Source: Comamonadaceae bacterium
GTDB taxonomy: Bacteria > Pseudomonadota > Gammaproteobacteria > Burkholderiales > Burkholderiaceae_C
Assembly (NCBI GenBank): GCA_947453965.1
Contig: CANGIQ010000016.1
Location: 1-60,263, forward strand
DNA length: 60,263 nt
Direction of reading: 5' to 3'
Positions within the stretch are counted from its first letter, which is position 1. The number at the start of each line of letters is the position of its first letter. A model generated the notes under the pieces. That model was not told the origin of the DNA. It did no database searches and saw only the letters and a program-made list of their open reading frames with translations. This document shows positions 1-60,263 of this stretch, piece after piece. The position numbers and the translations under genes are program-made.

Positions 1-519
1 GAAACCGATCACCCCGAACTTGGTGGCGGCATAGTTGGTTTGACCAAAATTGCCGTAAATGCCCACTACCGAGGAAGCATTCAAAATCACGCCGCTGCCT
101 TGCGCCACCATGCTGTCGGTGACGGCTTGTGCGCAATGGAAGACCCCGCGCAGGTTGACGTCAATCACCCGGTCAAACTGCTCGAGGGTCATTTTTTGCA
201 AGCGCGCATCTTGGGTGATGCCTGCGTTGTTGACCAACACATCAATGCGGCCAAACCTGTCGAGCACGGCTTTGACCATGGCGTCGACCATGTCGCGCTG
301 TGTCACGTCCACCACATAGCCCACGGCTTGCGCACCCAAGGCCTGGCATTGCGCCACGGCCGCGTCCACCGCGGCTTGTTTGACGTCACAGGCCACCACG
401 GTGGCACCTTCAACCGCAAATTTCAGCGCTGTTGCGAGGCCAATGCCCTGTGCAGCGCCAGTGATGATGCTGACTTTGCCCGTCAGTCGTGGGTGGGATG
501 TGGGGGTGCTTGTTTGCAT
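1..519 (-). CDS. Short-chain dehydrogenase/reductase (partial, C-terminus off window)
   Basis: NAD(P)-dependent oxidoreductase of the SDR family, probably a FabG/acetoacetyl-CoA reductase or 3-hydroxyacyl dehydrogenase type. The start is the ATG at 519 and the frame stays open to base 1, so 173 residues are visible. The cofactor-binding glycine motif TGAAQGIG lies near residue 20, NNAG near residue 95, and the catalytic Ser region ([10 protein letters not shown]) is followed by YAATK, the Tyr-x-x-x-Lys active site. These motifs fix the family; the substrate cannot be told. It is transcribed away from the sugar transporter operon, with a 130-base shared upstream region. Confidence 0.9.
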
Positions 520-649
520 AGACGCCCAGTGTAATTTGTTGCCCAAGCTAGGGGTATTCCTAGGTACATCTTTAAATTAATTAATGAATAATTAATTTAC
601 TCAAGGTATCTGCTTGAGACCTCTAACCTTAACCAGTGAGACAAATTTC
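520..649. promoter_or_regulatory. Divergent promoter region with two inverted repeats
   Basis: AT-rich spacer between the SDR gene and gtsA. It holds a perfect 10-base inverted repeat, AAATTAATTA (574-583) and TAATTAATTT (589-598), with a 5-base spacer. A second repeat, CTAGG (548-552) and CCTAG (559-563), lies to its left. Both look like operator sites for dimeric regulators, the first probably acting on the gts operon. The cognate regulators are not known. Confidence 0.5.
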
Positions 650-1897
650 ATGAAATTCAACCAAATCGTCTTGGCCTGCGTGGCCGCTGTGTCTGTGACA
701 GTCGCTGTGGCTGGTGATGTCGAAGTCTTGCATTACTGGACATCGGGCGGTGAAGCCAAATCTGCCGCTGAATTGAAAAAAATCATGTCTGCCAAAGGCC
801 ATGCCTGGAAAGATTTCGCGGTGGCAGGAGGCGGCGGCGACAACGCTATGACGGTGTTGAAGAGTCGTGTGGTCTCGGGCAATCCGCCTTCTGCTGCGCA
901 AATCAAAGGCCCTGCCATTCAAGAGTGGGCCCAAGAGGGCGTGTTGGGCAATTTGGACAGCGTGGCGAAAGACGAAAAGTGGGATAGCCTGTTGCCCCAA
1001 GTGGTGGCCAATGTGATGAAGTACAAAGGCAGCTATGTGGCTGCACCTGTCAACGTGCATCGCGTCAACTGGATGTGGGCCAACCCCGAGGTGTTGCAAA
1101 AGTCGGGCGTGGCCAAAATGCCAACCAACTACGACGAGTTCTTTGCGGCTGCCGACAAGATCAAAAAAGCGGGTTTCATTGCCGTCGCTCACGGCGGCCA
1201 AAACTGGCAAGACTTCACCACCTTTGAGTCGGTGGTCTTGGGTGTAGGCGGCGCGAAGTTTTACCAAGAGGCCTTGGTCAAGCTCGACCCCAAAGCCTTG
1301 AACAGTGCGACCATGAAAAAGTCGCTCGAAACATTCCGCAAGATCAAGGGCTACACCGATGCCGCCGCCCCTGGACGCGACTGGAACTTGGCCACTGCCA
1401 TGGTCATGCAAGGCAAGGCCGGCTTTCAGTTCATGGGTGACTGGGCCAAGGGCGAGTTTGTAGCCGCTGGCAAAAAGCCAGGCAAAGACTTCTTGTGCGC
1501 TGCCGCTCCTGGCACGGCCAGCGCCTTCACCTTCAACGTGGACTCATTTGCCATGTTCAAGCTCAAAGACGCGGGCGCACAAAAAGCGCAAGGCGACTTG
1601 GCTGCCGCCATCATGAGCCCTGAATTCCAAGAAGTGTTCAACCTCAACAAGGGCTCCATCCCCGTGCGTTTGAACATGTCCATGGCCAAATTTGACGACT
1701 GCGCCAAGCTCTCGAGCAAAGACTTTGTGGACACGGCCAAAACCGGTGGCTTGGTGCCTTCGGTGGCCCATGGCATGGCGATTTCACCTGCGACAGAAGG
1801 TGCGATCAAAGACATGGTCAGCCAGTTCTGGAACGATGACAAGATCAGCATCGACGATGCGCAAAAGCGTTTGGTGACTGCGGCGGCTACCAAGTAA
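650..1897 (+). CDS. gtsA: Glucose/mannose ABC transporter, periplasmic binding protein
   Basis: Extracellular sugar-binding protein (family 1 solute-binding proteins) that delivers hexose to the GtsBC permease. The ATG at 650 gives a signal peptide (MKFNQIVLACVAAVSVTVAVA) and a 415-residue precursor, the usual size. The mature N-terminus with LHYWTSGGE, then AVAGGGG, MTVLKSR and PVNVHRVNW, closely recalls Pseudomonas GtsA. It is the first gene of a four-gene operon, seven bases before the first permease. The nearby glk-pgi-zwf-edd cluster supports glucose as the main substrate; that is inference. Confidence 0.9.
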   Translation: MKFNQIVLACVAAVSVTVAVAGDVEVLHYWTSGGEAKSAAELKKIMSAKGHAWKDFAVAGGGGDNAMTVLKSRVVSGNPPSAAQIKGPAIQEWAQEGVLGNLDSVAKDEKWDSLLPQVVANVMKYKGSYVAAPVNVHRVNWMWANPEVLQKSGVAKMPTNYDEFFAAADKIKKAGFIAVAHGGQNWQDFTTFESVVLGVGGAKFYQEALVKLDPKALNSATMKKSLETFRKIKGYTDAAAPGRDWNLATAMVMQGKAGFQFMGDWAKGEFVAAGKKPGKDFLCAAAPGTASAFTFNVDSFAMFKLKDAGAQKAQGDLAAAIMSPEFQEVFNLNKGSIPVRLNMSMAKFDDCAKLSSKDFVDTAKTGGLVPSVAHGMAISPATEGAIKDMVSQFWNDDKISIDDAQKRLVTAAATK

Positions 1898-1903
1898 AAC
1901 TGC

Positions 1904-2785
1904 ATGCCCAAGCATCGTTTAGAAGCCTTGATTCCAAAGATGGTGGTGGCACCCGGCCTGGTGCTGGGCTTCGCCTTCATCTATGGTTTCATGATTTGGA
2001 ATGGCGTGTTGTCGGTCACGGCTTCACGCATGTTGCCCAATTATGAATTTGCAGGTCTGGCGCAATACGCCAAATTGTGGGAGATGGACCGCTGGTGGGT
2101 GGCCTTGAAAAACCTCGCTATTTTTGGCATCGGTTATGTGGCGGGCGCCATGGCGCTTGGGGTGTTGCTGGCGGTGTTGCTGGATCAAAAAGTGCGTGCC
2201 GAAGGCTTTATCCGTACCGTGTATTTGTACCCCATGGCCTTGTCGTTTGTGGTCACGGGCACGGCCTGGAAGTGGTTGCTCAACCCCAGCATGGGCTTGG
2301 AAAAACTCATGCACGACTGGGGCTGGAGCAGCTTCAGCTTCAGTTGGTTGGTCGAGAGCGAGATGGCCATTTACTGTGTGGTGATTGCCGGTGTGTGGCA
2401 ATCCGCAGGCTTTGCCATGGCCTTGTTCTTGGCGGGTTTGCGTGGCATTGACGACAGCATCATCAAGGCGGCACAAATTGATGGGGCTTCCTTGCCGCGT
2501 ATTTATTGGCGCATCGTGTTACCTGCGTTGCGGCCTGTTTTTTTCTCGACCTTGATGGTGCTGTCGCATCTGGCCATCAAGAGCTTTGACCTCATCATGG
2601 CGCTGACCTCGGGGGGGCCAGGCTATGCCACCGATGTGCCCGCCACCTTCATGTACGCCATGAGTTTCACGCGTGGACAAATTGGCTTGGGTGCAGCCAG
2701 CGCGACCATGATGTTGGCCACAGTGGCCGCCTTGGTTGTGCCCTATTTGTACAGCGAGTTGCGGAGCAAGCACCATGAGCACTGA
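1904..2785 (+). CDS. gtsB: Sugar ABC transporter permease (MalF type)
   Basis: Inner-membrane permease subunit, 293 residues with about six membrane segments. The EAA loop that contacts the ATPase is seen as AAQIDGASLPRIYWRIVLPA near residue 190. It lies between the binding protein and the second permease and overlaps the latter by 11 bases, which suggests coupled translation. Family and role are clear; the sugar is inferred from GtsA and context. Confidence 0.88.
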   Translation: MPKHRLEALIPKMVVAPGLVLGFAFIYGFMIWNGVLSVTASRMLPNYEFAGLAQYAKLWEMDRWWVALKNLAIFGIGYVAGAMALGVLLAVLLDQKVRAEGFIRTVYLYPMALSFVVTGTAWKWLLNPSMGLEKLMHDWGWSSFSFSWLVESEMAIYCVVIAGVWQSAGFAMALFLAGLRGIDDSIIKAAQIDGASLPRIYWRIVLPALRPVFFSTLMVLSHLAIKSFDLIMALTSGGPGYATDVPATFMYAMSFTRGQIGLGAASATMMLATVAALVVPYLYSELRSKHHEH

Positions 2786-3644
2786 GTTCTTTTCTGCGCA
2801 AACGCTGTGGCGTGTGTTGCTGTACGTCACGCTGGCGATTGGTGCCGTTTTTTTCTTAGCACCGCTGTATGTGATGCTCGTGACCTCGTTCAAAGACGCA
2901 GACGAAATTCGCCAAAACAGCTTGGTCAGCTTGCCGGGTGCCTTGAACTTTGAGGCCTGGCGTTTGGCTTGGGATTCGGCTTGCACGGGTGCCCAATGTT
3001 CAGGTCTGGAGCCTTTCTTTTGGAACTCGGTCTGGATGGCTGTGCCTGCGGTGTTGATCTCCACCACCTGGGGCGCGCTCAACGGCTATGTGCTGAGCTT
3101 GTGGAAATTCCGAGGCAGCGAAACCTTGTTTGCCTTGCTTTTGTTTGGTGTGTTCATGCCATTCCAAGTGGTGTTGCTGCCCATGAGTCAGGTGCTGGGC
3201 TGGCTGAGCTTGTCCAGCTCAATCGGTGGCTTGATTTTGGTCCACTTGTTGGCGGGTTTACCCAGCACCACCTTGTTTTTTCGCAACTACTACGCTGGCA
3301 TTCCCAAAGACTTGATGAATGCCGCACGCATGGACGGCGCAGGTTTTTGGATGATTTTTTTCCGCATCATCGTCCCCATGTCGACCCCGATTGTGATGGT
3401 CACTTTGATTTGGCAATTCACCCAAATTTGGAACGACTTCTTGTTTGGCGTGGCCTTCAGCGGCGCTGACTCCAAACCCATCACGGTGGGGCTGAACAAC
3501 TTGGCCAACACCACCAGCAGCGTCAAAGCCTACAACGTGGACATGGCCGCTGCCTTGATTGCTGGCTTGCCCACCATGTTGGTGTACGTGCTGGCAGGGC
3601 GATATTTTGTGCGCGGCCTTACTGCCGGCGCTGTGAAAGGATAA
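2775..3644 (+). CDS. gtsC: Sugar ABC transporter permease (MalG type)
   Basis: Second permease subunit, 289 residues. I chose the ATG at 2775 because it overlaps the end of gtsB and because residues encoded upstream do not look like this family. There are about six membrane segments, and the EAA loop appears as NAARMDGAGFWMIFFRIIVP near residue 190. With GtsB it forms the membrane channel that GtsD energises. Confidence 0.88.
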   Translation: MSTEFFSAQTLWRVLLYVTLAIGAVFFLAPLYVMLVTSFKDADEIRQNSLVSLPGALNFEAWRLAWDSACTGAQCSGLEPFFWNSVWMAVPAVLISTTWGALNGYVLSLWKFRGSETLFALLLFGVFMPFQVVLLPMSQVLGWLSLSSSIGGLILVHLLAGLPSTTLFFRNYYAGIPKDLMNAARMDGAGFWMIFFRIIVPMSTPIVMVTLIWQFTQIWNDFLFGVAFSGADSKPITVGLNNLANTTSSVKAYNVDMAAALIAGLPTMLVYVLAGRYFVRGLTAGAVKG

Positions 3645-3646
3645 AC

Positions 3647-4726
3647 ATGTCTTCCGCATTGAAAATCAGCGGCATCCGCAAGTGTTTTGGCAAAGGCGAC
3701 AACACCGTGGAGGTGCTCAAACGCATCGACATCGATGTGGCACCCGGTGAGTTCTTGATCTTGGTGGGCCCTTCGGGCTGCGGCAAGTCCACCTTGCTCA
3801 ACATCATTGCGGGTTTGGAAGAGCCGACCGAGGGCAGCATCTCGATTGGTGACAAACCCGTGGTGGGTGTGCCACCTGCGCAGCGCGATATTGCCATGGT
3901 GTTTCAGAGCTACGCTCTGTACCCCACCATGAGCGTGGCCGAGAACATTGGCTTTGCGTTGGAAATCCGCAAAGTACCCAAGGCCGAGCGTCAAGCACGC
4001 ATTGCCGAAGTGGCTGCGATGTTGCAAATTGAACACTTGTTGGAGCGACGCCCCTCGCAGCTCTCGGGCGGCCAACGTCAACGTGTGGCCATGGGCCGAG
4101 CCTTGGCACGCAACCCCCAGCTGTTCTTGTTTGACGAACCCCTCTCTAACCTGGATGCCAAATTGCGCGTCGAGATGCGGGCAGAGATCAAGCGCCTGCA
4201 CCAGCTCAGCGGCATCACCAGCGTGTATGTGACGCATGACCAAGTCGAAGCCATGACCTTGGGCAGCCGCATCGCCGTCATGAAGGGCGGTGTGTTACAG
4301 CAACTGGGCACGCCCGACGAAATTTACAACCGACCTGCCAACACCTATGTGGCCACCTTCATCGGCTCACCCACCATGAATTTGGTCCAGGGCCATGCCT
4401 TGCAAGCGGCCAATGGTGATGCACGTTTTGACATTGCAGGTGCGCAACTCGCGTTGACCGCGCCCAGCCATGCTGGCCATGCCACATTGCTGGGGCTGCG
4501 CCCCGAGCACCTGAGTTTTGACGACACCGCACCTTGGCGCGGGGTGGTGAATTTGGTAGAACCCACGGGGGCCGATACCTTTGTGGTGGTCGACACCGCA
4601 GCAGGCAAAGTGACGGTGCGCACTGCGCCGCAAACCCAAGTGCGTCCAGGTGATCGCGTGGGCTTGGGCATTCAAGCGGACCACATCACCTGGTTTGATC
4701 AAGCCTCGGGTTTGCGCGTCGCTTGA
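3647..4726 (+). CDS. gtsD: Sugar ABC transporter ATP-binding protein (MalK/UgpC type)
   Basis: ATPase of the sugar importer, 359 residues. Walker A is GPSGCGKST (about residue 45), the signature is LSGGQRQR (about 140), Walker B is LFLFDEP (about 160) and the switch His is in VTHDQVEA. The C-terminal third is the TOBE/regulatory region found in MalK-type subunits, which often energise several importers. It follows gtsC by two bases. Its last 28 bases overlap the convergent sensor kinase gene, so antisense interference at the 3' ends is possible. Confidence 0.9.
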   Translation: MSSALKISGIRKCFGKGDNTVEVLKRIDIDVAPGEFLILVGPSGCGKSTLLNIIAGLEEPTEGSISIGDKPVVGVPPAQRDIAMVFQSYALYPTMSVAENIGFALEIRKVPKAERQARIAEVAAMLQIEHLLERRPSQLSGGQRQRVAMGRALARNPQLFLFDEPLSNLDAKLRVEMRAEIKRLHQLSGITSVYVTHDQVEAMTLGSRIAVMKGGVLQQLGTPDEIYNRPANTYVATFIGSPTMNLVQGHALQAANGDARFDIAGAQLALTAPSHAGHATLLGLRPEHLSFDDTAPWRGVVNLVEPTGADTFVVVDTAAGKVTVRTAPQTQVRPGDRVGLGIQADHITWFDQASGLRVA

Positions 4727-6126
4727 GGCGGCGCAGGGATGGCGCTCAGGAGCAGTTCCACCCTCAGCCCCTGCGGTTGAACGCTCAACACATGCGCAGT
4801 ACCGCCATGGCGACGGGCAATTTCTTGCACGATCGATAAACCCAAGCCGCAACCACCTGGCATGTCGCTGCCACGCCAAAAACGTTCAAACGCTTGGTCG
4901 CGCTGCTCTTCGCTCAAACCCAAGCCGTTGTCTTCGACCGCCAGCACGCAGTCACCGCTGATTTGCTGCACTGACACGGTGACTGTGGGTTCTTCGCCTG
5001 CCGGGACGTCTGACACCCCGTAGCGCAGTGCATTGTCAATCAGGTTGGCGAGCGCTTCACGCAGCAATACGCCCGAGCCTCGCACCCAGGCATGGGCCGC
5101 ACCCTCGTAGCCCAAATCCACTTTGAGTGCCACAGCGCGGGGGCTGAGCTCGCGTGCCACGTCTTGCGCCAAGCTGGCCAAGTCCACCTCGGCCATGGAC
5201 ACCTCGCTGCCACTGCGTGCCAAGGCCAGCAGTTGGTTGACCAAATGCGCGCTGCGTTGTGCGCCTGCATGCACTTTGTGCAAACGGGCTTTGAGCACGG
5301 CGGTGTCGGATTCATGCAGCGCCAAATCAGTTTGGTTGATCAACCCCGCCAAGGGCGTGCGCAACTGGTGTGCAGCATCGTTGATGAAGCGCTTTTCTTG
5401 GCTCACATTGCGCCGCACGGCTGTGAGCAAGCGGTTGATCGCATCCACCAAAGCGTGCACTTCGGTGGGTGCGGTGGTCAGCTCCAAGGGGGTGAGATCT
5501 GCCACGGAACGATCTTGCAATTGCTTTTCGAGTTTGGTCAACGGTGCCATGCCGCGCTTGATGCCTGCGTACACCAACACACTCAGCACCAGGCCCAACA
5601 GCAGCAGTGGGGCCAACAAGTCGGCAATCAATTCTTGGGCAATACGCTCGCGCGCGACGTAACTTTTGGCCACTTGCACACGCAAACGTTGCGGTGTGTC
5701 GGCGTCACCATAAGCCAGCTCCAAAGACACAGCACGCATGGGTTTGCCAGCCAAATCCATGCGGTAAAACACGGGGGCGTCAGAGGCTGGGGCCATCTGC
5801 TGTGTGTTGGGCGGTTCGGCAAACGCTTGGTTGCCCAGCAAAAACTTGCCCGGTGGCGAGGACACCATGTAGCTCACGCGGTCATTAGGGTCTTCTTCGA
5901 TGATGGCTTGTGCGGCCTTGGGAAAGTCCACCAACAAACCCGAGCCCAGAGGTTTGACCTGACGCGCCAACGATCGCACCGATTGCGACAGCGATTGATC
6001 TAGCGCTTTTTCGGCGTAGTTCAGGGCAATGCGGTAGGTCAGGGCGCCACCGCCCAGCCACAGCACCAGCTGAGGCAAAAGCAACCACAGCAGCAGCTGG
6101 CGACGCAAGGACAAACCGGGTGTCAT
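4699..6126 (-). CDS. Two-component sensor histidine kinase (TctE-like)
   Basis: Membrane sensor kinase of 475 residues. The start at 6126 removes an implausible 18-residue extension and places an N-terminal membrane segment directly after MTPGLSLRRQ. A short periplasmic domain lies between that segment and a second one near residues 165-185; this resembles the TctE/2CSK_N arrangement. A HAMP linker, the His box (NDAAHQLRTPL), the N box (NLIDNALRYG) and G boxes (DNGLGLS, GCGLGLSI) follow. It is encoded 16 bases after its response regulator. Position beside gtsABCD suggests a link to sugar uptake, but TctE relatives usually sense carboxylates. Confidence 0.88.
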   Translation of the reverse strand: MTPGLSLRRQLLLWLLLPQLVLWLGGGALTYRIALNYAEKALDQSLSQSVRSLARQVKPLGSGLLVDFPKAAQAIIEEDPNDRVSYMVSSPPGKFLLGNQAFAEPPNTQQMAPASDAPVFYRMDLAGKPMRAVSLELAYGDADTPQRLRVQVAKSYVARERIAQELIADLLAPLLLLGLVLSVLVYAGIKRGMAPLTKLEKQLQDRSVADLTPLELTTAPTEVHALVDAINRLLTAVRRNVSQEKRFINDAAHQLRTPLAGLINQTDLALHESDTAVLKARLHKVHAGAQRSAHLVNQLLALARSGSEVSMAEVDLASLAQDVARELSPRAVALKVDLGYEGAAHAWVRGSGVLLREALANLIDNALRYGVSDVPAGEEPTVTVSVQQISGDCVLAVEDNGLGLSEEQRDQAFERFWRGSDMPGGCGLGLSIVQEIARRHGGTAHVLSVQPQGLRVELLLSAIPAPPQATRKPEA

Positions 6127-6142
6127 GAGGAACTGCGTTACA

Positions 6143-6832
6143 TCATGCGGGTTCGAGCATGTAGCCCAAACCACGCACATTGCGGATGTTCAAACCCGAG
6201 CCATTGAGTTTGCGGCGCAGCCGATGGATATACACCTCCAGTGCATTCGAGGCCGTGGGCTCCGCCGACTCGCTTTGCCACGCCGCGGCCACATCGTCGC
6301 GGCTGACCACTTGGTTGAGCCGTTGGTACAGCAACCTCAGCAATTCCCACTCACGCTGGGTCAAATCGGTGGCTTGGCCATTGATCCACGCCCGTGGAAT
6401 CGTTGGATCAATTTCTAGCCCAGGTGCTGCGTCTGTTGTGCTGCGTTTGTCGGCTTGCACGGCGGGCAAGCGTGCGCGGCGTAACAAGGCTTGCACGCGT
6501 GCCGTGAGTTCGGCATTGTCAAAAGGTTTGGTGAGGTAGTCGTCGGCACCTGCGACCAGGCCTTCAACGCGATCGTCCACGCTGTCGCGCGCGGTCAAGA
6601 TCATCACGGGCAGGCTCTCAAAGCGTTGACGAATCCAAGTGAGCAGGCTCATGCCGTCGAGTTTGGGCAGCCCCAGGTCGAGCAACACCGCGTCCACAGC
6701 GTGCTCGCTCAACCATGTTTGCGCGACCAAACCGTCGGCACAGTTGTCCACGGTGTGGCCGTCTTGCCGCAGCAAGTCGGTCAAACCATCGCGCAGCAAG
6801 TCGTCGTCTTCAACAATCAATAGGTGGGCCAT
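6143..6832 (-). CDS. OmpR-family response regulator
   Basis: DNA-binding regulator of 229 residues, phosphorylated by the kinase encoded just downstream. The receiver domain has the acidic pocket (EDDD near residue 8), the phospho-acceptor Asp52 in LLDLGLPKLDG, and the conserved Lys in YLTKPF. The C-terminal winged helix has the typical LTQREWELLRLL and VYIHRLRRKLN motifs. The pair is convergent with the gts operon; in Pseudomonas a two-component system (GltR/GtrS) also sits by glucose genes, so control of gts is a reasonable guess. Confidence 0.9.
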   Translation of the reverse strand: MAHLLIVEDDDLLRDGLTDLLRQDGHTVDNCADGLVAQTWLSEHAVDAVLLDLGLPKLDGMSLLTWIRQRFESLPVMILTARDSVDDRVEGLVAGADDYLTKPFDNAELTARVQALLRRARLPAVQADKRSTTDAAPGLEIDPTIPRAWINGQATDLTQREWELLRLLYQRLNQVVSRDDVAAAWQSESAEPTASNALEVYIHRLRRKLNGSGLNIRNVRGLGYMLEPA

Positions 6833-6862
6833 GGGGCTAATTTACCGCACCTTCTCAGGTGC

Positions 6863-9754
6863 TCAACCCGTGTTGCGCAAGCCAGCGGCAATGCCGTTGA
6901 TTGAGATGTGGATGCCACGCTGGGCTTTTTCATCTCGGTCTTGCGGGCGTTTGCCTTCGCGGTAACGGCGAATCAACTCGACTTGCAAGTGGTGCAGCGG
7001 GTCGATGTAGGGGAAGCGATGGCGCATCGAGCGCTCCAAGGCAGCGTTGTTGACCAAGCGTTGCTTTTCACCGGTGACCAACTTCAAAGCGTCTGAAGTG
7101 CGGTGCCATTCGGTTTCGATCAAGCTAAAAATCTTTTTACGCAAGCGTGCATCGCTGACCAACTCAGCGTAGCGCGAGGCCAAGCCCAAATCGCTCTTGG
7201 CCAAGACCATGTCCAGATTGGATAGCAACGAGCGGAAGAAGGGCCACTGGCGTTGCATTTTTTGCAGCAAGGCCAAGGCCTCTTTGGGTTTGAGCGTGGG
7301 ATGGTGGTGCACAAACTGGTCCACCGCCGAGCCAAAGCCCAGCCAACCGGGCAAGGTCAAGCGACATTGTCCCCAGCTGAAGCCCCAGGGAATGGCGCGC
7401 AGGTCTTCAATGCGCGGTGATGCATTGCCGCTCTTGGGGCGTGCAGCAGGGCGCGAACCAATGTTGAGCTCGGCAATTTCTCGCAGCGGTGTGGCGGCAA
7501 AAAAGTACTCGGTAAAACCAGGTGTGTCGTAAACCAAACCACGGTAAGCCTTCATGCTCGCTTCGGACAACCATTGCGCGGCGTCCAAAAAGCTTGGCGG
7601 CGCGGGCTTGGTGGTTTGCAGCAGCGTGGCTTCGAGCGTGGCAGCCACCAGGGTTTCCAAATTGCGACGACCGATTTCGGGGTTGGCGTATTTGGAGCCG
7701 ATCACTTCGCCTTGTTCGGTGAGGCGAATTTGTCCGCGCACGGTACCGGGAGGCTGGGCCAGAATGGCTTGGTAGCTGGGACCACCGCCACGTCCCACCG
7801 TGCCGCCACGGCCATGGAACATGCGCAGGGTGATGTCGTGTTGTTTGAACAAACCATCGAACAAGGCGACCAAGGCAATTTCTGCGCGGTACAGCTCCCA
7901 GTTGCTGGTGAAGATGCCACCGTCTTTGTTGCTGTCCGAATAACCCAGCATGATGTCTTGCTCACCGCCGCTGCGTTTGACCAAATCGGCCACGCCCGGT
8001 ACCGCATAAAAACCACCCATGATGTCGGCTGCGCGGCGCAAGTCGTCAATGGTTTCAAACAAAGGCACGACCACCAAATCGCAGATGGATGTTTTATGCG
8101 CCAAGGTGCCGCGCATCAAGCCGGTTTCTTTTTGCAGCAACAGCACTTCCAGCAAATCGCTCACCGTTTCGGTGTGGCTGATGATGTAGTGACGAATCGC
8201 ATCGGCACCGAAGGCGCTGCGCATCTCGCGGGCGGTTTCAAAAATTGCCAGTTCTTTACGCGCCAACTCGGAATACTGAGCGCCCATCACCCGCAAGGGG
8301 CGGGCGTCGCGCAGCAACTGCGTGAGCACGGCCACGCGTTGTGCTTCGTCCAGCTGGGCGTAGTGGGCGTGTACGCCTGCGGTGGCCAGCAATTCCGCAA
8401 TGACCAACTCGTGTTGGTCGGAGCTTTGGCGCAAATCCACGGTGGCGAGGTGAAAGCCAAACACGTCCACCGCCCGCATCAAGGGCGTCAAGCGCTGGGC
8501 CATCAAGGCGCTGCCGTGTTGGGCTTGTAAGGAATGGGCAATCACGCGCAAGTCGGCCAACAGTTCTTGGGCTGAGGTGTAAGCGTTTTGAGGTTCCACC
8601 GCATGGCGGGCGGCATCGCCGCCGGTCAAATCTTTCAGTGTGGCGGCCAAGCGGGCGTACATGCCGGTGAGGGCGCGGCGATAGGGTTCGTCCTGGCGAT
8701 GCGCATTGGTGTCGGGGGAACGCTCGGCCAAGGCGTGCATCTCAGGCGTGACATCGACCAGCATGGCCGACATAGATAACTCCGTACCCAAGTAATGCAA
8801 CTCGGTCAGGTAGTGGCGCAGCGCCACCTCGCATTGACGGCGCAGCGCAAAGCGCAAGGTGTCGGCATTGACATTGGGGTTGCCATCGCGGTCGCCGCCA
8901 ATCCATTGGCCCATGCGCAAAAAGCTGTGCACATGCGCGTGACCCAGCTCGGCTTCGAGGTCGGCGTAGAGCTTGGGAATTTCGCTCAAGAACGTGGCTT
9001 CGTAGTAGCTCAGCGCGTTTTCAATTTCATCTGACACGGTGAGTTTGGTGAAGCGCAGCAAACGGGTTTGCCACAGCTGCAACACGCGGGCGCGGATGTG
9101 CATGTCGTTGGCGGCCAACTCGCGTTGGGCCAAGGCATCGGGTGTGGCTTTGGCTTTTGACGTGGTGTGCGTCATGGCGCGCGATTTGATGTCGTCGCGT
9201 TGTGCCAGCAATTGCGCAATGCCGCGCTCTGCATCCAAGATGCTTTTGCGCTGCACTTCGGTGGGGTGCGCGGTGAGCACGGGCGACACATGGCTGTGGG
9301 CCAAGGTTTGCACAATGCTCTTGGGCGAGAGGCCGGCTTCTTTGAGGCGGCTCAAGGCCACGGTCAAACTGCCGTCTTGGGTGTCGCCAGCACGTTCATG
9401 GATGGCACGGCGGCGAATGTGGTGGCGGTCCTCGGCCAAGTTGGCCAAGTGGCTGAAATAGGTGAAGGCACGAATCACGCTGACTGTGGCTTCGCCGCTG
9501 AGCGAGGCCAAGAGTTTTTTCAGGGCTTTGTCGGCCTCGGCATCGGCGTCACGGCGAAAGGCGACTGAGAGTTTGCGCACTTGCTCCACCAGCTCATAGG
9601 CCTCACGTCCTTCTTGCTCACGAATCACATCGCCCAGGATGCGGCCTAGCAAGCGGATGTCTTCCACCAAGGGGCGTTCGTTGTCTTTTGCTTGCTGTGT
9701 GGCACGTGCTGTGGCGGACAGTTTGGGTTTGGCTGAAGTGGGTTTGTCAGTCAT
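6863..9754 (-). CDS. ppc: Phosphoenolpyruvate carboxylase
   Basis: Anaplerotic enzyme that adds bicarbonate to phosphoenolpyruvate to make oxaloacetate. At 963 residues it is full length. The catalytic His is in [13 protein letters not shown] (about residue 160), followed by [10 protein letters not shown], and the second active-site His and substrate loop are in [14 protein letters not shown]. The C-terminus ends in the conserved LRNTG. It is leftward and follows glk in the same direction, separated by 369 bases containing two large hairpins, so it probably has its own promoter. Confidence 0.97.
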
Positions 9755-9810
9755 GGCTTTGCGTGGTTTTGTGAGAGGTGAGTTTTGTTTTTTTTGTTTT
9801 TGCTGTGCTC

Positions 9811-9887
9811 GCTTGGCTGCAGGGGAATGCGCGGGTTCCTCATGCTGTGCCAGAAATCGTCACCCGCGCATTCCCCTGCAGCCAAGC
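9811..9887. repeat. Long perfect hairpin with conserved loop, copy A
   Basis: Two 26-base arms, 9811-9836 and 9862-9887, are exact reverse complements and enclose a 25-base loop (9837-9861). Read on the minus strand the loop begins GACGATTTCTGGCACAG and ends CATGAGGA. The same loop occurs in copy B with a different stem. There is no T-run suited to a simple terminator. It may be a structured mobile repeat or a structured RNA/ssDNA signal. Confidence 0.85.
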
Positions 9888-10001
9888 TGCGAAGGAGGGC
9901 ACAGGTAAATTGAGAAGCAAGCGAATATGGTGGCAGATAAGTAGCCAAACTCGAACGAGGCAACCGTATGTGAGCGTGTGAATTCGTTTCGACCACCCCA
10001 A

Positions 10002-10078
10002 GTGATGCGGCAGAGGGTACGGCGGGTGACGATTTCTGGCACAGTATGAGGAGCCCGCTGTACCCTCTGCCGCGTCAC
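10002..10078. repeat. Long hairpin with conserved loop, copy B
   Basis: Arms 10002-10026 and 10054-10078 pair over 25 positions. The only two deviations are G-T combinations, which would still pair as G-U in RNA. The 27-base loop (10027-10053) contains GACGATTTCTGGCACAG followed by TATGAGGA, almost identical to the loop of copy A read on the opposite strand. Outside the innermost GCGGGT the stem differs from copy A on both sides in a compensating way. It lies 45 bases beyond the stop of glk. Confidence 0.85.
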
Positions 10079-10123
10079 CGCAGCCGTAGAAAAATCTCCC
10101 GTTCCCGCGTTGAAGCAATGGAA

Positions 10124-11134
10124 CTACTGCCATTGCGTGAGCGACAAAGCCTGCGACGCCCCCTGCAAAGCCGGCGATACCGGGCTGTGAATCACCCAAG
10201 TGGGAATGTCCTGCAAATACGCTTGAAAACGCCCTTTGGCTTCAAAGCGTGCGCGAAAAGGCGATGTCGCAAAGCGCTCACCCAAACGCGGCACGATGCC
10301 GCCGCCGATGTAAATCCCGCCGCGTGCACCCAAGGTCAACGCCAAGTCGCCCGCGACCGAGCCTAAAAACCCGCAGAACATGTCCAGCGCTTCGTTGGCG
10401 GTTGAGTTGGGTAGCTCTTGCGCGCGTTCCAGCACCTCGGCTGGCGTGGTGATTTCACGTCCTTGACCATCTTTCAGATCGCACAGCGCGTGGTACAGGT
10501 CGACCAAACCCGCGCCCGAAATGACGCGCTCGGCCGATACATGACCGTAGCGTTTTTGCAGCTGCTGAATGGCGGCAAACTCATGCTCGGTGGTGGCGGT
10601 CAAACTCACGTGGCCACCTTCACCGGCAATCGGTAGCCATTTGTTTTGGTAGCCCACCGGGAACAGGCCTGACACGCCCAAGCCTGTGCCAGGGCCAATC
10701 AAGCCAATCGCTGCGTTGGGCGCGGCCATGCCGCCACCCACTTGCTGCTTGTGCGATTCGGGCAACAAGGTCAAGGCCAACGCCAAGGCGGTGAAGTCGT
10801 TGAGCATCAACAAGCGCGACACGCCCAAGCCTTCACGCAAGGCTGTGACGGAGAACTTCCAGTGGTGGTTGGTCATGGCCACCTGATCGCCCGTGACGGG
10901 ATTGGCAATACCAAACGCAGCGCAGGGCGGAGCGCCGAAACCCAGGTGGTTCAAATAGGTTTGAGCGGCCGCCAGCAAGGAAGCATGCTCGGCACAAGGT
11001 AACACCTGCACATGGGTGATCGGCGCGTTCTCGCTGTCTTGCCAACCAAAGCGTGCATTGGTGCCACCAATGTCGCCCAGCAACCGAGGGTAGGCCGCAA
11101 GGTTGTTCACCGATGGATCGCGTGACTCAAACAT
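10124..11134 (-). CDS. glk: Glucokinase
   Basis: Phosphorylates glucose to glucose-6-phosphate with ATP; 336 residues. The ATP-binding motif GDIGGTNARF is near residue 20, the catalytic Asp region is LMLNDFTALA, and GPGTGLGVS follows. This is the bacterial Glk family (not ROK). The start lies three bases after the pgi stop, so both are co-transcribed. It completes the path from imported glucose to the Entner-Doudoroff enzymes encoded upstream. Confidence 0.95.
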   Translation of the reverse strand: MFESRDPSVNNLAAYPRLLGDIGGTNARFGWQDSENAPITHVQVLPCAEHASLLAAAQTYLNHLGFGAPPCAAFGIANPVTGDQVAMTNHHWKFSVTALREGLGVSRLLMLNDFTALALALTLLPESHKQQVGGGMAAPNAAIGLIGPGTGLGVSGLFPVGYQNKWLPIAGEGGHVSLTATTEHEFAAIQQLQKRYGHVSAERVISGAGLVDLYHALCDLKDGQGREITTPAEVLERAQELPNSTANEALDMFCGFLGSVAGDLALTLGARGGIYIGGGIVPRLGERFATSPFRARFEAKGRFQAYLQDIPTWVIHSPVSPALQGASQALSLTQWQ

Positions 11135-11137
11135 GCA

Positions 11138-12745
11138 TCAGGCTTTCTGACGGGCGGCGTCTGCTGCCTCGATGTCTTTGGCCATTTTTTTACCCAACTC
11201 AACGCCCCATTGGTCGTAGGCATGAATGCCCCAAATGGCGGCTTGGCAAAACACCTTGTGCTCGTACAAAGCCATCAGTGCGCCCATGCTGCGCGGCGTG
11301 AGGGCGTCCACCCAAATGGTGGTGCTCGGCACGTTGCCGGGGTAGCTGCGATGCGGGGCCAAGCGTTGTACCTCGGCTTCGTCCATGCCGTTATCGCGCA
11401 TTTCTTGGATGGTTTCTTCCAAGCTGCGACCCATGGCCAAGGCTTGAGCTTGGGCTTGCATATTGAGCAAGACCACGCGGTGGTGCTCTGCCGCAAAGGG
11501 CAAAGGGCTGCGCTCGGTACGCAGACCAATGAAGTCCATGGGCACCAAGTGCTGGCCTTGGTGAATGAGCTGAAAGTAAGCGTGCTGGCCATCAATGCCC
11601 AAGCCCCCCCACAACACCGGCGAGGTGCCCACTTGTACGGGGCTGCCATCGATGTGGGTACGCTTGCCGTTGGACTCCATGTCCATTTGCTGCAAGAACG
11701 ACGCGAACTTGCCCAATGGCGATGCGTAGGGCGCAATATTGTGCGTGGTGGCGCCCAAAAAATTGCGGTTCCAAATGCCCAGCAAGGCCATCAGCAAGGG
11801 CAGGTTTTGCTCCTTGGGGGCGGTCATGAAATGCTCGTCCATGGCGCGTGCGCCCAACAGCATGTCTTGAAACGCAAACGCGCCGATGGAGATTGCCAAA
11901 GGCAAGCCAATGGCTGACCACACCGAGTAACGCCCACCTACCCAGTCCCAAAAACCAAAGGTGTGCTCAGGCGTGAAGCCTTGTGCGGCTGACAACTTGG
12001 GGCTGGCAGTGACCGCCACCAAATGCTGATGCAATTGGTCGCTGGGGCAACCGCCGTCGCTCAACCAACGCTTGGCCGAAGCGGCCAAGGTCATGGTTTC
12101 TTGCGTGGTGAAGGTTTTGCTTTGCACCACAAAGGCGGTGCGTGCGGGGTTGAGGTGAGCCAGTGTGGTGTACAAGCTCCAGGCATCCACGTTGGACACA
12201 TAGTGCACGCGCACCTTGTTTTTGAAGCTGTCGCGCGTCAGATGGCTCAAGGCCTCGGTGGTCATGCGTGGACCCAAGTCAGAGCCGCCAATGCCGAGGT
12301 TGACCACATCGGTGATGGACTCGCCACCATAGCCTTTCATTTGGCCTTCGCGCACTTTTTCAGCAAAGGTACACACGCGGTGTAACTCGTGTGCCACTTG
12401 CTTGGAAATCTCGCGCCCCCAAGGCGGGTTGGGCACATGGCTGCCACGCAGTGCGACGTGCAACACCGCGCGTTGCTCGGTGGCGTTGATGGGCTCACCC
12501 TTGAACATGGCATGGGCTTGTGGCATGACTTGCGACTCATCGGCCAAAGCCAAGAGTTGCTGCAACACGGCTTCATTGACACGTTGACGGTCGTATTCGA
12601 TGGTGATGCCGGCACCGCTGGCTTGCAGTTGCTCGTGGCGTTGCGGCGACTTCAGCAAGTCGCGCAGATGCGGCAGCTGGCTTTCAGACAGGGCTTGAAG
12701 TGCTTTCCAAGCGGTGCGGTGCTGAGGTGGAACGAAGGTAGTCAT
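11138..12745 (-). CDS. pgi: Glucose-6-phosphate isomerase
   Basis: Interconverts glucose-6-phosphate and fructose-6-phosphate; 535 residues, within the normal range. Seen are GGSDLGP (about residue 145), the signature WDWVGGRYSVWSAIG (about 270), and the C-terminal GIHAYDQWGVELGK with the catalytic Lys. It sits between eda and glk in the same direction and probably lets fructose-derived hexose phosphate enter the Entner-Doudoroff path. Confidence 0.96.
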   Translation of the reverse strand: MTTFVPPQHRTAWKALQALSESQLPHLRDLLKSPQRHEQLQASGAGITIEYDRQRVNEAVLQQLLALADESQVMPQAHAMFKGEPINATEQRAVLHVALRGSHVPNPPWGREISKQVAHELHRVCTFAEKVREGQMKGYGGESITDVVNLGIGGSDLGPRMTTEALSHLTRDSFKNKVRVHYVSNVDAWSLYTTLAHLNPARTAFVVQSKTFTTQETMTLAASAKRWLSDGGCPSDQLHQHLVAVTASPKLSAAQGFTPEHTFGFWDWVGGRYSVWSAIGLPLAISIGAFAFQDMLLGARAMDEHFMTAPKEQNLPLLMALLGIWNRNFLGATTHNIAPYASPLGKFASFLQQMDMESNGKRTHIDGSPVQVGTSPVLWGGLGIDGQHAYFQLIHQGQHLVPMDFIGLRTERSPLPFAAEHHRVVLLNMQAQAQALAMGRSLEETIQEMRDNGMDEAEVQRLAPHRSYPGNVPSTTIWVDALTPRSMGALMALYEHKVFCQAAIWGIHAYDQWGVELGKKMAKDIEAADAARQKA

Positions 12746-12810
12746 ACGCCAATTCTCGTCAAATTAAGAGGGCATGTTGTGTGCAAAACGGGCCGTGTGA
12801 AAAGAGGGTT

Positions 12811-13455
12811 TTAAGCCGCCTGAGCAGCCGTCGTGGCTTCTCGTGCCAAGCGCGTGATTTCGGCCCAGTCGCCACGCTCCACCGCATCGACGGGGGTCAG
12901 CCATGAACCGCCGACCATGGCCACATTGGGTTGCTTCAAAAACTCGGCCATATTGGCCAGCGACACGCCACCCGTGGGGCAAAAGCGCATATCGCCTAGT
13001 GGCCCACCCATGGCCTTGAGCATGGCCAAGCCTCCAGCTTGCGCCGCAGGAAAGAGCTTGACGCAGCCAAATCCATAGTCACGTGCGGCCATCACTTCAC
13101 CGGGCGTCATCACGCCGGGCATGAAGGGCAACTGGCAATTCACAGCGGCTTGCACCAAGGCATCGGTCATGCCAGGCGACAAGGCAAAGGTGGCGCCTGC
13201 GGCTTGCACGCGCGCCATTTCTTCGGCACGTGTGACAGTACCTGCACCCACATGCATCTGCGGCACATGCTTGGCCACTTGCTCAATCGCAGGCAGACCT
13301 GCGGCATGGCGCAAGGTGATTTCCATCACGTCGATGCCACCTTCGAGCAGCGCATGCGCCATAGGCACGGCTTGATCGGGATGGGTGATGACTATGACGG
13401 GCACCACACGTGAGGTGAAGGCCGGGCGACTGAAAGCAGGGTTGGTGTGTGACAT
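12811..13455 (-). CDS. eda: KDPG aldolase
   Basis: Cleaves 2-keto-3-deoxy-6-phosphogluconate to pyruvate and glyceraldehyde-3-phosphate. 214 residues, normal for the family. The active-site Glu is in MEITLRHAAGL and the Schiff-base Lys is in FGCVKLFPA (about residue 138); GVSLANMAEFL follows. The ATG at 13455 lacks a clear Shine-Dalgarno sequence because a five-base tandem repeat lies just upstream. A start farther in, near VVPVIVI, cannot be excluded. Confidence 0.94.
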   Translation of the reverse strand: MSHTNPAFSRPAFTSRVVPVIVITHPDQAVPMAHALLEGGIDVMEITLRHAAGLPAIEQVAKHVPQMHVGAGTVTRAEEMARVQAAGATFALSPGMTDALVQAAVNCQLPFMPGVMTPGEVMAARDYGFGCVKLFPAAQAGGLAMLKAMGGPLGDMRFCPTGGVSLANMAEFLKQPNVAMVGGSWLTPVDAVERGDWAEITRLAREATTAAQAA

Positions 13456-13460
13456 GGCTT

Positions 13461-13488
13461 GGATCGGATCGGGTCGGGTCGGGTCGGT
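13461..13488. repeat. Pentanucleotide tandem repeat upstream of eda
   Basis: About five units of GATCG/GGTCG run in a row on the plus strand, immediately in front of the eda start. A repeat of this unit size in a leader can change in length by slippage and so alter spacing to the promoter or ribosome site. No effect can be shown from one genome. Confidence 0.7.
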
Positions 13489-13554
13489 TTGTGCGTTGGT
13501 ACAACGTGGCTGATGGGTGAAAGCTGGTTGGCAAAAAGCGTGTAAAGCGGCGCC

Positions 13555-15387
13555 TTAAGCGACGTGGGCCAGCAAAGGCGATGCGCCGTCTTCGGCGTGC
13601 GCCGCGTTCTCGCGGAACAGGGCAAAGATGTCACGGCCGGTGCCGCGTTGGTAGGCCGACAAATCGGGCGTGGGTGCTACGCGTGCGGCCAATTCGGCGT
13701 CACTGACTTCCAGCGTCAAGGTTTGCGCATCGCAGTCCAAGCTGATGATGTCGCCGTTTTGCACTTTGGCAATGTGGCCACCGTTCACCGCTTCGGGGCT
13801 GACGTGAATGGCCGCGGGCACTTTGCCCGAGGCGCCCGACATGCGGCCATCGGTGACCAAGGCCACTTTGAAGCCTTTGTCTTGCAACACGCCCAAGATG
13901 GGCGTGAGTTTGTGCAGCTCGGGCATGCCATTGGCTTGGGGACCTTGGTTGCGCACCACGGCCACAAAGTCGCGTTCCAGCTGACCGTCTTTGAACATCT
14001 GGGCGAGTTCTTTTTGGTCCGTCACCACCACAGCGGCGGCACGCACTTGGCGGTGCTCGGGCTTGACGGCAGAAACTTTGACCACCGCACGGCCCAAGTT
14101 GCCTTGCATCAAACGCAAGCCACCATCGGGGCTGAAGGGGCGGGTGTAGGGGCGCAACACGGCTTCATCGGCTGATTGCACGAGCACATCGCGCCAAGCG
14201 AGTTGACCGTTGTCCAGCCAAGGTTCGACGGTGTAACGATCCAGACCAGGGCCCATGATGGTTTGCACGTCGCGGTGCAACAAGCCCGCGCTGAGCAATT
14301 GGCTGATGAGATAACCCATGCCACCAGCGGCTTGGAAATGGTTCACATCGGCGCTGCCGTTGGGATAGACGCGGGCCAGCAAAGGCACCACGGCCGAGAG
14401 CTCAGAAAAATCATCCCAGTTGACGATCCATCCCGCAGCGCGCGCCATGGCCACCAAATGCATGGTGTGGTTGGTCGAGCCGCCAGTAGCGAGCAAACCG
14501 ACGATGCCGTTGACCACCGCCTTGGCATCGATTTGATGGCCCATGCCTGCGTTGGGCGTGTGCGAGAGTTCGACCGCACGCTGTACCGAAGCCACGGTGA
14601 GCGCTTCGCGCAGTGGCGTGCCTGGGTTGACAAAGGATGAGCCGGGTAAGTGCAGGCCCATGATCTCCATCAGCATTTGGTTGGAGTTAGCCGTGCCGTA
14701 AAACGTGCAGGTGCCCGCACCGTGGTAGGCCGCTTGCTCAGCTTCGAGCAGCGTTTCGCGATCCACCAAGCCTTGGGCGTACTGCTGACGCACTTTGGAT
14801 TTTTCGTCGTTCGACAAGCCCGAGGTCATCGGGCCCGCAGGCACAAACACCGCAGGCAAATGCCCAAACTGCAAAGCGCCCATGAAGAGGCCGGGCACGA
14901 TCTTGTCGCACACGCCCAAAAACATGGCTGCGTCAAACACGTTGTGCGACAAACCCACCGCAGTGGCCAAGGCAATCACATCGCGCGAGAACAGCGATAA
15001 CTCCATGCCGTCTTCGCCTTGGGTCACGCCGTCGCACATGGCGGGCACGCCACCCGCCACTTGTGCCGTGGCACCGGCGGCGCGTGCTGCGGCGCGGATT
15101 TTTTCGGGATAGTGCTCATACGGCTGATGGGCCGAGAGCATGTCGTTGTACGCCGTGATCACGCCCACATTGGGCTGGCGTTCTTGGCGCAGCACCAACT
15201 TGTCGTTGGCAGGCATGGCCGCATAGGCGTGGGCCGCGTTGGCGCAACCCATGCCGCCTCGGTAGGGACCGGGCTTTTTGGCGCGGGCCAACACATTCAA
15301 ATAGGCTTGGCGCGAGACGGCGCTGCGCTGTTCAATGCGCTCTGTGACAGCGGCCAGCGTGGCGTGCAAAGGTGTGGGGGTGTTCAC
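13555..15387 (-). CDS. edd: 6-phosphogluconate dehydratase
   Basis: Entner-Doudoroff dehydratase that converts 6-phosphogluconate to KDPG; an iron-sulfur enzyme of the IlvD/Edd family, about 610 residues. Cys-containing motifs include GMGCANAAH and [18 protein letters not shown] segments, with [23 protein letters not shown] farther on and the C-terminal [11 protein letters not shown] place the start at the GTG at 15387, which overlaps the pgl stop as GTGA; a TTG four codons earlier is also open. Overlap implies translational coupling with pgl. Confidence 0.93.
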
Positions 15388-16160
15388 GAGGTCAACCAAA
15401 GTGCGACAGGTGTTTGCGTTTGATGCAACACGTAAGAGATGGGGTAGCGCTGGCTGGGCGCTTGCCAGGCCAAGGCCAAGGTCTGGTGTTTGTCTGAACC
15501 TGCGAGGGGCAGCACGATGTGGCGTGCACGCAAGATCTGCGGCAAGGTTTGTGTGATGCGCGGATAGGGCGCGTTGACGGGCGGCTGGGCAAGCTCAATC
15601 GACACACAGGCATGTGTGTTGTGCATGTCCAGGGCCTCGCTCAAGTTCGGTGCGTCGGGAAATAAGGATGCTGTGTGACCATCGGCACCCATGCCCAGCA
15701 CCAGCACATCGCAGTCTCCGGCTGCAGCCAATACCTGGCTTGCGGCTTGGGCTTGCATAGTCGGTGAGCAATTGGGGGTGGGGCTGTCTGCCGTCATGTC
15801 CATGAACTGCGCTTCTTTGGCAGCGTCTTGCAACAAATGGGTACGCACAAGCCAGGCATTGCTGTCGGTGTGGGTGGGCGACACACAGCGTTCGTCCACC
15901 AAGGTCACGCGCACCTGTGCCCAGTCCAGCGTTTGCACGCGCAAGGCTTCAAATAAGGCAATGGGCGACTTGCCACCCGACACACTCAGCACCGCCACAC
16001 CACGCGCCGCGATGGCTATGCGCAAACGTTGCGCAATGTCTTGCGCCAAACGGATGTTGAACTCTGCGCTGGGCACTTGCTGCACACGCACTTGCGGCAA
16101 GGCGTGGGCTTGCCAAAACGGTCTGGCGTGGCTTGGGTGTGATGCGTCCAAAGCAGCCAT
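15384..16160 (-). CDS. pgl: 6-phosphogluconolactonase
   Basis: Hydrolyses 6-phosphogluconolactone to 6-phosphogluconate. About 258 residues, DevB/Pgl family: SVSGGKSP near residue 60, VTLVDERCV near 88, and the conserved [13 protein letters not shown] near 155. The ATG at 16160 shares its A with the zwf stop (TGATG); a GTG at 16163 is the alternative. The gene ends inside the edd start. Confidence 0.94.
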
Positions 16161-17626
16161 CACGATTCCTCAAACCACGACAAATCTTCACGTGCCATCA
16201 AGGCCGATGAAGCGGCGGGGCCCCAGCTGCCAGCGGAGTATTCCTTGGGTTTGTCGTCTTGTGCTTGCCAGGCGTTCAGAATAGGTTCGACCCACATCCA
16301 TGCTGCTTCCAATTCGTCGCGACGCATGAAGTGGGTCAGGCGGCCTTTGATCACATCCATCAACAAACGCTCATACGCTTCGGCGCGGCGTTTGTCAGAA
16401 GACTGTTGCAAGTCAAGGCCCAGCTTGACAGGGTGCAATGTCATGCCCGTGCCTGGCTCTTTGACCATCATCTCCAGTTGGATGGATTCTTCAGGCTGCA
16501 AGCTGATGATCAGTCGATTCGGGTGTTGGTTGGCGCTGCTGCCAAAAATTGAAAACGGTTGATCGGCAAATTCAATGATGATTTCCGATTGGCGTTTTTG
16601 CATGCGCTTGCCGGTACGCAAGAAGAAGGGCACATTGGCCCAACGCGCGTTGTTGATCTCTGCGCGCAAGGCCACAAAGGTTTCGGTGCGGCTGTCGGCG
16701 GGCACGTTGTCTTCTTCTTTGTAGCCTTTGACTGCTGCGCCTTCTGAGGCACCTGCGGTGTACTGCCCGCGCACGGTATCGCGTTTGATGTCTGCCGCGT
16801 CCATCTTGCGCAGTGAGCGCAAAACTTTGAGCTTTTCGTCGCGCACATCGTCGGCGTCAAGGGAAATGGGGGGTTCCATGGCCACGATGCACAGCAGTTG
16901 CAGCAAGTGGTTTTGCACCATGTCGCGCATGGCACCGGCACCATCGTAAAAGCCAGCACGGCTGCCCACGCCCACGGTTTCGGCCACCGTGATTTGCACG
17001 CTCTTGATATAGGGGGCACGCCACAGCGGTTCAAAAATTGCATTGCCAAATCGCAGCACCATCAGGTTTTGCACCGTCTCTTTGCCCAGGTAATGGTCAA
17101 TGCGGTAAATCTGTTGCTCGTCAAAGTAACGCGCCACATCGGTATTGATGGCACGTGCCGAGGCGAGGTCGGTGCCCAAGGGTTTTTCCAGCACCACACG
17201 CGCTTGTGCATCGATCAAACCCGCGCCCGATAAATTGGCGCAAATTTGCGTGAACAAGCTGGGGGCCGTGGCCAAATAAAACACACGCAACGCGGGTTGG
17301 GCACAGACCTCTTTGAGTTTGGCGTAGTCGGCCAGTGAGGTGACGTCCATGCTGACATAGGTCAGGCGTGACAAAAAGCCTTGCCAGTCGTTGCTGCTGA
17401 AGGCATTTTTTTCGATGAATGCGGGCGAGTGGCTGTCGATGAAGCTCAGGTATTCATCGCGCGACCAAGGTTGACGGCCAATCGCCACAATGCGCGTGTC
17501 GGCTTGGAGCTTGTCGTGCAAATGCGCCATGTAGAGCGCTGGCAGCAGCTTGCGAAATGACAAATCACCCACACCACCAAAGATGACGATGTCTTGTGAG
17601 CCAGCTTGAGAAAGGATGGAGTTCAT
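16160..17626 (-). CDS. zwf: Glucose-6-phosphate 1-dehydrogenase
   Basis: Oxidises glucose-6-phosphate to the lactone with NAD(P)+. 488 residues. The N-terminal dinucleotide motif is FGGVGDLSFRKLLP (the usual Gly-x-Ser/Thr-Gly-Asp-Leu variant here reads GGVGDL), and the active-site signature RIDHYLGKE is near residue 180. It overlaps hexR by four bases (ATGA) and pgl by one, so hexR-zwf-pgl-edd read as one coupled unit. Confidence 0.96.
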   Translation of the reverse strand: MNSILSQAGSQDIVIFGGVGDLSFRKLLPALYMAHLHDKLQADTRIVAIGRQPWSRDEYLSFIDSHSPAFIEKNAFSSNDWQGFLSRLTYVSMDVTSLADYAKLKEVCAQPALRVFYLATAPSLFTQICANLSGAGLIDAQARVVLEKPLGTDLASARAINTDVARYFDEQQIYRIDHYLGKETVQNLMVLRFGNAIFEPLWRAPYIKSVQITVAETVGVGSRAGFYDGAGAMRDMVQNHLLQLLCIVAMEPPISLDADDVRDEKLKVLRSLRKMDAADIKRDTVRGQYTAGASEGAAVKGYKEEDNVPADSRTETFVALRAEINNARWANVPFFLRTGKRMQKRQSEIIIEFADQPFSIFGSSANQHPNRLIISLQPEESIQLEMMVKEPGTGMTLHPVKLGLDLQQSSDKRRAEAYERLLMDVIKGRLTHFMRRDELEAAWMWVEPILNAWQAQDDKPKEYSAGSWGPAASSALMAREDLSWFEES

Positions 17627-18471
17627 GTGTATCGTTTGTTCAAAAGGTTGTGTTTCATGTTGCGCAGCAAGGGCTGCAGTTGCGCGCTACCCAGGCGCAG
17701 CGCCACGGCAGTGGCCAACACGTCGATGATCATCAGATGCAGCAAGCGCGACACCATGGGGCTGAAGCGCTCGTAACTCTCGGGGTGGTCGGCGGCCAAG
17801 TGGATTTGACCTGTGTGTGACAAAGGTGAACCCGAAGCCGTGATGACGACCGTGGTGGCACCGTTTTTACGGGCAATCTCACACGCGTCCATCAGGTCGC
17901 GTGTGCGGCCTGAGTTCGAGATGACCACCAAGCAGTCGCCAGGCCCGAGCAGGGACGCGCTCATGATTTGCAAATGGCCATCGCTGTGTGCAATGGTGTG
18001 AAAGCCGAGACGGAAAAACTTGTGCTGTGCGTCTTGCGCCACGATGCCGGAGTTGCCAACGCCAAAGAACTCCAAACGCTTGTTCTTTTTGTGTGCCAAG
18101 GCAATGGCGTCTACCGCTTTGTCAATGGCGGTGGTGGAGGCGTCGTTGCGGTATTTCAAGAAAGCTGCCACCGTGTTGTCGATGACTTTGACCAGCACAT
18201 TGCCCGTGTTGTCTGCGCTGCCCACATTGCGGTGGATGAAAGGCACGCCCTCGCTGATGCTGGCTGCCAATTTGAGTTTGAAATCGCTCAAGCCTTCGTA
18301 ACCTACGCTGCGGCAAAAGCGCACCACCGTGGGTTTGCTGACCTGCGCACGCTCCGCCAGCTCGACCACCGGCAAGGTGGCAAATACGCGGGGGTCGCTC
18401 AACAACAACTTGCCCACACGTTGCTCGGCAGGGGCCAATGAAGCCAGGGTTGATTTGATGCGATCTAGCAT
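17623..18471 (-). CDS. hexR: HexR, RpiR-family regulator of hexose metabolism
   Basis: Transcriptional repressor with an N-terminal RpiR helix-turn-helix (recognition part SKPTVVRFCRSVGYEGL near residue 50) and a C-terminal SIS sugar-isomerase domain (GVGNSGIVAQD, ISNSGRTRDLMD) that in relatives binds KDPG. The ATG at 18471 gives 282 residues starting MLDRIKSTL; the longer frame would begin with TTG and would run through an operator. It heads the zwf-pgl-edd-eda-pgi-glk cluster and has two palindromes upstream that fit autoregulation. Confidence 0.92.
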   Translation of the reverse strand: MLDRIKSTLASLAPAEQRVGKLLLSDPRVFATLPVVELAERAQVSKPTVVRFCRSVGYEGLSDFKLKLAASISEGVPFIHRNVGSADNTGNVLVKVIDNTVAAFLKYRNDASTTAIDKAVDAIALAHKKNKRLEFFGVGNSGIVAQDAQHKFFRLGFHTIAHSDGHLQIMSASLLGPGDCLVVISNSGRTRDLMDACEIARKNGATTVVITASGSPLSHTGQIHLAADHPESYERFSPMVSRLLHLMIIDVLATAVALRLGSAQLQPLLRNMKHNLLNKRYT

Positions 18472-18479
18472 GCCATGAA

Positions 18480-18548
18480 TGTAACTTAGTTTCAAACTTT
18501 TTGCAATACATTTATGGTAATTTCTTCTCTTTATGTAACTTGGTTACT
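18480..18548 (-). promoter_or_regulatory. hexR promoter with two HexR-like operators
   Basis: Two 15-base palindromes of the form TGTAAC-N3-GTTACA are present: TGTAACTTAGTTTCA at 18480-18494, nine bases before the hexR start, and TGTAACTTGGTTACT at 18534-18548. On the minus strand the second overlaps a possible -35 (TTACAT, 18534-18539), followed after 17 bases by ATAAAT as -10. The arrangement suits repression relieved by KDPG, as known for HexR; this is inferred from position and symmetry. Confidence 0.7.
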
Positions 18549-18621
18549 TTTTGAAGTTGAGGCATGAGTTTTTAAATATCGCCACTTCAAGATGGTTTTG
18601 GGAAACTGGATAGACTTTATT

Positions 18622-18633
18622 TTGTATATACAA
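18622..18633. promoter_or_regulatory. Palindrome in front of the toxin-antitoxin genes
   Basis: TTGTATATACAA is a perfect 12-base palindrome eleven bases before the first gene of the pair. Its core TGTATATACA recurs at 18840-18849 inside that gene. Such sites are typical binding places for the ribbon-helix-helix antitoxin that autoregulates the operon. Confidence 0.55.
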
Positions 18634-18643
18634 TGAGGTAAAT

Positions 18644-18937
18644 ATGAAGAATCTTGTGGTCTCATCAGCGATAGAAACCAAACTTCATACAAAGCACCAA
18701 GTGTCAATCAAAGAGGTTGAGCAATGTTTCTATAACAAACACGGAAAGCTGCTTTATGACACCCGAACAAAGACGAAAACCATTCCGCCCACACTTTGGT
18801 TTATTGCATTGACCAATCAAAATCGGAAGCTCAAAATTGTGTATATACAAAAAGGGTTTCAGCTGATACTCAAAACAGCATACGAGCCCAACGATGTTGA
18901 GTTGGCTATCTATGAACGTTTTGGCACTGCGCCCTAA
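18644..18937 (+). CDS. Putative toxin of a type II toxin-antitoxin pair (small BrnT-like protein)
   Basis: 97 residues, preceded by GAGG. The layout (KHQVSIKEVEQCFYNKHGKLLYDTR, then PPTLWFIALTN and KLKIVYIQ, ending in YEPNDVELAIYERFG) recalls a family of small proteins often mislabelled as ADP-ribosyl-dinitrogen-reductase hydrolases and generally found beside CopG/BrnA-like antitoxins. A BrnT-like ribonuclease fold is my inference. Codon use is more A/T rich than in the flanking sugar genes, which suggests recent arrival. Confidence 0.65.
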   Translation: MKNLVVSSAIETKLHTKHQVSIKEVEQCFYNKHGKLLYDTRTKTKTIPPTLWFIALTNQNRKLKIVYIQKGFQLILKTAYEPNDVELAIYERFGTAP

Positions 18938-18962
18938 CGCGGTGCAATCCAGGAGATTTCAA

Positions 18963-19295
18963 ATGACAGTGAAGAAAGTAAAAAATACAGAGCAAGCATG
19001 GGACGAGCGCAAGCTGGGTGCCGAAGCCGATTTTGTGGGCGTGGCCGATGCGACGCATGAAGAAGTCTTGCAAGAGGCGTTGGAGTTGCAAGCCATTTCG
19101 ATTCGGTTGCCCAAAGATTTGGTGCGCAGCTACAAGCTGATTGCCGACTTCCATGGCATTGGCTATCAGCCTTTGATGCGTGATGTGTTGCAACGTTTTG
19201 TCGCCCCTGAGCTAAAGCACATTTTGGAAACGCAGCACAAAAGCGCAAAAGCGACCGAAAAACCAGCACTGATCCGAAGACGCAAAGTGGCCTGA
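18963..19295 (+). CDS. Putative antitoxin (ribbon-helix-helix, BrnA/CopG-like)
   Basis: 110 residues from the ATG at 18963, which follows AGGAGA; a longer frame starts inside the toxin gene and is unlikely. The central part ISIRLPKDLVRSYKLIADFHGIGYQPLMRDVLQRFV is a strand followed by two helices, the ribbon-helix-helix pattern. The C-terminus is basic. It follows the toxin gene by 25 bases, the toxin-first order seen in brnTA. Confidence 0.68.
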   Translation: MTVKKVKNTEQAWDERKLGAEADFVGVADATHEEVLQEALELQAISIRLPKDLVRSYKLIADFHGIGYQPLMRDVLQRFVAPELKHILETQHKSAKATEKPALIRRRKVA

Positions 19296-19314
19296 TAAAG
19301 CGCGAAACCACTTC

Positions 19315-20514
19315 TCATGTCACAGCATCTTGCTTCAAGAAAATATCTTTGTCCGGAAAAAACTGTGCATGCAGAGGCAGCAGCGAACCACCCAAGGCAC
19401 GTGCGTGGCTGCCTACACGGCCCGCCAAAATTTGAGGCTGATGAAGAATGCCGTCGAAGCTGAAGTCGGCCAAATGTTCCTGTGTTTGGGCAATCAAGGC
19501 TTGCATCAGCAGTGGGTTGAGCGAGCCATCAATCACCACGGCGTCTAGATCGAGCAGGGCGGCTGCGCTGGTGACAGTCATGGCCAGCGCTTGCGCAGAC
19601 TGGGTCAGCCAAGGTCGAGTCCAGTTTTTGTAAGCCGCGTCCATGATGCGGTCTTGTTGCACCAAGAGCGGGTCATGCCCGGCGGCGATCAAGGCTTGTT
19701 CCAGCTGCCAGCCTGAGGCCCGCTCGAGCAGTTGCGGATGCTGCTGCCCCTTGTTGCGCGGCATGGGCAATGAACCAATCGCACCTGCATTGCCACGTGG
19801 TCCATTGACGATGTGGCCGTCCATTACCAAGCCACCGCCCACAAAGGTGCCAACGTACACGTACAAGAAGTTCGGCACATCACGTCCCAAGCCTTGCACC
19901 AGCTCGGCCACACAGGCGGCGGTGGTGTCTTTGGCAAATTCCACCGGCAGGGGCGACATGGCTTGCACTTCCTGCACCAGATCAATGTGTTCCCAGTCCA
20001 CCATGGCTTTGCCTGCCTCAGGGCCCATCAGGTCGCCCCATTGGTGCATGGCCAAGGGCGCACTCAAACCGATGCCCACTGTGCGCGACCAGGCTTGGGG
20101 GCCCATGCGGCGCTGCATGAGCTTCAAGCCTTCTTTGATTTTGGGCAGCACCTCGGAGGGGGAAGGGTAGGGGTAGGTCTGTTGCCACTGGTGACGCATG
20201 TGGCCCACAAAGTCGGTCACCACCACCTCCAGGCTGCGTCGTCCCACCTGCAAGCCAATGCTGTAGGCGCCATCGGGGTGAATGGCCAGTGGCACCGAGG
20301 GTTGGCCCATCTTGCCGCGGATGCGGTCTTGCTTGACCAACAGGCCATCGTCGAGCAAGCGGTTGACGATGATCGACACGGTTTGCGTGGACAACTGGGT
20401 GAGCCGCGCCAAGTCAGCCTTGGGGATGGCACCTGCATGCCGAATGGCGCGTAACACCGTGCGCTCATTGAATTGCCGCATGCCCGTGTGGTTGGAGCCG
20501 CGCATGGTGGTCAT
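19315..20514 (-). CDS. ROK-family transcriptional repressor
   Basis: 399-residue regulator with an N-terminal winged helix (ERTVLRAIRHAG, KADLARLTQLSTQTVSIIVNRLLDDGLL) and a C-terminal ROK domain with VYVGTFVGGGLVMDG and GPRGNAGAIGSLP. The usual Cys-rich zinc motif of ROK kinases is not evident, as expected for a regulator. The ATG at 20514 overlaps the stop of the upstream gene (ATGA); the long 5' extension of the frame is the shadow of that gene. It probably controls the divergent frc operon in response to the imported sugar or its phosphate. Confidence 0.88.
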   Translation of the reverse strand: MTTMRGSNHTGMRQFNERTVLRAIRHAGAIPKADLARLTQLSTQTVSIIVNRLLDDGLLVKQDRIRGKMGQPSVPLAIHPDGAYSIGLQVGRRSLEVVVTDFVGHMRHQWQQTYPYPSPSEVLPKIKEGLKLMQRRMGPQAWSRTVGIGLSAPLAMHQWGDLMGPEAGKAMVDWEHIDLVQEVQAMSPLPVEFAKDTTAACVAELVQGLGRDVPNFLYVYVGTFVGGGLVMDGHIVNGPRGNAGAIGSLPMPRNKGQQHPQLLERASGWQLEQALIAAGHDPLLVQQDRIMDAAYKNWTRPWLTQSAQALAMTVTSAAALLDLDAVVIDGSLNPLLMQALIAQTQEHLADFSFDGILHQPQILAGRVGSHARALGGSLLPLHAQFFPDKDIFLKQDAVT

Positions 20515-20951
20515 AGCAAGATCACGCCTTTGCAAAAGAGGGCGTTGCCATAAGCTGTCCCTTCGCCTGTTTGGACGATCAGACTGGCGCCTTTGATTTT
20601 TTCGTAGAACGCGTAGCGCTCCACAGCCTCGACTTGGGTGGCGCTCAGGCCTTCTAGCTCGACCAAATTCACCACCGCTTGTTGCGCTGCGGTGCGGTGT
20701 GTGGGCGCGCTGTGGCACACGTGCATATAGGCAGCGGGCTGGGCTACATCGGTGGCCAAGGGAAAGACCGACAGCACGGCTTGGCTCACACGTGCGAGCG
20801 ACAAGCCGGGCAGGCGCACCACAGGTTTGCCGTGGGCGAGAAAGTCGGCGGTGAAGTTGGCGTCCACCACGGCCACCCATTCGCCATGCCCCATGGCACA
20901 CAGGTGCATCAGCAGTTCGGGGGTGAGGATGGGGTCTAAGCCTTTGAGCAC
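20511..20951 (-). CDS. fucU: RbsD/FucU-family sugar mutarotase
   Basis: 146-residue cytoplasmic enzyme that interconverts sugar anomers or pyranose and furanose forms. The start MLKGLDPILTPELLMHLCAMGHG holds the family's catalytic His, and AFYEKIKGASLIVQTGE with the C-terminal YGNALFCKGV is typical of FucU. It is divergent from frcBCA and coupled to the ROK regulator, so its sugar is likely the one imported by Frc (ribose, fucose or a hexose). Confidence 0.85.
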   Translation of the reverse strand: MLKGLDPILTPELLMHLCAMGHGEWVAVVDANFTADFLAHGKPVVRLPGLSLARVSQAVLSVFPLATDVAQPAAYMHVCHSAPTHRTAAQQAVVNLVELEGLSATQVEAVERYAFYEKIKGASLIVQTGEGTAYGNALFCKGVILL

Positions 20952-21027
20952 GTGGAGTCCTTGTTGATGTGTTTTGTGAGTGGCTAGAGCATGCCTGTGT
21001 TTTGTGTGTGAACTTATCAGGGAATGT

Positions 21028-21056
21028 ACTAATTAAACCAAGTTGATTTAGTTAGT
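21028..21056. promoter_or_regulatory. Candidate operator between fucU and frcB
   Basis: ACTAATTAAA (21028-21037) and TTTAGTTAGT (21047-21056) form an inverted repeat with one mismatch and a 9-base spacer, centred in the 176-base divergent region. It is the best candidate site for the ROK repressor encoded next door. No direct evidence beyond symmetry and position. Confidence 0.5.
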
Positions 21057-21127
21057 CGAGTTGTTTTACAGTTACACCGCGGCGCAACAGTGCGCTGGCG
21101 ATACCCATCAAATCCTCTGGAGACTCT

Positions 21128-22126
21128 ATGAAATCGATTGCCCCCAAACTGATGCTGTCCGCTGTGGTGCTGGCTGCGACCAGCGCGTATGCCGCTGAAC
21201 CGGTCATTGGCTTGATCACCAAAACAGAAACCAACCCGTTCTTCGTCAAGATGAAAGAAGGCGCACAAGCCGAAGCGAAGAAGTTGGGTGCCAAGGTGTT
21301 GTCGGCTGCAGGTAAAACCGACGGCGACAACGCAGGCCAAGTGACCGCCATGGAAAACATGATCGCTGCAGGTGCCAAAACCATTTTGATCACACCCAGC
21401 GACTCCAAAGCCATCGTGCCCGCCATCAAAAAGGCCCAAGCACAAGGTGTGATGGTCATCGCCTTGGACAGCCCCACCGATCCTGCCAACGCCACAGACG
21501 CGCTGTTCGCCACCGACAACTACAAAGCCGGTGTGTTGATTGGCCAATACGCCAAAGCGGCCTTGGGTGGCAAAAAGCCCGTCATCGCCACACTCGATTT
21601 GTTCCCTGGCCACCCTGTGGGCGCGCAGCGTCACAACGGTTTCTTGCAAGGCTATGGCTTGAAGTCACTCGACGCCAAGAGCAACGAATTGGCCAAGCCC
21701 GCCGAAGTGGTGTGTATGGCGGACAGCTTTGGCGACCGCGCCAAAGGCCAAACTGGCATGGAAAACTGCTTGCAAAAGAATCCTGACATCAACGTGGTCT
21801 ACACCATCAACGAACCCGCTGCTGCTGGTGCCTACAACGCACTCAAAGCCGCTGGCAAAGAAAAAGGTGTGTTGATTGTGTCGGTCGACGGCGGCTGCGC
21901 AGGCATCAAAGACGTGGGTGCTGGCGTGATTGCTGCCACCTCACAACAGTACCCCTTGCGCATGGCCTCGATGGGCGTGGCCGCAGGCGTGGAATACGCC
22001 AAGAGTGGCAAAAAAGTCAGCGGCTACACCGACACCGGCGTGACCCTGATTGCTGCCAAAGCCTTGCCTGGCGTGGACAGCAAAGACGTGGCCACCGGCA
22101 CCGATTTGTGCTGGGGCAACAAGTAA
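21128..22126 (+). CDS. frcB: Fructose-type ABC transporter, periplasmic binding protein
   Basis: 332-residue binding protein of the ribose/fructose class with a signal peptide cleaved near AYAAEP. GLITKTETNPFFVKMKEGA, the repeated ITPSDSKAIVPAIKKA block and FATDNYKAG closely recall Sinorhizobium FrcB, which binds fructose, mannose and ribose. A GGAG lies just before the ATG. It is the first and probably most expressed gene of frcBCA plus kinase, with a stem-loop after it. Confidence 0.88.
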   Translation: MKSIAPKLMLSAVVLAATSAYAAEPVIGLITKTETNPFFVKMKEGAQAEAKKLGAKVLSAAGKTDGDNAGQVTAMENMIAAGAKTILITPSDSKAIVPAIKKAQAQGVMVIALDSPTDPANATDALFATDNYKAGVLIGQYAKAALGGKKPVIATLDLFPGHPVGAQRHNGFLQGYGLKSLDAKSNELAKPAEVVCMADSFGDRAKGQTGMENCLQKNPDINVVYTINEPAAAGAYNALKAAGKEKGVLIVSVDGGCAGIKDVGAGVIAATSQQYPLRMASMGVAAGVEYAKSGKKVSGYTDTGVTLIAAKALPGVDSKDVATGTDLCWGNK

Positions 22127-22134
22127 AAGCTAAA

Positions 22135-22158
22135 CAAGGGGGCCTGAGTGCCCCCTTG
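22135..22158 (+). terminator. Intra-operon stem-loop after frcB
   Basis: CAAGGGGGC (22135-22143) pairs perfectly with GCCCCCTTG (22150-22158) around a 6-base loop and is followed by GGTTTTCGTC. It lies between the binding-protein and permease genes, where such hairpins usually stabilise the upstream message or end part of transcription, giving excess binding protein. Confidence 0.65.
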
Positions 22159-22183
22159 GGTTTTCGTCATTAAGGCCAATCGT

Positions 22184-23143
22184 ATGAACTCTTTCAAAGA
22201 CAAGCTCCCGCCTATGGGCACGTTGGGGCCCCTGATCGCCCTGGTGTTGGCCTGTGTGTTTTTCGCCAGCCAAAGCGATCGTTTTTTGAGCCCCCAAAAC
22301 TTCTCGCTCATCTTGGCGCAAGTCATGGTGGTGGGAGTGATTGCGATTGGCCAAACCCTCATCATCTTGACCGCAGGAATTGACTTGTCATGTGGCATGG
22401 TCATGGCCTTGGGCGGCATTGTGATGACCAAATTTGCGTCCGACTTCGGCCTGTCGACGCCCGTGGCGATGAGCTGCGGCTTGTTGGTGACCACCTTGTT
22501 TGGTTACCTCAACGGCTTGCTGGTGACGCGCATCAAACTGCCCCCGTTCATTGTGACGCTGGGCACTTTGAACATTGCCTTTGCGATCACGCAGCTGTAT
22601 TCAGGCTCACAAACCGTGACCGACATTCCTGCCGGCATGACCTGGCTGGGCAACACCTTCCAACTGGGCAGCGCCACCGTGAGCTACGGCGTGATGCTGA
22701 TGTTGGGCCTGTATTTTTTCACCTGGTTTGCGCTGCGCGAAACTGCCGCTGGCCGCCATGTGTACGCCGTGGGCAACAGCCCCGAAGCCACCCGCTTGAC
22801 GGGCATCCCCACCGAGAAGGTATTGTTGGGTGTCTATGTGCTGGCAGGGCTTTGTTACGGCATTGCCGCCATGCTGGGCGTGGCGCGTACCGGTGCGGGT
22901 GACCCCAATGCCGGACAGACCGAGAACTTAGACGCCATCACCGCCGTGGTGCTCGGCGGCACCAGCTTGTTTGGTGGCCGTGGTGTGGTGCTGGGCACCT
23001 TGGTCGGCGCGCTGATTGTGGGTGTGTTTCGCAACGGCCTCACGCTGATGGGCGTGTCGTCGGTGTACCAAATTTTGGTCACTGGTATTTTGGTGATCTT
23101 GGCTGTGGCCACGGATCAACTCTCACGCAAGGGAGCACGTTAA
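22184..23143 (+). CDS. frcC: Fructose-type ABC transporter permease
   Basis: 319 residues with eight to ten hydrophobic segments, of the RbsC/FrcC permease family. GIDLSCGMVMALGG near residue 60 and VLGGTSLFGGRGVVLGT near residue 255 are family signatures. The ATG at 22184 is chosen over an upstream in-frame codon lying in the hairpin. It ends two bases before frcA. Confidence 0.88.
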   Translation: MNSFKDKLPPMGTLGPLIALVLACVFFASQSDRFLSPQNFSLILAQVMVVGVIAIGQTLIILTAGIDLSCGMVMALGGIVMTKFASDFGLSTPVAMSCGLLVTTLFGYLNGLLVTRIKLPPFIVTLGTLNIAFAITQLYSGSQTVTDIPAGMTWLGNTFQLGSATVSYGVMLMLGLYFFTWFALRETAAGRHVYAVGNSPEATRLTGIPTEKVLLGVYVLAGLCYGIAAMLGVARTGAGDPNAGQTENLDAITAVVLGGTSLFGGRGVVLGTLVGALIVGVFRNGLTLMGVSSVYQILVTGILVILAVATDQLSRKGAR

Positions 23144-23145
23144 TC

Positions 23146-23940
23146 ATGAGCGACACACAACACAACATCGTCATGCAGGCGAAGGGCTTGGTCAAACGCT
23201 ATGGCCAGGTCACCGCTTTGGATGGCGCAGACTTTGAGCTGCGCGCGGGCGAAATTCTGGCAGTCATTGGTGACAACGGGGCGGGTAAATCGTCCCTGAT
23301 CAAATGCTTGTCAGGCGCTACCGTGCCTGATGAGGGGCAAATCTTGCTGGATGGCCAAACCATTCAATTCAAAAGTCCCATCGATGCACGCCGCGCGGGC
23401 ATTGAAACCGTCTACCAAGATTTGGCTGTCGCACCTGCGATGAGCATTGCCGAAAACTTATTTTTAGGGCGCGAAATTCGCCGCCCGGGTTTTGCTGGCA
23501 ACGTGCTACGCATGCTCGACAAAAAGAAAATGCTGCAAGAAAGCATCGAGCGCATGAACGACCTCAAGGTCGGCATTCGCTCCATGACGCAAGCCGTGGA
23601 AACACTCTCCGGCGGCCAACGCCAATGCGTGGCGGTGTCGCGTGCGGCCGCCTTTGCACAGCATGTTGTCATCATGGATGAACCCACGGCAGCCTTGGGC
23701 GTGAAAGAGGGCAATATGGTGTTGGAGTTGATTCGCCGCGTGCGCGACAAAGGCCTGCCCGTGGTGCTGATTTCCCACAACATGCCCCATGTGTTTGAAA
23801 TTGCAGACCGTATTCACGTGGCCCGTTTGGGCAAGCGTGCTGCTGTGTTGAATCCTAAAAAAATCAGCATGAGTGACACCGTGGCTGTGATGACCGGTGC
23901 CATGAAACCCGAAGACATTCCTGCGGAGTGTTTGGCTTGA
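23146..23940 (+). CDS. frcA: Fructose-type ABC transporter ATP-binding protein
   Basis: 264-residue ATPase with a single nucleotide-binding domain, unlike the duplicated RbsA, as in FrcA. Walker A is GDNGAGKSS, the signature is LSGGQRQCVAVSR and Walker B is VVIMDEP. The signature has Cys where Arg/Gln is usual. Its stop overlaps the start of the kinase gene. Confidence 0.88.
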   Translation: MSDTQHNIVMQAKGLVKRYGQVTALDGADFELRAGEILAVIGDNGAGKSSLIKCLSGATVPDEGQILLDGQTIQFKSPIDARRAGIETVYQDLAVAPAMSIAENLFLGREIRRPGFAGNVLRMLDKKKMLQESIERMNDLKVGIRSMTQAVETLSGGQRQCVAVSRAAAFAQHVVIMDEPTAALGVKEGNMVLELIRRVRDKGLPVVLISHNMPHVFEIADRIHVARLGKRAAVLNPKKISMSDTVAVMTGAMKPEDIPAECLA

Positions 23941-24887
23941 TCGCTTCTGTTCACACACCGGTGTGGGTGCTGGGCGAAGCTTTGATGGATTGCATGGCGC
24001 AAGCCGATGGCACGCTGCAGCCTTTGCTGGGCGGCAGCCCTTACAACCTCGCATGTGCCACTGCTTTGCAAGGCGCCGAGGTCGGGTTCATCAATCCGTT
24101 TTCAACCGATGTGTTTGGCCAGTCGCTGCTCGATCACTTGATGGCCAGCAAAGCACGCAGCCTATTGCCGCGTTCACACTTGCCTACATCACTGGCCGTT
24201 GTCCAAGTCGACCAAGGTCAGCCCAGCTATGGCTTTTACCGCGAAGGCATTGCCGACCGCGATTACCAAGTGGCCGATGTCGTGGCGTTGCTAGAAGCCT
24301 CACCGCCCGGTGTGTTGCACACAGGGTCGCTCATGGCCATGCCGCCCGAGCACCACAAAGTGCTGCAAGTGCTTGCTGCTGCGAAACGCTTGGGCTGGGT
24401 CATCAGTGTGGACGTCAACTTGCGTCCGCGCGTGGCCAGCGATGTTCCGGCGTATCTCCAGGCCGTGCGTGAGGTGGCTGCACACGCCGATTGGCTCAAA
24501 GCCAGCGACGAAGATTTAGAACTGCTGGGCTGGCATGACGTGACCTTGGCCAACGCCCCCAGCTTGGCTGCACCTTGGTTGCAACAAGGTTGTTCGCGTG
24601 TGGCCTTGACCTTTGGTGCGCAAGGCGCATATTTACAAGTGGGAGACGCACACACCCAAGGCGCAGCCCCGCGCGTCGAGGTGATCGACACCGTAGGTGC
24701 TGGCGACACGTTTTGGGGCAATTGCTTGGCCGATTGGGTGTTGCACGACTCAGTGACACATCCCCAGTTAGCAGAGCAACGCATCGCCATCACCTTGCAG
24801 CGTGCTTTGCAAGCCGCAGCCATCAATTGCAGCCGCGCAGGTTGCCAGCCGCCCACGGCGGACGAATTAAGCGCAAATCTGCGTTGA
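23937..24887 (+). CDS. PfkB-family sugar kinase, probably fructokinase
   Basis: 316 residues. GGSPYNLACATALQGAEVGF near the start and DTVGAGDTFWGNCLADW near the end are the two PfkB signatures; the latter holds the catalytic Asp and anion hole. I start at TTG 23937, which overlaps the frcA stop (TTGA) and has GGAG eight bases upstream; a GTG at 23928 is possible. Last gene of the frc operon, so it likely phosphorylates the imported sugar (like FrcK). Confidence 0.85.
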   Translation: MIASVHTPVWVLGEALMDCMAQADGTLQPLLGGSPYNLACATALQGAEVGFINPFSTDVFGQSLLDHLMASKARSLLPRSHLPTSLAVVQVDQGQPSYGFYREGIADRDYQVADVVALLEASPPGVLHTGSLMAMPPEHHKVLQVLAAAKRLGWVISVDVNLRPRVASDVPAYLQAVREVAAHADWLKASDEDLELLGWHDVTLANAPSLAAPWLQQGCSRVALTFGAQGAYLQVGDAHTQGAAPRVEVIDTVGAGDTFWGNCLADWVLHDSVTHPQLAEQRIAITLQRALQAAAINCSRAGCQPPTADELSANLR

Positions 24888-24937
24888 AAATTCGTCCATA
24901 GGAAAGCTTTGGTTTTCCTTGAGCGAGAATTGGCGCT

Positions 24938-25759
24938 ATGTCACACGCCATGCCTATCCCCTCGACGCGCTTTGCCGGTGCGATTGGCGTGTTTGACTCT
25001 GGCGTAGGCGGTCTGTCGGTCTTGCGCGCCATCCGTGCGGCCTTGCCCGAAGAAGACTTGGTCTACGTGGCTGACTCGGGTCACGCGCCATACGGGGACC
25101 AGACCGAATCCCACATCACCCAACGCACGCTCACAGTCGGAAACTGGCTGGCAGAGCAGGGCGTCAAAGCCATCACCATCGCCTGTAACACCGCCACCGT
25201 GGTGGCGGCGCGCACCCTGCGCGAGCAAACCCATTTGCCTGTGGTGGCGATTGAGCCTGCCATCAAACCCGCCGTGGCCTTGACGCGCAGCGGCGTGGTG
25301 GGCGTGTTGGCCACCCGTCAAACCGTGCAAAGCGAAAGTGTGGCGCGTTTGTGCGACACACATGGTGCGGGCAAGCGCATTGTGTTGCAAGCCTGCCCGG
25401 GGTGGGTCGAACTGGTCGAGCAAGCCGATGTGCACAGCGCACGCACCGAAGCCTTGGTACGCGAGTTCGTAGCGCCCGTGTTGGCCCAAGGCGCTGACAC
25501 CTTGGTGCTGGGGTGCACGCATTACCCGTTTTTGCGCGACACCATTGCGCGTGTGGCCGGGCCGGGTGTGCAACTGATCGACCCGGCCGAAGCCGTGGCC
25601 CGTGAGCTGGTGCGGCGCTTGGGTGATCAGCGCCGCCCGGCAGGCGCGCAGCCAGGCACCACCCAGTTTTTCACCACCGGTGATGTGGCGCAAACCCAGC
25701 ATGCGGTGGCCCACTTGTGGGGCGCCCCCGCAGAGGTTGAAGCTTTGGCGTCAGGCTGA
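24938..25759 (+). CDS. murI: Glutamate racemase
   Basis: Makes D-glutamate for peptidoglycan. 273 residues with FDSGVGGLSVLRAI at the N-terminus, the first catalytic Cys in IACNTATVVA (about residue 85) and the second in LGCTHYPFLR (about 195). It is 50 bases after the frc kinase and has a possible promoter in that gap. Confidence 0.96.
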   Translation: MSHAMPIPSTRFAGAIGVFDSGVGGLSVLRAIRAALPEEDLVYVADSGHAPYGDQTESHITQRTLTVGNWLAEQGVKAITIACNTATVVAARTLREQTHLPVVAIEPAIKPAVALTRSGVVGVLATRQTVQSESVARLCDTHGAGKRIVLQACPGWVELVEQADVHSARTEALVREFVAPVLAQGADTLVLGCTHYPFLRDTIARVAGPGVQLIDPAEAVARELVRRLGDQRRPAGAQPGTTQFFTTGDVAQTQHAVAHLWGAPAEVEALASG

Positions 25760-25813
25760 GCGGTCATTTGCATTTACAGTGCTTGTTTTTAAATCAGACA
25801 GCCTGGAGATACC

Positions 25814-26794
25814 GTGCAACTTGGAATGATTGGTTTGGGCCGCATGGGCGGCAATATTGTGCGACGTTTGATGCGTCATGGTCACACCTCGGTGGTGTAC
25901 GACGCCAACCCCGACAGCGTCCAGCAATTGGCCCAAGAAGGCGCCACGCCCAGCGACAGCTTGGCCCATTTGGTGAGCCAACTCCAAGCGCCTCGTGCCG
26001 TGTGGGTCATGCTGCCTGCTGGCGAGATCACGGCCTCCACCATCCAGGCCTTGAGCGACTTGCTGCAGCCCGGTGACATCTTGATTGATGGCGGCAACTC
26101 CAATTTCCAAGACGATGTGAAGCATGCCCAGATGCTGCAAACCAAGGGCATTCGTTACCTCGACATTGGCACCAGCGGTGGCGTGTGGGGCTTGGACCGT
26201 GGCTACTGCATGATGATTGGCGGCGACGCCACAGCCGCCACGCATCTCGACCCGATTTTCAAAACCTTGGCACCTGGCGTGGGCACCATTCCCAAAACGC
26301 CCGGACGTGAAGGCAAACAATCCACCGCCGAAGAAGGCTACCTCTACACCGGCCCCGCAGGTTCGGGGCACTTTGTGAAGATGATTCACAACGGCATCGA
26401 ATACGGCTTGATGCAAGCTTTTGCCGAAGGCATGGACGTGCTCAAAGGGGTGGGGCAAGACAGCATTCCTGCCGATCGCCGCTACCAACTGGACTTGGCC
26501 GACATCACCGAACTCTGGCGTCGCGGCAGCGTGGTCTCATCGTGGTTGCTTGATCTGACGGCGATTTCACTGGCCGAAGACCCCGAGCTCGACGCGTATT
26601 CAGGCCATGTGCAGGACTCGGGCGAGGGCCGTTGGACCATCAACGCCGCCATTGAAGAAGCCGTGCCTGTGCCCGTGTTGTCAGCCGCTTTGTTTGCACG
26701 CTTCAGATCGCGCCAGGTCAGCACCTTCGCCGACAAGATGCTGTCGGCGATGCGCAAACAATTTGGCGGCCACCAAGAGCCTAAAAAGTCTTGA
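25814..26794 (+). CDS. gnd: 6-phosphogluconate dehydrogenase, short NAD-type form
   Basis: Oxidative decarboxylation of 6-phosphogluconate to ribulose-5-phosphate. At 326 residues this is the short form (GndA/YqeC-like), often NAD-dependent, not the 470-residue enzyme. The Rossmann motif [13 protein letters not shown] starts at residue 6, followed by [17 protein letters not shown] and the substrate-site GTSGGVWG. It begins with GTG after GGAGAT. It gives the cell a second fate for the 6-phosphogluconate made by zwf-pgl. Confidence 0.93.
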
Positions 26795-26804
26795 GCGTCT
26801 TGGC

Positions 26805-28157
26805 TTAGCGCGCCTTAGCGGGCAACACGGTACCCACGCATTCGCCAAAGCCAATGCGTGTGGCGCCGGGTTTTTCGCACCAGCCGCGCAGCACCACGGC
26901 GTCGCCGTCTTCCAGGTACACGCGTTGCTCGCCATTGGCGAACTGCAAGGGGTTTTTGCCGCCTTGGGTCAATTCAATCAAAGCACCCGCTTGGTCAAGC
27001 GTGGGCCCTGACAAAGTGCCACTGCCCAACAAATCACCCGCTTGCAAGTTGCATCCGTTGACGGTGTGGTGCGTCACCATTTGCGCCACGGTCCAATAGG
27101 CATGGCGGTAGCTGGTGCGGCACACCGTGGCGGCGGTTTGAGAGGCCTCGCGCATTTTGGGCGTGTGGATGCCGACCTCCAGTTGAATATCAAACGCGCC
27201 TTGTTGGCGGTTGGCATCTGAATCCAAATAGGCCATGGGCTGTGGGTCTTCTGCGGGCCGCATGAAGGGCACACGGTAAGGTGCCAAGGCCTCCAGGGTC
27301 ACCACCCAGGGGGAAATCGTGGTGGCGAAATTTTTGGACAGGAAGGGTCCGAGGGGTTGGTATTCCCAACCCTGGATGTCGCGTGCCGACCAATCGTTGA
27401 GCAAGCAGATGCCAAACACATGGTCTTCAGCCTCTGTCATGTGGAGTGGGTCGCCCAAGGCATTGCCACCGCCGATGAAGATGCCCAGCTCCAACTCGAT
27501 GTCCATGCGTTTGCAGGGACCGAAAGATGGCTCGCTGGCACCGGGGGCCATGGTTTGCCCCACAGGACGGTGAAAGGCTTGACCCGACACACCAATGCTG
27601 GACGCACGGCCGTGGTAACCAATGGGCACCCATTTGTAGTTGGGCAACAAAGGGTTGTCTGGGCGGAACTGTTTGCCGATGTTGGTGGCGTGGTAGACCG
27701 AGGTGTAGAAGTCGGTGTAGTCACCAATCCGTGCGGGCACATCGTATTCAGCCTGTGCTTGTGGCACCAAGCAGGTTTGCAGGGCGGCTTGTTCAGTGGC
27801 GCCTTCTCGCAGGGCACGTGAGAGTGCCAAGCGCAGCGCGTGCCACACCTGGGGACCCAGGGCCATCAAGGCGTTGAGCTTGTCTTGCGCACCGGCTTGC
27901 ACACCGGCTTGCACACCGGCTTGCACAGCCGTGCCTGCGTCACCGGTGAACACACCGGTTTGGGCAGCGGCTGCCAGGTCCAAGATCTGATCGCCAATGG
28001 CCACGCCGCCGCGAAAGGCTTCGTGGCTGCCTTGACGTCGGAACACGGCAAACGGTAAGTTTTGAATCGGGAAATCACAGCCCGCGATATTGGCTGCGCT
28101 GACCCAGCTGCGTAGCGCGGGGTTGTGTGTTTCATTCACTGTCATGGTGGCTTGCAT
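26805..28157 (-). CDS. fahA: Fumarylacetoacetase
   Basis: Hydrolyses fumarylacetoacetate to fumarate and acetoacetate, the last step of homogentisate catabolism. 450 residues with the N-terminal SH3-like domain and the C-terminal FAH fold: metal ligands in MDIELELGIFIGGG and NDWSARDIQGWEYQPLGPF, and the lid segment SKNFATTISPWVV. AGGA precedes the ATG at 28157 by eight bases. A Gln-Ala-Gly repeat (VQAG) near residue 80 is encoded by a 12-base tandem repeat. Confidence 0.94.
   Translation of the reverse strand: MQATMTVNETHNPALRSWVSAANIAGCDFPIQNLPFAVFRRQGSHEAFRGGVAIGDQILDLAAAAQTGVFTGDAGTAVQAGVQAGVQAGAQDKLNALMALGPQVWHALRLALSRALREGATEQAALQTCLVPQAQAEYDVPARIGDYTDFYTSVYHATNIGKQFRPDNPLLPNYKWVPIGYHGRASSIGVSGQAFHRPVGQTMAPGASEPSFGPCKRMDIELELGIFIGGGNALGDPLHMTEAEDHVFGICLLNDWSARDIQGWEYQPLGPFLSKNFATTISPWVVTLEALAPYRVPFMRPAEDPQPMAYLDSDANRQQGAFDIQLEVGIHTPKMREASQTAATVCRTSYRHAYWTVAQMVTHHTVNGCNLQAGDLLGSGTLSGPTLDQAGALIELTQGGKNPLQFANGEQRVYLEDGDAVVLRGWCEKPGATRIGFGECVGTVLPAKAR
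27885..27932. repeat. 12-base tandem repeat inside fahA
   Basis: Four head-to-tail copies of TTGCACACCGGC, the first with one change and the last diverged in its end. In the gene this gives repeated AGVQ units in the loop between the two domains of the enzyme. The repeat is in frame, so length changes would add or remove four residues without a frameshift. Confidence 0.85.
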
Positions 28158-28174
28158 GGGCGTTCCTGGATGAA

Positions 28175-28378
28175 TTACAGATCTTGCAAAGCGGCTTGCA
28201 CGTGGGTTTGAAACACATCGGCATTGGCCAGGGCGTTGGCATTGAGCAAGGCGAGTTTGACCAAGAACAACGAGGCTTTGTCTTGGCCCGCTTGGTCAAT
28301 GGCGGTGGCCAGCGTGTCGTACACGGTTTCCAGATCGGGGATGGTTAAGGCACTGGTGGCGCTGGTGGTGTGTGTCAT
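28175..28378 (-). CDS. DUF2783-like small protein
   Basis: 67 residues starting MTHTTSATSALT, then IPDLETVYDTLATAIDQAGQDKASLFLVKLALLNANAL. It is helical, acidic and without membrane segments. It matches my memory of DUF2783 proteins, which lie next to FAD-dependent aromatic hydroxylases as here. It is 11 bases after the monooxygenase and 17 before fahA. No biochemical role is known to me. Confidence 0.75.
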   Translation of the reverse strand: MTHTTSATSALTIPDLETVYDTLATAIDQAGQDKASLFLVKLALLNANALANADVFQTHVQAALQDL

Positions 28379-28389
28379 GGGTGTGTTCC

Positions 28390-30081
28390 TTACTGAGGCA
28401 AGGCCGTCTGGAGGGCAGCTTGCAAACGGGTGGCGTCGAGTGTGAGCCAGCGCGCGCAAATGTGTTGGTCGGGGCGTAACAAATACGCGCCACCATTGGC
28501 AGGCACGCCGTAGCGTTGGCGCAGATGGCCATCGGCATCGGCCAGGGTGGTGTCAGCACCCGTCACGGGGGTGGCACTGCCCACGGCAATCACCCGCAAA
28601 GGCATGCCATGGGCACGCGCGGCCTGGATGGTTTGCTGCAAGGCTTCGGGAATGGCCGGCGCATCGGTGAAGTACAGCAAATCAAAGCCACCACCCAAGT
28701 GATCGAGCAAAAAGTCGTTGGCACCCAAACGCACGTTTTGCGGTGGTGCGCCATGGGCGGGGCCGGCTTTGAACAAGCCGTTGTCGTCGCCGGTGCTGTT
28801 GAGCATGGAGTGGGTGTATTCGTGCGGGCGTGAAGTGCGCCAGTGGTAGAGCGGGCGCACAAAGGCTTGCGTGAGCGAGAGCGACAGCACCGCATCGCGC
28901 AGCAGACGAAAGCCCTTGCTGGGCGGCGTCATGAAGCGTGTGCTCTTGCCGGCTTCTTCAATGATTTCGCGCGCAGCCCCCACGCGCTCGGTGCTGTGGT
29001 TGGCCAAGAGTTTTTGACTGGCCAAGCCTTTGACCACAAAGGCCAGATGCCAACCCAAAGACTGGGCATCTTGGAAGGCGGTGTTGGCACCGCGCACACC
29101 GAAGATCGGCAGCAAGTGCGCAGCATCGCCCGTGAAGATCACGCTGCCATGGACAAAGTCTGGCAAGGTCAAGGTGCGGGCGGAGTACACCGAGGACCAG
29201 TCCATTTCCCACTTGGCACCGGCGTGGCCAATCATGGCCAGTTGCGCGTCGATGCGGGCTTTGAGCGATTCGGGCTTCAAGGCCTCTTCGGGTGTTTCGC
29301 CTTCTGGCAATTGGTAGTCCACGCGCCAAATGCCATTGGGTTCTCGGTGCATCAAGATGGTGTTGCCGGGGTTCCAGTCGGGGTCGAAATAAGCCAAGCG
29401 CTCGGTGGGAAGTGGCAGATCGACCTTGATGTCGGCAATCACGAAAAAGCCTTCGTAAGAGGCGCCTTCCATCTCCAAATTCATGGCGCTGCGGATGCCC
29501 GATCGACCGCCATCAGCGGCCACCACCCAATCGCTCTCCAGTGTGTAGACGCCTTCGGACGTGTCGATTTCCAGCACCGCGTAGCCGTCGTGTTGCGTGA
29601 CTTGGTTAACTTTGTTGCCCCAACGGAAGTCAATCAGCGGGTTGGCTTTGCAGGCGTCGTGCAGGTATTCCTCCATGAACTGCTGCTGCACGTTGATGAT
29701 GGGAAAAAACCGGTCGTCCGCATCGTGGGGCGCTTCCATGCGGAACACGCGTTGGCCACGGTAGTAGGAGTTGCCAAAGCGCCAAGGCAGACCGCCTTCG
29801 GTCATGCGCTCGGCCACGCCGACTTGCTGCAAGATTTCCATCGAGCGGCGTGTGAAGCATATGGCACGGCTGCCTTGGGAGAACTGCAACTCAGCCGACA
29901 GCACCACGCTGGCCACGCCGTGGCGCGCCAATTCCAAGGCAGTCACCATGCCGGCGGGGCCGGAGCCCACGATCACCACTTTTTGGCGGCTTTGCTGCGG
30001 GTGCTCAGACGCCAACCAGGGCTTGAACACTTGGTAGGTGTAATAAATGGAAGGGCGGTCTTGTGTGGTGGGGGTATGCAT
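28390..30081 (-). CDS. FAD-dependent aromatic monooxygenase (MhpA-like)
   Basis: 563-residue flavoprotein hydroxylase. The FAD motif VIVGSGPAGMVTALELARHG is near residue 35, the DG motif is WVVAADGGRSGIRS near 190, and the GD motif GDAAHLLPIFGVRGANTAFQD is near 320; the C-terminus carries the thioredoxin-like tail of PHBH-type phenol hydroxylases. Relatives hydroxylate 3-(3-hydroxyphenyl)propionate or hydroxybenzoates. With DUF2783, fahA, MarR and a Bug protein it forms an aromatic-acid catabolic unit; the substrate is unknown. Confidence 0.88.
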   Translation of the reverse strand: MHTPTTQDRPSIYYTYQVFKPWLASEHPQQSRQKVVIVGSGPAGMVTALELARHGVASVVLSAELQFSQGSRAICFTRRSMEILQQVGVAERMTEGGLPWRFGNSYYRGQRVFRMEAPHDADDRFFPIINVQQQFMEEYLHDACKANPLIDFRWGNKVNQVTQHDGYAVLEIDTSEGVYTLESDWVVAADGGRSGIRSAMNLEMEGASYEGFFVIADIKVDLPLPTERLAYFDPDWNPGNTILMHREPNGIWRVDYQLPEGETPEEALKPESLKARIDAQLAMIGHAGAKWEMDWSSVYSARTLTLPDFVHGSVIFTGDAAHLLPIFGVRGANTAFQDAQSLGWHLAFVVKGLASQKLLANHSTERVGAAREIIEEAGKSTRFMTPPSKGFRLLRDAVLSLSLTQAFVRPLYHWRTSRPHEYTHSMLNSTGDDNGLFKAGPAHGAPPQNVRLGANDFLLDHLGGGFDLLYFTDAPAIPEALQQTIQAARAHGMPLRVIAVGSATPVTGADTTLADADGHLRQRYGVPANGGAYLLRPDQHICARWLTLDATRLQAALQTALPQ

Positions 30082-30095
30082 GTGTGGATTTCAAA

Positions 30096-30536
30096 TTACT
30101 GCGCGTCAGGGCGGGCGTGTGCAATCAGGCGGTCAAACATGGCGCTCAAGACGGCTTGTTCTTTCTCGCTCAAACAACCAAAGATTTGTTCATTGCGTTG
30201 GTCCACCATGTCCATGGCGCGTTTGAACACCTTGCGTCCGGCAGCGGTCAGCGTGAGCACCACGCCTCGGCCATCGCCGGGATGGTCGTCTTTCAGCACC
30301 AAGCCCTGGTCCACCAACGCTTGTGCCGCGCGACTGGCTTGGCCTTTGTTGAGGTTGGCTTTTTCAGCCAGTTCTTTGACGGACAGAGGCTCAAACGTGC
30401 CAATGGTGGTCAGGCAGCGGCCATCGCTCATCGACAAGCCGGTGCGTTCGGGGTAGATGGACTGGCTGTCGGCATCGGTCAGCTTGTGCAGCTGATGCAA
30501 ACGGTAGGTGAGCGTGCGGTCGAGTGGCGTGGCCAT
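30096..30536 (-). CDS. MarR-family transcriptional regulator
   Basis: 146 residues from the ATG at 30536. The winged helix is visible as LSVKELAEKANLNKGQASRAAQALVDQGLV, followed by the wing DDHPGDGRGVVLTLT. MarR proteins of this kind release DNA on binding aromatic acids. It lies inside the catabolic operon, between the binding protein and the monooxygenase, so it likely controls its own expression through the palindromes at 31602-31651. Confidence 0.9.
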   Translation of the reverse strand: MATPLDRTLTYRLHQLHKLTDADSQSIYPERTGLSMSDGRCLTTIGTFEPLSVKELAEKANLNKGQASRAAQALVDQGLVLKDDHPGDGRGVVLTLTAAGRKVFKRAMDMVDQRNEQIFGCLSEKEQAVLSAMFDRLIAHARPDAQ

Positions 30537-30568
30537 GCGTGTTTGCCTGTCGTGTACTTGCGGGCCTG

Positions 30569-31546
30569 TTAGTCGGCTTTGATGCCGCTGGCTTTGATGA
30601 TGGGGCCCCACTTGGCGCGCTCTTTGGCCGCATAGTCAGCCATTTGCTGGGGCGAGCTCGGAATCGCTTCCAAGCCCAAGACCTGCAAGCGCGCTTTGAC
30701 GTCGGTGGTATTGAGCGCGGTCAACAAGGCTTTGTTTAGCGTGTTGATCGCCTCAGCCGGTGTGCCGGCAGGAACCACCAAGCCTTGCCAGGCATAGGCT
30801 TCGAAGTTTTTCAAGCCTTGTTCCTGCAGTGTGGGGATGGTGTCAAAGTTTTTCACGCGCTTGGCGCTGGCCATGCCGATGGGACGCAATTTGCCCGAGG
30901 TGATGAACTGGTAACCACTGGCGGTGTCCACAAACATCATGGGTACTTGGCCGGCTACCACGTCTTGCACCGCAGGTGCTGCGCCACGGTAGGGCACATG
31001 CGACAGGTTGACACCCGCCATTTCACGGAACAGTTCGGTGGCCAAGTGGTGGGGGCTGCCTGCGCCCGGCGTGGCGTAGCTCACGCCATTGGCCTGGGCT
31101 TTGGCCCATGCAATGAGCTCTTTCAAGTTGTGGACAGGCACATTGGGGTTGACCACCAGGATCATCGGGAAGCGCACGGTCAGGCCTACGGGGGCAAAGT
31201 CTTTTTCAGCGCTGTAGCTGAGCTTGCTGTAGATGAAGGGGTTGGCCGCCAGTGTGCCGGTGTCCGCCGACATCAGCACATAGCCATCGGCTTTGGCGCG
31301 GGCCACATACTCGGCGCCGATGTTGGTGGCAGCGCCTGGTTTGTTGACGATCACCATGGGTTGACCCAAAACCGTGCCCATGGCTTGCCCCAAGGAGCGT
31401 GCCACCGTGTCTGTGCCGCCGCCTGCTGCATAGGGCACCACCCATTCGATGGGGTGGTTTGGATAGGTTTGCGCCGAACTGAGGGCGCTGGTGACGGCCA
31501 AAAAGGCCGTCAAGGCAAAATGGAGGCAATGCTTCAGGGGCAACAT
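30569..31546 (-). CDS. Bug/TctC-family periplasmic binding protein
   Basis: Periplasmic ligand-binding protein of the tripartite tricarboxylate (TctC/Bug) class. From the ATG at 31546 it has 325 residues with a signal peptide (LTAFLAVTSALSSAQ) and the family's PIEWVVPYAAGGGTDTVAR and NKPGAATNIGAEYVARA. Such proteins are very numerous in Comamonadaceae. No TctAB membrane genes are adjacent, so it must work with a permease elsewhere or have a sensing role. Confidence 0.92.
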   Translation of the reverse strand: MLPLKHCLHFALTAFLAVTSALSSAQTYPNHPIEWVVPYAAGGGTDTVARSLGQAMGTVLGQPMVIVNKPGAATNIGAEYVARAKADGYVLMSADTGTLAANPFIYSKLSYSAEKDFAPVGLTVRFPMILVVNPNVPVHNLKELIAWAKAQANGVSYATPGAGSPHHLATELFREMAGVNLSHVPYRGAAPAVQDVVAGQVPMMFVDTASGYQFITSGKLRPIGMASAKRVKNFDTIPTLQEQGLKNFEAYAWQGLVVPAGTPAEAINTLNKALLTALNTTDVKARLQVLGLEAIPSSPQQMADYAAKERAKWGPIIKASGIKAD

Positions 31547-31601
31547 AAAGTGGTCTCGGTTAAGTGAGGAGGGGATAGAACAGGTGAGATTGTGGATTAA
31601 C

Positions 31602-31651
31602 TGGTTGCGCGCGCAACTAGGTGTTTGTCCTGATGGTTGCGCATGCAACCA
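31602..31651. promoter_or_regulatory. Twin MarR-type operators
   Basis: Two palindromes, TGGTTGCGCGCGCAACTA (31602-31619) and TGGTTGCGCATGCAACCA (31634-31651), share TGGTTGCGC-N2-GCAACYA symmetry. Their centres are 32 bases apart, about three helical turns, so two dimers could bind the same face. They lie 56-105 bases upstream of the Bug gene and 60 bases before ygiQ. The MarR protein of the cluster is the likely binder. Confidence 0.7.
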
Positions 31652-31710
31652 AATGCCGAATAGCCCTTCAAACCCAAGACAAAGGGCTAACCCGTACACT
31701 TGAGGGGCTC

Positions 31711-34023
31711 ATGAATGCCTACGCCGACGTCTCTCTTTTCCCTCGCCACGCCAAGCCGCTGACCAGTTACCGCAAGTACTGGGCGGCCCGTTTTGGCACG
31801 GCCCCGTTTTTGCCGATGAGCCGGGAGGAAATGACTCACTTAGGTTGGGACAGCTGCGACATCATCATCGTCACCGGCGACGCCTATGTGGACCACCCCA
31901 GCTTTGGCATGGCCGTGATCGGCCGCATGCTGGAGAACCAAGGTTTTCGCGTGGGCATCATCGCCCAGCCCGATTGGCAAAGCGCCGATCCGTTCAAGGT
32001 CTTGGGCAAACCCAATTTGTTTTTCGGCGTCACCGCCGGCAACATGGATTCGATGATCAACCGTTACACGGCCGATCGCAAAATTCGCAGCGACGACGCC
32101 TACACCCCGGGCGATGTAGGCGGTAAACGCCCCGACCGCGCCGCCCTGGTGTACAGCCAACGCTGCAAAGAAGCCTACAACGATGTGCCGATTGTGTTGG
32201 GCGGTATTGAAGGTTCTTTGCGCCGCATCGCCCATTACGACTATTGGTCAGACAAAGTGCGCCGCTCCATCGTGGTCGACAGCAAATGCGATTTGCTGCT
32301 GTACGGCAACGCCGAGCGCGCGATTGTGGAAATTGCCCACCGTTTGGCAGCCAAAGAGCCGGTGCAACAAATCACCGATGTGCGCGGCACCGCCTTTGTG
32401 CGCCGCGACACCCCTGAGGGCTGGTTTGAGATTGACTCTTCCAGCATTGACGTGCCGGGCAGGGTGGAGGCCCACGTCAACCCCTATTTGATGGTGAGTG
32501 AGCAAGCCAAAGCGCAAGGCGAAACCTGTGCGCGCGAAGATGAGGCGAACGCCGTGGCTGAGGCTGCCAATGACGTGGCAAGTACGCAGGGCTTCACCAT
32601 TTCACCGCTCAAGTTTGTCGACAATCCCGCCTTGCAAGGCAAGGGCAAGCTCAAAGTGCCGCCGCGTGAGCGCAGCGTGATTCGCCTGCCTGCGTATGAG
32701 CAGGTCAAGTCAGACCCCGTGTTGTATGCCCATGCCAACCGCGTGCTGCATTTGGAAACCAACCCCGGCAATGCGCGTGCCTTGGTGCAAGCCCATGGCG
32801 AAGGCTATACCGCGCGCGATGTGTGGGTCAACCCACCGCCCATCCCGCTGACCACGGCTGAGATGGACCATGTGTTCGACTTGCCCTATGCCCGCAGCCC
32901 GCACCCCGCCTATGCGGATGAGAACGGCAGCCACGACGGCGCCACCAAGATTCCCGCCTGGGAGATGATTCGCTTCAGCGTCAACATCATGCGAGGTTGT
33001 TTCGGTGGTTGCACGTTTTGCTCCATCACCGAGCACGAGGGCCGCATCATTCAAAGCCGTAGCGAAGACTCGGTGATTCGCGAGATTGAAGACATCCGCG
33101 ACAAAGTACCGGGCTTCACGGGTGTGATTTCTGACCTGGGCGGCCCCACCGCCAATATGTACCGCATTGGCTGCAAGAGCCCTGAGATCGAGGCTGCGTG
33201 CCGCAAACCCAGCTGCGTCTACCCTGGCATTTGCCAAAACCTCAATACCGATCACAGCTCGCTGATCCACATGTACCGCCGTGCGCGGGCCTTGAAGGGG
33301 GTGAAGAAAATTTTGATTGGCTCAGGTTTGCGCTATGACTTGGCCGTCAAATCGCCCGAGTACGTGAAAGAGCTGGTGCAGCACCATGTGGGCGGCTACC
33401 TCAAGATTGCGCCGGAACACACCGAGGGCGGGCCACTGTCCAAGATGATGAAGCCCGGCATTGGCAGCTACGACAAGTTCAAACAGATGTTTGACAAGTA
33501 CAGCGAAGAGGCCGGCAAAAAGCAATTTCTCATCCCGTACTTCATCGCGGCCCACCCCGGCACCAGCGACGAAGACATGATGAACTTGGCGGTGTGGCTC
33601 AAGCGCAATGGCTTTCGCGCCGACCAGGTGCAAACCTTCTACCCCAGCCCCATGGCCACGGCCACGGCGATGTACCACTCAGGCCGCAACCCTTTGGGCC
33701 GCGTGACGCGCAGCAGCGAGGCGGTGGACATCGTGCGCGGCGAACGCCGTCGTCGTTTGCACAAAGCCTTTTTGCGCTACCACGATGCCAACAACTGGCC
33801 CTTGTTGCGCGAGGCCTTGAAAGCCATGGGCCGCGCTGATTTGATCGGCAACGGCAAGATGCATTTGATCCCCACCTTCCAGCCCCAAACCGATGGCGGC
33901 TACACCAGCGCGCGTCGCAAAAACAGCACGGTGGCGCCTAAGACTGGCGCAGCCAGGGCAGGGGTGGTGAAAGGCCGTGTGTTGACGCAGCACACGGGCT
34001 TGCCGCCGCGCAAGAAAAAATAA
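31711..34023 (+). CDS. ygiQ: YgiQ-family radical SAM protein
   Basis: 770 residues from the ATG at 31711, preceded by GAGGGG. An N-terminal domain ([19 protein letters not shown]) precedes the radical SAM core with the cluster motif [11 protein letters not shown] (Cys-x3-Cys-x2-Cys), and the C-terminus is basic with KKK. This is a conserved UPF0313 protein; its substrate is unknown to me. It is divergent from the aromatic cluster and shares its upstream region. Confidence 0.93.
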
Positions 34024-34035
34024 CGTACCTGACGC

Positions 34036-34326
34036 TCAGTGGTAGCCGCGTTCGCGTTGATGCCGAATTGCCAGAATTACCACCAGATCTGTCGCTTCGT
34101 CATAGTCATAAAGCGCCAAGTAACCCGTTTTCCCCCTTGAAATGACAAGCTCTCTGAGTCCGTGCTCCACCGGACGGCCAATCAGCGGGTGATCATTCAA
34201 GATTGTGATGGCGTCGACCACTAAGTCGATGGTGGCGATGGCGTCTTCTGGGTGTTGATCCAGTAGAAAGTTAACCAGCTGTTCTAAGTCTTCAGCCGCA
34301 TCGGTTGAAAAAAGATAGCGGCTCAT
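34036..34326 (-). CDS. RelE/ParE-family toxin
   Basis: 96 residues with the ParE outline: EDLEQLVNFLLDQHPEDAIATIDLVVDAITILNDHPLIGRPVEHGLRELVISRGKTGYLALYDY. ParE-type toxins poison gyrase, RelE types cut mRNA on the ribosome; the sequence fits ParE better. It overlaps the upstream antitoxin by four bases. It is convergent with ygiQ. Confidence 0.85.
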   Translation of the reverse strand: MSRYLFSTDAAEDLEQLVNFLLDQHPEDAIATIDLVVDAITILNDHPLIGRPVEHGLRELVISRGKTGYLALYDYDEATDLVVILAIRHQRERGYH

Positions 34327-34625
34327 TTGCCGCTAGGCAAGAAATTTTCGATGCCAATCGCTGGCGGGCGTTTGGTGGTGTGACCGCGCACCTTGGCTTT
34401 GAGGTAATCGGCCAAAGCCGCACCGTCCACGACCAGACCTGTTTTCGCAACGCGCTGTCGAGAGGCCAACGCTTGTTCAATCAAACTTTGACGCGCTTCG
34501 GCTTGATCCACGGCATCTTCAATCGCATGCACCATGAGTGCATGGGGGGTGAGTCCGAGATTGAGTGCCGCAGTTTGTACGCGGTCGCGTGTGGCATCAG
34601 AAAGTTTGACGGAGATCGTGGCCAT
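34323..34625 (-). CDS. Ribbon-helix-helix antitoxin
   Basis: About 100 residues. ATISVKLSDATRDRVQTAALNLGLTPHALMVHAIEDAVDQAE is a clear ribbon-helix-helix domain that binds DNA; the C-terminal half neutralises the toxin. I use the ATG at 34625; an ATG three codons earlier (34634) is as likely because neither has a strong ribosome site. The antitoxin-first, ATGA-overlapping order is standard for parDE. Confidence 0.82.
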   Translation of the reverse strand: MATISVKLSDATRDRVQTAALNLGLTPHALMVHAIEDAVDQAEARQSLIEQALASRQRVAKTGLVVDGAALADYLKAKVRGHTTKRPPAIGIENFLPSGK

Positions 34626-34705
34626 GGTGAGCATTCATGAATGGAATGCTGAGATGTTACCTAAGTAACACCCGGTGCGTCAACGGTTGATTGATACCGA
34701 CGGGT

Positions 34706-35182
34706 TCAACGGCTGCGTGACTTCATCGCACGCTCCACCTCGCGCTTGCCTTCGCGGTCTTTGATGGTGTCGCGTTTGTCGTGTTCGGCCTTGCCTTTGG
34801 CCAGGGCTATTTCGCATTTGATCTTGCCGTTTTTCCAGTGCAGGTTGATGGGCACCAGGGTGTAGCCTTTTTGCTCGACTTTGCCAATCAGACGTTTGAT
34901 CTCGTCTTTCTTCATCAGCAATTTTTTGGTTCGTACGGCGTCGGGGCTGACGTGGCTGGAGGCTGTGTGCAACGGATTGATTTGGCAGCCAATCACATAC
35001 AGCTCGCCATCGCGGATGACCACATAGCCATCGGTCAGTTGCACCTTGCCTTCGCGGGCGGCTTTGACTTCCCATCCTTGCAGCACCATGCCCGCCTCGA
35101 ACTTTTCTTCGAAGAAATAGTTGTACGCCGCCTTTTTGTTGTCAGCGATGCGCGAGGGGGTTGCAGGTTTTTTGGTAGCCAT
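34706..35182 (-). CDS. smpB: SsrA-binding protein SmpB
   Basis: 158 residues, full length. It binds tmRNA and places it in stalled ribosomes. The conserved [27 protein letters not shown] start and the basic tail [23 protein letters not shown] are diagnostic. It is divergent from ratA; the smpB-ratA neighbourhood is conserved across Proteobacteria. Confidence 0.97.
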
Positions 35183-35229
35183 TAGGGGGATATGGGGACG
35201 GTAGAGCTTCTTACAATGCAGACCATTCT

Positions 35230-35682
35230 ATGAAAACCGTTCACAAGTCCGTTCTTATTTGGTTCAGCGCTGAAGAAATGTTTGCGCTGGTCACCGATGT
35301 TGACCGTTATCCCGAATTTTTACCCTGGTGTGACCGCGCCGGTGTGCTGGAGCGTCACGCACAGGGGATGACGGCTGAAATTGGCATGTCACTCGGCGGC
35401 TTTCACAAAAGCTTCACCACCCGCAATGTGCACATCGAAGGGCGTCAGGTCAAACTGGAGCTGGTCGATGGCCCGTTCAAACACCTCGATGGCACTTGGG
35501 ACTTTCATCCGCTGGTCGATCCCAACACGCAAGAGCCTCAACGCGCATGCCGGATTGAGCTGACCTTGAACTACGCGTTTGAGAGCATGTTTGGCGCCTT
35601 GGTAGGCCCCGTGTTCGACAAAATCGCCGCCACCTTGGTGGATGCCTTTGTCAAGCGGGCCGAGCAGGTGTATACCGCGTGA
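35230..35682 (+). CDS. ratA: RatA/Coq10-type START-domain protein
   Basis: 150-residue START-like lipid-binding protein. VHKSVLIWFSAEEMFALVTDVDRYPEFLPWC at the N-terminus and a C-terminal helix ending in VDAFVKRAEQVY are typical. In E. coli RatA has been described as an inhibitor of 70S assembly, while relatives bind ubiquinone (Coq10), so the physiological job is open. Its stop overlaps the next start by GTGA. Confidence 0.9.
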   Translation: MKTVHKSVLIWFSAEEMFALVTDVDRYPEFLPWCDRAGVLERHAQGMTAEIGMSLGGFHKSFTTRNVHIEGRQVKLELVDGPFKHLDGTWDFHPLVDPNTQEPQRACRIELTLNYAFESMFGALVGPVFDKIAATLVDAFVKRAEQVYTA

Positions 35683-36044
35683 GCACCACCTCCAACACCG
35701 AACTGCTGCACATCAGCGTGCTGTATTCACCCGCGCCGCGCGTGGTGCATGAGCGTTTGTTGCGCTTGCCCGCAGGCAGCACGGTGGCCCAGGCTGTGGA
35801 CGCCAGCGGCCTGTTGGTGGATTGCCCTGAAATTGCATTGCATGACACGCAAGCGTTTGTGGTGGGCGTTTGGGGACGTAAAACCACGCCCAACCATGTG
35901 CTGCAAGACATGGACCGAATTGAAATTTACCGTCCCCTGACGGTCGACCCCAAGGTCGCACGCCGTGAGCGCTTTCAAAAACAAGGCACCAACCGGGCGG
36001 GCTTGTTTTCCAAGCGTCGCCCAGGTGCCAAACCGGGCTATTGA
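35679..36044 (+). CDS. rnfH: RnfH/RatB family ubiquitin-like protein
   Basis: 121 residues starting at the GTG at 35679. The beta-grasp core VLYSPAPRVVHERLLRLPAGSTVAQAVDASGL and VGVWGRKTTPNHVLQDMDRIEIYRPLTVDPKVARRERF is the RnfH signature. Coupled to ratA as in E. coli. Function not established. Confidence 0.9.
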   Translation: MSTTSNTELLHISVLYSPAPRVVHERLLRLPAGSTVAQAVDASGLLVDCPEIALHDTQAFVVGVWGRKTTPNHVLQDMDRIEIYRPLTVDPKVARRERFQKQGTNRAGLFSKRRPGAKPGY

Positions 36045-36047
36045 GTC

Positions 36048-37061
36048 ATGGCGAATAACTTTTGGCCCACCTGTGGCTACACCTTGCTCACCACCAACGC
36101 GGCAGGGCATTTGGTAGTCACCGACGATTTTTTGCGTTTTCTTTTGGAGCGCCCCGAGCTAGCGCCGATCGACACCTCGTGTGCCGCTGAACTTGCCTTG
36201 CATCATCGTTTGATGGACGCGCCGCGCACAGACATCACTGCCGAAGACCTGGCGCAACTGCAAGACAACGATGCGGCGGAGAACTACGCCGTGTGGCTGC
36301 GCTTTCGACAACGCTTGTTGGCATTTCCGACCTTGGAAGCCAGTTACATGGCCTTGTTCAAAGGCGTGGACGTGCCGCCACTCTTGGTGCAACACCTGAC
36401 CCAAATTTTGCTGCGCCATGTGCTGGGCGAAGAGGCCACCCCCATGCAAGCACGTGCGGCCGAAATGCTGATGCACACCCAAAAGATCACGGTGTTGCAA
36501 GACGGCGCTGTGATGGCTGCGGACGAGGCCACGGTCGAGCGCCATGCCACGCAAGGCAGCTTTGGCTCGATTGGCGAATTGCTGCAGCAAGGCGGTATCA
36601 AGCTGCGCAGTGTGGACTTGGATGTGCTCAACACCGACAACCAAGAGGCTTATTGGCCGCGCAGTGAAACTTTTGATTGGGTGCTCAGCCTCAACCGTGG
36701 GCAACCGGGTTTGGACGCGTTGTGCGAGGTCATGGCGCGATGGGTGCACCATTTCTTAGGGGTGCAAGTTCGCATCCAAACCGAACGTGAAATTGACGAT
36801 GACCACTGGGTGTGGCATGTCGGCCTAGATGCCCAAGCCAGCAGTGTGTTGAATGACCTCTACCAAGGCCACGAGGTTGATGCAGCGCGCATGGAGCGTC
36901 TGCTGTGCCTGTTCAAGTTGGAGTTTGTGGACCCCAACGACATGTTGGCCGAGGTACGCGGCAAGCCCGTGTACTTGGCTATGGCGGTGGACGAGCACCA
37001 GCGGCTCAAGCTCAAACCGCAAAACTTGTTACTAAATTTGCCATTGGCTGTGCGCTCTTAA
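36048..37061 (+). CDS. Hypothetical protein, DUF6352-like
   Basis: 337-residue soluble protein without motifs I can assign to an activity. It is rich in Asp and Glu and mostly helical, with NFWPTCGYTLLTTNAAGHLVVTDDFLRFLLERPEL at the start. It resembles proteins annotated DUF6352 in related Burkholderiales, from memory. It starts four bases after rnfH and probably shares its message. Confidence 0.7.
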   Translation: MANNFWPTCGYTLLTTNAAGHLVVTDDFLRFLLERPELAPIDTSCAAELALHHRLMDAPRTDITAEDLAQLQDNDAAENYAVWLRFRQRLLAFPTLEASYMALFKGVDVPPLLVQHLTQILLRHVLGEEATPMQARAAEMLMHTQKITVLQDGAVMAADEATVERHATQGSFGSIGELLQQGGIKLRSVDLDVLNTDNQEAYWPRSETFDWVLSLNRGQPGLDALCEVMARWVHHFLGVQVRIQTEREIDDDHWVWHVGLDAQASSVLNDLYQGHEVDAARMERLLCLFKLEFVDPNDMLAEVRGKPVYLAMAVDEHQRLKLKPQNLLLNLPLAVRS

Positions 37062-37106
37062 AACCGGCACGAATTTGTATACAGGCAGGGTGAGAGGGCT
37101 CTCTAA

Positions 37107-38600
<1,494 letters not shown>

Positions 38601-38630
38601 GCCGCGAGTAATTGTTTAGCACTCAAGCAC

Positions 38631-38661
38631 AAGCCACCCCACGGGGTGGCTTTGTTTTTTT
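38631..38661 (+). terminator. Rho-independent terminator after guaB
   Basis: AAGCCACCCC (38631-38640) and GGGGTGGCTT (38643-38652) form a 10-base stem with a 2-base loop, then TTTGTTTTTTT. It separates guaB from guaA, so the two purine genes are not simply one operon; guaA may depend on readthrough or its own promoter. Confidence 0.85.
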
Positions 38662-38704
38662 GAGACAATAGCGTCCTAGGCCACTTGAAGGCCCTTTTTT
38701 ATTT

Positions 38705-40321
38705 ATGTCGCACCAAAAAATCCTCATCCTTGATTTCGGCTCTCAAGTCACCCAACTCATTGCCCGCCGTGTGCGCGAGGCCCATGTGTTTTGTGAGGTT
38801 CACCCCTGCGACGTGAGCAGCGACTGGGTGCGCGACTACGCCAAAGACGGCAACCTCAAGGGCATCATCCTCTCTGGCAGCCATGCCAGCGTGTACGAGG
38901 TGGATGACCGCGCGCCCGACGCTGTGTTTGAACTGGGCCTGCCCGTGCTGGGCATTTGCTACGGCATGCAAACCATGGCCACCCAACTTGGTGGCAAGGT
39001 CGAAGCCGGTCACACCCGCGAATTTGGCTACGCCGAAGTGCGTGCGCATGGCCACACCGAATTGCTCAAAGGCATTGAAGACTTCAGCACTGCTGAGGGC
39101 CACGGCATGCTGAAAGTCTGGATGAGCCACGGCGACAAAGTGACCCAGCTGCCCGAAGGCTTCAAGGTCATGGCGTCCACACCGTCTTGCCCCATCGCCG
39201 GCATGGCCGACGAAGCGCGCAAGTTTTATGCGGTGCAGTTCCACCCCGAAGTCACCCACACCGTGCAAGGCCAAGCCTTGTTGAACCGCTTTGTGCTCGA
39301 CATTTGCGGCACGCGTGCGGACTGGATCATGGGTGACTACATCGAAGAGGCCGTGGCGGCCATTCGCCAACAAGTGGGCGACGAAGAAGTCATCTTGGGT
39401 CTGTCAGGCGGTGTGGATTCATCCGTGGCGGCGGCGCTGATTCACCGCGCCATTGGCGACAAACTCACCTGCGTGTTTGTGGACCACGGCCTGTTGCGCC
39501 TGAACGAAGGCGATATGGTGATGGACATGTTTGTCGGCAAGTTGCACGCCCACGTGATTCGCGTGGACGCGAGCGACCTGTTCTTGGGCAAACTGGCTGG
39601 CGTGAGCGAGCCAGAAGCCAAACGCAAAATCATCGGTGGCTTGTTTGTGGACGTGTTCAAGTCCGAAGCCGCCAAACTCAAGACGGGCGACGGTGGGCAC
39701 AAAGGTGCAACTTTCCTGGCCCAAGGCACGATTTACCCCGACGTGATTGAAAGCGGCGGCGCCAAGAGCAAAAAAGCCGTCACCATCAAGAGCCATCACA
39801 ACGTGGGCGGCTTGCCTGAGCAATTGGGCTTGAAGCTGTTGGAGCCATTGCGCGAGTTGTTCAAAGACGAAGTGCGCGAACTCGGCGTGGCGTTGGGGCT
39901 ACCCCGTGAGATGGTGTACCGCCACCCCTTCCCAGGCCCAGGTTTGGGCGTGCGCATTTTGGGTGAAGTGAAAAAGGAATACGCCGACTTGCTGCGCCGA
40001 GCCGACGCCATCTTTATCGAAGAACTGCACAACTTCAAAGACGAGGCCACCGGCAAAACCTGGTACGACCTGACCAGCCAGGCCTTCACCGTGTTCTTGC
40101 CTGTCAAGAGCGTGGGCGTGATGGGCGATGGCCGCACCTACGACTACGTGGTGGCCTTGCGCGCCGTACAAACCAGCGACTTCATGACGGCCGATTGGGC
40201 CGAGTTGCCCTATGCGCTGCTCAAGAAAGTGTCCGGCCGCATCATCAACGAAGTGCGTGGCATCAACCGTGTGACGTATGACGTTTCGAGCAAACCGCCA
40301 GCCACAATTGAGTGGGAATAA
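38705..40321 (+). CDS. guaA: GMP synthase (glutamine-hydrolysing)
   Basis: Converts XMP to GMP. 538 residues: an N-terminal glutamine amidotransferase with the nucleophile in GICYGMQ (about residue 85) and QFHPEVTHT, then the ATP pyrophosphatase with [19 protein letters not shown] (about 238) and the C-terminal dimerisation domain ending in PPATIEWE. Confidence 0.98.
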
Positions 40322-40343
40322 GCGCCAGCCTCGCTCTTTATAT

Positions 40344-40369
40344 AAAAGCCCTACAATTAAGGGCTTTTT
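40344..40369 (+). terminator. Rho-independent terminator after guaA
   Basis: AAAAGCCCT (40344-40352) pairs with AGGGCTTTT (40360-40368) around a 7-base loop, with the right arm merging into a T-run. Confidence 0.85.
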
Positions 40370-40413
40370 CCCCCTGATGGGGAGTAATTTTTAAATTAGA
40401 AAACACTGAGTAC

Positions 40414-40674
40414 ATGGCCAAAGAAGAAATGATCGAAATGAAGGGTGTTGTGACCGAGGTCTTGCCCGACTCGCGTTACCGCGTCACCCTGGAAAACGGT
40501 CACTCATTGATCGCATACACCGCCGGCAAGATGCGCTTGCACCGCATCCGCATCATTGAAGGCGACAAAGTGACGGTCGAACTGTCTCCCTACGACATGA
40601 ACAAAGCCCGTGTGACCTTCCGTCACATCGAAGGTAAGGCCCCAGGCGGCCCCGCCGTCAAACGTCGTTTCTAA
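40414..40674 (+). CDS. infA: Translation initiation factor IF-1 (second, 86-residue form)
   Basis: OB-fold initiation factor. [30 protein letters not shown] and [28 protein letters not shown] are typical, but the protein is 86 residues with an extra C-terminal tail, compared with 72 in the standard factor. Betaproteobacteria commonly carry such a second copy; the standard infA of the ribosomal-protein cluster is not in this window. Start ATG 40414. Confidence 0.92.
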
Positions 40675-40699
40675 ACGGACCGCCTCGCGGTAATTTGGC

Positions 40700-41320
40700 G
40701 TGTACCTGCCACCGCAGTTCAATGCCAAAGATGAGGCCTATGCGCTCGCTCTCATGCGGGCGTATCCGTTTGCAAGCCTCACCAGCGTGGACGATGCGGG
40801 TTTCCCGTTTGTCACGCATTTACCACTTCATCTGACGCAACAAAACGGCCAGTACGTGCTGCTGGGCCACTGCGCCAAAGCCAATCCCCATTGGCGTTAT
40901 TTGCAAGTGCGGCCCCAAGCGTTGGTAACCTTCATGGGCCCGCAAGCCTATCTATCGCCCCAGGTCTACCCCGATCTCACGCGTGTGCCGACCTGGAGCT
41001 ATTTGGCAGTGCACGCCAAGGTTGAAGCCTCTTTGGTGGAAGAGCCCCAGGCCAAAGACCGTTTGCTCAAACAACTCATTGGCGACCACGAACCCGCTTA
41101 TGCCGCGCAATGGCGAGACTTGGGGGAAGACTACCAACACATGATGCTCAACGGCATCGTGGCGTTTGAGCTGCGCATCACCGAGCTGCAATGCAAGCTC
41201 AAACTCAACCAACATCGCCCCGAGTCGCATGCCGCCATGCATGCCGCGTATGCACAAGGCACCGCGGATGAACAGGCCTTGGCCGAATGGATGGTCAAGC
41301 TTGGCATGGTTCAGCCATGA
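40700..41320 (+). CDS. PaiB-family FMN-binding protein
   Basis: 206 residues beginning with GTG: MYLPPQFNAKDEAYALALMRAYPFASLTS, then PTWSYLAVHAKVEA near residue 95 and KLNQHRPE near 172, the marks of the PaiB split-barrel family. Named after a Bacillus regulator, these are probably flavin-binding enzymes. Its stop overlaps the tadA start by ATGA. Confidence 0.88.
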   Translation: MYLPPQFNAKDEAYALALMRAYPFASLTSVDDAGFPFVTHLPLHLTQQNGQYVLLGHCAKANPHWRYLQVRPQALVTFMGPQAYLSPQVYPDLTRVPTWSYLAVHAKVEASLVEEPQAKDRLLKQLIGDHEPAYAAQWRDLGEDYQHMMLNGIVAFELRITELQCKLKLNQHRPESHAAMHAAYAQGTADEQALAEWMVKLGMVQP

Positions 41321-42342
41321 CGACCCATTCGCCTGAAGACATTGGGTTCATGCAACTGGCGCTGCGCCAAGCGCAGGCTGCGGCAGCAGCTGGCGAAGTA
41401 CCCGTCGGCGCTGTGGTGGTGAGGGCAGGGCAGGTGATTGCCTCAGGCCACAACACGCCATTGACCCGCCACGACCCCACGGCCCACGCCGAAGTCAATG
41501 CCATGCGTGCTGCGGCCCAAGCGCTGGGTAACTACAGGCTGGACGACTGCACCTTGTACGTCACGCTGGAGCCCTGTGCCATGTGCAGCGGTGCCGCGCT
41601 GCATGCGCGTTTCAAGCGCGTGGTGTTTGGTGCGAGTGAGCCTAAAACAGGGGCGGCGGGTTCGGTGCTCAATCTGTTCACACATGCGCAACTCAACCAC
41701 CAAACCCAGCTGACGGGTGGCGTGCTGGCTGAGGCTTGCGCCCAGGTGATGCAAGACTTTTTCGAGCAGCGTCGTGCGCAGCAACAAAGCAACAAAACGC
41801 CTTTGCGTGAAGACGCGTTGCGCACACCAGACCAAGCCTGGGCGGGACGCGATGTGCCGTTGGCCTTGTCGCGCTTAAGCGCTGACTTGCCCGCCTTAGA
41901 CGGCTTGCGCCTGCATTGGTTCGACAACCGCGCCGACACACAGCTTGCACCGCATGTGTACCTGCACGATGTCGATGGTTGGAGCATGCAATTTGCCGCC
42001 GAACTGCAATCGAGCCAACCGGTGTTGGCGGTGGATTTGCCTGGTTTTGGCCTGTCTGACAAACCCAAAAAGGTGGCCACGCACCGCATCGCTTGGCATG
42101 CCCAGGTGTTGCGCGAGTTTTTGGCCAGCGTGCAACCTGCGCCGCTGGCTTTGCATGCGCCACGTGTGATGGCACCGCTGCTTGCAGAGCTGGCATTGCC
42201 CATCCATTGGATCCAAACGCCCGCGCTGCCTACGGGTTTGCGTGATGCCCCCTACCCAGACCGTGGCCACATGGCCGGTCCGCGCGCCTTGCGCACCTTG
42301 TTGGCAGCACCTGCGGCCACACCACCCCCTGAACGACATTAA
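41317..42342 (+). CDS. tadA: tRNA adenosine deaminase TadA with extra alpha/beta-hydrolase-like domain
   Basis: Makes inosine at position 34 of tRNA-Arg. Residues 1-155 are a complete TadA: zinc ligands and catalytic Glu in HAEVNAM and PCAMCSGA. Residues about 165-341 are an unusual extension whose VDLPGFGLSDKPKK recalls haloalkane-dehalogenase-like hydrolases; the place of the nucleophile elbow reads LALHAPRVMAPLL and lacks a Gly-x-Ser/Asp-x-Gly motif, and the usual oxyanion HG reads HDVDG. The extension is therefore probably non-catalytic. Typical TadA is 150-200 residues. The ATG at 41317 overlaps the previous stop. Confidence 0.92.
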   Translation: MTTHSPEDIGFMQLALRQAQAAAAAGEVPVGAVVVRAGQVIASGHNTPLTRHDPTAHAEVNAMRAAAQALGNYRLDDCTLYVTLEPCAMCSGAALHARFKRVVFGASEPKTGAAGSVLNLFTHAQLNHQTQLTGGVLAEACAQVMQDFFEQRRAQQQSNKTPLREDALRTPDQAWAGRDVPLALSRLSADLPALDGLRLHWFDNRADTQLAPHVYLHDVDGWSMQFAAELQSSQPVLAVDLPGFGLSDKPKKVATHRIAWHAQVLREFLASVQPAPLALHAPRVMAPLLAELALPIHWIQTPALPTGLRDAPYPDRGHMAGPRALRTLLAAPAATPPPERH

Positions 42343-42344
42343 GC

Positions 42345-43022
42345 ATGACTGCCCCAGCCACATCCCCCGCCGGTTACGAAGTGAAGTTTCAGCGGGTCGG
42401 TGTCGGAGGTGGGGCTGATTTGCAAATTCGCTCGCTGCGCGACAAGCAGCAGTTTTATGACCCCTTAGGCTTGGCGCTCGAAGCAGGTATTTCGTCGGCG
42501 ACGTGGCCTTTGTTTGGCTTGGTCTGGCCCTCGGCACAAAAGCTGGCCGATTTGATGCAAACCTGGGACTTCAAGGCCAAGCGGGTGCTCGAAGTTGGCT
42601 GTGGTTTGGGGCTGGCCAGTTTGGTGGTGCATCGCCGCGAGGGCAACATCACCGCCAGCGACTGCCATCCGCTGACCGAAACTTTTTTAAAAGCCAATGT
42701 GCTGCTGAACGATTTGCCACCGCTGCATTACGAAACAGGCAATTGGGGCCGGGTGAACAAAGGCCTGGGCGCGTTTGATTTGCTGATTGCCAGCGATGTG
42801 CTGTACGAGCGCAGCCATCCGGCGCAACTTTCTGGGTTTATCCAAGAGCACGCGGCAGACGGCGCCGAGGTGCTCATCGTCGATCCCAACCGAGGCAACC
42901 GCAGTGCCTTTCACCGTGACATGGCGCGCATGGGGTTTTCGGTCACCGAGCTCATCATGAACGAACCCTTGCAAGACCTGAGCGCTTACCGAGGTCGCTT
43001 GCTGCATTACAAGCGCGAATAA
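42345..43022 (+). CDS. Class I SAM-dependent methyltransferase (Methyltransf_16-like)
   Basis: 225 residues. The SAM-binding motif I is VLEVGCGLGLASLVVHR near residue 82, motif II region ASDCHPLTETFLKANV, and LLIASDVLYERSH is typical of the lysine methyltransferase-16 family that modifies proteins. The target is unknown. It starts two bases after tadA. Confidence 0.82.
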   Translation: MTAPATSPAGYEVKFQRVGVGGGADLQIRSLRDKQQFYDPLGLALEAGISSATWPLFGLVWPSAQKLADLMQTWDFKAKRVLEVGCGLGLASLVVHRREGNITASDCHPLTETFLKANVLLNDLPPLHYETGNWGRVNKGLGAFDLLIASDVLYERSHPAQLSGFIQEHAADGAEVLIVDPNRGNRSAFHRDMARMGFSVTELIMNEPLQDLSAYRGRLLHYKRE

Positions 43023-43039
43023 GCCGCGACAATGGGGGC

Positions 43040-43969
43040 ATGGCTCATATTTACATCTATTCCCCCAGCGGCGCTGTGCGCGACAAAGCAGCTTTCAAAC
43101 GTGGTGTGGCGCGCTTGCGCCAACTCGGCCATGAGGTCGAACTCGATGCCGATGCCCTCAGCAGTTTCACACGCTTTGCCGGTGACGATGCCACGCGCTT
43201 GAACGCCATCCACCGCGCTGCCGCCAGTGGCGCCGATGTGGCCTTGATCTCACGCGGCGGCTATGGCCTCACGCGCATCCTGCCGCAAATCAACTACAAA
43301 GCCGTGGCCAAAGCCATCGCCAAAGGTACGCAATTTGTGGGCTTGAGCGATTTCACCGCGTTTCAAAATGCCTTGCTGGCGAAAACCGGCGCCATCTCGT
43401 GGGCTGGCCCGGCTTTGGGCGAGGACTTTGGTGCCGAGCAACCCGACGACATCATGGAAGCCTGCTTTGACGACATGGTGAGCGGGCAGGGCGAGGGCGC
43501 AGGTTGGCGCCTCTCCACCTCGTGCGTGAAAGCCCTGGACCAACGCCGTCCAGGCGTGTGGGCCAACGATGCGGTGTTGTGGGGCGGGAACTTGACCGTC
43601 CTCACCAGCCTGCTGGGCACGCCGTATTTCCCATCCATCCGAGGCGGTGTTTTGTTTTTAGAGGACGTGGCCGAGCATCCTTACCGCATCGAGCGCATGC
43701 TCACCCAACTGCTGCACGCGGGCGTATTGGCCCAGCAAAAGGCCGTGGTTTTGGGGCAGTTCACCAACTACAAGCTCACGCCACACGACAAGGGCTTCAA
43801 GCTGCAAACCGTGGTCGATGGGCTGCGCACGCACATCAAAGCCCCCGTCTTGACCGACTTGCCGTTTGGCCATGTGGCGACCAAGCTGTGTTTGCCAGTG
43901 GGCCAACAGGTGAGCCTGGTGGTGGAAGACCGTGATGCCCTGCTGCTGTGGGCGCACGAGGGGCATTGA
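43040..43969 (+). CDS. ldcA: LD-carboxypeptidase (peptidase S66)
   Basis: Removes the terminal D-alanine from tetrapeptides during peptidoglycan recycling, in the cytoplasm. 309 residues with IYSPSGAVRDKAAF at the start, SRGGYGLTRILPQINY, and the nucleophile Ser in GLSDFTAFQNALL near residue 110. No signal peptide, as expected. Confidence 0.92.
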   Translation: MAHIYIYSPSGAVRDKAAFKRGVARLRQLGHEVELDADALSSFTRFAGDDATRLNAIHRAAASGADVALISRGGYGLTRILPQINYKAVAKAIAKGTQFVGLSDFTAFQNALLAKTGAISWAGPALGEDFGAEQPDDIMEACFDDMVSGQGEGAGWRLSTSCVKALDQRRPGVWANDAVLWGGNLTVLTSLLGTPYFPSIRGGVLFLEDVAEHPYRIERMLTQLLHAGVLAQQKAVVLGQFTNYKLTPHDKGFKLQTVVDGLRTHIKAPVLTDLPFGHVATKLCLPVGQQVSLVVEDRDALLLWAHEGH

Positions 43970-43990
43970 ATTCCGAAAACTGCACTTTAT

Positions 43991-44012
43991 TTCCCAACCA
44001 ATCGGTCGGGAA
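43991..44012. promoter_or_regulatory. 22-base operator-like palindrome before the aldehyde dehydrogenase
   Basis: Arms TTCCCAACC (43991-43999) and GGTCGGGAA (44004-44012) are complementary with one mismatch and a 4-base centre AATC. Size and form suit a TetR-family operator. No TetR gene is next to it, so the regulator would be encoded elsewhere. Confidence 0.5.
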
Positions 44013-44051
44013 AGATGTAATATATTGCCAGTTATATCCAAAGAGACACAC

Positions 44052-45479
44052 ATGAAACACTACAACGACCACTACATCAACGGCCAATGGGTCAAAGCCC
44101 AATCCGGTAAAAACTTCGAAGTGCACGACTCAACCACGGAAGAAGTGTTCGCCACCGTGCCCCAAGGCACCAAAGCGGAAGCCGAGCAAGCCGTGTTGGC
44201 CGCGCGCGCTGCGTTTGACAGCTGGTCGCAGTTGCCCGTAGAGACGCGTTGCGCCTACATCGACAAAATCGTTCAAGGTTTGAAGGACCGCACGGACGAA
44301 ATGGGCACTGCCATTGCACGCGAGGTGGGCATGCCCATCAAGCTCGCCAAGATGATTCAAGTGGGTGGCCCGGTGTTCAACTGGGGCAACGCCGCCAAAG
44401 TGGCACGCCGTTTTGTGTGGGAAGAAAAAGTGGGCAATTCGCTGGTGGTGCGCGAGCCCATTGGCGTGGTCGGTTGCATCACGCCCTGGAACTTTCCGCT
44501 CAACCAAATCACCTTGAAAGTGGCGCCAGCCTTGGCCGCGGGTTGCACCGTGGTGCTCAAGCCCAGCGAAATTGCGCCCATCAACGCGATGATCTTGACC
44601 GAGATCATCCATGCCGCAGGCCTGCCTGCCGGGGTGTTCAACCTGGTCAACGGCACAGGTCCAGAAGTGGGTGAAGTGTTGGCCAGCCACCCGGAAGTGG
44701 ACATGGTGAGCTTCACCGGATCGACCCGCGCCGGCAAACGCGTGGGCGAGTTGGCAGCCCAAAGCGTCAAACGCGTGGCCTTGGAACTCGGTGGTAAATC
44801 GGCCAGCCTGATCTTGCCTGACGCCGATTTGGAAGCTGCCGTCAAAGGCAGCGTGTCTGCGTGCATGTTGAACAGCGGTCAGACATGCTCGGCGCACACC
44901 CGCATGTTGGTGTCTGAAAGCCAGTATGAGGACGCCAAAAAGATCGCACAAACGGCGATTGCCAAACTCACGCTGGGCCCCAGCTTGGACGAATCCACGC
45001 GCTTGGGCCCCTTGGTCAGCGCTGCGCAACGCGACCGCGTGATCGGGTTCATTGAACAAGGCATCCAAGAGGGCGCAGAACTGGTGGCCGGCGGCCCTCA
45101 AAAGCCAGCGTTTGATAAAGGCTACTTTGTGCAGCCCACCATCCTGCGCGTCAAAGCCAGCGACACCTTGGCGAAAGACGAGATTTTTGGCCCCGTGCTG
45201 GTGATCATCACCTACAAAGACGAAGCCGAAGCCATTCGCATTGCCAACGACAGCATTTATGGCTTGGGCGGCGGTGTGTGGAGCAAGGACGAAGCGCACG
45301 CCGTGGCCGTGGCCCGCCGCATCCGTACCGGTCAAGTCGACATCAATGGCGCACCGTTTAACAGCAACGCGCCGTTTGGTGGCTACAAACAGTCGGGTAA
45401 CGGGCGTGAAAACGGCAAGTTTGGCTTTGAAGAGTTCCTGGAGTTCAAAGCCATGCAATTTAAGCCTGAAGCGTCTTGA
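44052..45479 (+). CDS. Aldehyde dehydrogenase family protein
   Basis: 475-residue NAD(P)-dependent aldehyde dehydrogenase. Motifs: TPWNFPLNQITLKVAPALAAG, FTGSTRAGKRV, the catalytic Glu in ALELGGKSASLIL and the catalytic Cys in NSGQTCSAHTRM. The C-terminus has the INGAPFNSNAPFGGYKQSGNGRENG lid. Start is ATG 44052 behind AAGAGA; the longer open frame runs back into ldcA. The substrate aldehyde is unknown. It is the last host gene before the prophage. Confidence 0.93.
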   Translation: MKHYNDHYINGQWVKAQSGKNFEVHDSTTEEVFATVPQGTKAEAEQAVLAARAAFDSWSQLPVETRCAYIDKIVQGLKDRTDEMGTAIAREVGMPIKLAKMIQVGGPVFNWGNAAKVARRFVWEEKVGNSLVVREPIGVVGCITPWNFPLNQITLKVAPALAAGCTVVLKPSEIAPINAMILTEIIHAAGLPAGVFNLVNGTGPEVGEVLASHPEVDMVSFTGSTRAGKRVGELAAQSVKRVALELGGKSASLILPDADLEAAVKGSVSACMLNSGQTCSAHTRMLVSESQYEDAKKIAQTAIAKLTLGPSLDESTRLGPLVSAAQRDRVIGFIEQGIQEGAELVAGGPQKPAFDKGYFVQPTILRVKASDTLAKDEIFGPVLVIITYKDEAEAIRIANDSIYGLGGGVWSKDEAHAVAVARRIRTGQVDINGAPFNSNAPFGGYKQSGNGRENGKFGFEEFLEFKAMQFKPEAS

Positions 45480-45491
45480 TTGAAGCCTTGA

Positions 45492-45527
45492 AAACAGCGC
45501 ATCTGAGGAGCCTTGGATGCGCTGTTT
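45492..45527 (+). terminator. Stem-loop after the aldehyde dehydrogenase gene
   Basis: AAACAGCGCATC (45492-45503) and GATGCGCTGTTT (45516-45527) are perfect 12-base complements around a 12-base loop. It ends the host transcript 13 bases before the dif-like site. A long T-run is missing, but the stem ends in TTT followed by an A/T-rich stretch. Confidence 0.7.
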
Positions 45528-45539
45528 GAAGTTGATTTA

Positions 45540-45567
45540 ATTTTATACGATGTATATTATGTTAAGT
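45540..45567 (+). other. dif-like XerCD site, left prophage junction (attL)
   Basis: Laid out as a dif site: XerC-side arm ATTTTATACGA (45540-45550), central TGTATA (45551-45556), XerD-side arm TTATGTTAAGT (45557-45567). The centre and XerD arm match the E. coli dif right half (TGTATA, TTATGTTAAAT) except for one base; the XerC arm is a poor match. By the logic of Xer integration the left arm would be host and the right arm phage. Confidence 0.8.
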
Positions 45568-45659
45568 TCTTTGCGTACAAAAAATAGCAAAGAAATAACA
45601 AACAAAATAGCAACTCTTAGCCACCCCCTCACACGCATGATGCACACCTTTGTCGCATC

Positions 45660-45899
45660 ATGACCCCATCCATCACTGATCTGTTCGGCGAAGTCCCCAT
45701 CACACATGATGACGTTGACGCCTGGCTGCGCGCAGTCCCTCGCATCGAACCCACCAGTCACCGTGCGAATCAGTACATCAAGTCATACAGCGTGGTCGAA
45801 AAAATAGCCCAAGCAAAACTGCGTGGGCTATTTGATTCCATCGTGACACGGCCAGAACCTCACCCCCAATGGTGGGCACGGTTTCACTGGCGCTATTGA
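45660..45899 (+). CDS. Small phage protein, partner of the repressor in the circular genome
   Basis: 79 residues, MTPSITDLFGEVPITHDDVDAWLRAVPRIEP, then a helical middle and a Trp/Arg-rich end (PQWWARFHWRY). No family recognised. Its ATG overlaps, as ATGA, the stop that the repressor frame reaches when the prophage ends are joined, so in the excised circle it is the second gene of the repressor operon. In the integrated state it is cut off from that promoter. It overlaps the convergent PIN-toxin gene by seven bases. Confidence 0.7.
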   Translation: MTPSITDLFGEVPITHDDVDAWLRAVPRIEPTSHRANQYIKSYSVVEKIAQAKLRGLFDSIVTRPEPHPQWWARFHWRY

Positions 45900-46321
45900 G
45901 GAATCCAGTGAGTGATATTCCAATGCTTGCAAGCGGATATCAATCCCTTGTCTCTTGTGACTAGTGGAACGTCAAACGTACGCGCCAAATGTATATAAGG
46001 CACGTCCACCACATCAAGACTGTATGCATCTGCGAGCTGGCCAAGTAACTCTAAATTAATGCCTTGACCTATGGTTATAAAACCCACTTGGTCAAGCCCC
46101 TTTAATCCGTCTTGATACCATTTTTTAGCAAACTCATCAGGCTTGCGTTTGTGAGTTTTCCTCATCACCCGAGCAACTTCAACGTCAAAGTGCATAGGTA
46201 CAAAAAGCTCTGGTGCATTCTTTGCCACCAAATCAAAAAATGGGATTGAATATTTATCTCCCTCATTTGAGGGGATCACCCAGTCTAGGGCTATGTTTGC
46301 GTCAACGACAAAGCGATTCAA
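45893..46321 (-). CDS. PIN-domain toxin (VapC-like)
   Basis: 142 residues. The acidic PIN residues are seen in VVDANIALDWV (first Asp), the Glu in FDVEVARVMRK, and SLDVVDVPYIHLARTFDVPLVTRDKGL (last Asps), so the nuclease site looks complete. It overlaps the antitoxin by four bases and is the last gene of the leftward phage operon. Confidence 0.85.
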   Translation of the reverse strand: MNRFVVDANIALDWVIPSNEGDKYSIPFFDLVAKNAPELFVPMHFDVEVARVMRKTHKRKPDEFAKKWYQDGLKGLDQVGFITIGQGINLELLGQLADAYSLDVVDVPYIHLARTFDVPLVTRDKGLISACKHWNITHWIPQ

Positions 46322-46536
46322 GCTCTGCTACCGCCATCACGAATTTTTCTAACCTCGGCCACTGTGTCCACCGCATTCATTGGCAGTTTTGAACGTAAGT
46401 CTTTTAGCTTAGCGAATGCTTTGCGCATGGCCGTAGGGTTTGGGGTGTTGCCTGAAATAACAACGCAATCATCACGCCGCAAATCAATTATTCGCGGATG
46501 ATTTTCAAGGTTATTGAATTCAAGTGTTGCAGGCAT
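46318..46536 (-). CDS. Antitoxin of the PIN toxin (VapB-like)
   Basis: 72 residues from the ATG at 46536, preceded by GGAG. MPATLEFNNLENHPRIIDLRRDDCVVISG has the outline of an AbrB-like or ribbon DNA-binding start, and the C-terminal half (FAKLKDLRSKLPMNAVDTVAEVRKIRDGG) is the likely toxin-binding part. Assigned mainly from its coupling to the PIN gene. Confidence 0.72.
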   Translation of the reverse strand: MPATLEFNNLENHPRIIDLRRDDCVVISGNTPNPTAMRKAFAKLKDLRSKLPMNAVDTVAEVRKIRDGGSRA

Positions 46537-46586
46537 GGAAATTCTCCGGTGGTCAGCGCGATTGTAGAACAAGCCACGTTTTACGC

Positions 46587-46754
46587 CTACCACGCCGATT
46601 TGTCGCCTTGCGGGATGGCCCCACCCCACTGAGCCTTCATCCATGTACGTAATTGTGGCACTTGGCCGATGATGTATGCGGCCAGCACAGCCCCGCCTAG
46701 CACGACCAAGGCCTCTTTGATGACGTCCTTGGGCGATGGCAATATGCTAGCCAT
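46587..46754 (-). CDS. Small phage membrane protein (55 residues)
   Basis: MASILPSPKDVIKEALVVLGGAVLAAYIIGQV is an amphipathic start and one membrane segment, followed by a cationic tail with Trp residues. The ATG at 46754 overlaps the end of the preceding gene by eight bases, which supports this start. No family recognised; likely a virion-membrane or lysis protein. Confidence 0.62.
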   Translation of the reverse strand: MASILPSPKDVIKEALVVLGGAVLAAYIIGQVPQLRTWMKAQWGGAIPQGDKSAW

Positions 46755-46899
46755 GGGAGCATGCATTCTTTTTGAAAACGAAGTCACGCACCTCATCGAG
46801 GTCTCTCCGCATCCAGGCAAGCTTCGTGGTCATTACGCCCCACGTCACCGCGCCGTTGAAAAGAGCTGTGACAAGTGCGATTTGTACAGCTTCACTCAT
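46747..46899 (-). CDS. Small phage membrane protein (50 residues), holin-like
   Basis: Too short for usual gene lists but well placed: ATG at 46899 overlaps the preceding stop (ATGA) and its end overlaps the next start. MSEAVQIALVTALFNGAVTWGVMTTKL is one membrane segment; WMRRDLDEVRDFVFKK is a charged helix. This is the layout of small holins and holin partners. Confidence 0.62.
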   Translation of the reverse strand: MSEAVQIALVTALFNGAVTWGVMTTKLAWMRRDLDEVRDFVFKKNACSHG

Positions 46900-47063
46900 T
46901 GCGCTTGCCCCTCAGGCAATAGCATACCGACCAGCGCGGCCACACCGCCTAAGAGCATGTGCACGGCATCGATTGTGCCGGGCGGAAAGCCAAACAGAAG
47001 GCCGATGGCTCCAAGCGCTGTCCATGTCGATGGCTCTTTAATTCGTGCGATAAGGTAGTTCAT
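46896..47063 (-). CDS. Small phage membrane protein (55 residues)
   Basis: Starts at the ATG at 47063 behind GGAGC. The sequence includes STWTALGAIGLLFGF and DAVHMLLGGVAALVGMLLPE, two short hydrophobic stretches separated by PPGT, a hairpin-like membrane protein resembling phage holins. It ends in ATGA overlap with the next gene. Confidence 0.62.
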   Translation of the reverse strand: MNYLIARIKEPSTWTALGAIGLLFGFPPGTIDAVHMLLGGVAALVGMLLPEGQAQ

Positions 47064-47072
47064 GTTTTGCTC

Positions 47073-47396
47073 CTAAAACTGGTTGAAATCTATGCCGTCG
47101 TTGTTGACCATGGGGTTGTTGTAGCGCGGCGCGTAGGGGTCAGTCACCGGCGGCGGCGCATCGGGTGGATACTGTGGCGTGATGCCCTCTTTCCACGTTG
47201 AGCCGCCTTGCTTGGCCACCTCTTTGACGGCTTCGATGGCTTTGCCAGGCGCACTTGCCACGGTGTCGATGGCATCCTTGACGGACTTGACCGCACCAGA
47301 AAGCGTTTGTTTGACCACGTAGATAGTCACCGCGCCCAATGTCACCATGGCCGCGATTTTGATCATCTCTGCTTGGCCAGCGCCGCTGAGTTTCAT
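47073..47396 (-). CDS. Phage membrane protein with Pro-rich tail (107 residues)
   Basis: MIKIAAMVTLGAVTIYVVKQTL near residues 11-32 is a membrane segment, followed by a helical KSVKDAIDTVASAPGKAIEAVKEVAKQ stretch and a Pro/Asn-rich end (PPDAPPPVTDPYAPRYNNP). Its start overlaps the previous stop by four bases. Probably a virion-membrane protein; no family recognised. Confidence 0.68.
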   Translation of the reverse strand: MKLSGAGQAEMIKIAAMVTLGAVTIYVVKQTLSGAVKSVKDAIDTVASAPGKAIEAVKEVAKQGGSTWKEGITPQYPPDAPPPVTDPYAPRYNNPMVNNDGIDFNQF

Positions 47397-47776
47397 GGCA
47401 TTGGGTAGTAGGTGCCGCTGTTGTAAACGCCATCCATGCCGGGTGCGACTTGGCCAACCATGGCATCGTCTTGCAGCATTGGCCGCGCTGGAGCTGGGGC
47501 GGGTTTTTGTCCCGGCCAGATGCGGTCAATCAAATTGCTAATGACGCTGCCTGCTTGCTGATAGAGCGAGGCCTGCTGCATGTTCTGCTGCTGTTGCATC
47601 TGTAATTGATACTGCCACTGCTGCGCGGCACTCATGCCACTCATGTAGGGCGGCACGATGGGCGAGCCATTGGGCCCCATCACGTACCGCGCTGCGCTGG
47701 AGCTGCGCATGAACATGAAAAATGCGAAGCCAATGACGGCCACGAATAAGAGGTTTGTTTCTTCTTTTTGTTGCAT
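47393..47776 (-). CDS. Phage membrane protein with Gln-rich region (127 residues)
   Basis: N-terminal membrane segment LLFVAVIGFAFFMFM after a short charged start, then AAQQWQYQLQMQQQQNMQQ and a Pro/Ala-rich tail. The ATG at 47776 follows the previous stop by five bases. The Gln-rich helix could pack against capsid or membrane; no family recognised. Confidence 0.68.
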   Translation of the reverse strand: MQQKEETNLLFVAVIGFAFFMFMRSSSAARYVMGPNGSPIVPPYMSGMSAAQQWQYQLQMQQQQNMQQASLYQQAGSVISNLIDRIWPGQKPAPAPARPMLQDDAMVGQVAPGMDGVYNSGTYYPMP

Positions 47777-47781
47777 GATTT

Positions 47782-48420
47782 TTACCAATCAAAAATATCG
47801 GCAGCGCCGCTTAATACGTTGTCAATTACATCTCCGCCAAGGACTTGTGTGGCCAGTGTGATTGATCCAGGTGGCAGACCTGCGGCAGCCCCTAATGCAT
47901 CTTCGGCGGCAGCGTCTCCAAATGCGCTGGCTACCGAAGAATCTGCAATTGCTGATGACCCAAAGTCATAGGTTGATCCACCTGCATCTGATAGCTGATT
48001 AAGCAATGAACCGTCATAAGTGGCAGCATCACCAGCTACAGACGCGTCTGCCGGCGTACCGATACCAAAAAGCTTACCGGCGCTACTGATGATGTCAGGC
48101 GCTTTATTGATCAAGTTGTTGGCTACGCTTGCTTGCTGTGTGACACGAGTTTGCGCAAGCTGCGTCGTACCGTTGTTATATCCGTACGGCACCCCGTAGG
48201 GCATCTGTTGGCCCATACTGCCACCGTAGGGCATCTGTTGGCCCATACCGCCACCGTAGGGCATTTGTGTCCCCATCATGCCGCTACCACCGATGATGAT
48301 GGGCTGCTGTGGCTGCTGTTGCCCCATCATGGATTGATAGGGGTTGACTGGTGCCGCCTTGGACTGCTGCATGAAAAACATCATGGCAGCAACACCGATC
48401 AGGAGAACTTCGGAATCCAT
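47782..48420 (-). CDS. Phage structural membrane protein with GQQMPYGG repeats (212 residues)
   Basis: Begins MDSEVLLIGVAAMMFFMQQSK, a short membrane anchor, followed by Gln/Gly/Met/Pro-rich repeats (MPYGGGMGQQ, MPYGGSMGQQ) encoded by a 30-base tandem repeat, then a Gly/Ala/Asp-rich acidic part. It fits a membrane-anchored minor structural protein. Start at 48420, one base after the lysozyme stop. Confidence 0.7.
   Translation of the reverse strand: MDSEVLLIGVAAMMFFMQQSKAAPVNPYQSMMGQQQPQQPIIIGGSGMMGTQMPYGGGMGQQMPYGGSMGQQMPYGVPYGYNNGTTQLAQTRVTQQASVANNLINKAPDIISSAGKLFGIGTPADASVAGDAATYDGSLLNQLSDAGGSTYDFGSSAIADSSVASAFGDAAAEDALGAAAGLPPGSITLATQVLGGDVIDNVLSGAADIFDW
48196..48270. repeat. 30-base tandem repeat in the structural protein gene
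   Basis: Unit 1 at 48196-48225 and unit 2 at 48226-48255 begin GTAGGGCATCTGTTGGCCCA and differ by one base; a third partial copy follows. In frame, giving repeats of GGSMGQQMPY. Confidence 0.85.
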
Positions 48421-48421
48421 G

Positions 48422-49105
48422 CTATGCCCCCACAATCAGACCGCCAGCATTTGCAAAGGCGGCTGTCAAATCAGCGAGCTTTCGCTCGGGTTGCGCGTAG
48501 CCAGCACCTGGCAGTGATGCCCAAATCTTTGAGCACTTGGTGATGGCAACGTCCACGCGGCCAGCGTCCACATCAGCTAGTGCACCACGCTCACGCACCA
48601 GCTCAAGGGCCGCAGCATCTTGCGATGCAGGGCTAAAGTCAGGTAGCCCAAGGCGAGCGGCGAGCGTATCCCATGTTTTAGCCAAGAATTGATAACGGCC
48701 AGCGGCAGTAGTTTTGAGTTGCTCACCGCGTGAGTTGGTGAAGCTGAACAGTTGGCGCGGATGCACTTCAAGCGAATCAGCTAAGCGGCCACCAAACATC
48801 ATGAGGTAGCCTGCGTCACCGGCGTTGTAGGTTCCTTCGCTGTACGCGATCATGTCAAGAAAAGCTTTTCGGTTTCTCATGGCCACATCGTCGCTAACCG
48901 CTGGGGCGCTTTGGCCAGTGGCGACTTCGTAGGCTTTTTGTGCGGAAACTGTCATATCGTCGATCACTGTGTTTGTTTGTGTTGCAGAGTCATCAAGAGG
49001 CTGCCCAGGATCAGGCTGTGGCACGTAGCGAATAGCTCTGTAAAAGAGCACGCCAGCGAAGGCAATGCAAGCACCTGGGATAAGCCATTTCACGTTTTGA
49101 TGCAT
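48422..49105 (-). CDS. Membrane-anchored lytic transglycosylase (lambda R/GH104-like)
   Basis: 227 residues. An N-terminal membrane segment (LIPGACIAFAGVLFYRAI) and a linker precede a domain that recalls the phage lambda R endolysin: RKAFLDMIAYSEGTYN with the catalytic Glu, AAGRYQFLAKTWD, FSPASQDAAALELVRERGAL and CSKIWASLPGAGYAQ. It cleaves peptidoglycan. The anchor suggests a virion-associated or SAR-like role in DNA delivery or lysis. Confidence 0.88.
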   Translation of the reverse strand: MHQNVKWLIPGACIAFAGVLFYRAIRYVPQPDPGQPLDDSATQTNTVIDDMTVSAQKAYEVATGQSAPAVSDDVAMRNRKAFLDMIAYSEGTYNAGDAGYLMMFGGRLADSLEVHPRQLFSFTNSRGEQLKTTAAGRYQFLAKTWDTLAARLGLPDFSPASQDAAALELVRERGALADVDAGRVDVAITKCSKIWASLPGAGYAQPERKLADLTAAFANAGGLIVGA

Positions 49106-49623
49106 GGCAATAGAGCCACATTACGTGGCCTCGCTTCACTGCCACCGTCAGCATTGATTGAAATACCCGTAGCACTGCTGCCGGTATTTGGTAGACCCCA
49201 GTCAGAATTTGTGTTGGCATTGCCATTCAGTCCGCTGTTTCCAAGTCCATACGTCTTGTAAGAGTGTGTGTGCCCTGGGTCTGTGACACCATGTGAGTGC
49301 GATTTGTTTTGATCACCTTGGAAAGATCCGACTGATCGACCAGCATCAATGCCGCGGCCAGAATCAGCAAAGCGCAAAAACTCGCCACGCAGCTCAGGGA
49401 TACGAAAAGTGGTTGCACCATCACCTGGCGAATACATGCCAGCGGCCCATGCTGCATCAGTAGCGGCAATATTTCCACTCGCTTGCGCATAAGCCCATAG
49501 AGCCGGGTATGCAGCACGTGACAAAAGGCCACCGTTAGCAATCACGTATCCGCTAGGGGCATAAGATTGCAAAAAGCAGCTGATCTCCCCGGTCCGTACG
49601 CTATTCGATGGGATATACAGCAT
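49090..49623 (-). CDS. Phage collar-domain receptor-binding protein
   Basis: 177 residues. GEISCFLQSYAPSGYVIANGGLLSRAAYPALWAYA and FRIPELRGEFLRFADSGRGID are the Phage_Collar fold found at tail-fibre tips; then HSHGVTDPGHTHSYKT is the His-rich metal-binding stretch of such fibres, and RPRNVALLPCIK ends it. In a phage without tail genes it is probably the vertex spike tip. It overlaps the lysozyme gene by 16 bases. Confidence 0.85.
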   Translation of the reverse strand: MLYIPSNSVRTGEISCFLQSYAPSGYVIANGGLLSRAAYPALWAYAQASGNIAATDAAWAAGMYSPGDGATTFRIPELRGEFLRFADSGRGIDAGRSVGSFQGDQNKSHSHGVTDPGHTHSYKTYGLGNSGLNGNANTNSDWGLPNTGSSATGISINADGGSEARPRNVALLPCIKT

Positions 49624-50201
49624 TAGTAGCCTTCCAAGACTAGGACATTCGGATTTGACGCGATGTCACCGATAGCATAGATAGGATGAGCGAACACGCT
49701 CGCAGACATTTCATAGATACTGCCAGGTGGCAAAAAAATACCTTGGGTTGCAATCGCAGCTAATCCAATAGAAAGCCAGACACTTCCAGTAGTAGATTTG
49801 TTTTGGACCAATAAATATCGTCGTGACATCCTCTGCGCCAAAATTTGCTGAGATGCACTTGTGATGGTCATATCACCACCAGACCCATATATATTCAAGA
49901 TTGGGTTAATCGACGTATTTACATTACCGCTCAGCACCATCTGCTGATCCACAAATTCATCACCAGCTACGATGATCGTCCCAGTATTTTGATTACCTGA
50001 TAGGTTAGTCAAACTCAGACGAGAAAACTCAGAGTCTTTAAGGCCCTGCCCTTGCAGTAAGGGTGTTGCCTCACCAAACTCACCTTGCACTTTGATAGGG
50101 CCGCTGGATGACTGCACACGGAAGTATGTTCCACCTGCCTGAATCTGGCATGCGCCATACGGTGGCATCGAGAAGTCGTAGGTTTTAACTGATACGCTCA
50201 T
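49623..50201 (-). CDS. Beta-rich phage structural protein (192 residues)
   Basis: MSVSVKTYDFSMPPYGACQIQAGGTYFRVQSSSGPI and later SRRYLLVQNKSTTGSVWLSIG are strand-rich, as in spike-base or penton proteins. I use the ATG at 50201; a GTG two codons earlier directly abuts the previous stop. It precedes the collar protein with an overlap of one base, so the two may form one vertex complex. Confidence 0.7.
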   Translation of the reverse strand: MSVSVKTYDFSMPPYGACQIQAGGTYFRVQSSSGPIKVQGEFGEATPLLQGQGLKDSEFSRLSLTNLSGNQNTGTIIVAGDEFVDQQMVLSGNVNTSINPILNIYGSGGDMTITSASQQILAQRMSRRYLLVQNKSTTGSVWLSIGLAAIATQGIFLPPGSIYEMSASVFAHPIYAIGDIASNPNVLVLEGY

Positions 50202-50207
50202 AGCCAC

Positions 50208-50510
50208 TCACATTAAAAAGAGAGCACCAGCAGCTAACGCCGAAAGCACCACCATGGGAGATACCCCAGATTTAGCTGCGGGAGTACTTTGGCTTTGCAC
50301 GTTTGAGCGTGCAATACCCTGCACCGACTGCGTACCGTCAGGATTTGCGATCACGAACTGACCAGTCGATTGAGCAACCATCGGATCTTCACCGTTCATG
50401 TTTTGATCTGGTCCGACAATGGTCGTGTTCAGACCGACAAAGAACCGCTGTGCACGCGTCAAGTCGCTATCTTGTGGAATGGCCAACTGTGAATTGACAG
50501 ATACGGTCAT
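50208..50510 (-). CDS. Phage protein with C-terminal membrane anchor (100 residues)
   Basis: A polar domain (LTRAQRFFVGLNTTIVGPDQ) is followed by a hydrophobic C-terminus, GVSPMVVLSALAAGALFLM, a tail anchor. It lies between the capsid candidate and the spike proteins and could join the vertex to the inner membrane. No family recognised. Confidence 0.65.
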   Translation of the reverse strand: MTVSVNSQLAIPQDSDLTRAQRFFVGLNTTIVGPDQNMNGEDPMVAQSTGQFVIANPDGTQSVQGIARSNVQSQSTPAAKSGVSPMVVLSALAAGALFLM

Positions 50511-50520
50511 GGAGACCCCC

Positions 50521-51366
50521 TTAGTACATCGACAGAGGAATCAGCTCTTCGGTCTCGATGGTGATGTTTTCAGTGGCGCTAAAGGTGCCGTAGAAGATGG
50601 CTTGCTGCACACCGGCGCTGGGTCGTGTGTCCCACACGCGGCCAGATTGCACGTTGTCCAAGATAGGATCAAACACAAACATGTTGGCCTGTGGTGAGCG
50701 ACCTGCACGCACCTGAATTTGGTTCATATCAGCACAGGGCAAATCAAACTCAGCCAAGCCATTACGCACCGCTTGTACGCTTGTGAGGTTTGCACTGTAG
50801 ATAAAGAAGCGCTTATAGACGGAACCACCGCCCGATGGGTCGATGTGTGGGATTGGCAGCGCGACCTTGGAGTTAGCCGCTGGCACTGTGTAAGGGATAC
50901 GGTGACGGCGTTGGATCAAGAAACGGAATGATTCTTCACCCGGTACAGCAATAGCGGGCGACAGCTCTGCATAACCAGCCAATGCTGGAGAAGTGGCTCC
51001 GCTTGTAGTCACCTCCAATCGCAACGATGTGATGCCCGATGCAGTGCTCAGGTCAATCGCGCCACTTTGGAATGTATTGATTGTCCGACCTGATCGCTCC
51101 ATGAAGTTGATGCACAAGCGGTTTGCATTGGCTGCATAGCCTTTGTAGATTTCGCTGGCGTCGAGATATGAGCCAGAGCTTTCCCAAATCACTTTGTTGT
51201 TGGCCTTGAGCTGGATCAGCGTGACCATCGACTTAGAAAAAGTTGTACCTGACAACGTCAAGTTGATGGCTTCAAGCGTCGAACCTAAAAAGTTGTTCAG
51301 GTCACAAATCGCAATACCAGAGGCAACAACGTTTTGAAATGGGTTTAAAGGGATGATCTTGTTCAT
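50521..51366 (-). CDS. Candidate double-jelly-roll major capsid protein
   Basis: 281 residues, almost entirely strand-forming, with no enzyme motif: LNPFQNVVASGIAICDL at the start, INLTLSGTTFSKSMVTLIQLK, then a second block from RFLIQRRHRIPYTVP. Two similar-sized halves and the length (PM2 P2 is about 270 residues) fit a double jelly roll; the order of motifs recalls P2 as I remember it. It lies between vertex genes and the ATPase. GGGATG-type leader precedes the ATG. Identity rests on architecture and context. Confidence 0.7.
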   Translation of the reverse strand: MNKIIPLNPFQNVVASGIAICDLNNFLGSTLEAINLTLSGTTFSKSMVTLIQLKANNKVIWESSGSYLDASEIYKGYAANANRLCINFMERSGRTINTFQSGAIDLSTASGITSLRLEVTTSGATSPALAGYAELSPAIAVPGEESFRFLIQRRHRIPYTVPAANSKVALPIPHIDPSGGGSVYKRFFIYSANLTSVQAVRNGLAEFDLPCADMNQIQVRAGRSPQANMFVFDPILDNVQSGRVWDTRPSAGVQQAIFYGTFSATENITIETEELIPLSMY

Positions 51367-51405
51367 CGTGTGCTTTCAGAATTGTGCAAATGGGCTTGGC
51401 AGTGC

Positions 51406-51537
51406 TTAGGCGCGAGAGCCTGGCAAGTACTGGCCAACCACGGGGATTTGCATCACACGGTCTTGGAAGACAGCGATGATGATGAGCGCGGCTGCAACTT
51501 CAGCGACGAAAATGGCTTTGCCTTTGAGGTCTTTCAT
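51406..51537 (-). CDS. Small phage membrane protein (43 residues)
   Basis: MKDLKGKAIFVAEVAAALIIIAVFQDRVM is one membrane segment with a basic start; the end PVVGQYLPGSRA is polar. It starts at ATG 51537 with GGAAC upstream and lies directly before the capsid gene. PM2 and PRD1 carry many proteins of this size in the viral membrane. Confidence 0.65.
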   Translation of the reverse strand: MKDLKGKAIFVAEVAAALIIIAVFQDRVMQIPVVGQYLPGSRA

Positions 51538-51613
51538 GTCGGGTTCCTGTTGGTTGAAAAATTTCGATAAATGAATTTCAACAACAAGAAAACCGCCGCG
51601 CAATACATGCCAA

Positions 51614-51644
51614 CGCCCCTACGTGTAGCCTACGTGTAGGGGCG
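51614..51644. terminator. Stem-loop between ATPase and capsid block
   Basis: CGCCCCTAC (51614-51622) and GTAGGGGCG (51636-51644) are perfect complements, and the 13-base loop can itself pair (GTAG with CTAC). It lies directly after the ATPase gene. Without a T-run it is more likely an mRNA-stabilising or processing hairpin separating early and structural genes than a strong terminator. Confidence 0.55.
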
Positions 51645-51653
51645 AATTTGTGA

Positions 51654-52280
51654 CTATTTGGGGATGGTCACGCGGCCTTCACGCAACACATTCGCCTCAA
51701 AGTCACGCTCAATCCACTCAAGCGGCTGCAAGGCTTTGATGCGCGACACGTCCACGTCGATGTTGTTGGCCACGTACTCACGATGCTTGTCGATTCGCAG
51801 AGCCGACACATGCACCAACGTGCAGTTGGCCAAGAAAGTCTTGTCCACCAGCGCGGGCGTTTGTGTGGTGCCGATGATGTGCACGGCGGCATGGCGTCCG
51901 CTTGTCGTCATCTTTCGCCATGCAGTGGGTGCCCAGCCAGGCGTGGTGACGTTGCTAAGTTCCTCTGCGATGAACACGCAGTTTCCCCATGCATACACCA
52001 GCTCACAGAGCACCTCGAACTCTTTTCGCATGGCCTTCTCCCCTGCCCCGCGCGACACGTAGCGCACGGCCAGAGGGCCACCCTTGGCCGCGATCATGGC
52101 GCGGCGCAATTCGTCAAGCGTACTTACGCGCTTGGCGAACTGGCCGTATTCATCCATGAAGTCCCATGCCACAAACCGTTTTGGCTTGAGCTTTGTGAGC
52201 TGAGACTTAATCCAAAGACCCTTGCCTGAACCGCTGGCCCCGATAGCCGCCCAAATCTTGGCCTTGTTACTGACTGCCAT
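51654..52280 (-). CDS. Genome-packaging ATPase (FtsK/HerA, PRD1 P9-like)
   Basis: 208 residues from the ATG at 52280. Walker A is AIGASGSGKGLWIKSQL near residue 12, Walker B with adjacent acid is NCVFIAEEL near residue 98, and IIGTTQTPALVDKTFLANC carries the sensor polar residue. Small size, the EE after the hydrophobic strand and no membrane segment fit the P9/A32 packaging ATPases of tailless phages. Filamentous-phage Zot proteins share the fold but are larger and membrane-anchored. Confidence 0.78.
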   Translation of the reverse strand: MAVSNKAKIWAAIGASGSGKGLWIKSQLTKLKPKRFVAWDFMDEYGQFAKRVSTLDELRRAMIAAKGGPLAVRYVSRGAGEKAMRKEFEVLCELVYAWGNCVFIAEELSNVTTPGWAPTAWRKMTTSGRHAAVHIIGTTQTPALVDKTFLANCTLVHVSALRIDKHREYVANNIDVDVSRIKALQPLEWIERDFEANVLREGRVTIPK

Positions 52281-52749
52281 CTTTGGTTTCCGCTTGCGCT
52301 TGCGTGTCCTTGGCCGTGGTGCCACCCTTGCGCCGTTGCCACCATGCAGCAATGCGTCCGACCAGTGAGTTTTGCTGCTTGCGTAGCTCACGAATCTTGC
52401 CAGGCACGATTGCCAACGTTGGCACGATGAATGATACCGATGCGATCAGTAAAGCGAACTCAGGCGAATGCGCGGGCGCGTTCCATCCGTGCTTCTCAGC
52501 CACCATGTGCATGTGGTGACCCCACTGTAGGCAGCGCTCCTCGCTGTACACGGGTTTGAGCTCTGGGGCCACCATGGTGAGTACTCCACCAAGCGAGAAC
52601 AACATCACGCCCCACTCCTGCGCCCCCGCCTCGCTTTGCTGTGCAGCCTGTTGCTGCTGCTGATTCGCCTGCTGTTGCTCAGGTGTTGGATTCTCGGCGT
52701 CCACGTCTGCTGTCATGTGGGCTAGGGCCTCTAAACGATCTTCACTCAT
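52267..52749 (-). CDS. Phage membrane protein with Gln-rich N-terminus (160 residues)
   Basis: A long Gln/Ala-rich helix (PEQQQANQQQQQAAQQ) precedes a hydrophobic segment WGVMLFSLGGVLTMVAP and a second one, FALLIASVSFIVPTLAIVPG, with a basic tail. It overlaps the ATPase start by 14 bases and the zinc-ribbon stop by four. Probably a virion-membrane protein. Confidence 0.7.
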   Translation of the reverse strand: MSEDRLEALAHMTADVDAENPTPEQQQANQQQQQAAQQSEAGAQEWGVMLFSLGGVLTMVAPELKPVYSEERCLQWGHHMHMVAEKHGWNAPAHSPEFALLIASVSFIVPTLAIVPGKIRELRKQQNSLVGRIAAWWQRRKGGTTAKDTQAQAETKDGSQ

Positions 52750-53099
52750 GAGAAAAGCCCTCGGCGCTTAGGCGTAGATGTAGCTTGTGCATCTTCGCTA
52801 GGTGTTGGTATAGGTGTAGCCTCTGTAGGTGTAGCCTCTGTAGGTGTAGGCTGTGTAGGTGTAGGCGGTGAATTTTCGTGACGCGTCACGGAAATTGACG
52901 CATCCCCATCCGTAGGTGTAGGCGTAGGCAGGGCACGGGTCTTCTCACTCAGCAACTGGCGCTGGCGGTCTGTGCGTGCATGGTATTGACTGCCGCAGTC
53001 AGGGCAGTAGCGGTAGAGGCATTTGGCGGACTGTTTGACGTGGGCGGATTCAAACCCGCACTCAGGGCAAAGAGTCCGCCCAATCATGGGCGAACTCAT
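52746..53099 (-). CDS. Zinc-ribbon phage protein with Pro/Thr repeat tail
   Basis: 117 residues. TLCPECGFESAHVKQSAKCLYRYCPDCGSQYH has two Cys pairs (CPEC and CPDC) plus an extra Cys, an Ogr/Delta-like zinc ribbon that suggests DNA binding and late-gene activation. The C-terminal half is a Pro/Thr/Glu repeat (TPTEATPTEAT) encoded by GTAGGTGTAGCCTCT repeats. A CGTGACGCGTCACG palindrome lies within the gene near 52877-52890. Confidence 0.75.
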   Translation of the reverse strand: MSSPMIGRTLCPECGFESAHVKQSAKCLYRYCPDCGSQYHARTDRQRQLLSEKTRALPTPTPTDGDASISVTRHENSPPTPTQPTPTEATPTEATPIPTPSEDAQATSTPKRRGLFS

Positions 53100-53104
53100 G
53101 GCCT

Positions 53105-53278
53105 TTACAGAGCCTGCAAGTCGTTCACGTTGACGGCTTCGGTAGAGCTGTCCACATCGAACTTCACGACCACTTCATCGGGATGCTCAGGGCTAACCGT
53201 GTGAACGGTGCCAGCTTGGCCGGTGCGTGGATGATCTTCGGTTTTGACTTTGACTGATTGCCAGACATTGAAGCGCAT
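53105..53278 (-). CDS. Small phage protein with KOW-like fold (57 residues)
   Basis: Not usually listed because of its size, but has GGAG seven bases before the ATG at 53278. MRFNVWQSVKVKTEDHPRTG continues into QAGTVHTVSPEHPDEVVVKF and ends in an acidic helix. The alternating strands and central Gly recall small KOW/SH3-like barrels of filamentous and other small phages. It ends five bases before the zinc-ribbon gene. Confidence 0.68.
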   Translation of the reverse strand: MRFNVWQSVKVKTEDHPRTGQAGTVHTVSPEHPDEVVVKFDVDSSTEAVNVNDLQAL

Positions 53279-53762
53279 GGTTTTTCTCCATTGCGCGGCG
53301 TGGTGGTCTCAAGCCAAATTATGCGCGATTTAAGGCGTTTTGACACCTCGCACCACCCGAGACACCAATTTTTCAAAAAAACGTCTCCTAGCGAGTTTTG
53401 GAGTGCCCTGAGGCCATACGCGGCCAGCACAGACGATTGAAAAAATCTCCTTCGTGCCCTGTCAAACCAAAACACCTCTGAGCGCCGATGTACTCAAGTA
53501 CACCCCACACACCTGCGTGGCGCAAGCTGGGGGCTTCAATGCGCCCTCCCGTGAGGGCTTGCCCCACGGGGGGCTATTAAAAATGGATGTGGATAACTCA
53601 GCGAATAAGCGCGTTCTACGCGCGCGTAATAGAGAAAGGAAGTCCTCATTGATACCCCTGCGGTATACCCTGCGGCATTTACTTGGCTAATCTATCGAAA
53701 CCCGCATGGATAAAGGCCTAGAACTATCCACACCCCTGCGGTAAACCCTGCGGGGTATTCGT
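53279..53762. other. Candidate phage replication origin (484 bases, non-coding)
   Basis: No credible gene. The right half contains an exact DnaA box (TGTGGATAA, 53588-53596), a one-mismatch box (CTATCCACA, 53724-53732) and two pairs of CCCTGCGG repeats. An A/T-richer stretch lies between. This mix is typical of iteron-controlled theta origins on plasmids. It also separates the two leftward gene blocks, so a promoter for the 53,278-45,893 block is expected on its left side. Confidence 0.6.
53656..53753. repeat. Four CCCTGCGG iterons in two pairs
   Basis: CCCTGCGG occurs at 53656-53663, 53668-53675, 53734-53741 and 53746-53753. Within each pair the repeat distance is 12 bases; the pairs are 78 bases apart. 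They are direct repeats, adjoin the 3' end of the winged-helix protein gene and flank a DnaA-like box. Likely binding sites for that protein. Confidence 0.75.
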
Positions 53763-54185
53763 TTAGGCGAGCGATTTTTTTTGCTTTGGTGTGTGCATGT
53801 CTTTGGGTGGTGTGAGCCACAAACGAAGCTGCCCCTGTGCCTCGTTGGTGGTGCTGCGCTTGAGCAAACCCTCGCGCTCCATGTCGTCAATACACCGTCT
53901 CAAAGTCCAATAGGAAGGCCCAGAACGGCGTTTGCCGCGCTCTGGCTGCGGTGGGGTCATCAGCTCCATCAAACGCGCGTAAGAGCCGTAAAACTCGCCT
54001 GTCTCGAACACGCAATGCGCGTGGATGAGCGCGTACAAGTGGAAGGCGTGGCTGTCTCGCAAAACGTGCAGCAAGATGTGCAACACCTCGGCTGAGTAGT
54101 GAGCGAAGCGCGGGACAAATAGAGTCGCCGGCAGTGGTGCACGTCCACCACTGGCACCAGCGGCTGGGGTGTTACGACGCATCAT
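53763..54185 (-). CDS. Winged-helix phage protein, possible replication initiator
   Basis: 140 residues from ATG 54185 (a second ATG follows). LFVPRFAHYSAEVLHILLHVLRDSHAFHLYALIHAHC is helical; GPSYWTLRRCIDDMEREGLLKRSTTNEAQGQLRLWLTP is a clear winged helix with wing. It overlaps the preceding gene by 14 bases and ends nine bases from the iterons, as plasmid Rep genes often do, but it is short for an initiator and carries no nicking or helicase motif. It could instead be a regulator. Confidence 0.6.
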   Translation of the reverse strand: MMRRNTPAAGASGGRAPLPATLFVPRFAHYSAEVLHILLHVLRDSHAFHLYALIHAHCVFETGEFYGSYARLMELMTPPQPERGKRRSGPSYWTLRRCIDDMEREGLLKRSTTNEAQGQLRLWLTPPKDMHTPKQKKSLA

Positions 54186-54351
54186 GCCCCTGAATTCGAG
54201 CCCAAAATTCTTTATCGCGTTTGGCTCTTTGCCGCGCCCTGTACTCACGCGCACGTTGCGCATCAGTCATTGCGTTGGGCTTACGTGGACGTCCGCGCTT
54301 AGGCTTGTCCAGCATGTCAACCGTGTAGAGGTCTTGGGCTTGTTTTGCCAT
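54172..54351 (-). CDS. Small basic phage protein (59 residues)
   Basis: Starts at ATG 54351, read leftward. MAKQAQDLYTVDMLDKPKRGRPRKPNAM contains an AT-hook-like KRGRPRK, followed by a very basic helix (DAQRAREYRARQRAKRDK). Proteins with an N-terminal KRGRP stretch and an Arg/Lys helix are frequent in small phages of this bacterial group. DNA binding is likely. A run of ten C lies just upstream of the start. Confidence 0.68.
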   Translation of the reverse strand: MAKQAQDLYTVDMLDKPKRGRPRKPNAMTDAQRAREYRARQRAKRDKEFWARIQGHDAS

Positions 54352-54367
54352 TACCCCCCCCCGCTGA

Positions 54368-54407
54368 TTTTTCGTGACGTCATGCGGCCGGTAGACGTCA
54401 CGAAAAA
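54368..54407. terminator. Perfect hairpin with TTTTTCGTGACGTC arms
   Basis: TTTTTCGTGACGTC (54368-54381) and GACGTCACGAAAAA (54394-54407) are exact 14-base complements with a 12-base loop. The right arm contains the stop of the gene at 54398. It can act as a terminator in either direction or as an operator; the CGTGACG core recurs at 52877-52890 as CGTGACGCGTCACG. Confidence 0.65.
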
Positions 54408-54610
54408 GATGCTGCCTCTAACGCCTTAGCGAGCGCACGCGCATCGCAAGGCATCAAGGGCACGGGGTAGAACAACGGGTCTTCGCCCGTGGGCGTGTGA
54501 AACGTCAGCACCACACGCTCACCGATATTGGGTAGTGTCACGAGGTCAATCTGCGCACGCATCGCGCGGCCGCGCAAATCGAGCGACATCAAAGGCATTG
54601 AGGCGGTCAT
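54398..54610 (-). CDS. Small phage protein (70 residues)
   Basis: Strong GGAGGTGAC ribosome site before ATG 54610. MTASMPLMSLDLRGRAMRAQIDL, then RVVLTFHTPTGEDPLFYPVPLMPCDARALAKALEAASFS: strands followed by a C-terminal helix, soluble. No family recognised. Coupled to the upstream gene by ATGA. Confidence 0.65.
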   Translation of the reverse strand: MTASMPLMSLDLRGRAMRAQIDLVTLPNIGERVVLTFHTPTGEDPLFYPVPLMPCDARALAKALEAASFS

Positions 54611-54828
54611 GCTGTCACCTCCGCCACCCAGATGATGTGCGTTGGATTGAACGCAGGCGTGCAAAAAAACTTATCTGTGAGTATTGGCCGTGTGCATGTC
54701 TTTGGTTTACTGAAATGGCAACCATCACACCCTGCAATGACTGGATAGCCAAGATACAAAGTTCCATCGTGCAAGACTTCTTTGACGTGCTCTTGCTTTT
54801 GTATGGGGATAGGAAAATTGGAGATCAT
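54607..54828 (-). CDS. Small Cys-containing phage protein (73 residues)
   Basis: Start ATG 54828 behind GGAGGTGTC. The middle has CDGCHFSKPKTC and later KFFCTP, four Cys and a His that could hold a zinc ion. The rest is strand-rich (TLYLGYPVIAG). No family recognised. ATGA overlaps on both sides support it as real. Confidence 0.65.
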   Translation of the reverse strand: MISNFPIPIQKQEHVKEVLHDGTLYLGYPVIAGCDGCHFSKPKTCTRPILTDKFFCTPAFNPTHIIWVAEVTA

Positions 54829-55097
54829 GCTGACACCTCCACACACGAAAGACACTTTGGGAAAAAGCGCTCAAAGGGTGGGCGCCCTTTAGCGAGCCAA
54901 AGCTCTGTTTCGGCTACGTCCACCGCTAGGGATGCAGAGCTGGCTTTGACAGTGATGATGAAGGGGGCATGGTTGTACTCGAACTCGACGCGCCACCGGC
55001 GGTCAGGGTTGAGTGCTTTGTAAAGTACTGAATTCATGTCCACGTCCACGCGACTGCGTGGGTGTACTTGTGTGGGGGCGATGCTGCGGGTGTTCAT
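54825..55097 (-). CDS. Small phage protein (90 residues)
   Basis: MNTRSIAPTQVHPRSRVDVDMNSVLYKALNPDRRWRVEFEYNHAPFIITVKASSASLAVDVAETELWL has alternating strands and a helix; soluble. The ATG at 55097 overlaps the upstream stop by four bases, which decides this start over an ATG three codons earlier. No family recognised. Confidence 0.65.
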   Translation of the reverse strand: MNTRSIAPTQVHPRSRVDVDMNSVLYKALNPDRRWRVEFEYNHAPFIITVKASSASLAVDVAETELWLAKGRPPFERFFPKCLSCVEVSA

Positions 55098-55234
55098 GAT
55101 GCGCACCCATTGGTAATTTTTAAGATATCAAGAATAAAAATTCCCAGAAAAATGAAAGCAAGAAAACAAGTCGCCACCATAGAAATGATCACAACGACCT
55201 TTTCTTCACCGCACAGTCCATCAAGAAATTTCAT
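55094..55234 (-). CDS. Small phage membrane protein (46 residues)
   Basis: Start ATG 55234 with AAGGGGG six bases upstream. A short polar start (MKFLDGLCGEEK) is followed by a long hydrophobic helix VVVIISMVATCFLAFIFLGIFIL and a short tail. ATGA overlaps at both ends. Function unknown. Confidence 0.62.
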   Translation of the reverse strand: MKFLDGLCGEEKVVVIISMVATCFLAFIFLGIFILDILKITNGCAS

Positions 55235-55683
55235 GCTGCACCCCCTTGGGTAGACTGAGGTTTTTCAACTACAGAGGAACCGCCATGATTGATAACGACC
55301 CCAGCAATCCCGCCCCCACTAGCCAACCCGCAGGTGATTTGGCTGTAGCTGCCACGCAAATTGCTACGGCTGTATGCCACTATGTAAACACTCAAAATGA
55401 GATTCATAAACGCGAACAAATCGCTGTTATGCGAAGGCTTGATATGGAAGCGTCCTCCATTCAGTCTGTAAGCATCACAAGCCGCGCAATGCAAATCATC
55501 AGCGTAGTAATCCTTGGCTCTGTACTTTGGTTTGCGATTGATACCAAAGACACGCCACTCATTCATCAAATACTGTCTGTATTTGGAGGCGTAGCGATAG
55601 GTGGATGGTTCAAAAAATAAATTGCTAAGGGCAAGCCCCACGGCAAAGAAAAAAACCAACTGAATTAATTCATTCATGGTCAT
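55231..55683 (-). CDS. First gene of the leftward phage operon (membrane-anchored, unknown)
   Basis: 150 residues. ATG 55683 has GGAGG seven bases upstream, and the stop overlaps the next start by ATGA, both typical of this operon. NELIQLVFFFAVGLALSNLFF is a membrane segment, followed by a Tyr/Arg-rich region and a Gly-rich end. A plus-strand frame (55285-55620) lies codon-on-codon opposite; its valines are almost all GTA, which is unlike the neighbours and suggests that the minus strand is the coding one. Tyr here is mostly TAC. Confidence 0.55.
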   Translation of the reverse strand: MTMNELIQLVFFFAVGLALSNLFFEPSTYRYASKYRQYLMNEWRVFGINRKPKYRAKDYYADDLHCAACDAYRLNGGRFHIKPSHNSDLFAFMNLILSVYIVAYSRSNLRGSYSQITCGLASGGGIAGVVINHGGSSVVEKPQSTQGGAA

Positions 55684-55784
55684 GGTGGTCCTCCGCGCCG
55701 CTGCCCTTTAGGGTGACTGCCCCACCTCGAAATGAGGGAAGGACCAACGACGCCGCAAATTGAGTGTTTGGGGCAGTCGGGCGG

Positions 55785-55874
55785 AAGATATCACGGAATC
55801 TCCGTATTAGTCAATAGTCACCGTTATTACGGACAGAATTCAGTATTGACGTACGGAGTCAATGGGATATGCTT
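55785..55874. promoter_or_regulatory. Lysogeny switch: divergent promoters with four repressor half-sites
   Basis: Leftward promoter: TTGACT (-35, complement of 55809-55814), 18-base spacer, TATCTT (-10, complement of 55785-55790). Rightward promoter: TTGACG (55846-55851), 16-base spacer, TATGCT (55868-55873). Half-sites of YACGGA occur at 55792-55797, 55801-55806 (inverted), 55828-55833 and 55852-55857; the first two form the palindrome ACGGA-N3-TCCGT inside the leftward spacer and the last lies in the rightward spacer. This is the layout of a CI/Cro-type operator region. Confidence 0.72.
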
Positions 55875-55902
55875 CGGGCATCACTCAGGAAGGACCACCA
55901 CC

Positions 55903-56193
55903 ATGAAAGCATCTGCTTGGATTGATCGCGTCAAAACAGCCAAGGGCTGGGAATCAGACTATCGCGCCGCAAAAGAACTTGGATTCAGCCCTAACACAAT
56001 CAGTAGCTATCGTAGGGGCAAGAGCATTACGTTCGATGAAAACTCAGCGGTGAAAGTCGCTGACATATTGGGTATTGACCCCATCGTCGTTTTAGCTGAC
56101 CAAGCGATGGAACATGCCAAATCAGAGCCCGCAAAAAAGGCTTGGGCCACTGCCCTTGAGAAGCTCGGCGCGAGTCAGCTGTATATTATGTAA
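55903..56193 (+). CDS. Phage repressor, helix-turn-helix (truncated by integration)
   Basis: 96 residues from ATG 55903 behind AGGAAGGA. WIDRVKTAKGWESDYRAAKELGFSPNTISSYRRGKSITFDENSAVKVADILGIDP is a Cro/CI-like helix-turn-helix; a helical C-terminal part follows (VVLADQAMEHAKSEPAKKAWATALEKLG). The last codons (CTG TAT ATT ATG TAA) lie in the right dif-like site, so the stop belongs to host DNA. Joining the prophage ends would replace it with 33 more codons, read from 45562 to 45660, ending FVAS and stopping at 45661-45663. Confidence 0.82.
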   Translation: MKASAWIDRVKTAKGWESDYRAAKELGFSPNTISSYRRGKSITFDENSAVKVADILGIDPIVVLADQAMEHAKSEPAKKAWATALEKLGASQLYIM

Positions 56194-56196
56194 AGT
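56169..56196 (+). other. dif-like XerCD site, right prophage junction (attR)
   Basis: XerC-side arm CGCGAGTCAGC (56169-56179), centre TGTATA (56180-56185), XerD-side arm TTATGTAAAGT (56186-56196). The centre and first six bases of the right arm are identical to attL. The right arm, with its in-frame TAA, would be host sequence. The left arm is coding sequence of the repressor and does not look like a canonical XerC site, as is usual for phages that use Xer. Confidence 0.78.
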
Positions 56197-56201
56197 TAAC
56201 A

Positions 56202-56235
56202 ATCGGTTCAATCAATCACCTAGATGAGAACCGAT
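56202..56235. repeat. Inverted repeat upstream of feoA
   Basis: ATCGGTTC (56202-56209) and GAACCGAT (56228-56235) are perfect 8-base complements with an 18-base loop, in host sequence just past attR. It may be an operator or a remnant of the terminus region. No Fur-box-like sequence is obvious between it and feoA. Confidence 0.5.
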
Positions 56236-56285
56236 CTCGTTTAAAATTACTACCCGTTACATCTCTTCTTTGACTTGGTATCTAC

Positions 56286-56534
56286 ATGAATCTCGCCGAG
56301 GCTCCACTCAACACCGCTTGGCGTATTCTGAAGGTTCAACCCCCGCAAGAACAAAGCGATTTGACGCAGCAACTCGAAGAGATTGGCTTTTTGCCTGGCG
56401 AGTTGGTGTCTGTGCTCACGCATGGCTATCCTGGTCACGACCCTTTGGTCGTACGTGTAGGCCTTTCCACCTTCGCTTTACGACGTGCTGAGGCCCAGGC
56501 CATCCAGCTGCAAGAGAAAGCCCCGCATGCGTGA
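56286..56534 (+). CDS. feoA: Ferrous iron transport protein A
   Basis: 82-residue SH3-like cytosolic protein that assists FeoB. ILKVQPPQEQSDLTQQLEEIGFLPGELVSVL and PLVVRVGLSTFALRRAEAQAI are typical of FeoA. It overlaps feoB by eight bases. Confidence 0.9.
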   Translation: MNLAEAPLNTAWRILKVQPPQEQSDLTQQLEEIGFLPGELVSVLTHGYPGHDPLVVRVGLSTFALRRAEAQAIQLQEKAPHA

Positions 56535-58422
56535 AGCAAAGATTCATCTTCACCCTTCAGGCCCCTTGGTGGCCTTGGTGGGCAATCCCAACTGCGGTAA
56601 AACCGCCCTGTTCAATTTACTCACCGGCAGCCACCAAAAAGTCGCGAATTACGCTGGCGTGACGGTCGAGCGCAAAGAAGGCAAAGTCATCCAGCCCAAT
56701 GGCAAGCACCTGCGTTTGTTGGATTTGCCTGGCACCTACAGCTTGTACCCACGTTCCCAAGACGAGCGCGTGACCTGCAACGTGCTCATGGGTCAAGCCG
56801 AAGGCGAAAAGCGCCCTGACGTGGTGGTTTGTGTGGTGGACGCCACCAATTTGCGCCGTAATTTGCGCTTGGTGTTGGCCGTCAAACGACTGGGGCTACC
56901 CACAGTCTTGGTGCTGAACATGTCTGATGTGGCCGAGCGACGTGGCCTGAACATTGACCCCCAGCAACTGTCTGCCGAATTGGGCCTGCCCGTGGTGACC
57001 AGCGTGGGCGTGAAAACAGGTGGCGATGAGGCCTTGCGCGCATGGCTGGCACAAGAGCCGTGGCGTCAAGCAACTGCCACGGCTGCAAGCGAATTTGCAC
57101 CCAGCAATGAGTCAAGCCAAACCGCGGCCGATCACCAAGTGGTGCAAGGTATTTTGCAGCGCATGGGCTTGGACCAGCTGGTGCCTGACCCCTTGAGTGA
57201 CCGCTTAGACCGCGTTTTGCTGCACCCCGTGCTGGGGCAGTTGATCTTGGTGCTGGTGCTGTTTTTGGTTTTCCAGGCTGTCTTTAGCTGGGCTGAAGCG
57301 CCGATGGAAGCCATCAAGTCCATGACCGAATGGAGCGCAGACCAGGCCCGTGCTTGGTTGCCCAACACCTGGTGGCAAAGCCTGTTGGTCGATGGCGTGA
57401 TTGCGGGTGCGGGCGGCGTGGTGGTGTTTTTGCCGCAAATTTTGATTTTGTTTTTCTTTATCTTGATTCTGGAAGAGTCGGGCTACCTGCCCCGTGCGGC
57501 GTTCTTGCTCGATCGCATCATGGGTTCGGTGGGCTTGTCTGGGCGCTCTTTCATCCCTTTGTTGTCGAGTTTTGCCTGCGCCATTCCCGGCATCATGGCC
57601 ACCCGCACAATTGCCAACACGCGGGACCGCATGGTCACGATTTTGATCGCGCCCTTGATGACCTGCTCCGCCCGTCTGCCGGTCTATACCCTGTTGATCT
57701 CCGCGTTTATTCCCGCAGTGCGCGTCTACGGCTTGGAGCTCCAAGGCTTGGTGTTGTTGGCGCTTTACATCGCCGGCATTGTGGGTGCCATGGGTGTGGC
57801 TTGGTGCTTGAAGGTCATGACGCAGGCTGGGCGACAGGTGCGTCCTTTGATGATGGAGCTGCCCAGCTACCACCTGCCCACGGTGCGCAACGTGGCCATT
57901 GGCCTGTGGCAAAGGGTGCAGATTTTCATGCGCCGTGTGGGCGGCATTATTTTGATCTTGACCATCGCGCTGTGGTTTTTGGCCAGTTTCCCAACCCCCC
58001 CAGAAGGCGCCACCCAAGCCGCGATTGAATACAGCTTTGCCGGCTGGTTGGGCCATGCCCTTGCCGTGGTATTTGAGCCGATTGGCTTTAACTGGCAAAT
58101 CAGCCTGGCCCTGGTACCTGGCATGGCTGCGCGTGAAGTGGCGGTGAGCGCTTTGGGCACGGTGTATGCGCTGTCGTCCACCGGCGACAACACCTCTGAA
58201 CTCTTGGCGCCCATCATTGCCCATGCTTGGAGCACGGCAACCGCCCTGTCCTTGCTGGCGTGGTTTGTATTTGCACCGCAATGCCTGTCGACCATTGCCG
58301 CCATCAAGCGCGAAACCGGTGGCTGGACCATGCCCCTTGTGGCATTGACCTACCTCTTCGCCCTCGCCTATGTGGCCGCATTCATTACCTACCGCATCGC
58401 CGTGTGGGCTGGCTTGGGCTGA
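56527..58422 (+). CDS. feoB: Ferrous iron transporter FeoB
   Basis: 631-residue inner-membrane Fe(II) importer. The N-terminal G domain has G1 GNPNCGKTALFNLLTG, G3 LDLPGTYSL and G4 NMSD; the membrane part has the two Gate domains (SGRSFIPLLSSFACAIPGIMATR with the conserved Cys). Somewhat shorter than E. coli FeoB (773), as in many betaproteobacteria. I use ATG 56527, inside the end of feoA. No feoC follows. Confidence 0.95.
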   Translation: MREAKIHLHPSGPLVALVGNPNCGKTALFNLLTGSHQKVANYAGVTVERKEGKVIQPNGKHLRLLDLPGTYSLYPRSQDERVTCNVLMGQAEGEKRPDVVVCVVDATNLRRNLRLVLAVKRLGLPTVLVLNMSDVAERRGLNIDPQQLSAELGLPVVTSVGVKTGGDEALRAWLAQEPWRQATATAASEFAPSNESSQTAADHQVVQGILQRMGLDQLVPDPLSDRLDRVLLHPVLGQLILVLVLFLVFQAVFSWAEAPMEAIKSMTEWSADQARAWLPNTWWQSLLVDGVIAGAGGVVVFLPQILILFFFILILEESGYLPRAAFLLDRIMGSVGLSGRSFIPLLSSFACAIPGIMATRTIANTRDRMVTILIAPLMTCSARLPVYTLLISAFIPAVRVYGLELQGLVLLALYIAGIVGAMGVAWCLKVMTQAGRQVRPLMMELPSYHLPTVRNVAIGLWQRVQIFMRRVGGIILILTIALWFLASFPTPPEGATQAAIEYSFAGWLGHALAVVFEPIGFNWQISLALVPGMAAREVAVSALGTVYALSSTGDNTSELLAPIIAHAWSTATALSLLAWFVFAPQCLSTIAAIKRETGGWTMPLVALTYLFALAYVAAFITYRIAVWAGLG

Positions 58423-59085
58423 TCACTCGCCGTTTTGTTGAATTTCCCAGGACTCAATGAAAGCGCGCAAATAAAACGCACTTTGCGCATGGCCAGCCGT
58501 TAGAGCCAAGTCTAGGGCTGATGCATGGGCTTGATTTCTGAGCGTGGGATCGGCCCCCTCCTCCAACAACAACTTCACCGCCAAAGGCGGTGCGTAGTAC
58601 GCCGCCATCATCAGTGGTGTGGTGCCGTTAGGCGACTCGGCATCGATGTAAGCATTGTTTTCCAACAGCAAACGCATCATGGCGGTATGGCCTTTGGTGG
58701 CTGCGTAATGCAGCGGCGCCCAGCCTTTGCGGTTGACTTCCGCACCCCGCTCAATCAGCTTGTTGGCCAACTCCAGTTGGTTGCCGATGGCCGCCAGCAT
58801 CAGCGGTGTTTCACCCGCTTCGTTGACACACTCAACCTGGGTTTGGGCCTGGCTGGCCAAGTACATGGCAGACTTGATCGACCCCGATTTGATCGCCAAG
58901 ATCAGCGCAGGCACGCCCTTTTCGTTGGGCGTGTTGGGGTCAAAGCCACGCAGCACCAGCTTATGAATGTCTTCTGGGCGGTCGAAATGAATGGCCTTGA
59001 AAAAGTCATCATAAGAGCCTGCGATGGATAAAGAATATCCAATAAAAACATATAGATAAATAAAATACTTAAAGTAATTTTTCAT
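58423..59085 (-). CDS. Secreted ankyrin-repeat protein
   Basis: 220 residues with a signal peptide (FIYLYVFIGYSLSIAG) and about five ankyrin repeats, e.g. GETPLMLAAIGNQLELANKLIERGAEVN and APLHYAATKGHTAMMRLLLENNAYI. Likely a periplasmic protein-interaction module. Its stop abuts the stop of feoB; its start overlaps the tatD stop by ATGA. Confidence 0.88.
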   Translation of the reverse strand: MKNYFKYFIYLYVFIGYSLSIAGSYDDFFKAIHFDRPEDIHKLVLRGFDPNTPNEKGVPALILAIKSGSIKSAMYLASQAQTQVECVNEAGETPLMLAAIGNQLELANKLIERGAEVNRKGWAPLHYAATKGHTAMMRLLLENNAYIDAESPNGTTPLMMAAYYAPPLAVKLLLEEGADPTLRNQAHASALDLALTAGHAQSAFYLRAFIESWEIQQNGE

Positions 59086-59876
59086 CTTAAGACAGCACTG
59101 AAAAGTTGGTCAAAATTGCGACTGGTGGCCTCAGCCACGGCCTCAACCGTCATGCCTTTGATATCCGCAATTTGCTGCGCTACAAACGGCACATATGACG
59201 GATTGTTGGTTTTGCCGCGATGCGGCACGGGCGCCAAATAGGGGCTGTCGGTCTCGATCAAGATGCGGTCCATGGGCACAAAACTCGCCACATCGCGCAG
59301 ATCTTGGGCGTTTTTGAAGGTCAAGATGCCCGAAAACGAGATGTACAGGCCCAAATCCAAGCCTGCGCGCGCCACCTCGGCGGTTTCGGTGAAGCAATGG
59401 AACACACCGCCTGCACTGCCCGCTGAGCCGTCTTCGCCCTGCTCTTTCAAGATCGCCACCGTGTCGGCCGATGAGCTGCGGGTATGGATGACCAAGGGCA
59501 GCTTGGTTTGCTGCGCCGCCTGAATGTGCACGCGAAAACGGTTGCGTTGCCATTCCATGTCAGCGACTGTGCGCTCGCCCAAACGGAAATAGTCCAGCCC
59601 GGTTTCGCCAATGCCCACCACTTTGGGCAGCTTGGCGCGCGTGAGCAAATCGTCCAAGGTCGGCTCTTGCACATCGTCGTTGTCCGGATGCACGCCAACC
59701 GTGGCCCAAAAATTGTCGAACTGCGTGGCCAGGCCATGTACTTCGTGAAAACGCTCTAAGCTGGTGCTGATCACCAAGGCCCGGCTGACCTGGGCTTTGG
59801 CCATGTCATCGCGAATGGTGAGGATGTTGTCAGCCAGCTCTGGAAAGTTCAGGTGGCAGTGTGAATCGGTGAACAT
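59082..59876 (-). CDS. tatD: TatD-family hydrolase/DNase
   Basis: 264 residues, metal-dependent TIM barrel: FTDSHCHLNFPEL at the start (His ligands), GIGETGLDYFR with the Glu near residue 95, VIHTRSS near 133, and VFHCFTETAEVA; ETDSPYLAPVPHRGKTNNPSYV is the C-terminal signature. It follows holB by 16 bases, a common neighbourhood. Confidence 0.95.
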   Translation of the reverse strand: MFTDSHCHLNFPELADNILTIRDDMAKAQVSRALVISTSLERFHEVHGLATQFDNFWATVGVHPDNDDVQEPTLDDLLTRAKLPKVVGIGETGLDYFRLGERTVADMEWQRNRFRVHIQAAQQTKLPLVIHTRSSSADTVAILKEQGEDGSAGSAGGVFHCFTETAEVARAGLDLGLYISFSGILTFKNAQDLRDVASFVPMDRILIETDSPYLAPVPHRGKTNNPSYVPFVAQQIADIKGMTVEAVAEATSRNFDQLFSAVLR

Positions 59877-59892
59877 GAAGCAATCTTAAAAA

Positions 59893-60263
59893 TCAATCTT
59901 TGGCCCGCAAAGCCGTTTGGGCCCTGGCGACCAAGGCCTCAAACATCAGGCCCGGGTTGTACGGGTGCTCGGAGGTGCGCGCGCCCTGCATCAGGTCTTT
60001 GGACCATTGGGTGAGCGATGCGATGGTGCCCGCTGCGGGCAGGTCTTGCGCCGCAAAAAAGCGGGGTTGCGCGCCTGTACGCACGGCCAACAGGTCGTGA
60101 CACAGCTTTTGCAGCATGGCAATGGCTTGCGATGGCGTGGCGTCAGACACCGCGCCCACATCGCCACGCAACACGGCTTTGGGCAAGCTGGCCCAATGTG
60201 CGGCTTTGAGACCGTTCTGGGCCAAAGCCAGCGCATCTTCAGGGCGGCCGCCTGCGGCGCGCA
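59893..60263 (-). CDS. holB: DNA polymerase III subunit delta' (C-terminal part, start off window)
   Basis: The frame is open to the end of the window and ends at 59893; about 122 C-terminal residues are visible. GGRPEDALALAQNG at the edge and AIAMLQKLCHDLLAVRTGAQPRFF are typical of the clamp-loader delta' C-terminal collar domain. The catalytic-like AAA+ part lies outside. Neighbouring tatD supports the call. Confidence 0.85.
   Translation of the reverse strand, partial: RAAGGRPEDALALAQNGLKAAHWASLPKAVLRGDVGAVSDATPSQAIAMLQKLCHDLLAVRTGAQPRFFAAQDLPAAGTIASLTQWSKDLMQGARTSEHPYNPGLMFEALVARAQTALRAKD

Follow-up and report, generated by a model that had tools for sequence, protein, structure and literature searches.

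The window, the whole stretch of 60,263 nucleotides that was analysed, carries a non-tailed, corticovirus-like prophage of 10.6 kb, identified as such from its sequence and inserted in the dif site of the host. Its main features are listed in Table 1.

Table 1. Positions of the features discussed, in window coordinates except for the last two rows, which refer to the phages named.
Feature	Position	Strand	Basis
attL	45540..45567	+	host XerC arm 45540-45550, central TGTATA, phage XerD arm TTATGTTAAGT 45557-45567, core 45551-45562
Tail-coding stretch, 33 codons and TGA continuing the repressor frame after joining	45562..45663	+	joined ends; first base common to core; homologous tail in circular L002
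79-residue partner gene	45660..45899	+	ATG overlaps the TGA of the tail as ATGA; homologs in L002, L013, L086
Major capsid protein, PM2 P2-type double jelly roll	50521..51366	-	Pfam P2_N 1.9e-19, P2_C 5.1e-23
Packaging ATPase	51654..52391	-	phrog_2666 E=1.2e-25
Predicted repressor, XRE-type HTH, lysogen form of 96 residues	55903..56193	+	phrog_638 E=2.1e-21; HTH_3 0.00047, under Pfam cut-off
attR	56169..56196	+	phage coding sequence replacing XerC arm 56169-56179, central TGTATA, host XerD arm TTATGTAAAGT 56186-56196, core 56180-56191
PM2 (L140), dif-like core by pattern	747-757	-	~93 bases downstream of HTH gene, within small annotated orf b
NO16-like VIB93 (L102), dif-like core by pattern	near 3300	-	about a dozen bases downstream of HTH gene

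The prophage and its attachment sites

The element measures 10,629 bases from one core copy to the other and combines a capsid protein of the PM2 P2 type, a packaging ATPase and a genome of about 10 kb, the features of corticovirus-like (Vinavirales) phages. Profile matches revealed lysozyme-like and collar-like proteins between the core copies as well. No integrase or recombinase scored above the cut-off in the 20 prophage proteins scanned, a set that covers the small ORFs only partly, and no Rfam family matched within window positions 44000-58500. When the capsid protein was used as query, one viral contig (L002, see below) and two weak phage records were matched. Beside attL, at 45893-46644 on the minus strand, a gene for a PIN-domain protein (Pfam PIN, E=1.5e-7) overlaps a gene of 108 residues; the two are perhaps a toxin-antitoxin pair, and neither was matched in L002.

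The core, TGTATATTATGT, is 12 bases long and occurs exactly twice on the plus strand of the window, where 0.01 copies are expected. A search of the whole assembly (2.95 Mb, 47 contigs) with a dif-like pattern returned the same two copies and no others. The left prophage end assigned in the first-pass annotation, 45551, was confirmed, but the right core copy begins at 56180 and not at 56179.

The host flanks were joined and searched against 61 genomes, 25 of which matched, including that of the window itself, and all of these belong to one genus. One place was taken from each of 20 of the 24 other matching genomes; every one contains a single core, with no more than one mismatch, and its left arm is conserved, mostly ATTTGATACGA-like. 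In three of them (L119, L120 and L127) this dif follows the aldehyde dehydrogenase gene that also borders the window prophage, and the empty site is therefore observed. We thus identify attB by sequence comparison as the dif of the genus; integration at the host dif is characteristic of XerCD-dependent integrative elements. Insertion of the prophage by host XerCD would fit these observations, since attB is the dif of the genus, is seen empty in three relatives, and no recombinase was found in the 20 proteins scanned.

The two arms of the site differ in conservation. Over 17 loci with a forward-oriented dif, the XerD arm contains 17.9 bits of information on host and phage sides alike, whereas the XerC arm contains 10.4 bits on the host side versus 4.1 on the phage side. 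The attP looks like a site with only a XerD arm, its XerC arm not being recognisable. The Vibrio element TLC uses a site of this kind. A promoter-like sequence (TTGATT-17-TATTAT, 45532-45560, plus strand) spans the dif at attL, through which the host dif might drive the partner gene in the lysogen; such matches were not above the level of shuffled sequences (6 found, 8.4 expected).

The predicted repressor gene and its partner in prophage and circle

The att core lies in the final codons of the gene at 55903-56193, whose product is predicted to be a repressor from its family and position; a DUF3693 match to it is also present, under the Pfam cut-off, and our literature search found no paper on DUF3693. 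In the prophage the frame ends CTG TAT ATT ATG TAA, with the TAA (56191-56193) supplied by the host XerD arm. When the prophage ends are joined the frame reads ATG TTA AGT TCT TTG instead and continues for 33 further codons to the TGA at 45661-45663, giving a predicted protein of 129 residues. The first-pass annotation had proposed that integration rewrites the C-terminus of the repressor and splits its operon. Our recomputation reproduced the joined frame and the ATGA overlap with the 79-residue gene, and thus the change from 129 to 96 residues. Taken by itself, a 33-codon open frame is unremarkable (71st percentile of random frames), and the weight of the finding therefore comes from relatives.

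One of these is the IMG/VR contig L002, which has a terminal repeat of 127 bases and closes at 9,947 bases. It contains a single core, inside the repressor gene, and the frame reads through it to 125 residues (a tail of 29), followed by ATGA and a partner 82% identical to that of the window. The uninterrupted frame coupled to the partner gene, which the first-pass annotation suggested looking for in free phage DNA, is thus present in L002, and the split of the operon likewise holds: joined ends and circular contig both run from repressor through ATGA to partner. The L002 contig is broken precisely where the core ends, with the 127-base overlap; an assembler would, we infer, produce such a break if the sample held circular and integrated copies.

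A database protein (P0007) from a cluster whose longest contig is 284 kb consists of the first 96 residues of the L002 repressor and stops at the core. Another, P0002, has the 29-residue tail of L002 letter for letter. As these identical tails follow clearly different DNA-binding halves, the comparison suggests that immunity specificity was swapped and the tail kept. The tails of the window and L002 share 13 of 29 residues, and their nucleotide differences are distributed 15/11/14 over the codon positions. A third-position excess is therefore absent; this test gave no signal of purifying selection on the window/L002 tail, and we do not count it as support. In the predicted structure of P0002 a confident helical HTH core (blocks of at least 90 up to residue 80) is followed, after the att core, by a low-confidence linker and a short helix; a fold search returned generic XRE-type HTH chains only (best E 0.032, none at or below 0.001).

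The core-derived peptide was present near the end of 55 of 70 database homologs and missing in 15. Of the 55, 24 end exactly at the peptide, 2 within 3 residues, and 29 continue for 9-40 residues beyond it. Contigs of more than 12 kb carry 8 of the 26 short forms and none of the 29 long forms (p=0.0013), where some short forms on small contigs may have been cut by contig ends. No contig carrying a long form exceeds 11,738 bases, about the size of a free phage genome. Mis-assembly was considered as a source of the two forms but dropped, since L002 and the bimodal homologs are independent evidence for the design. A corresponding pair exists among filamentous phages: the gene in the circular record of VfO3K6 encodes 148 residues, and a near-identical gene in VALG_phi6, a linear record presumably derived from a prophage, stops after 122 residues, at CILC. 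The window repressor itself gave no tblastn match among phage records at E 1e-5; two other family members retrieved weak relatives in 9 and 50 records at E 0.01. In one branch of the family (P0013, P0017, P0021, P0027, P0033 and others in alignment A2) a hydrophobic, Ala-rich segment lies between HTH and core and could anchor the repressor in the membrane.

Homologs of the partner gene are found in L002 (identity given above), L013 (50%) and L086 (48%). A protein search returned two proteins, one of them that of the window itself, and the match of the partner to DUF3701 is far below threshold (E=0.084). By inspection, no Shine-Dalgarno-like sequence precedes the gene in the window or in L002. 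The first-pass annotation described ATGA coupling as used throughout this phage, which did not hold: among seven gene-pair junctions inspected, ATGA occurs once (52746-52749), TTGA once (46318-46321) and a one-base overlap once, the other four having none of these. In L013 the homologous partner begins 51 bases past the repressor stop; as judged from this locus, ATGA coupling of repressor to partner is not general. An ORF of at least 79 residues starts at most 80 bases from the repressor stop in 15 of the 17 in-register circle forms (exceptions L074 and L081); it overlaps that stop in only 5 of the 15.

Related loci and signs of selection

In all, 47 loci containing a regulator match were surveyed: the window, nine further loci, 36 regions and L139, the one used of the four genomes matched by the DUF3693 model among 369 of the class. 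The 36 regions cover 36 of 58 regulator matches other than our own. An att pair was found in 28 loci and none in 19, several of which are on short contigs. The att site lies within the regulator gene in 21 of the 28, which is not an unbiased rate since the first 20 regions were picked mostly for a core near the gene; 19 of the 21 are of dif type. In the other seven (L015, L079, L086, L088, L094, L095 and L100) it lies 8-42 bases past the regulator stop.

By similarity searches, six of the in-gene loci are corticovirus-like (the window, L007, L013, L070, L072 and L074) and twelve filamentous (L014, L067, L068, L069, L078, L081, L082, L085, L090, L091, L096 and L139), L071 and L076 received no class, and L101 completes the set. 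Three of the seven after-stop loci were compared in this way, L079, L086 and L094, and all three are corticovirus-like. All three forward frames of the core are used, giving LYIM, CILC or YYVK, and it is apparently read in reverse as well (L101 and L139; LYIV, YTSY and IHRI in database proteins). In L090 and L091 the last regulator codons consist of a tRNA-like sequence (peptide WRKGGDSNPR) that is repeated at the opposite prophage end, and the C-termini of P0010, P0024-P0026 and P0039 are similar tRNA-like peptides. The same combination of repressor and att site thus seems to work with a tRNA site.

The lysogen form is shorter than the circle form in 19 of the 21 loci. It is longer in L085 and L096, where longer host-encoded ends are gained, and the two forms are nearly equal in L072 and L101; "shorter in the lysogen" is therefore not the simple rule, and the decisive feature would be loss of the phage tail rather than protein length.

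Several signs of selection were noted. Of the 17 forward-dif loci, 9 (the window, L013, L014, L067, L068, L069, L071, L074 and L078) have an in-frame stop behind the core that comes from the host XerD arm, and none has one from the phage arm (sign test p=0.004); in 6 of the remaining 8 loci the arms are identical. In four groups (P0018/P0022, P0017/P0020, P0013/P0019 and P0052/P0055/L007) one tail peptide follows different core frames. Circle tails have 20-49 open codons, and lysogen continuations have 0 in 11 of 21 loci; tail lengths by themselves are only mildly non-random (KS p=0.01). Finally, Ala is the C-terminal residue of the circle form in 8 of 21 loci (p=0.014) and of 17 of the 29 long database forms (p=3e-7). 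After removal of similar tails the count is 21 of 42, compared with 1 of 21 lysogen forms and 48 of 294 (16%) other prophage ORFs, the latter being mechanical ORFs of at least 90 residues from the 28 loci with an att pair. The window tail itself ends in AS, not AA. Tails ending in Ala are compatible with a degradation signal; the support that they lend to this idea, raised in the first-pass annotation, is purely statistical.

Proposed mechanism and relation to known systems

On balance we favour the reading that insertion at dif, by the predicted action of host XerCD, leaves the 96-residue repressor, and that the 129-residue form made by the circle is destabilised or weakened by its tail. XerCD would recombine an attP that has a central region and a XerD arm but no recognisable XerC arm. 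The tailed repressor would act weakly or be lost quickly, probably owing to a degradation signal at its C-terminus, and incoming or replicating circles would therefore remain derepressed. The trimmed repressor would be stable, keeping the prophage silent and the cell immune, and insertion itself would thus be the on-switch for immunity. The partner would be translated by coupling in the circle, a supply that the lysogen would lose, and excision would restore both the tailed repressor and the coupling. A wider version, to which we give somewhat less than even standing, is that of an integrase-free, mobile lysogeny sensor in two virus realms, in which the att site lies in the repressor, a stop from the host dif removes a degradation tail and immunity arises only after insertion, with a version at tRNA sites too.

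The extra residues encoded by the circle may instead be without regulatory effect. We regard this as unlikely: it would not account for in-frame stops coming from host arms (9/17) and never from phage arms, for the four groups in which one tail peptide is preceded by different core frames, or for the bias towards Ala ends, although it agrees with the missing codon-position signature in the window/L002 tail, with open lengths inside the random range and with the 7 of 28 loci, as well as PM2 and NO16, in which the site lies just beyond the gene. A division of labour, with a stable long form acting in the circle as regulator of replication or of other genes and a trimmed form specialised for immunity, was Yamada's hypothesis for ORF13 of RSS0 (PMC3816273), and the family branch with a hydrophobic segment before the core is in line with it, as the protein end could localise the repressor. 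The bias towards Ala ends and the low-confidence tail better fit a removable tag, and no domain binding a ligand or partner was recognised within the tail, which makes this alternative rather improbable.

The split of the operon might also be the main effect, disconnecting the second gene from the repressor transcript, with the changed repressor end a by-product. The ORF close behind the repressor in 15 of 17 circle forms, the partner without a Shine-Dalgarno-like sequence in the window and L002, and the position of the PM2 dif-like site between the HTH gene and a DUF3653 gene are in agreement with this. It leaves the avoidance of stops and the Ala ends unexplained, however, and with the repressor stop overlapped by the next ORF in just 5 of 15 cases we consider it very improbable.

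The favoured mechanism, trimming of a destabilising tail, resembles that of mycobacteriophage BPs, in which attP lies in the repressor ORF, an ssrA-like tag directs degradation of the 136-residue viral repressor and the prophage form of 103 residues is the active one, according to the text available to us (PMC4557955). The window and L002 likewise have attP within the repressor ORF and a C-terminally shorter lysogen product (96 versus a predicted 129 residues here, 96 in P0007 versus 125 in L002). That BPs and the window both lose 33 residues is surely coincidence. BPs, as that text describes it, belongs to the tailed mycobacteriophages, encodes its own integrase and has a proven ssrA-like tag, whereas the window has a host dif site, a PM2-type capsid, no integrase among the 20 proteins scanned and a tail whose function is inferred. 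As no recombinase exceeded the cut-off in those proteins, we would say that the window system works like integration-dependent immunity of the BPs type, not that it is a member of it.

For filamentous phages, the available text of the sources indicates that a regulator altered by integration is already known. The attP of the Ralstonia phage RSS0 lies inside ORF13, and a new stop upon integration shortens the product from 156 to 130 residues, with a functional hypothesis (PMC3816273, Yamada 2013). As in the window, the 3' end of a regulator gene carries a dif-type attP and integration creates a stop, but RSS0 is a filamentous ssDNA phage and a single case, and we found no analysis of tails or arms in the parts of that paper at hand. 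This was the only account of truncation of a filamentous repressor found in our literature search. In XacF1 attP is inside the regulator ORF12 (PMC4076744), in the VGJ record NC_004736 it is annotated inside ORF154, and in VAI integration extends the hypothetical ORF9 (PMC7412436). As far as the available text goes, these three resemble the window in having a dif-type attP in a phage ORF, or an ORF altered by integration at dif-like sites, and differ in being filamentous and, for VAI, in the lengthening of a hypothetical ORF instead of the trimming of a repressor.

PM2, NO16 and Jorvik share with the window the type of capsid and ATPase, dif-like sites, proposed use of host XerCD and small HTH regulators nearby, again as described in the sections available. 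In PM2 and NO16, unlike in the window, the dif-like core is downstream of the HTH gene and not within it (Table 1); a position near the repressor is therefore common even where the site is outside the gene. The accessible portions of the literature on NO16, Jorvik and marine Vibrio corticovirus-like phages describe no rewriting of a repressor, and those of PMC2605562 and PMC10011098 contained no relevant statement. Among the literature matches listed, what is new is the occurrence in a corticovirus-like, non-tailed phage, the bias of stops towards host arms, the tail statistics and the spread over two realms.

If the proposed mechanism is right, immunity by integration is not confined to tailed actinophages with their own integrase, but would be a general solution in unrelated small viruses that borrow the chromosome-resolution system of the host. 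It would account for the choice between lysis and lysogeny in phages of 7-12 kb without an integrase or a complex switch, and the uneven C-termini of this regulator family in databases would be explained. It predicts that the end of the repressor in a lysogen is set by the host dif sequence together with the frame in which the core is read, and annotation of prophages only would reveal just one of the two repressor proteins.
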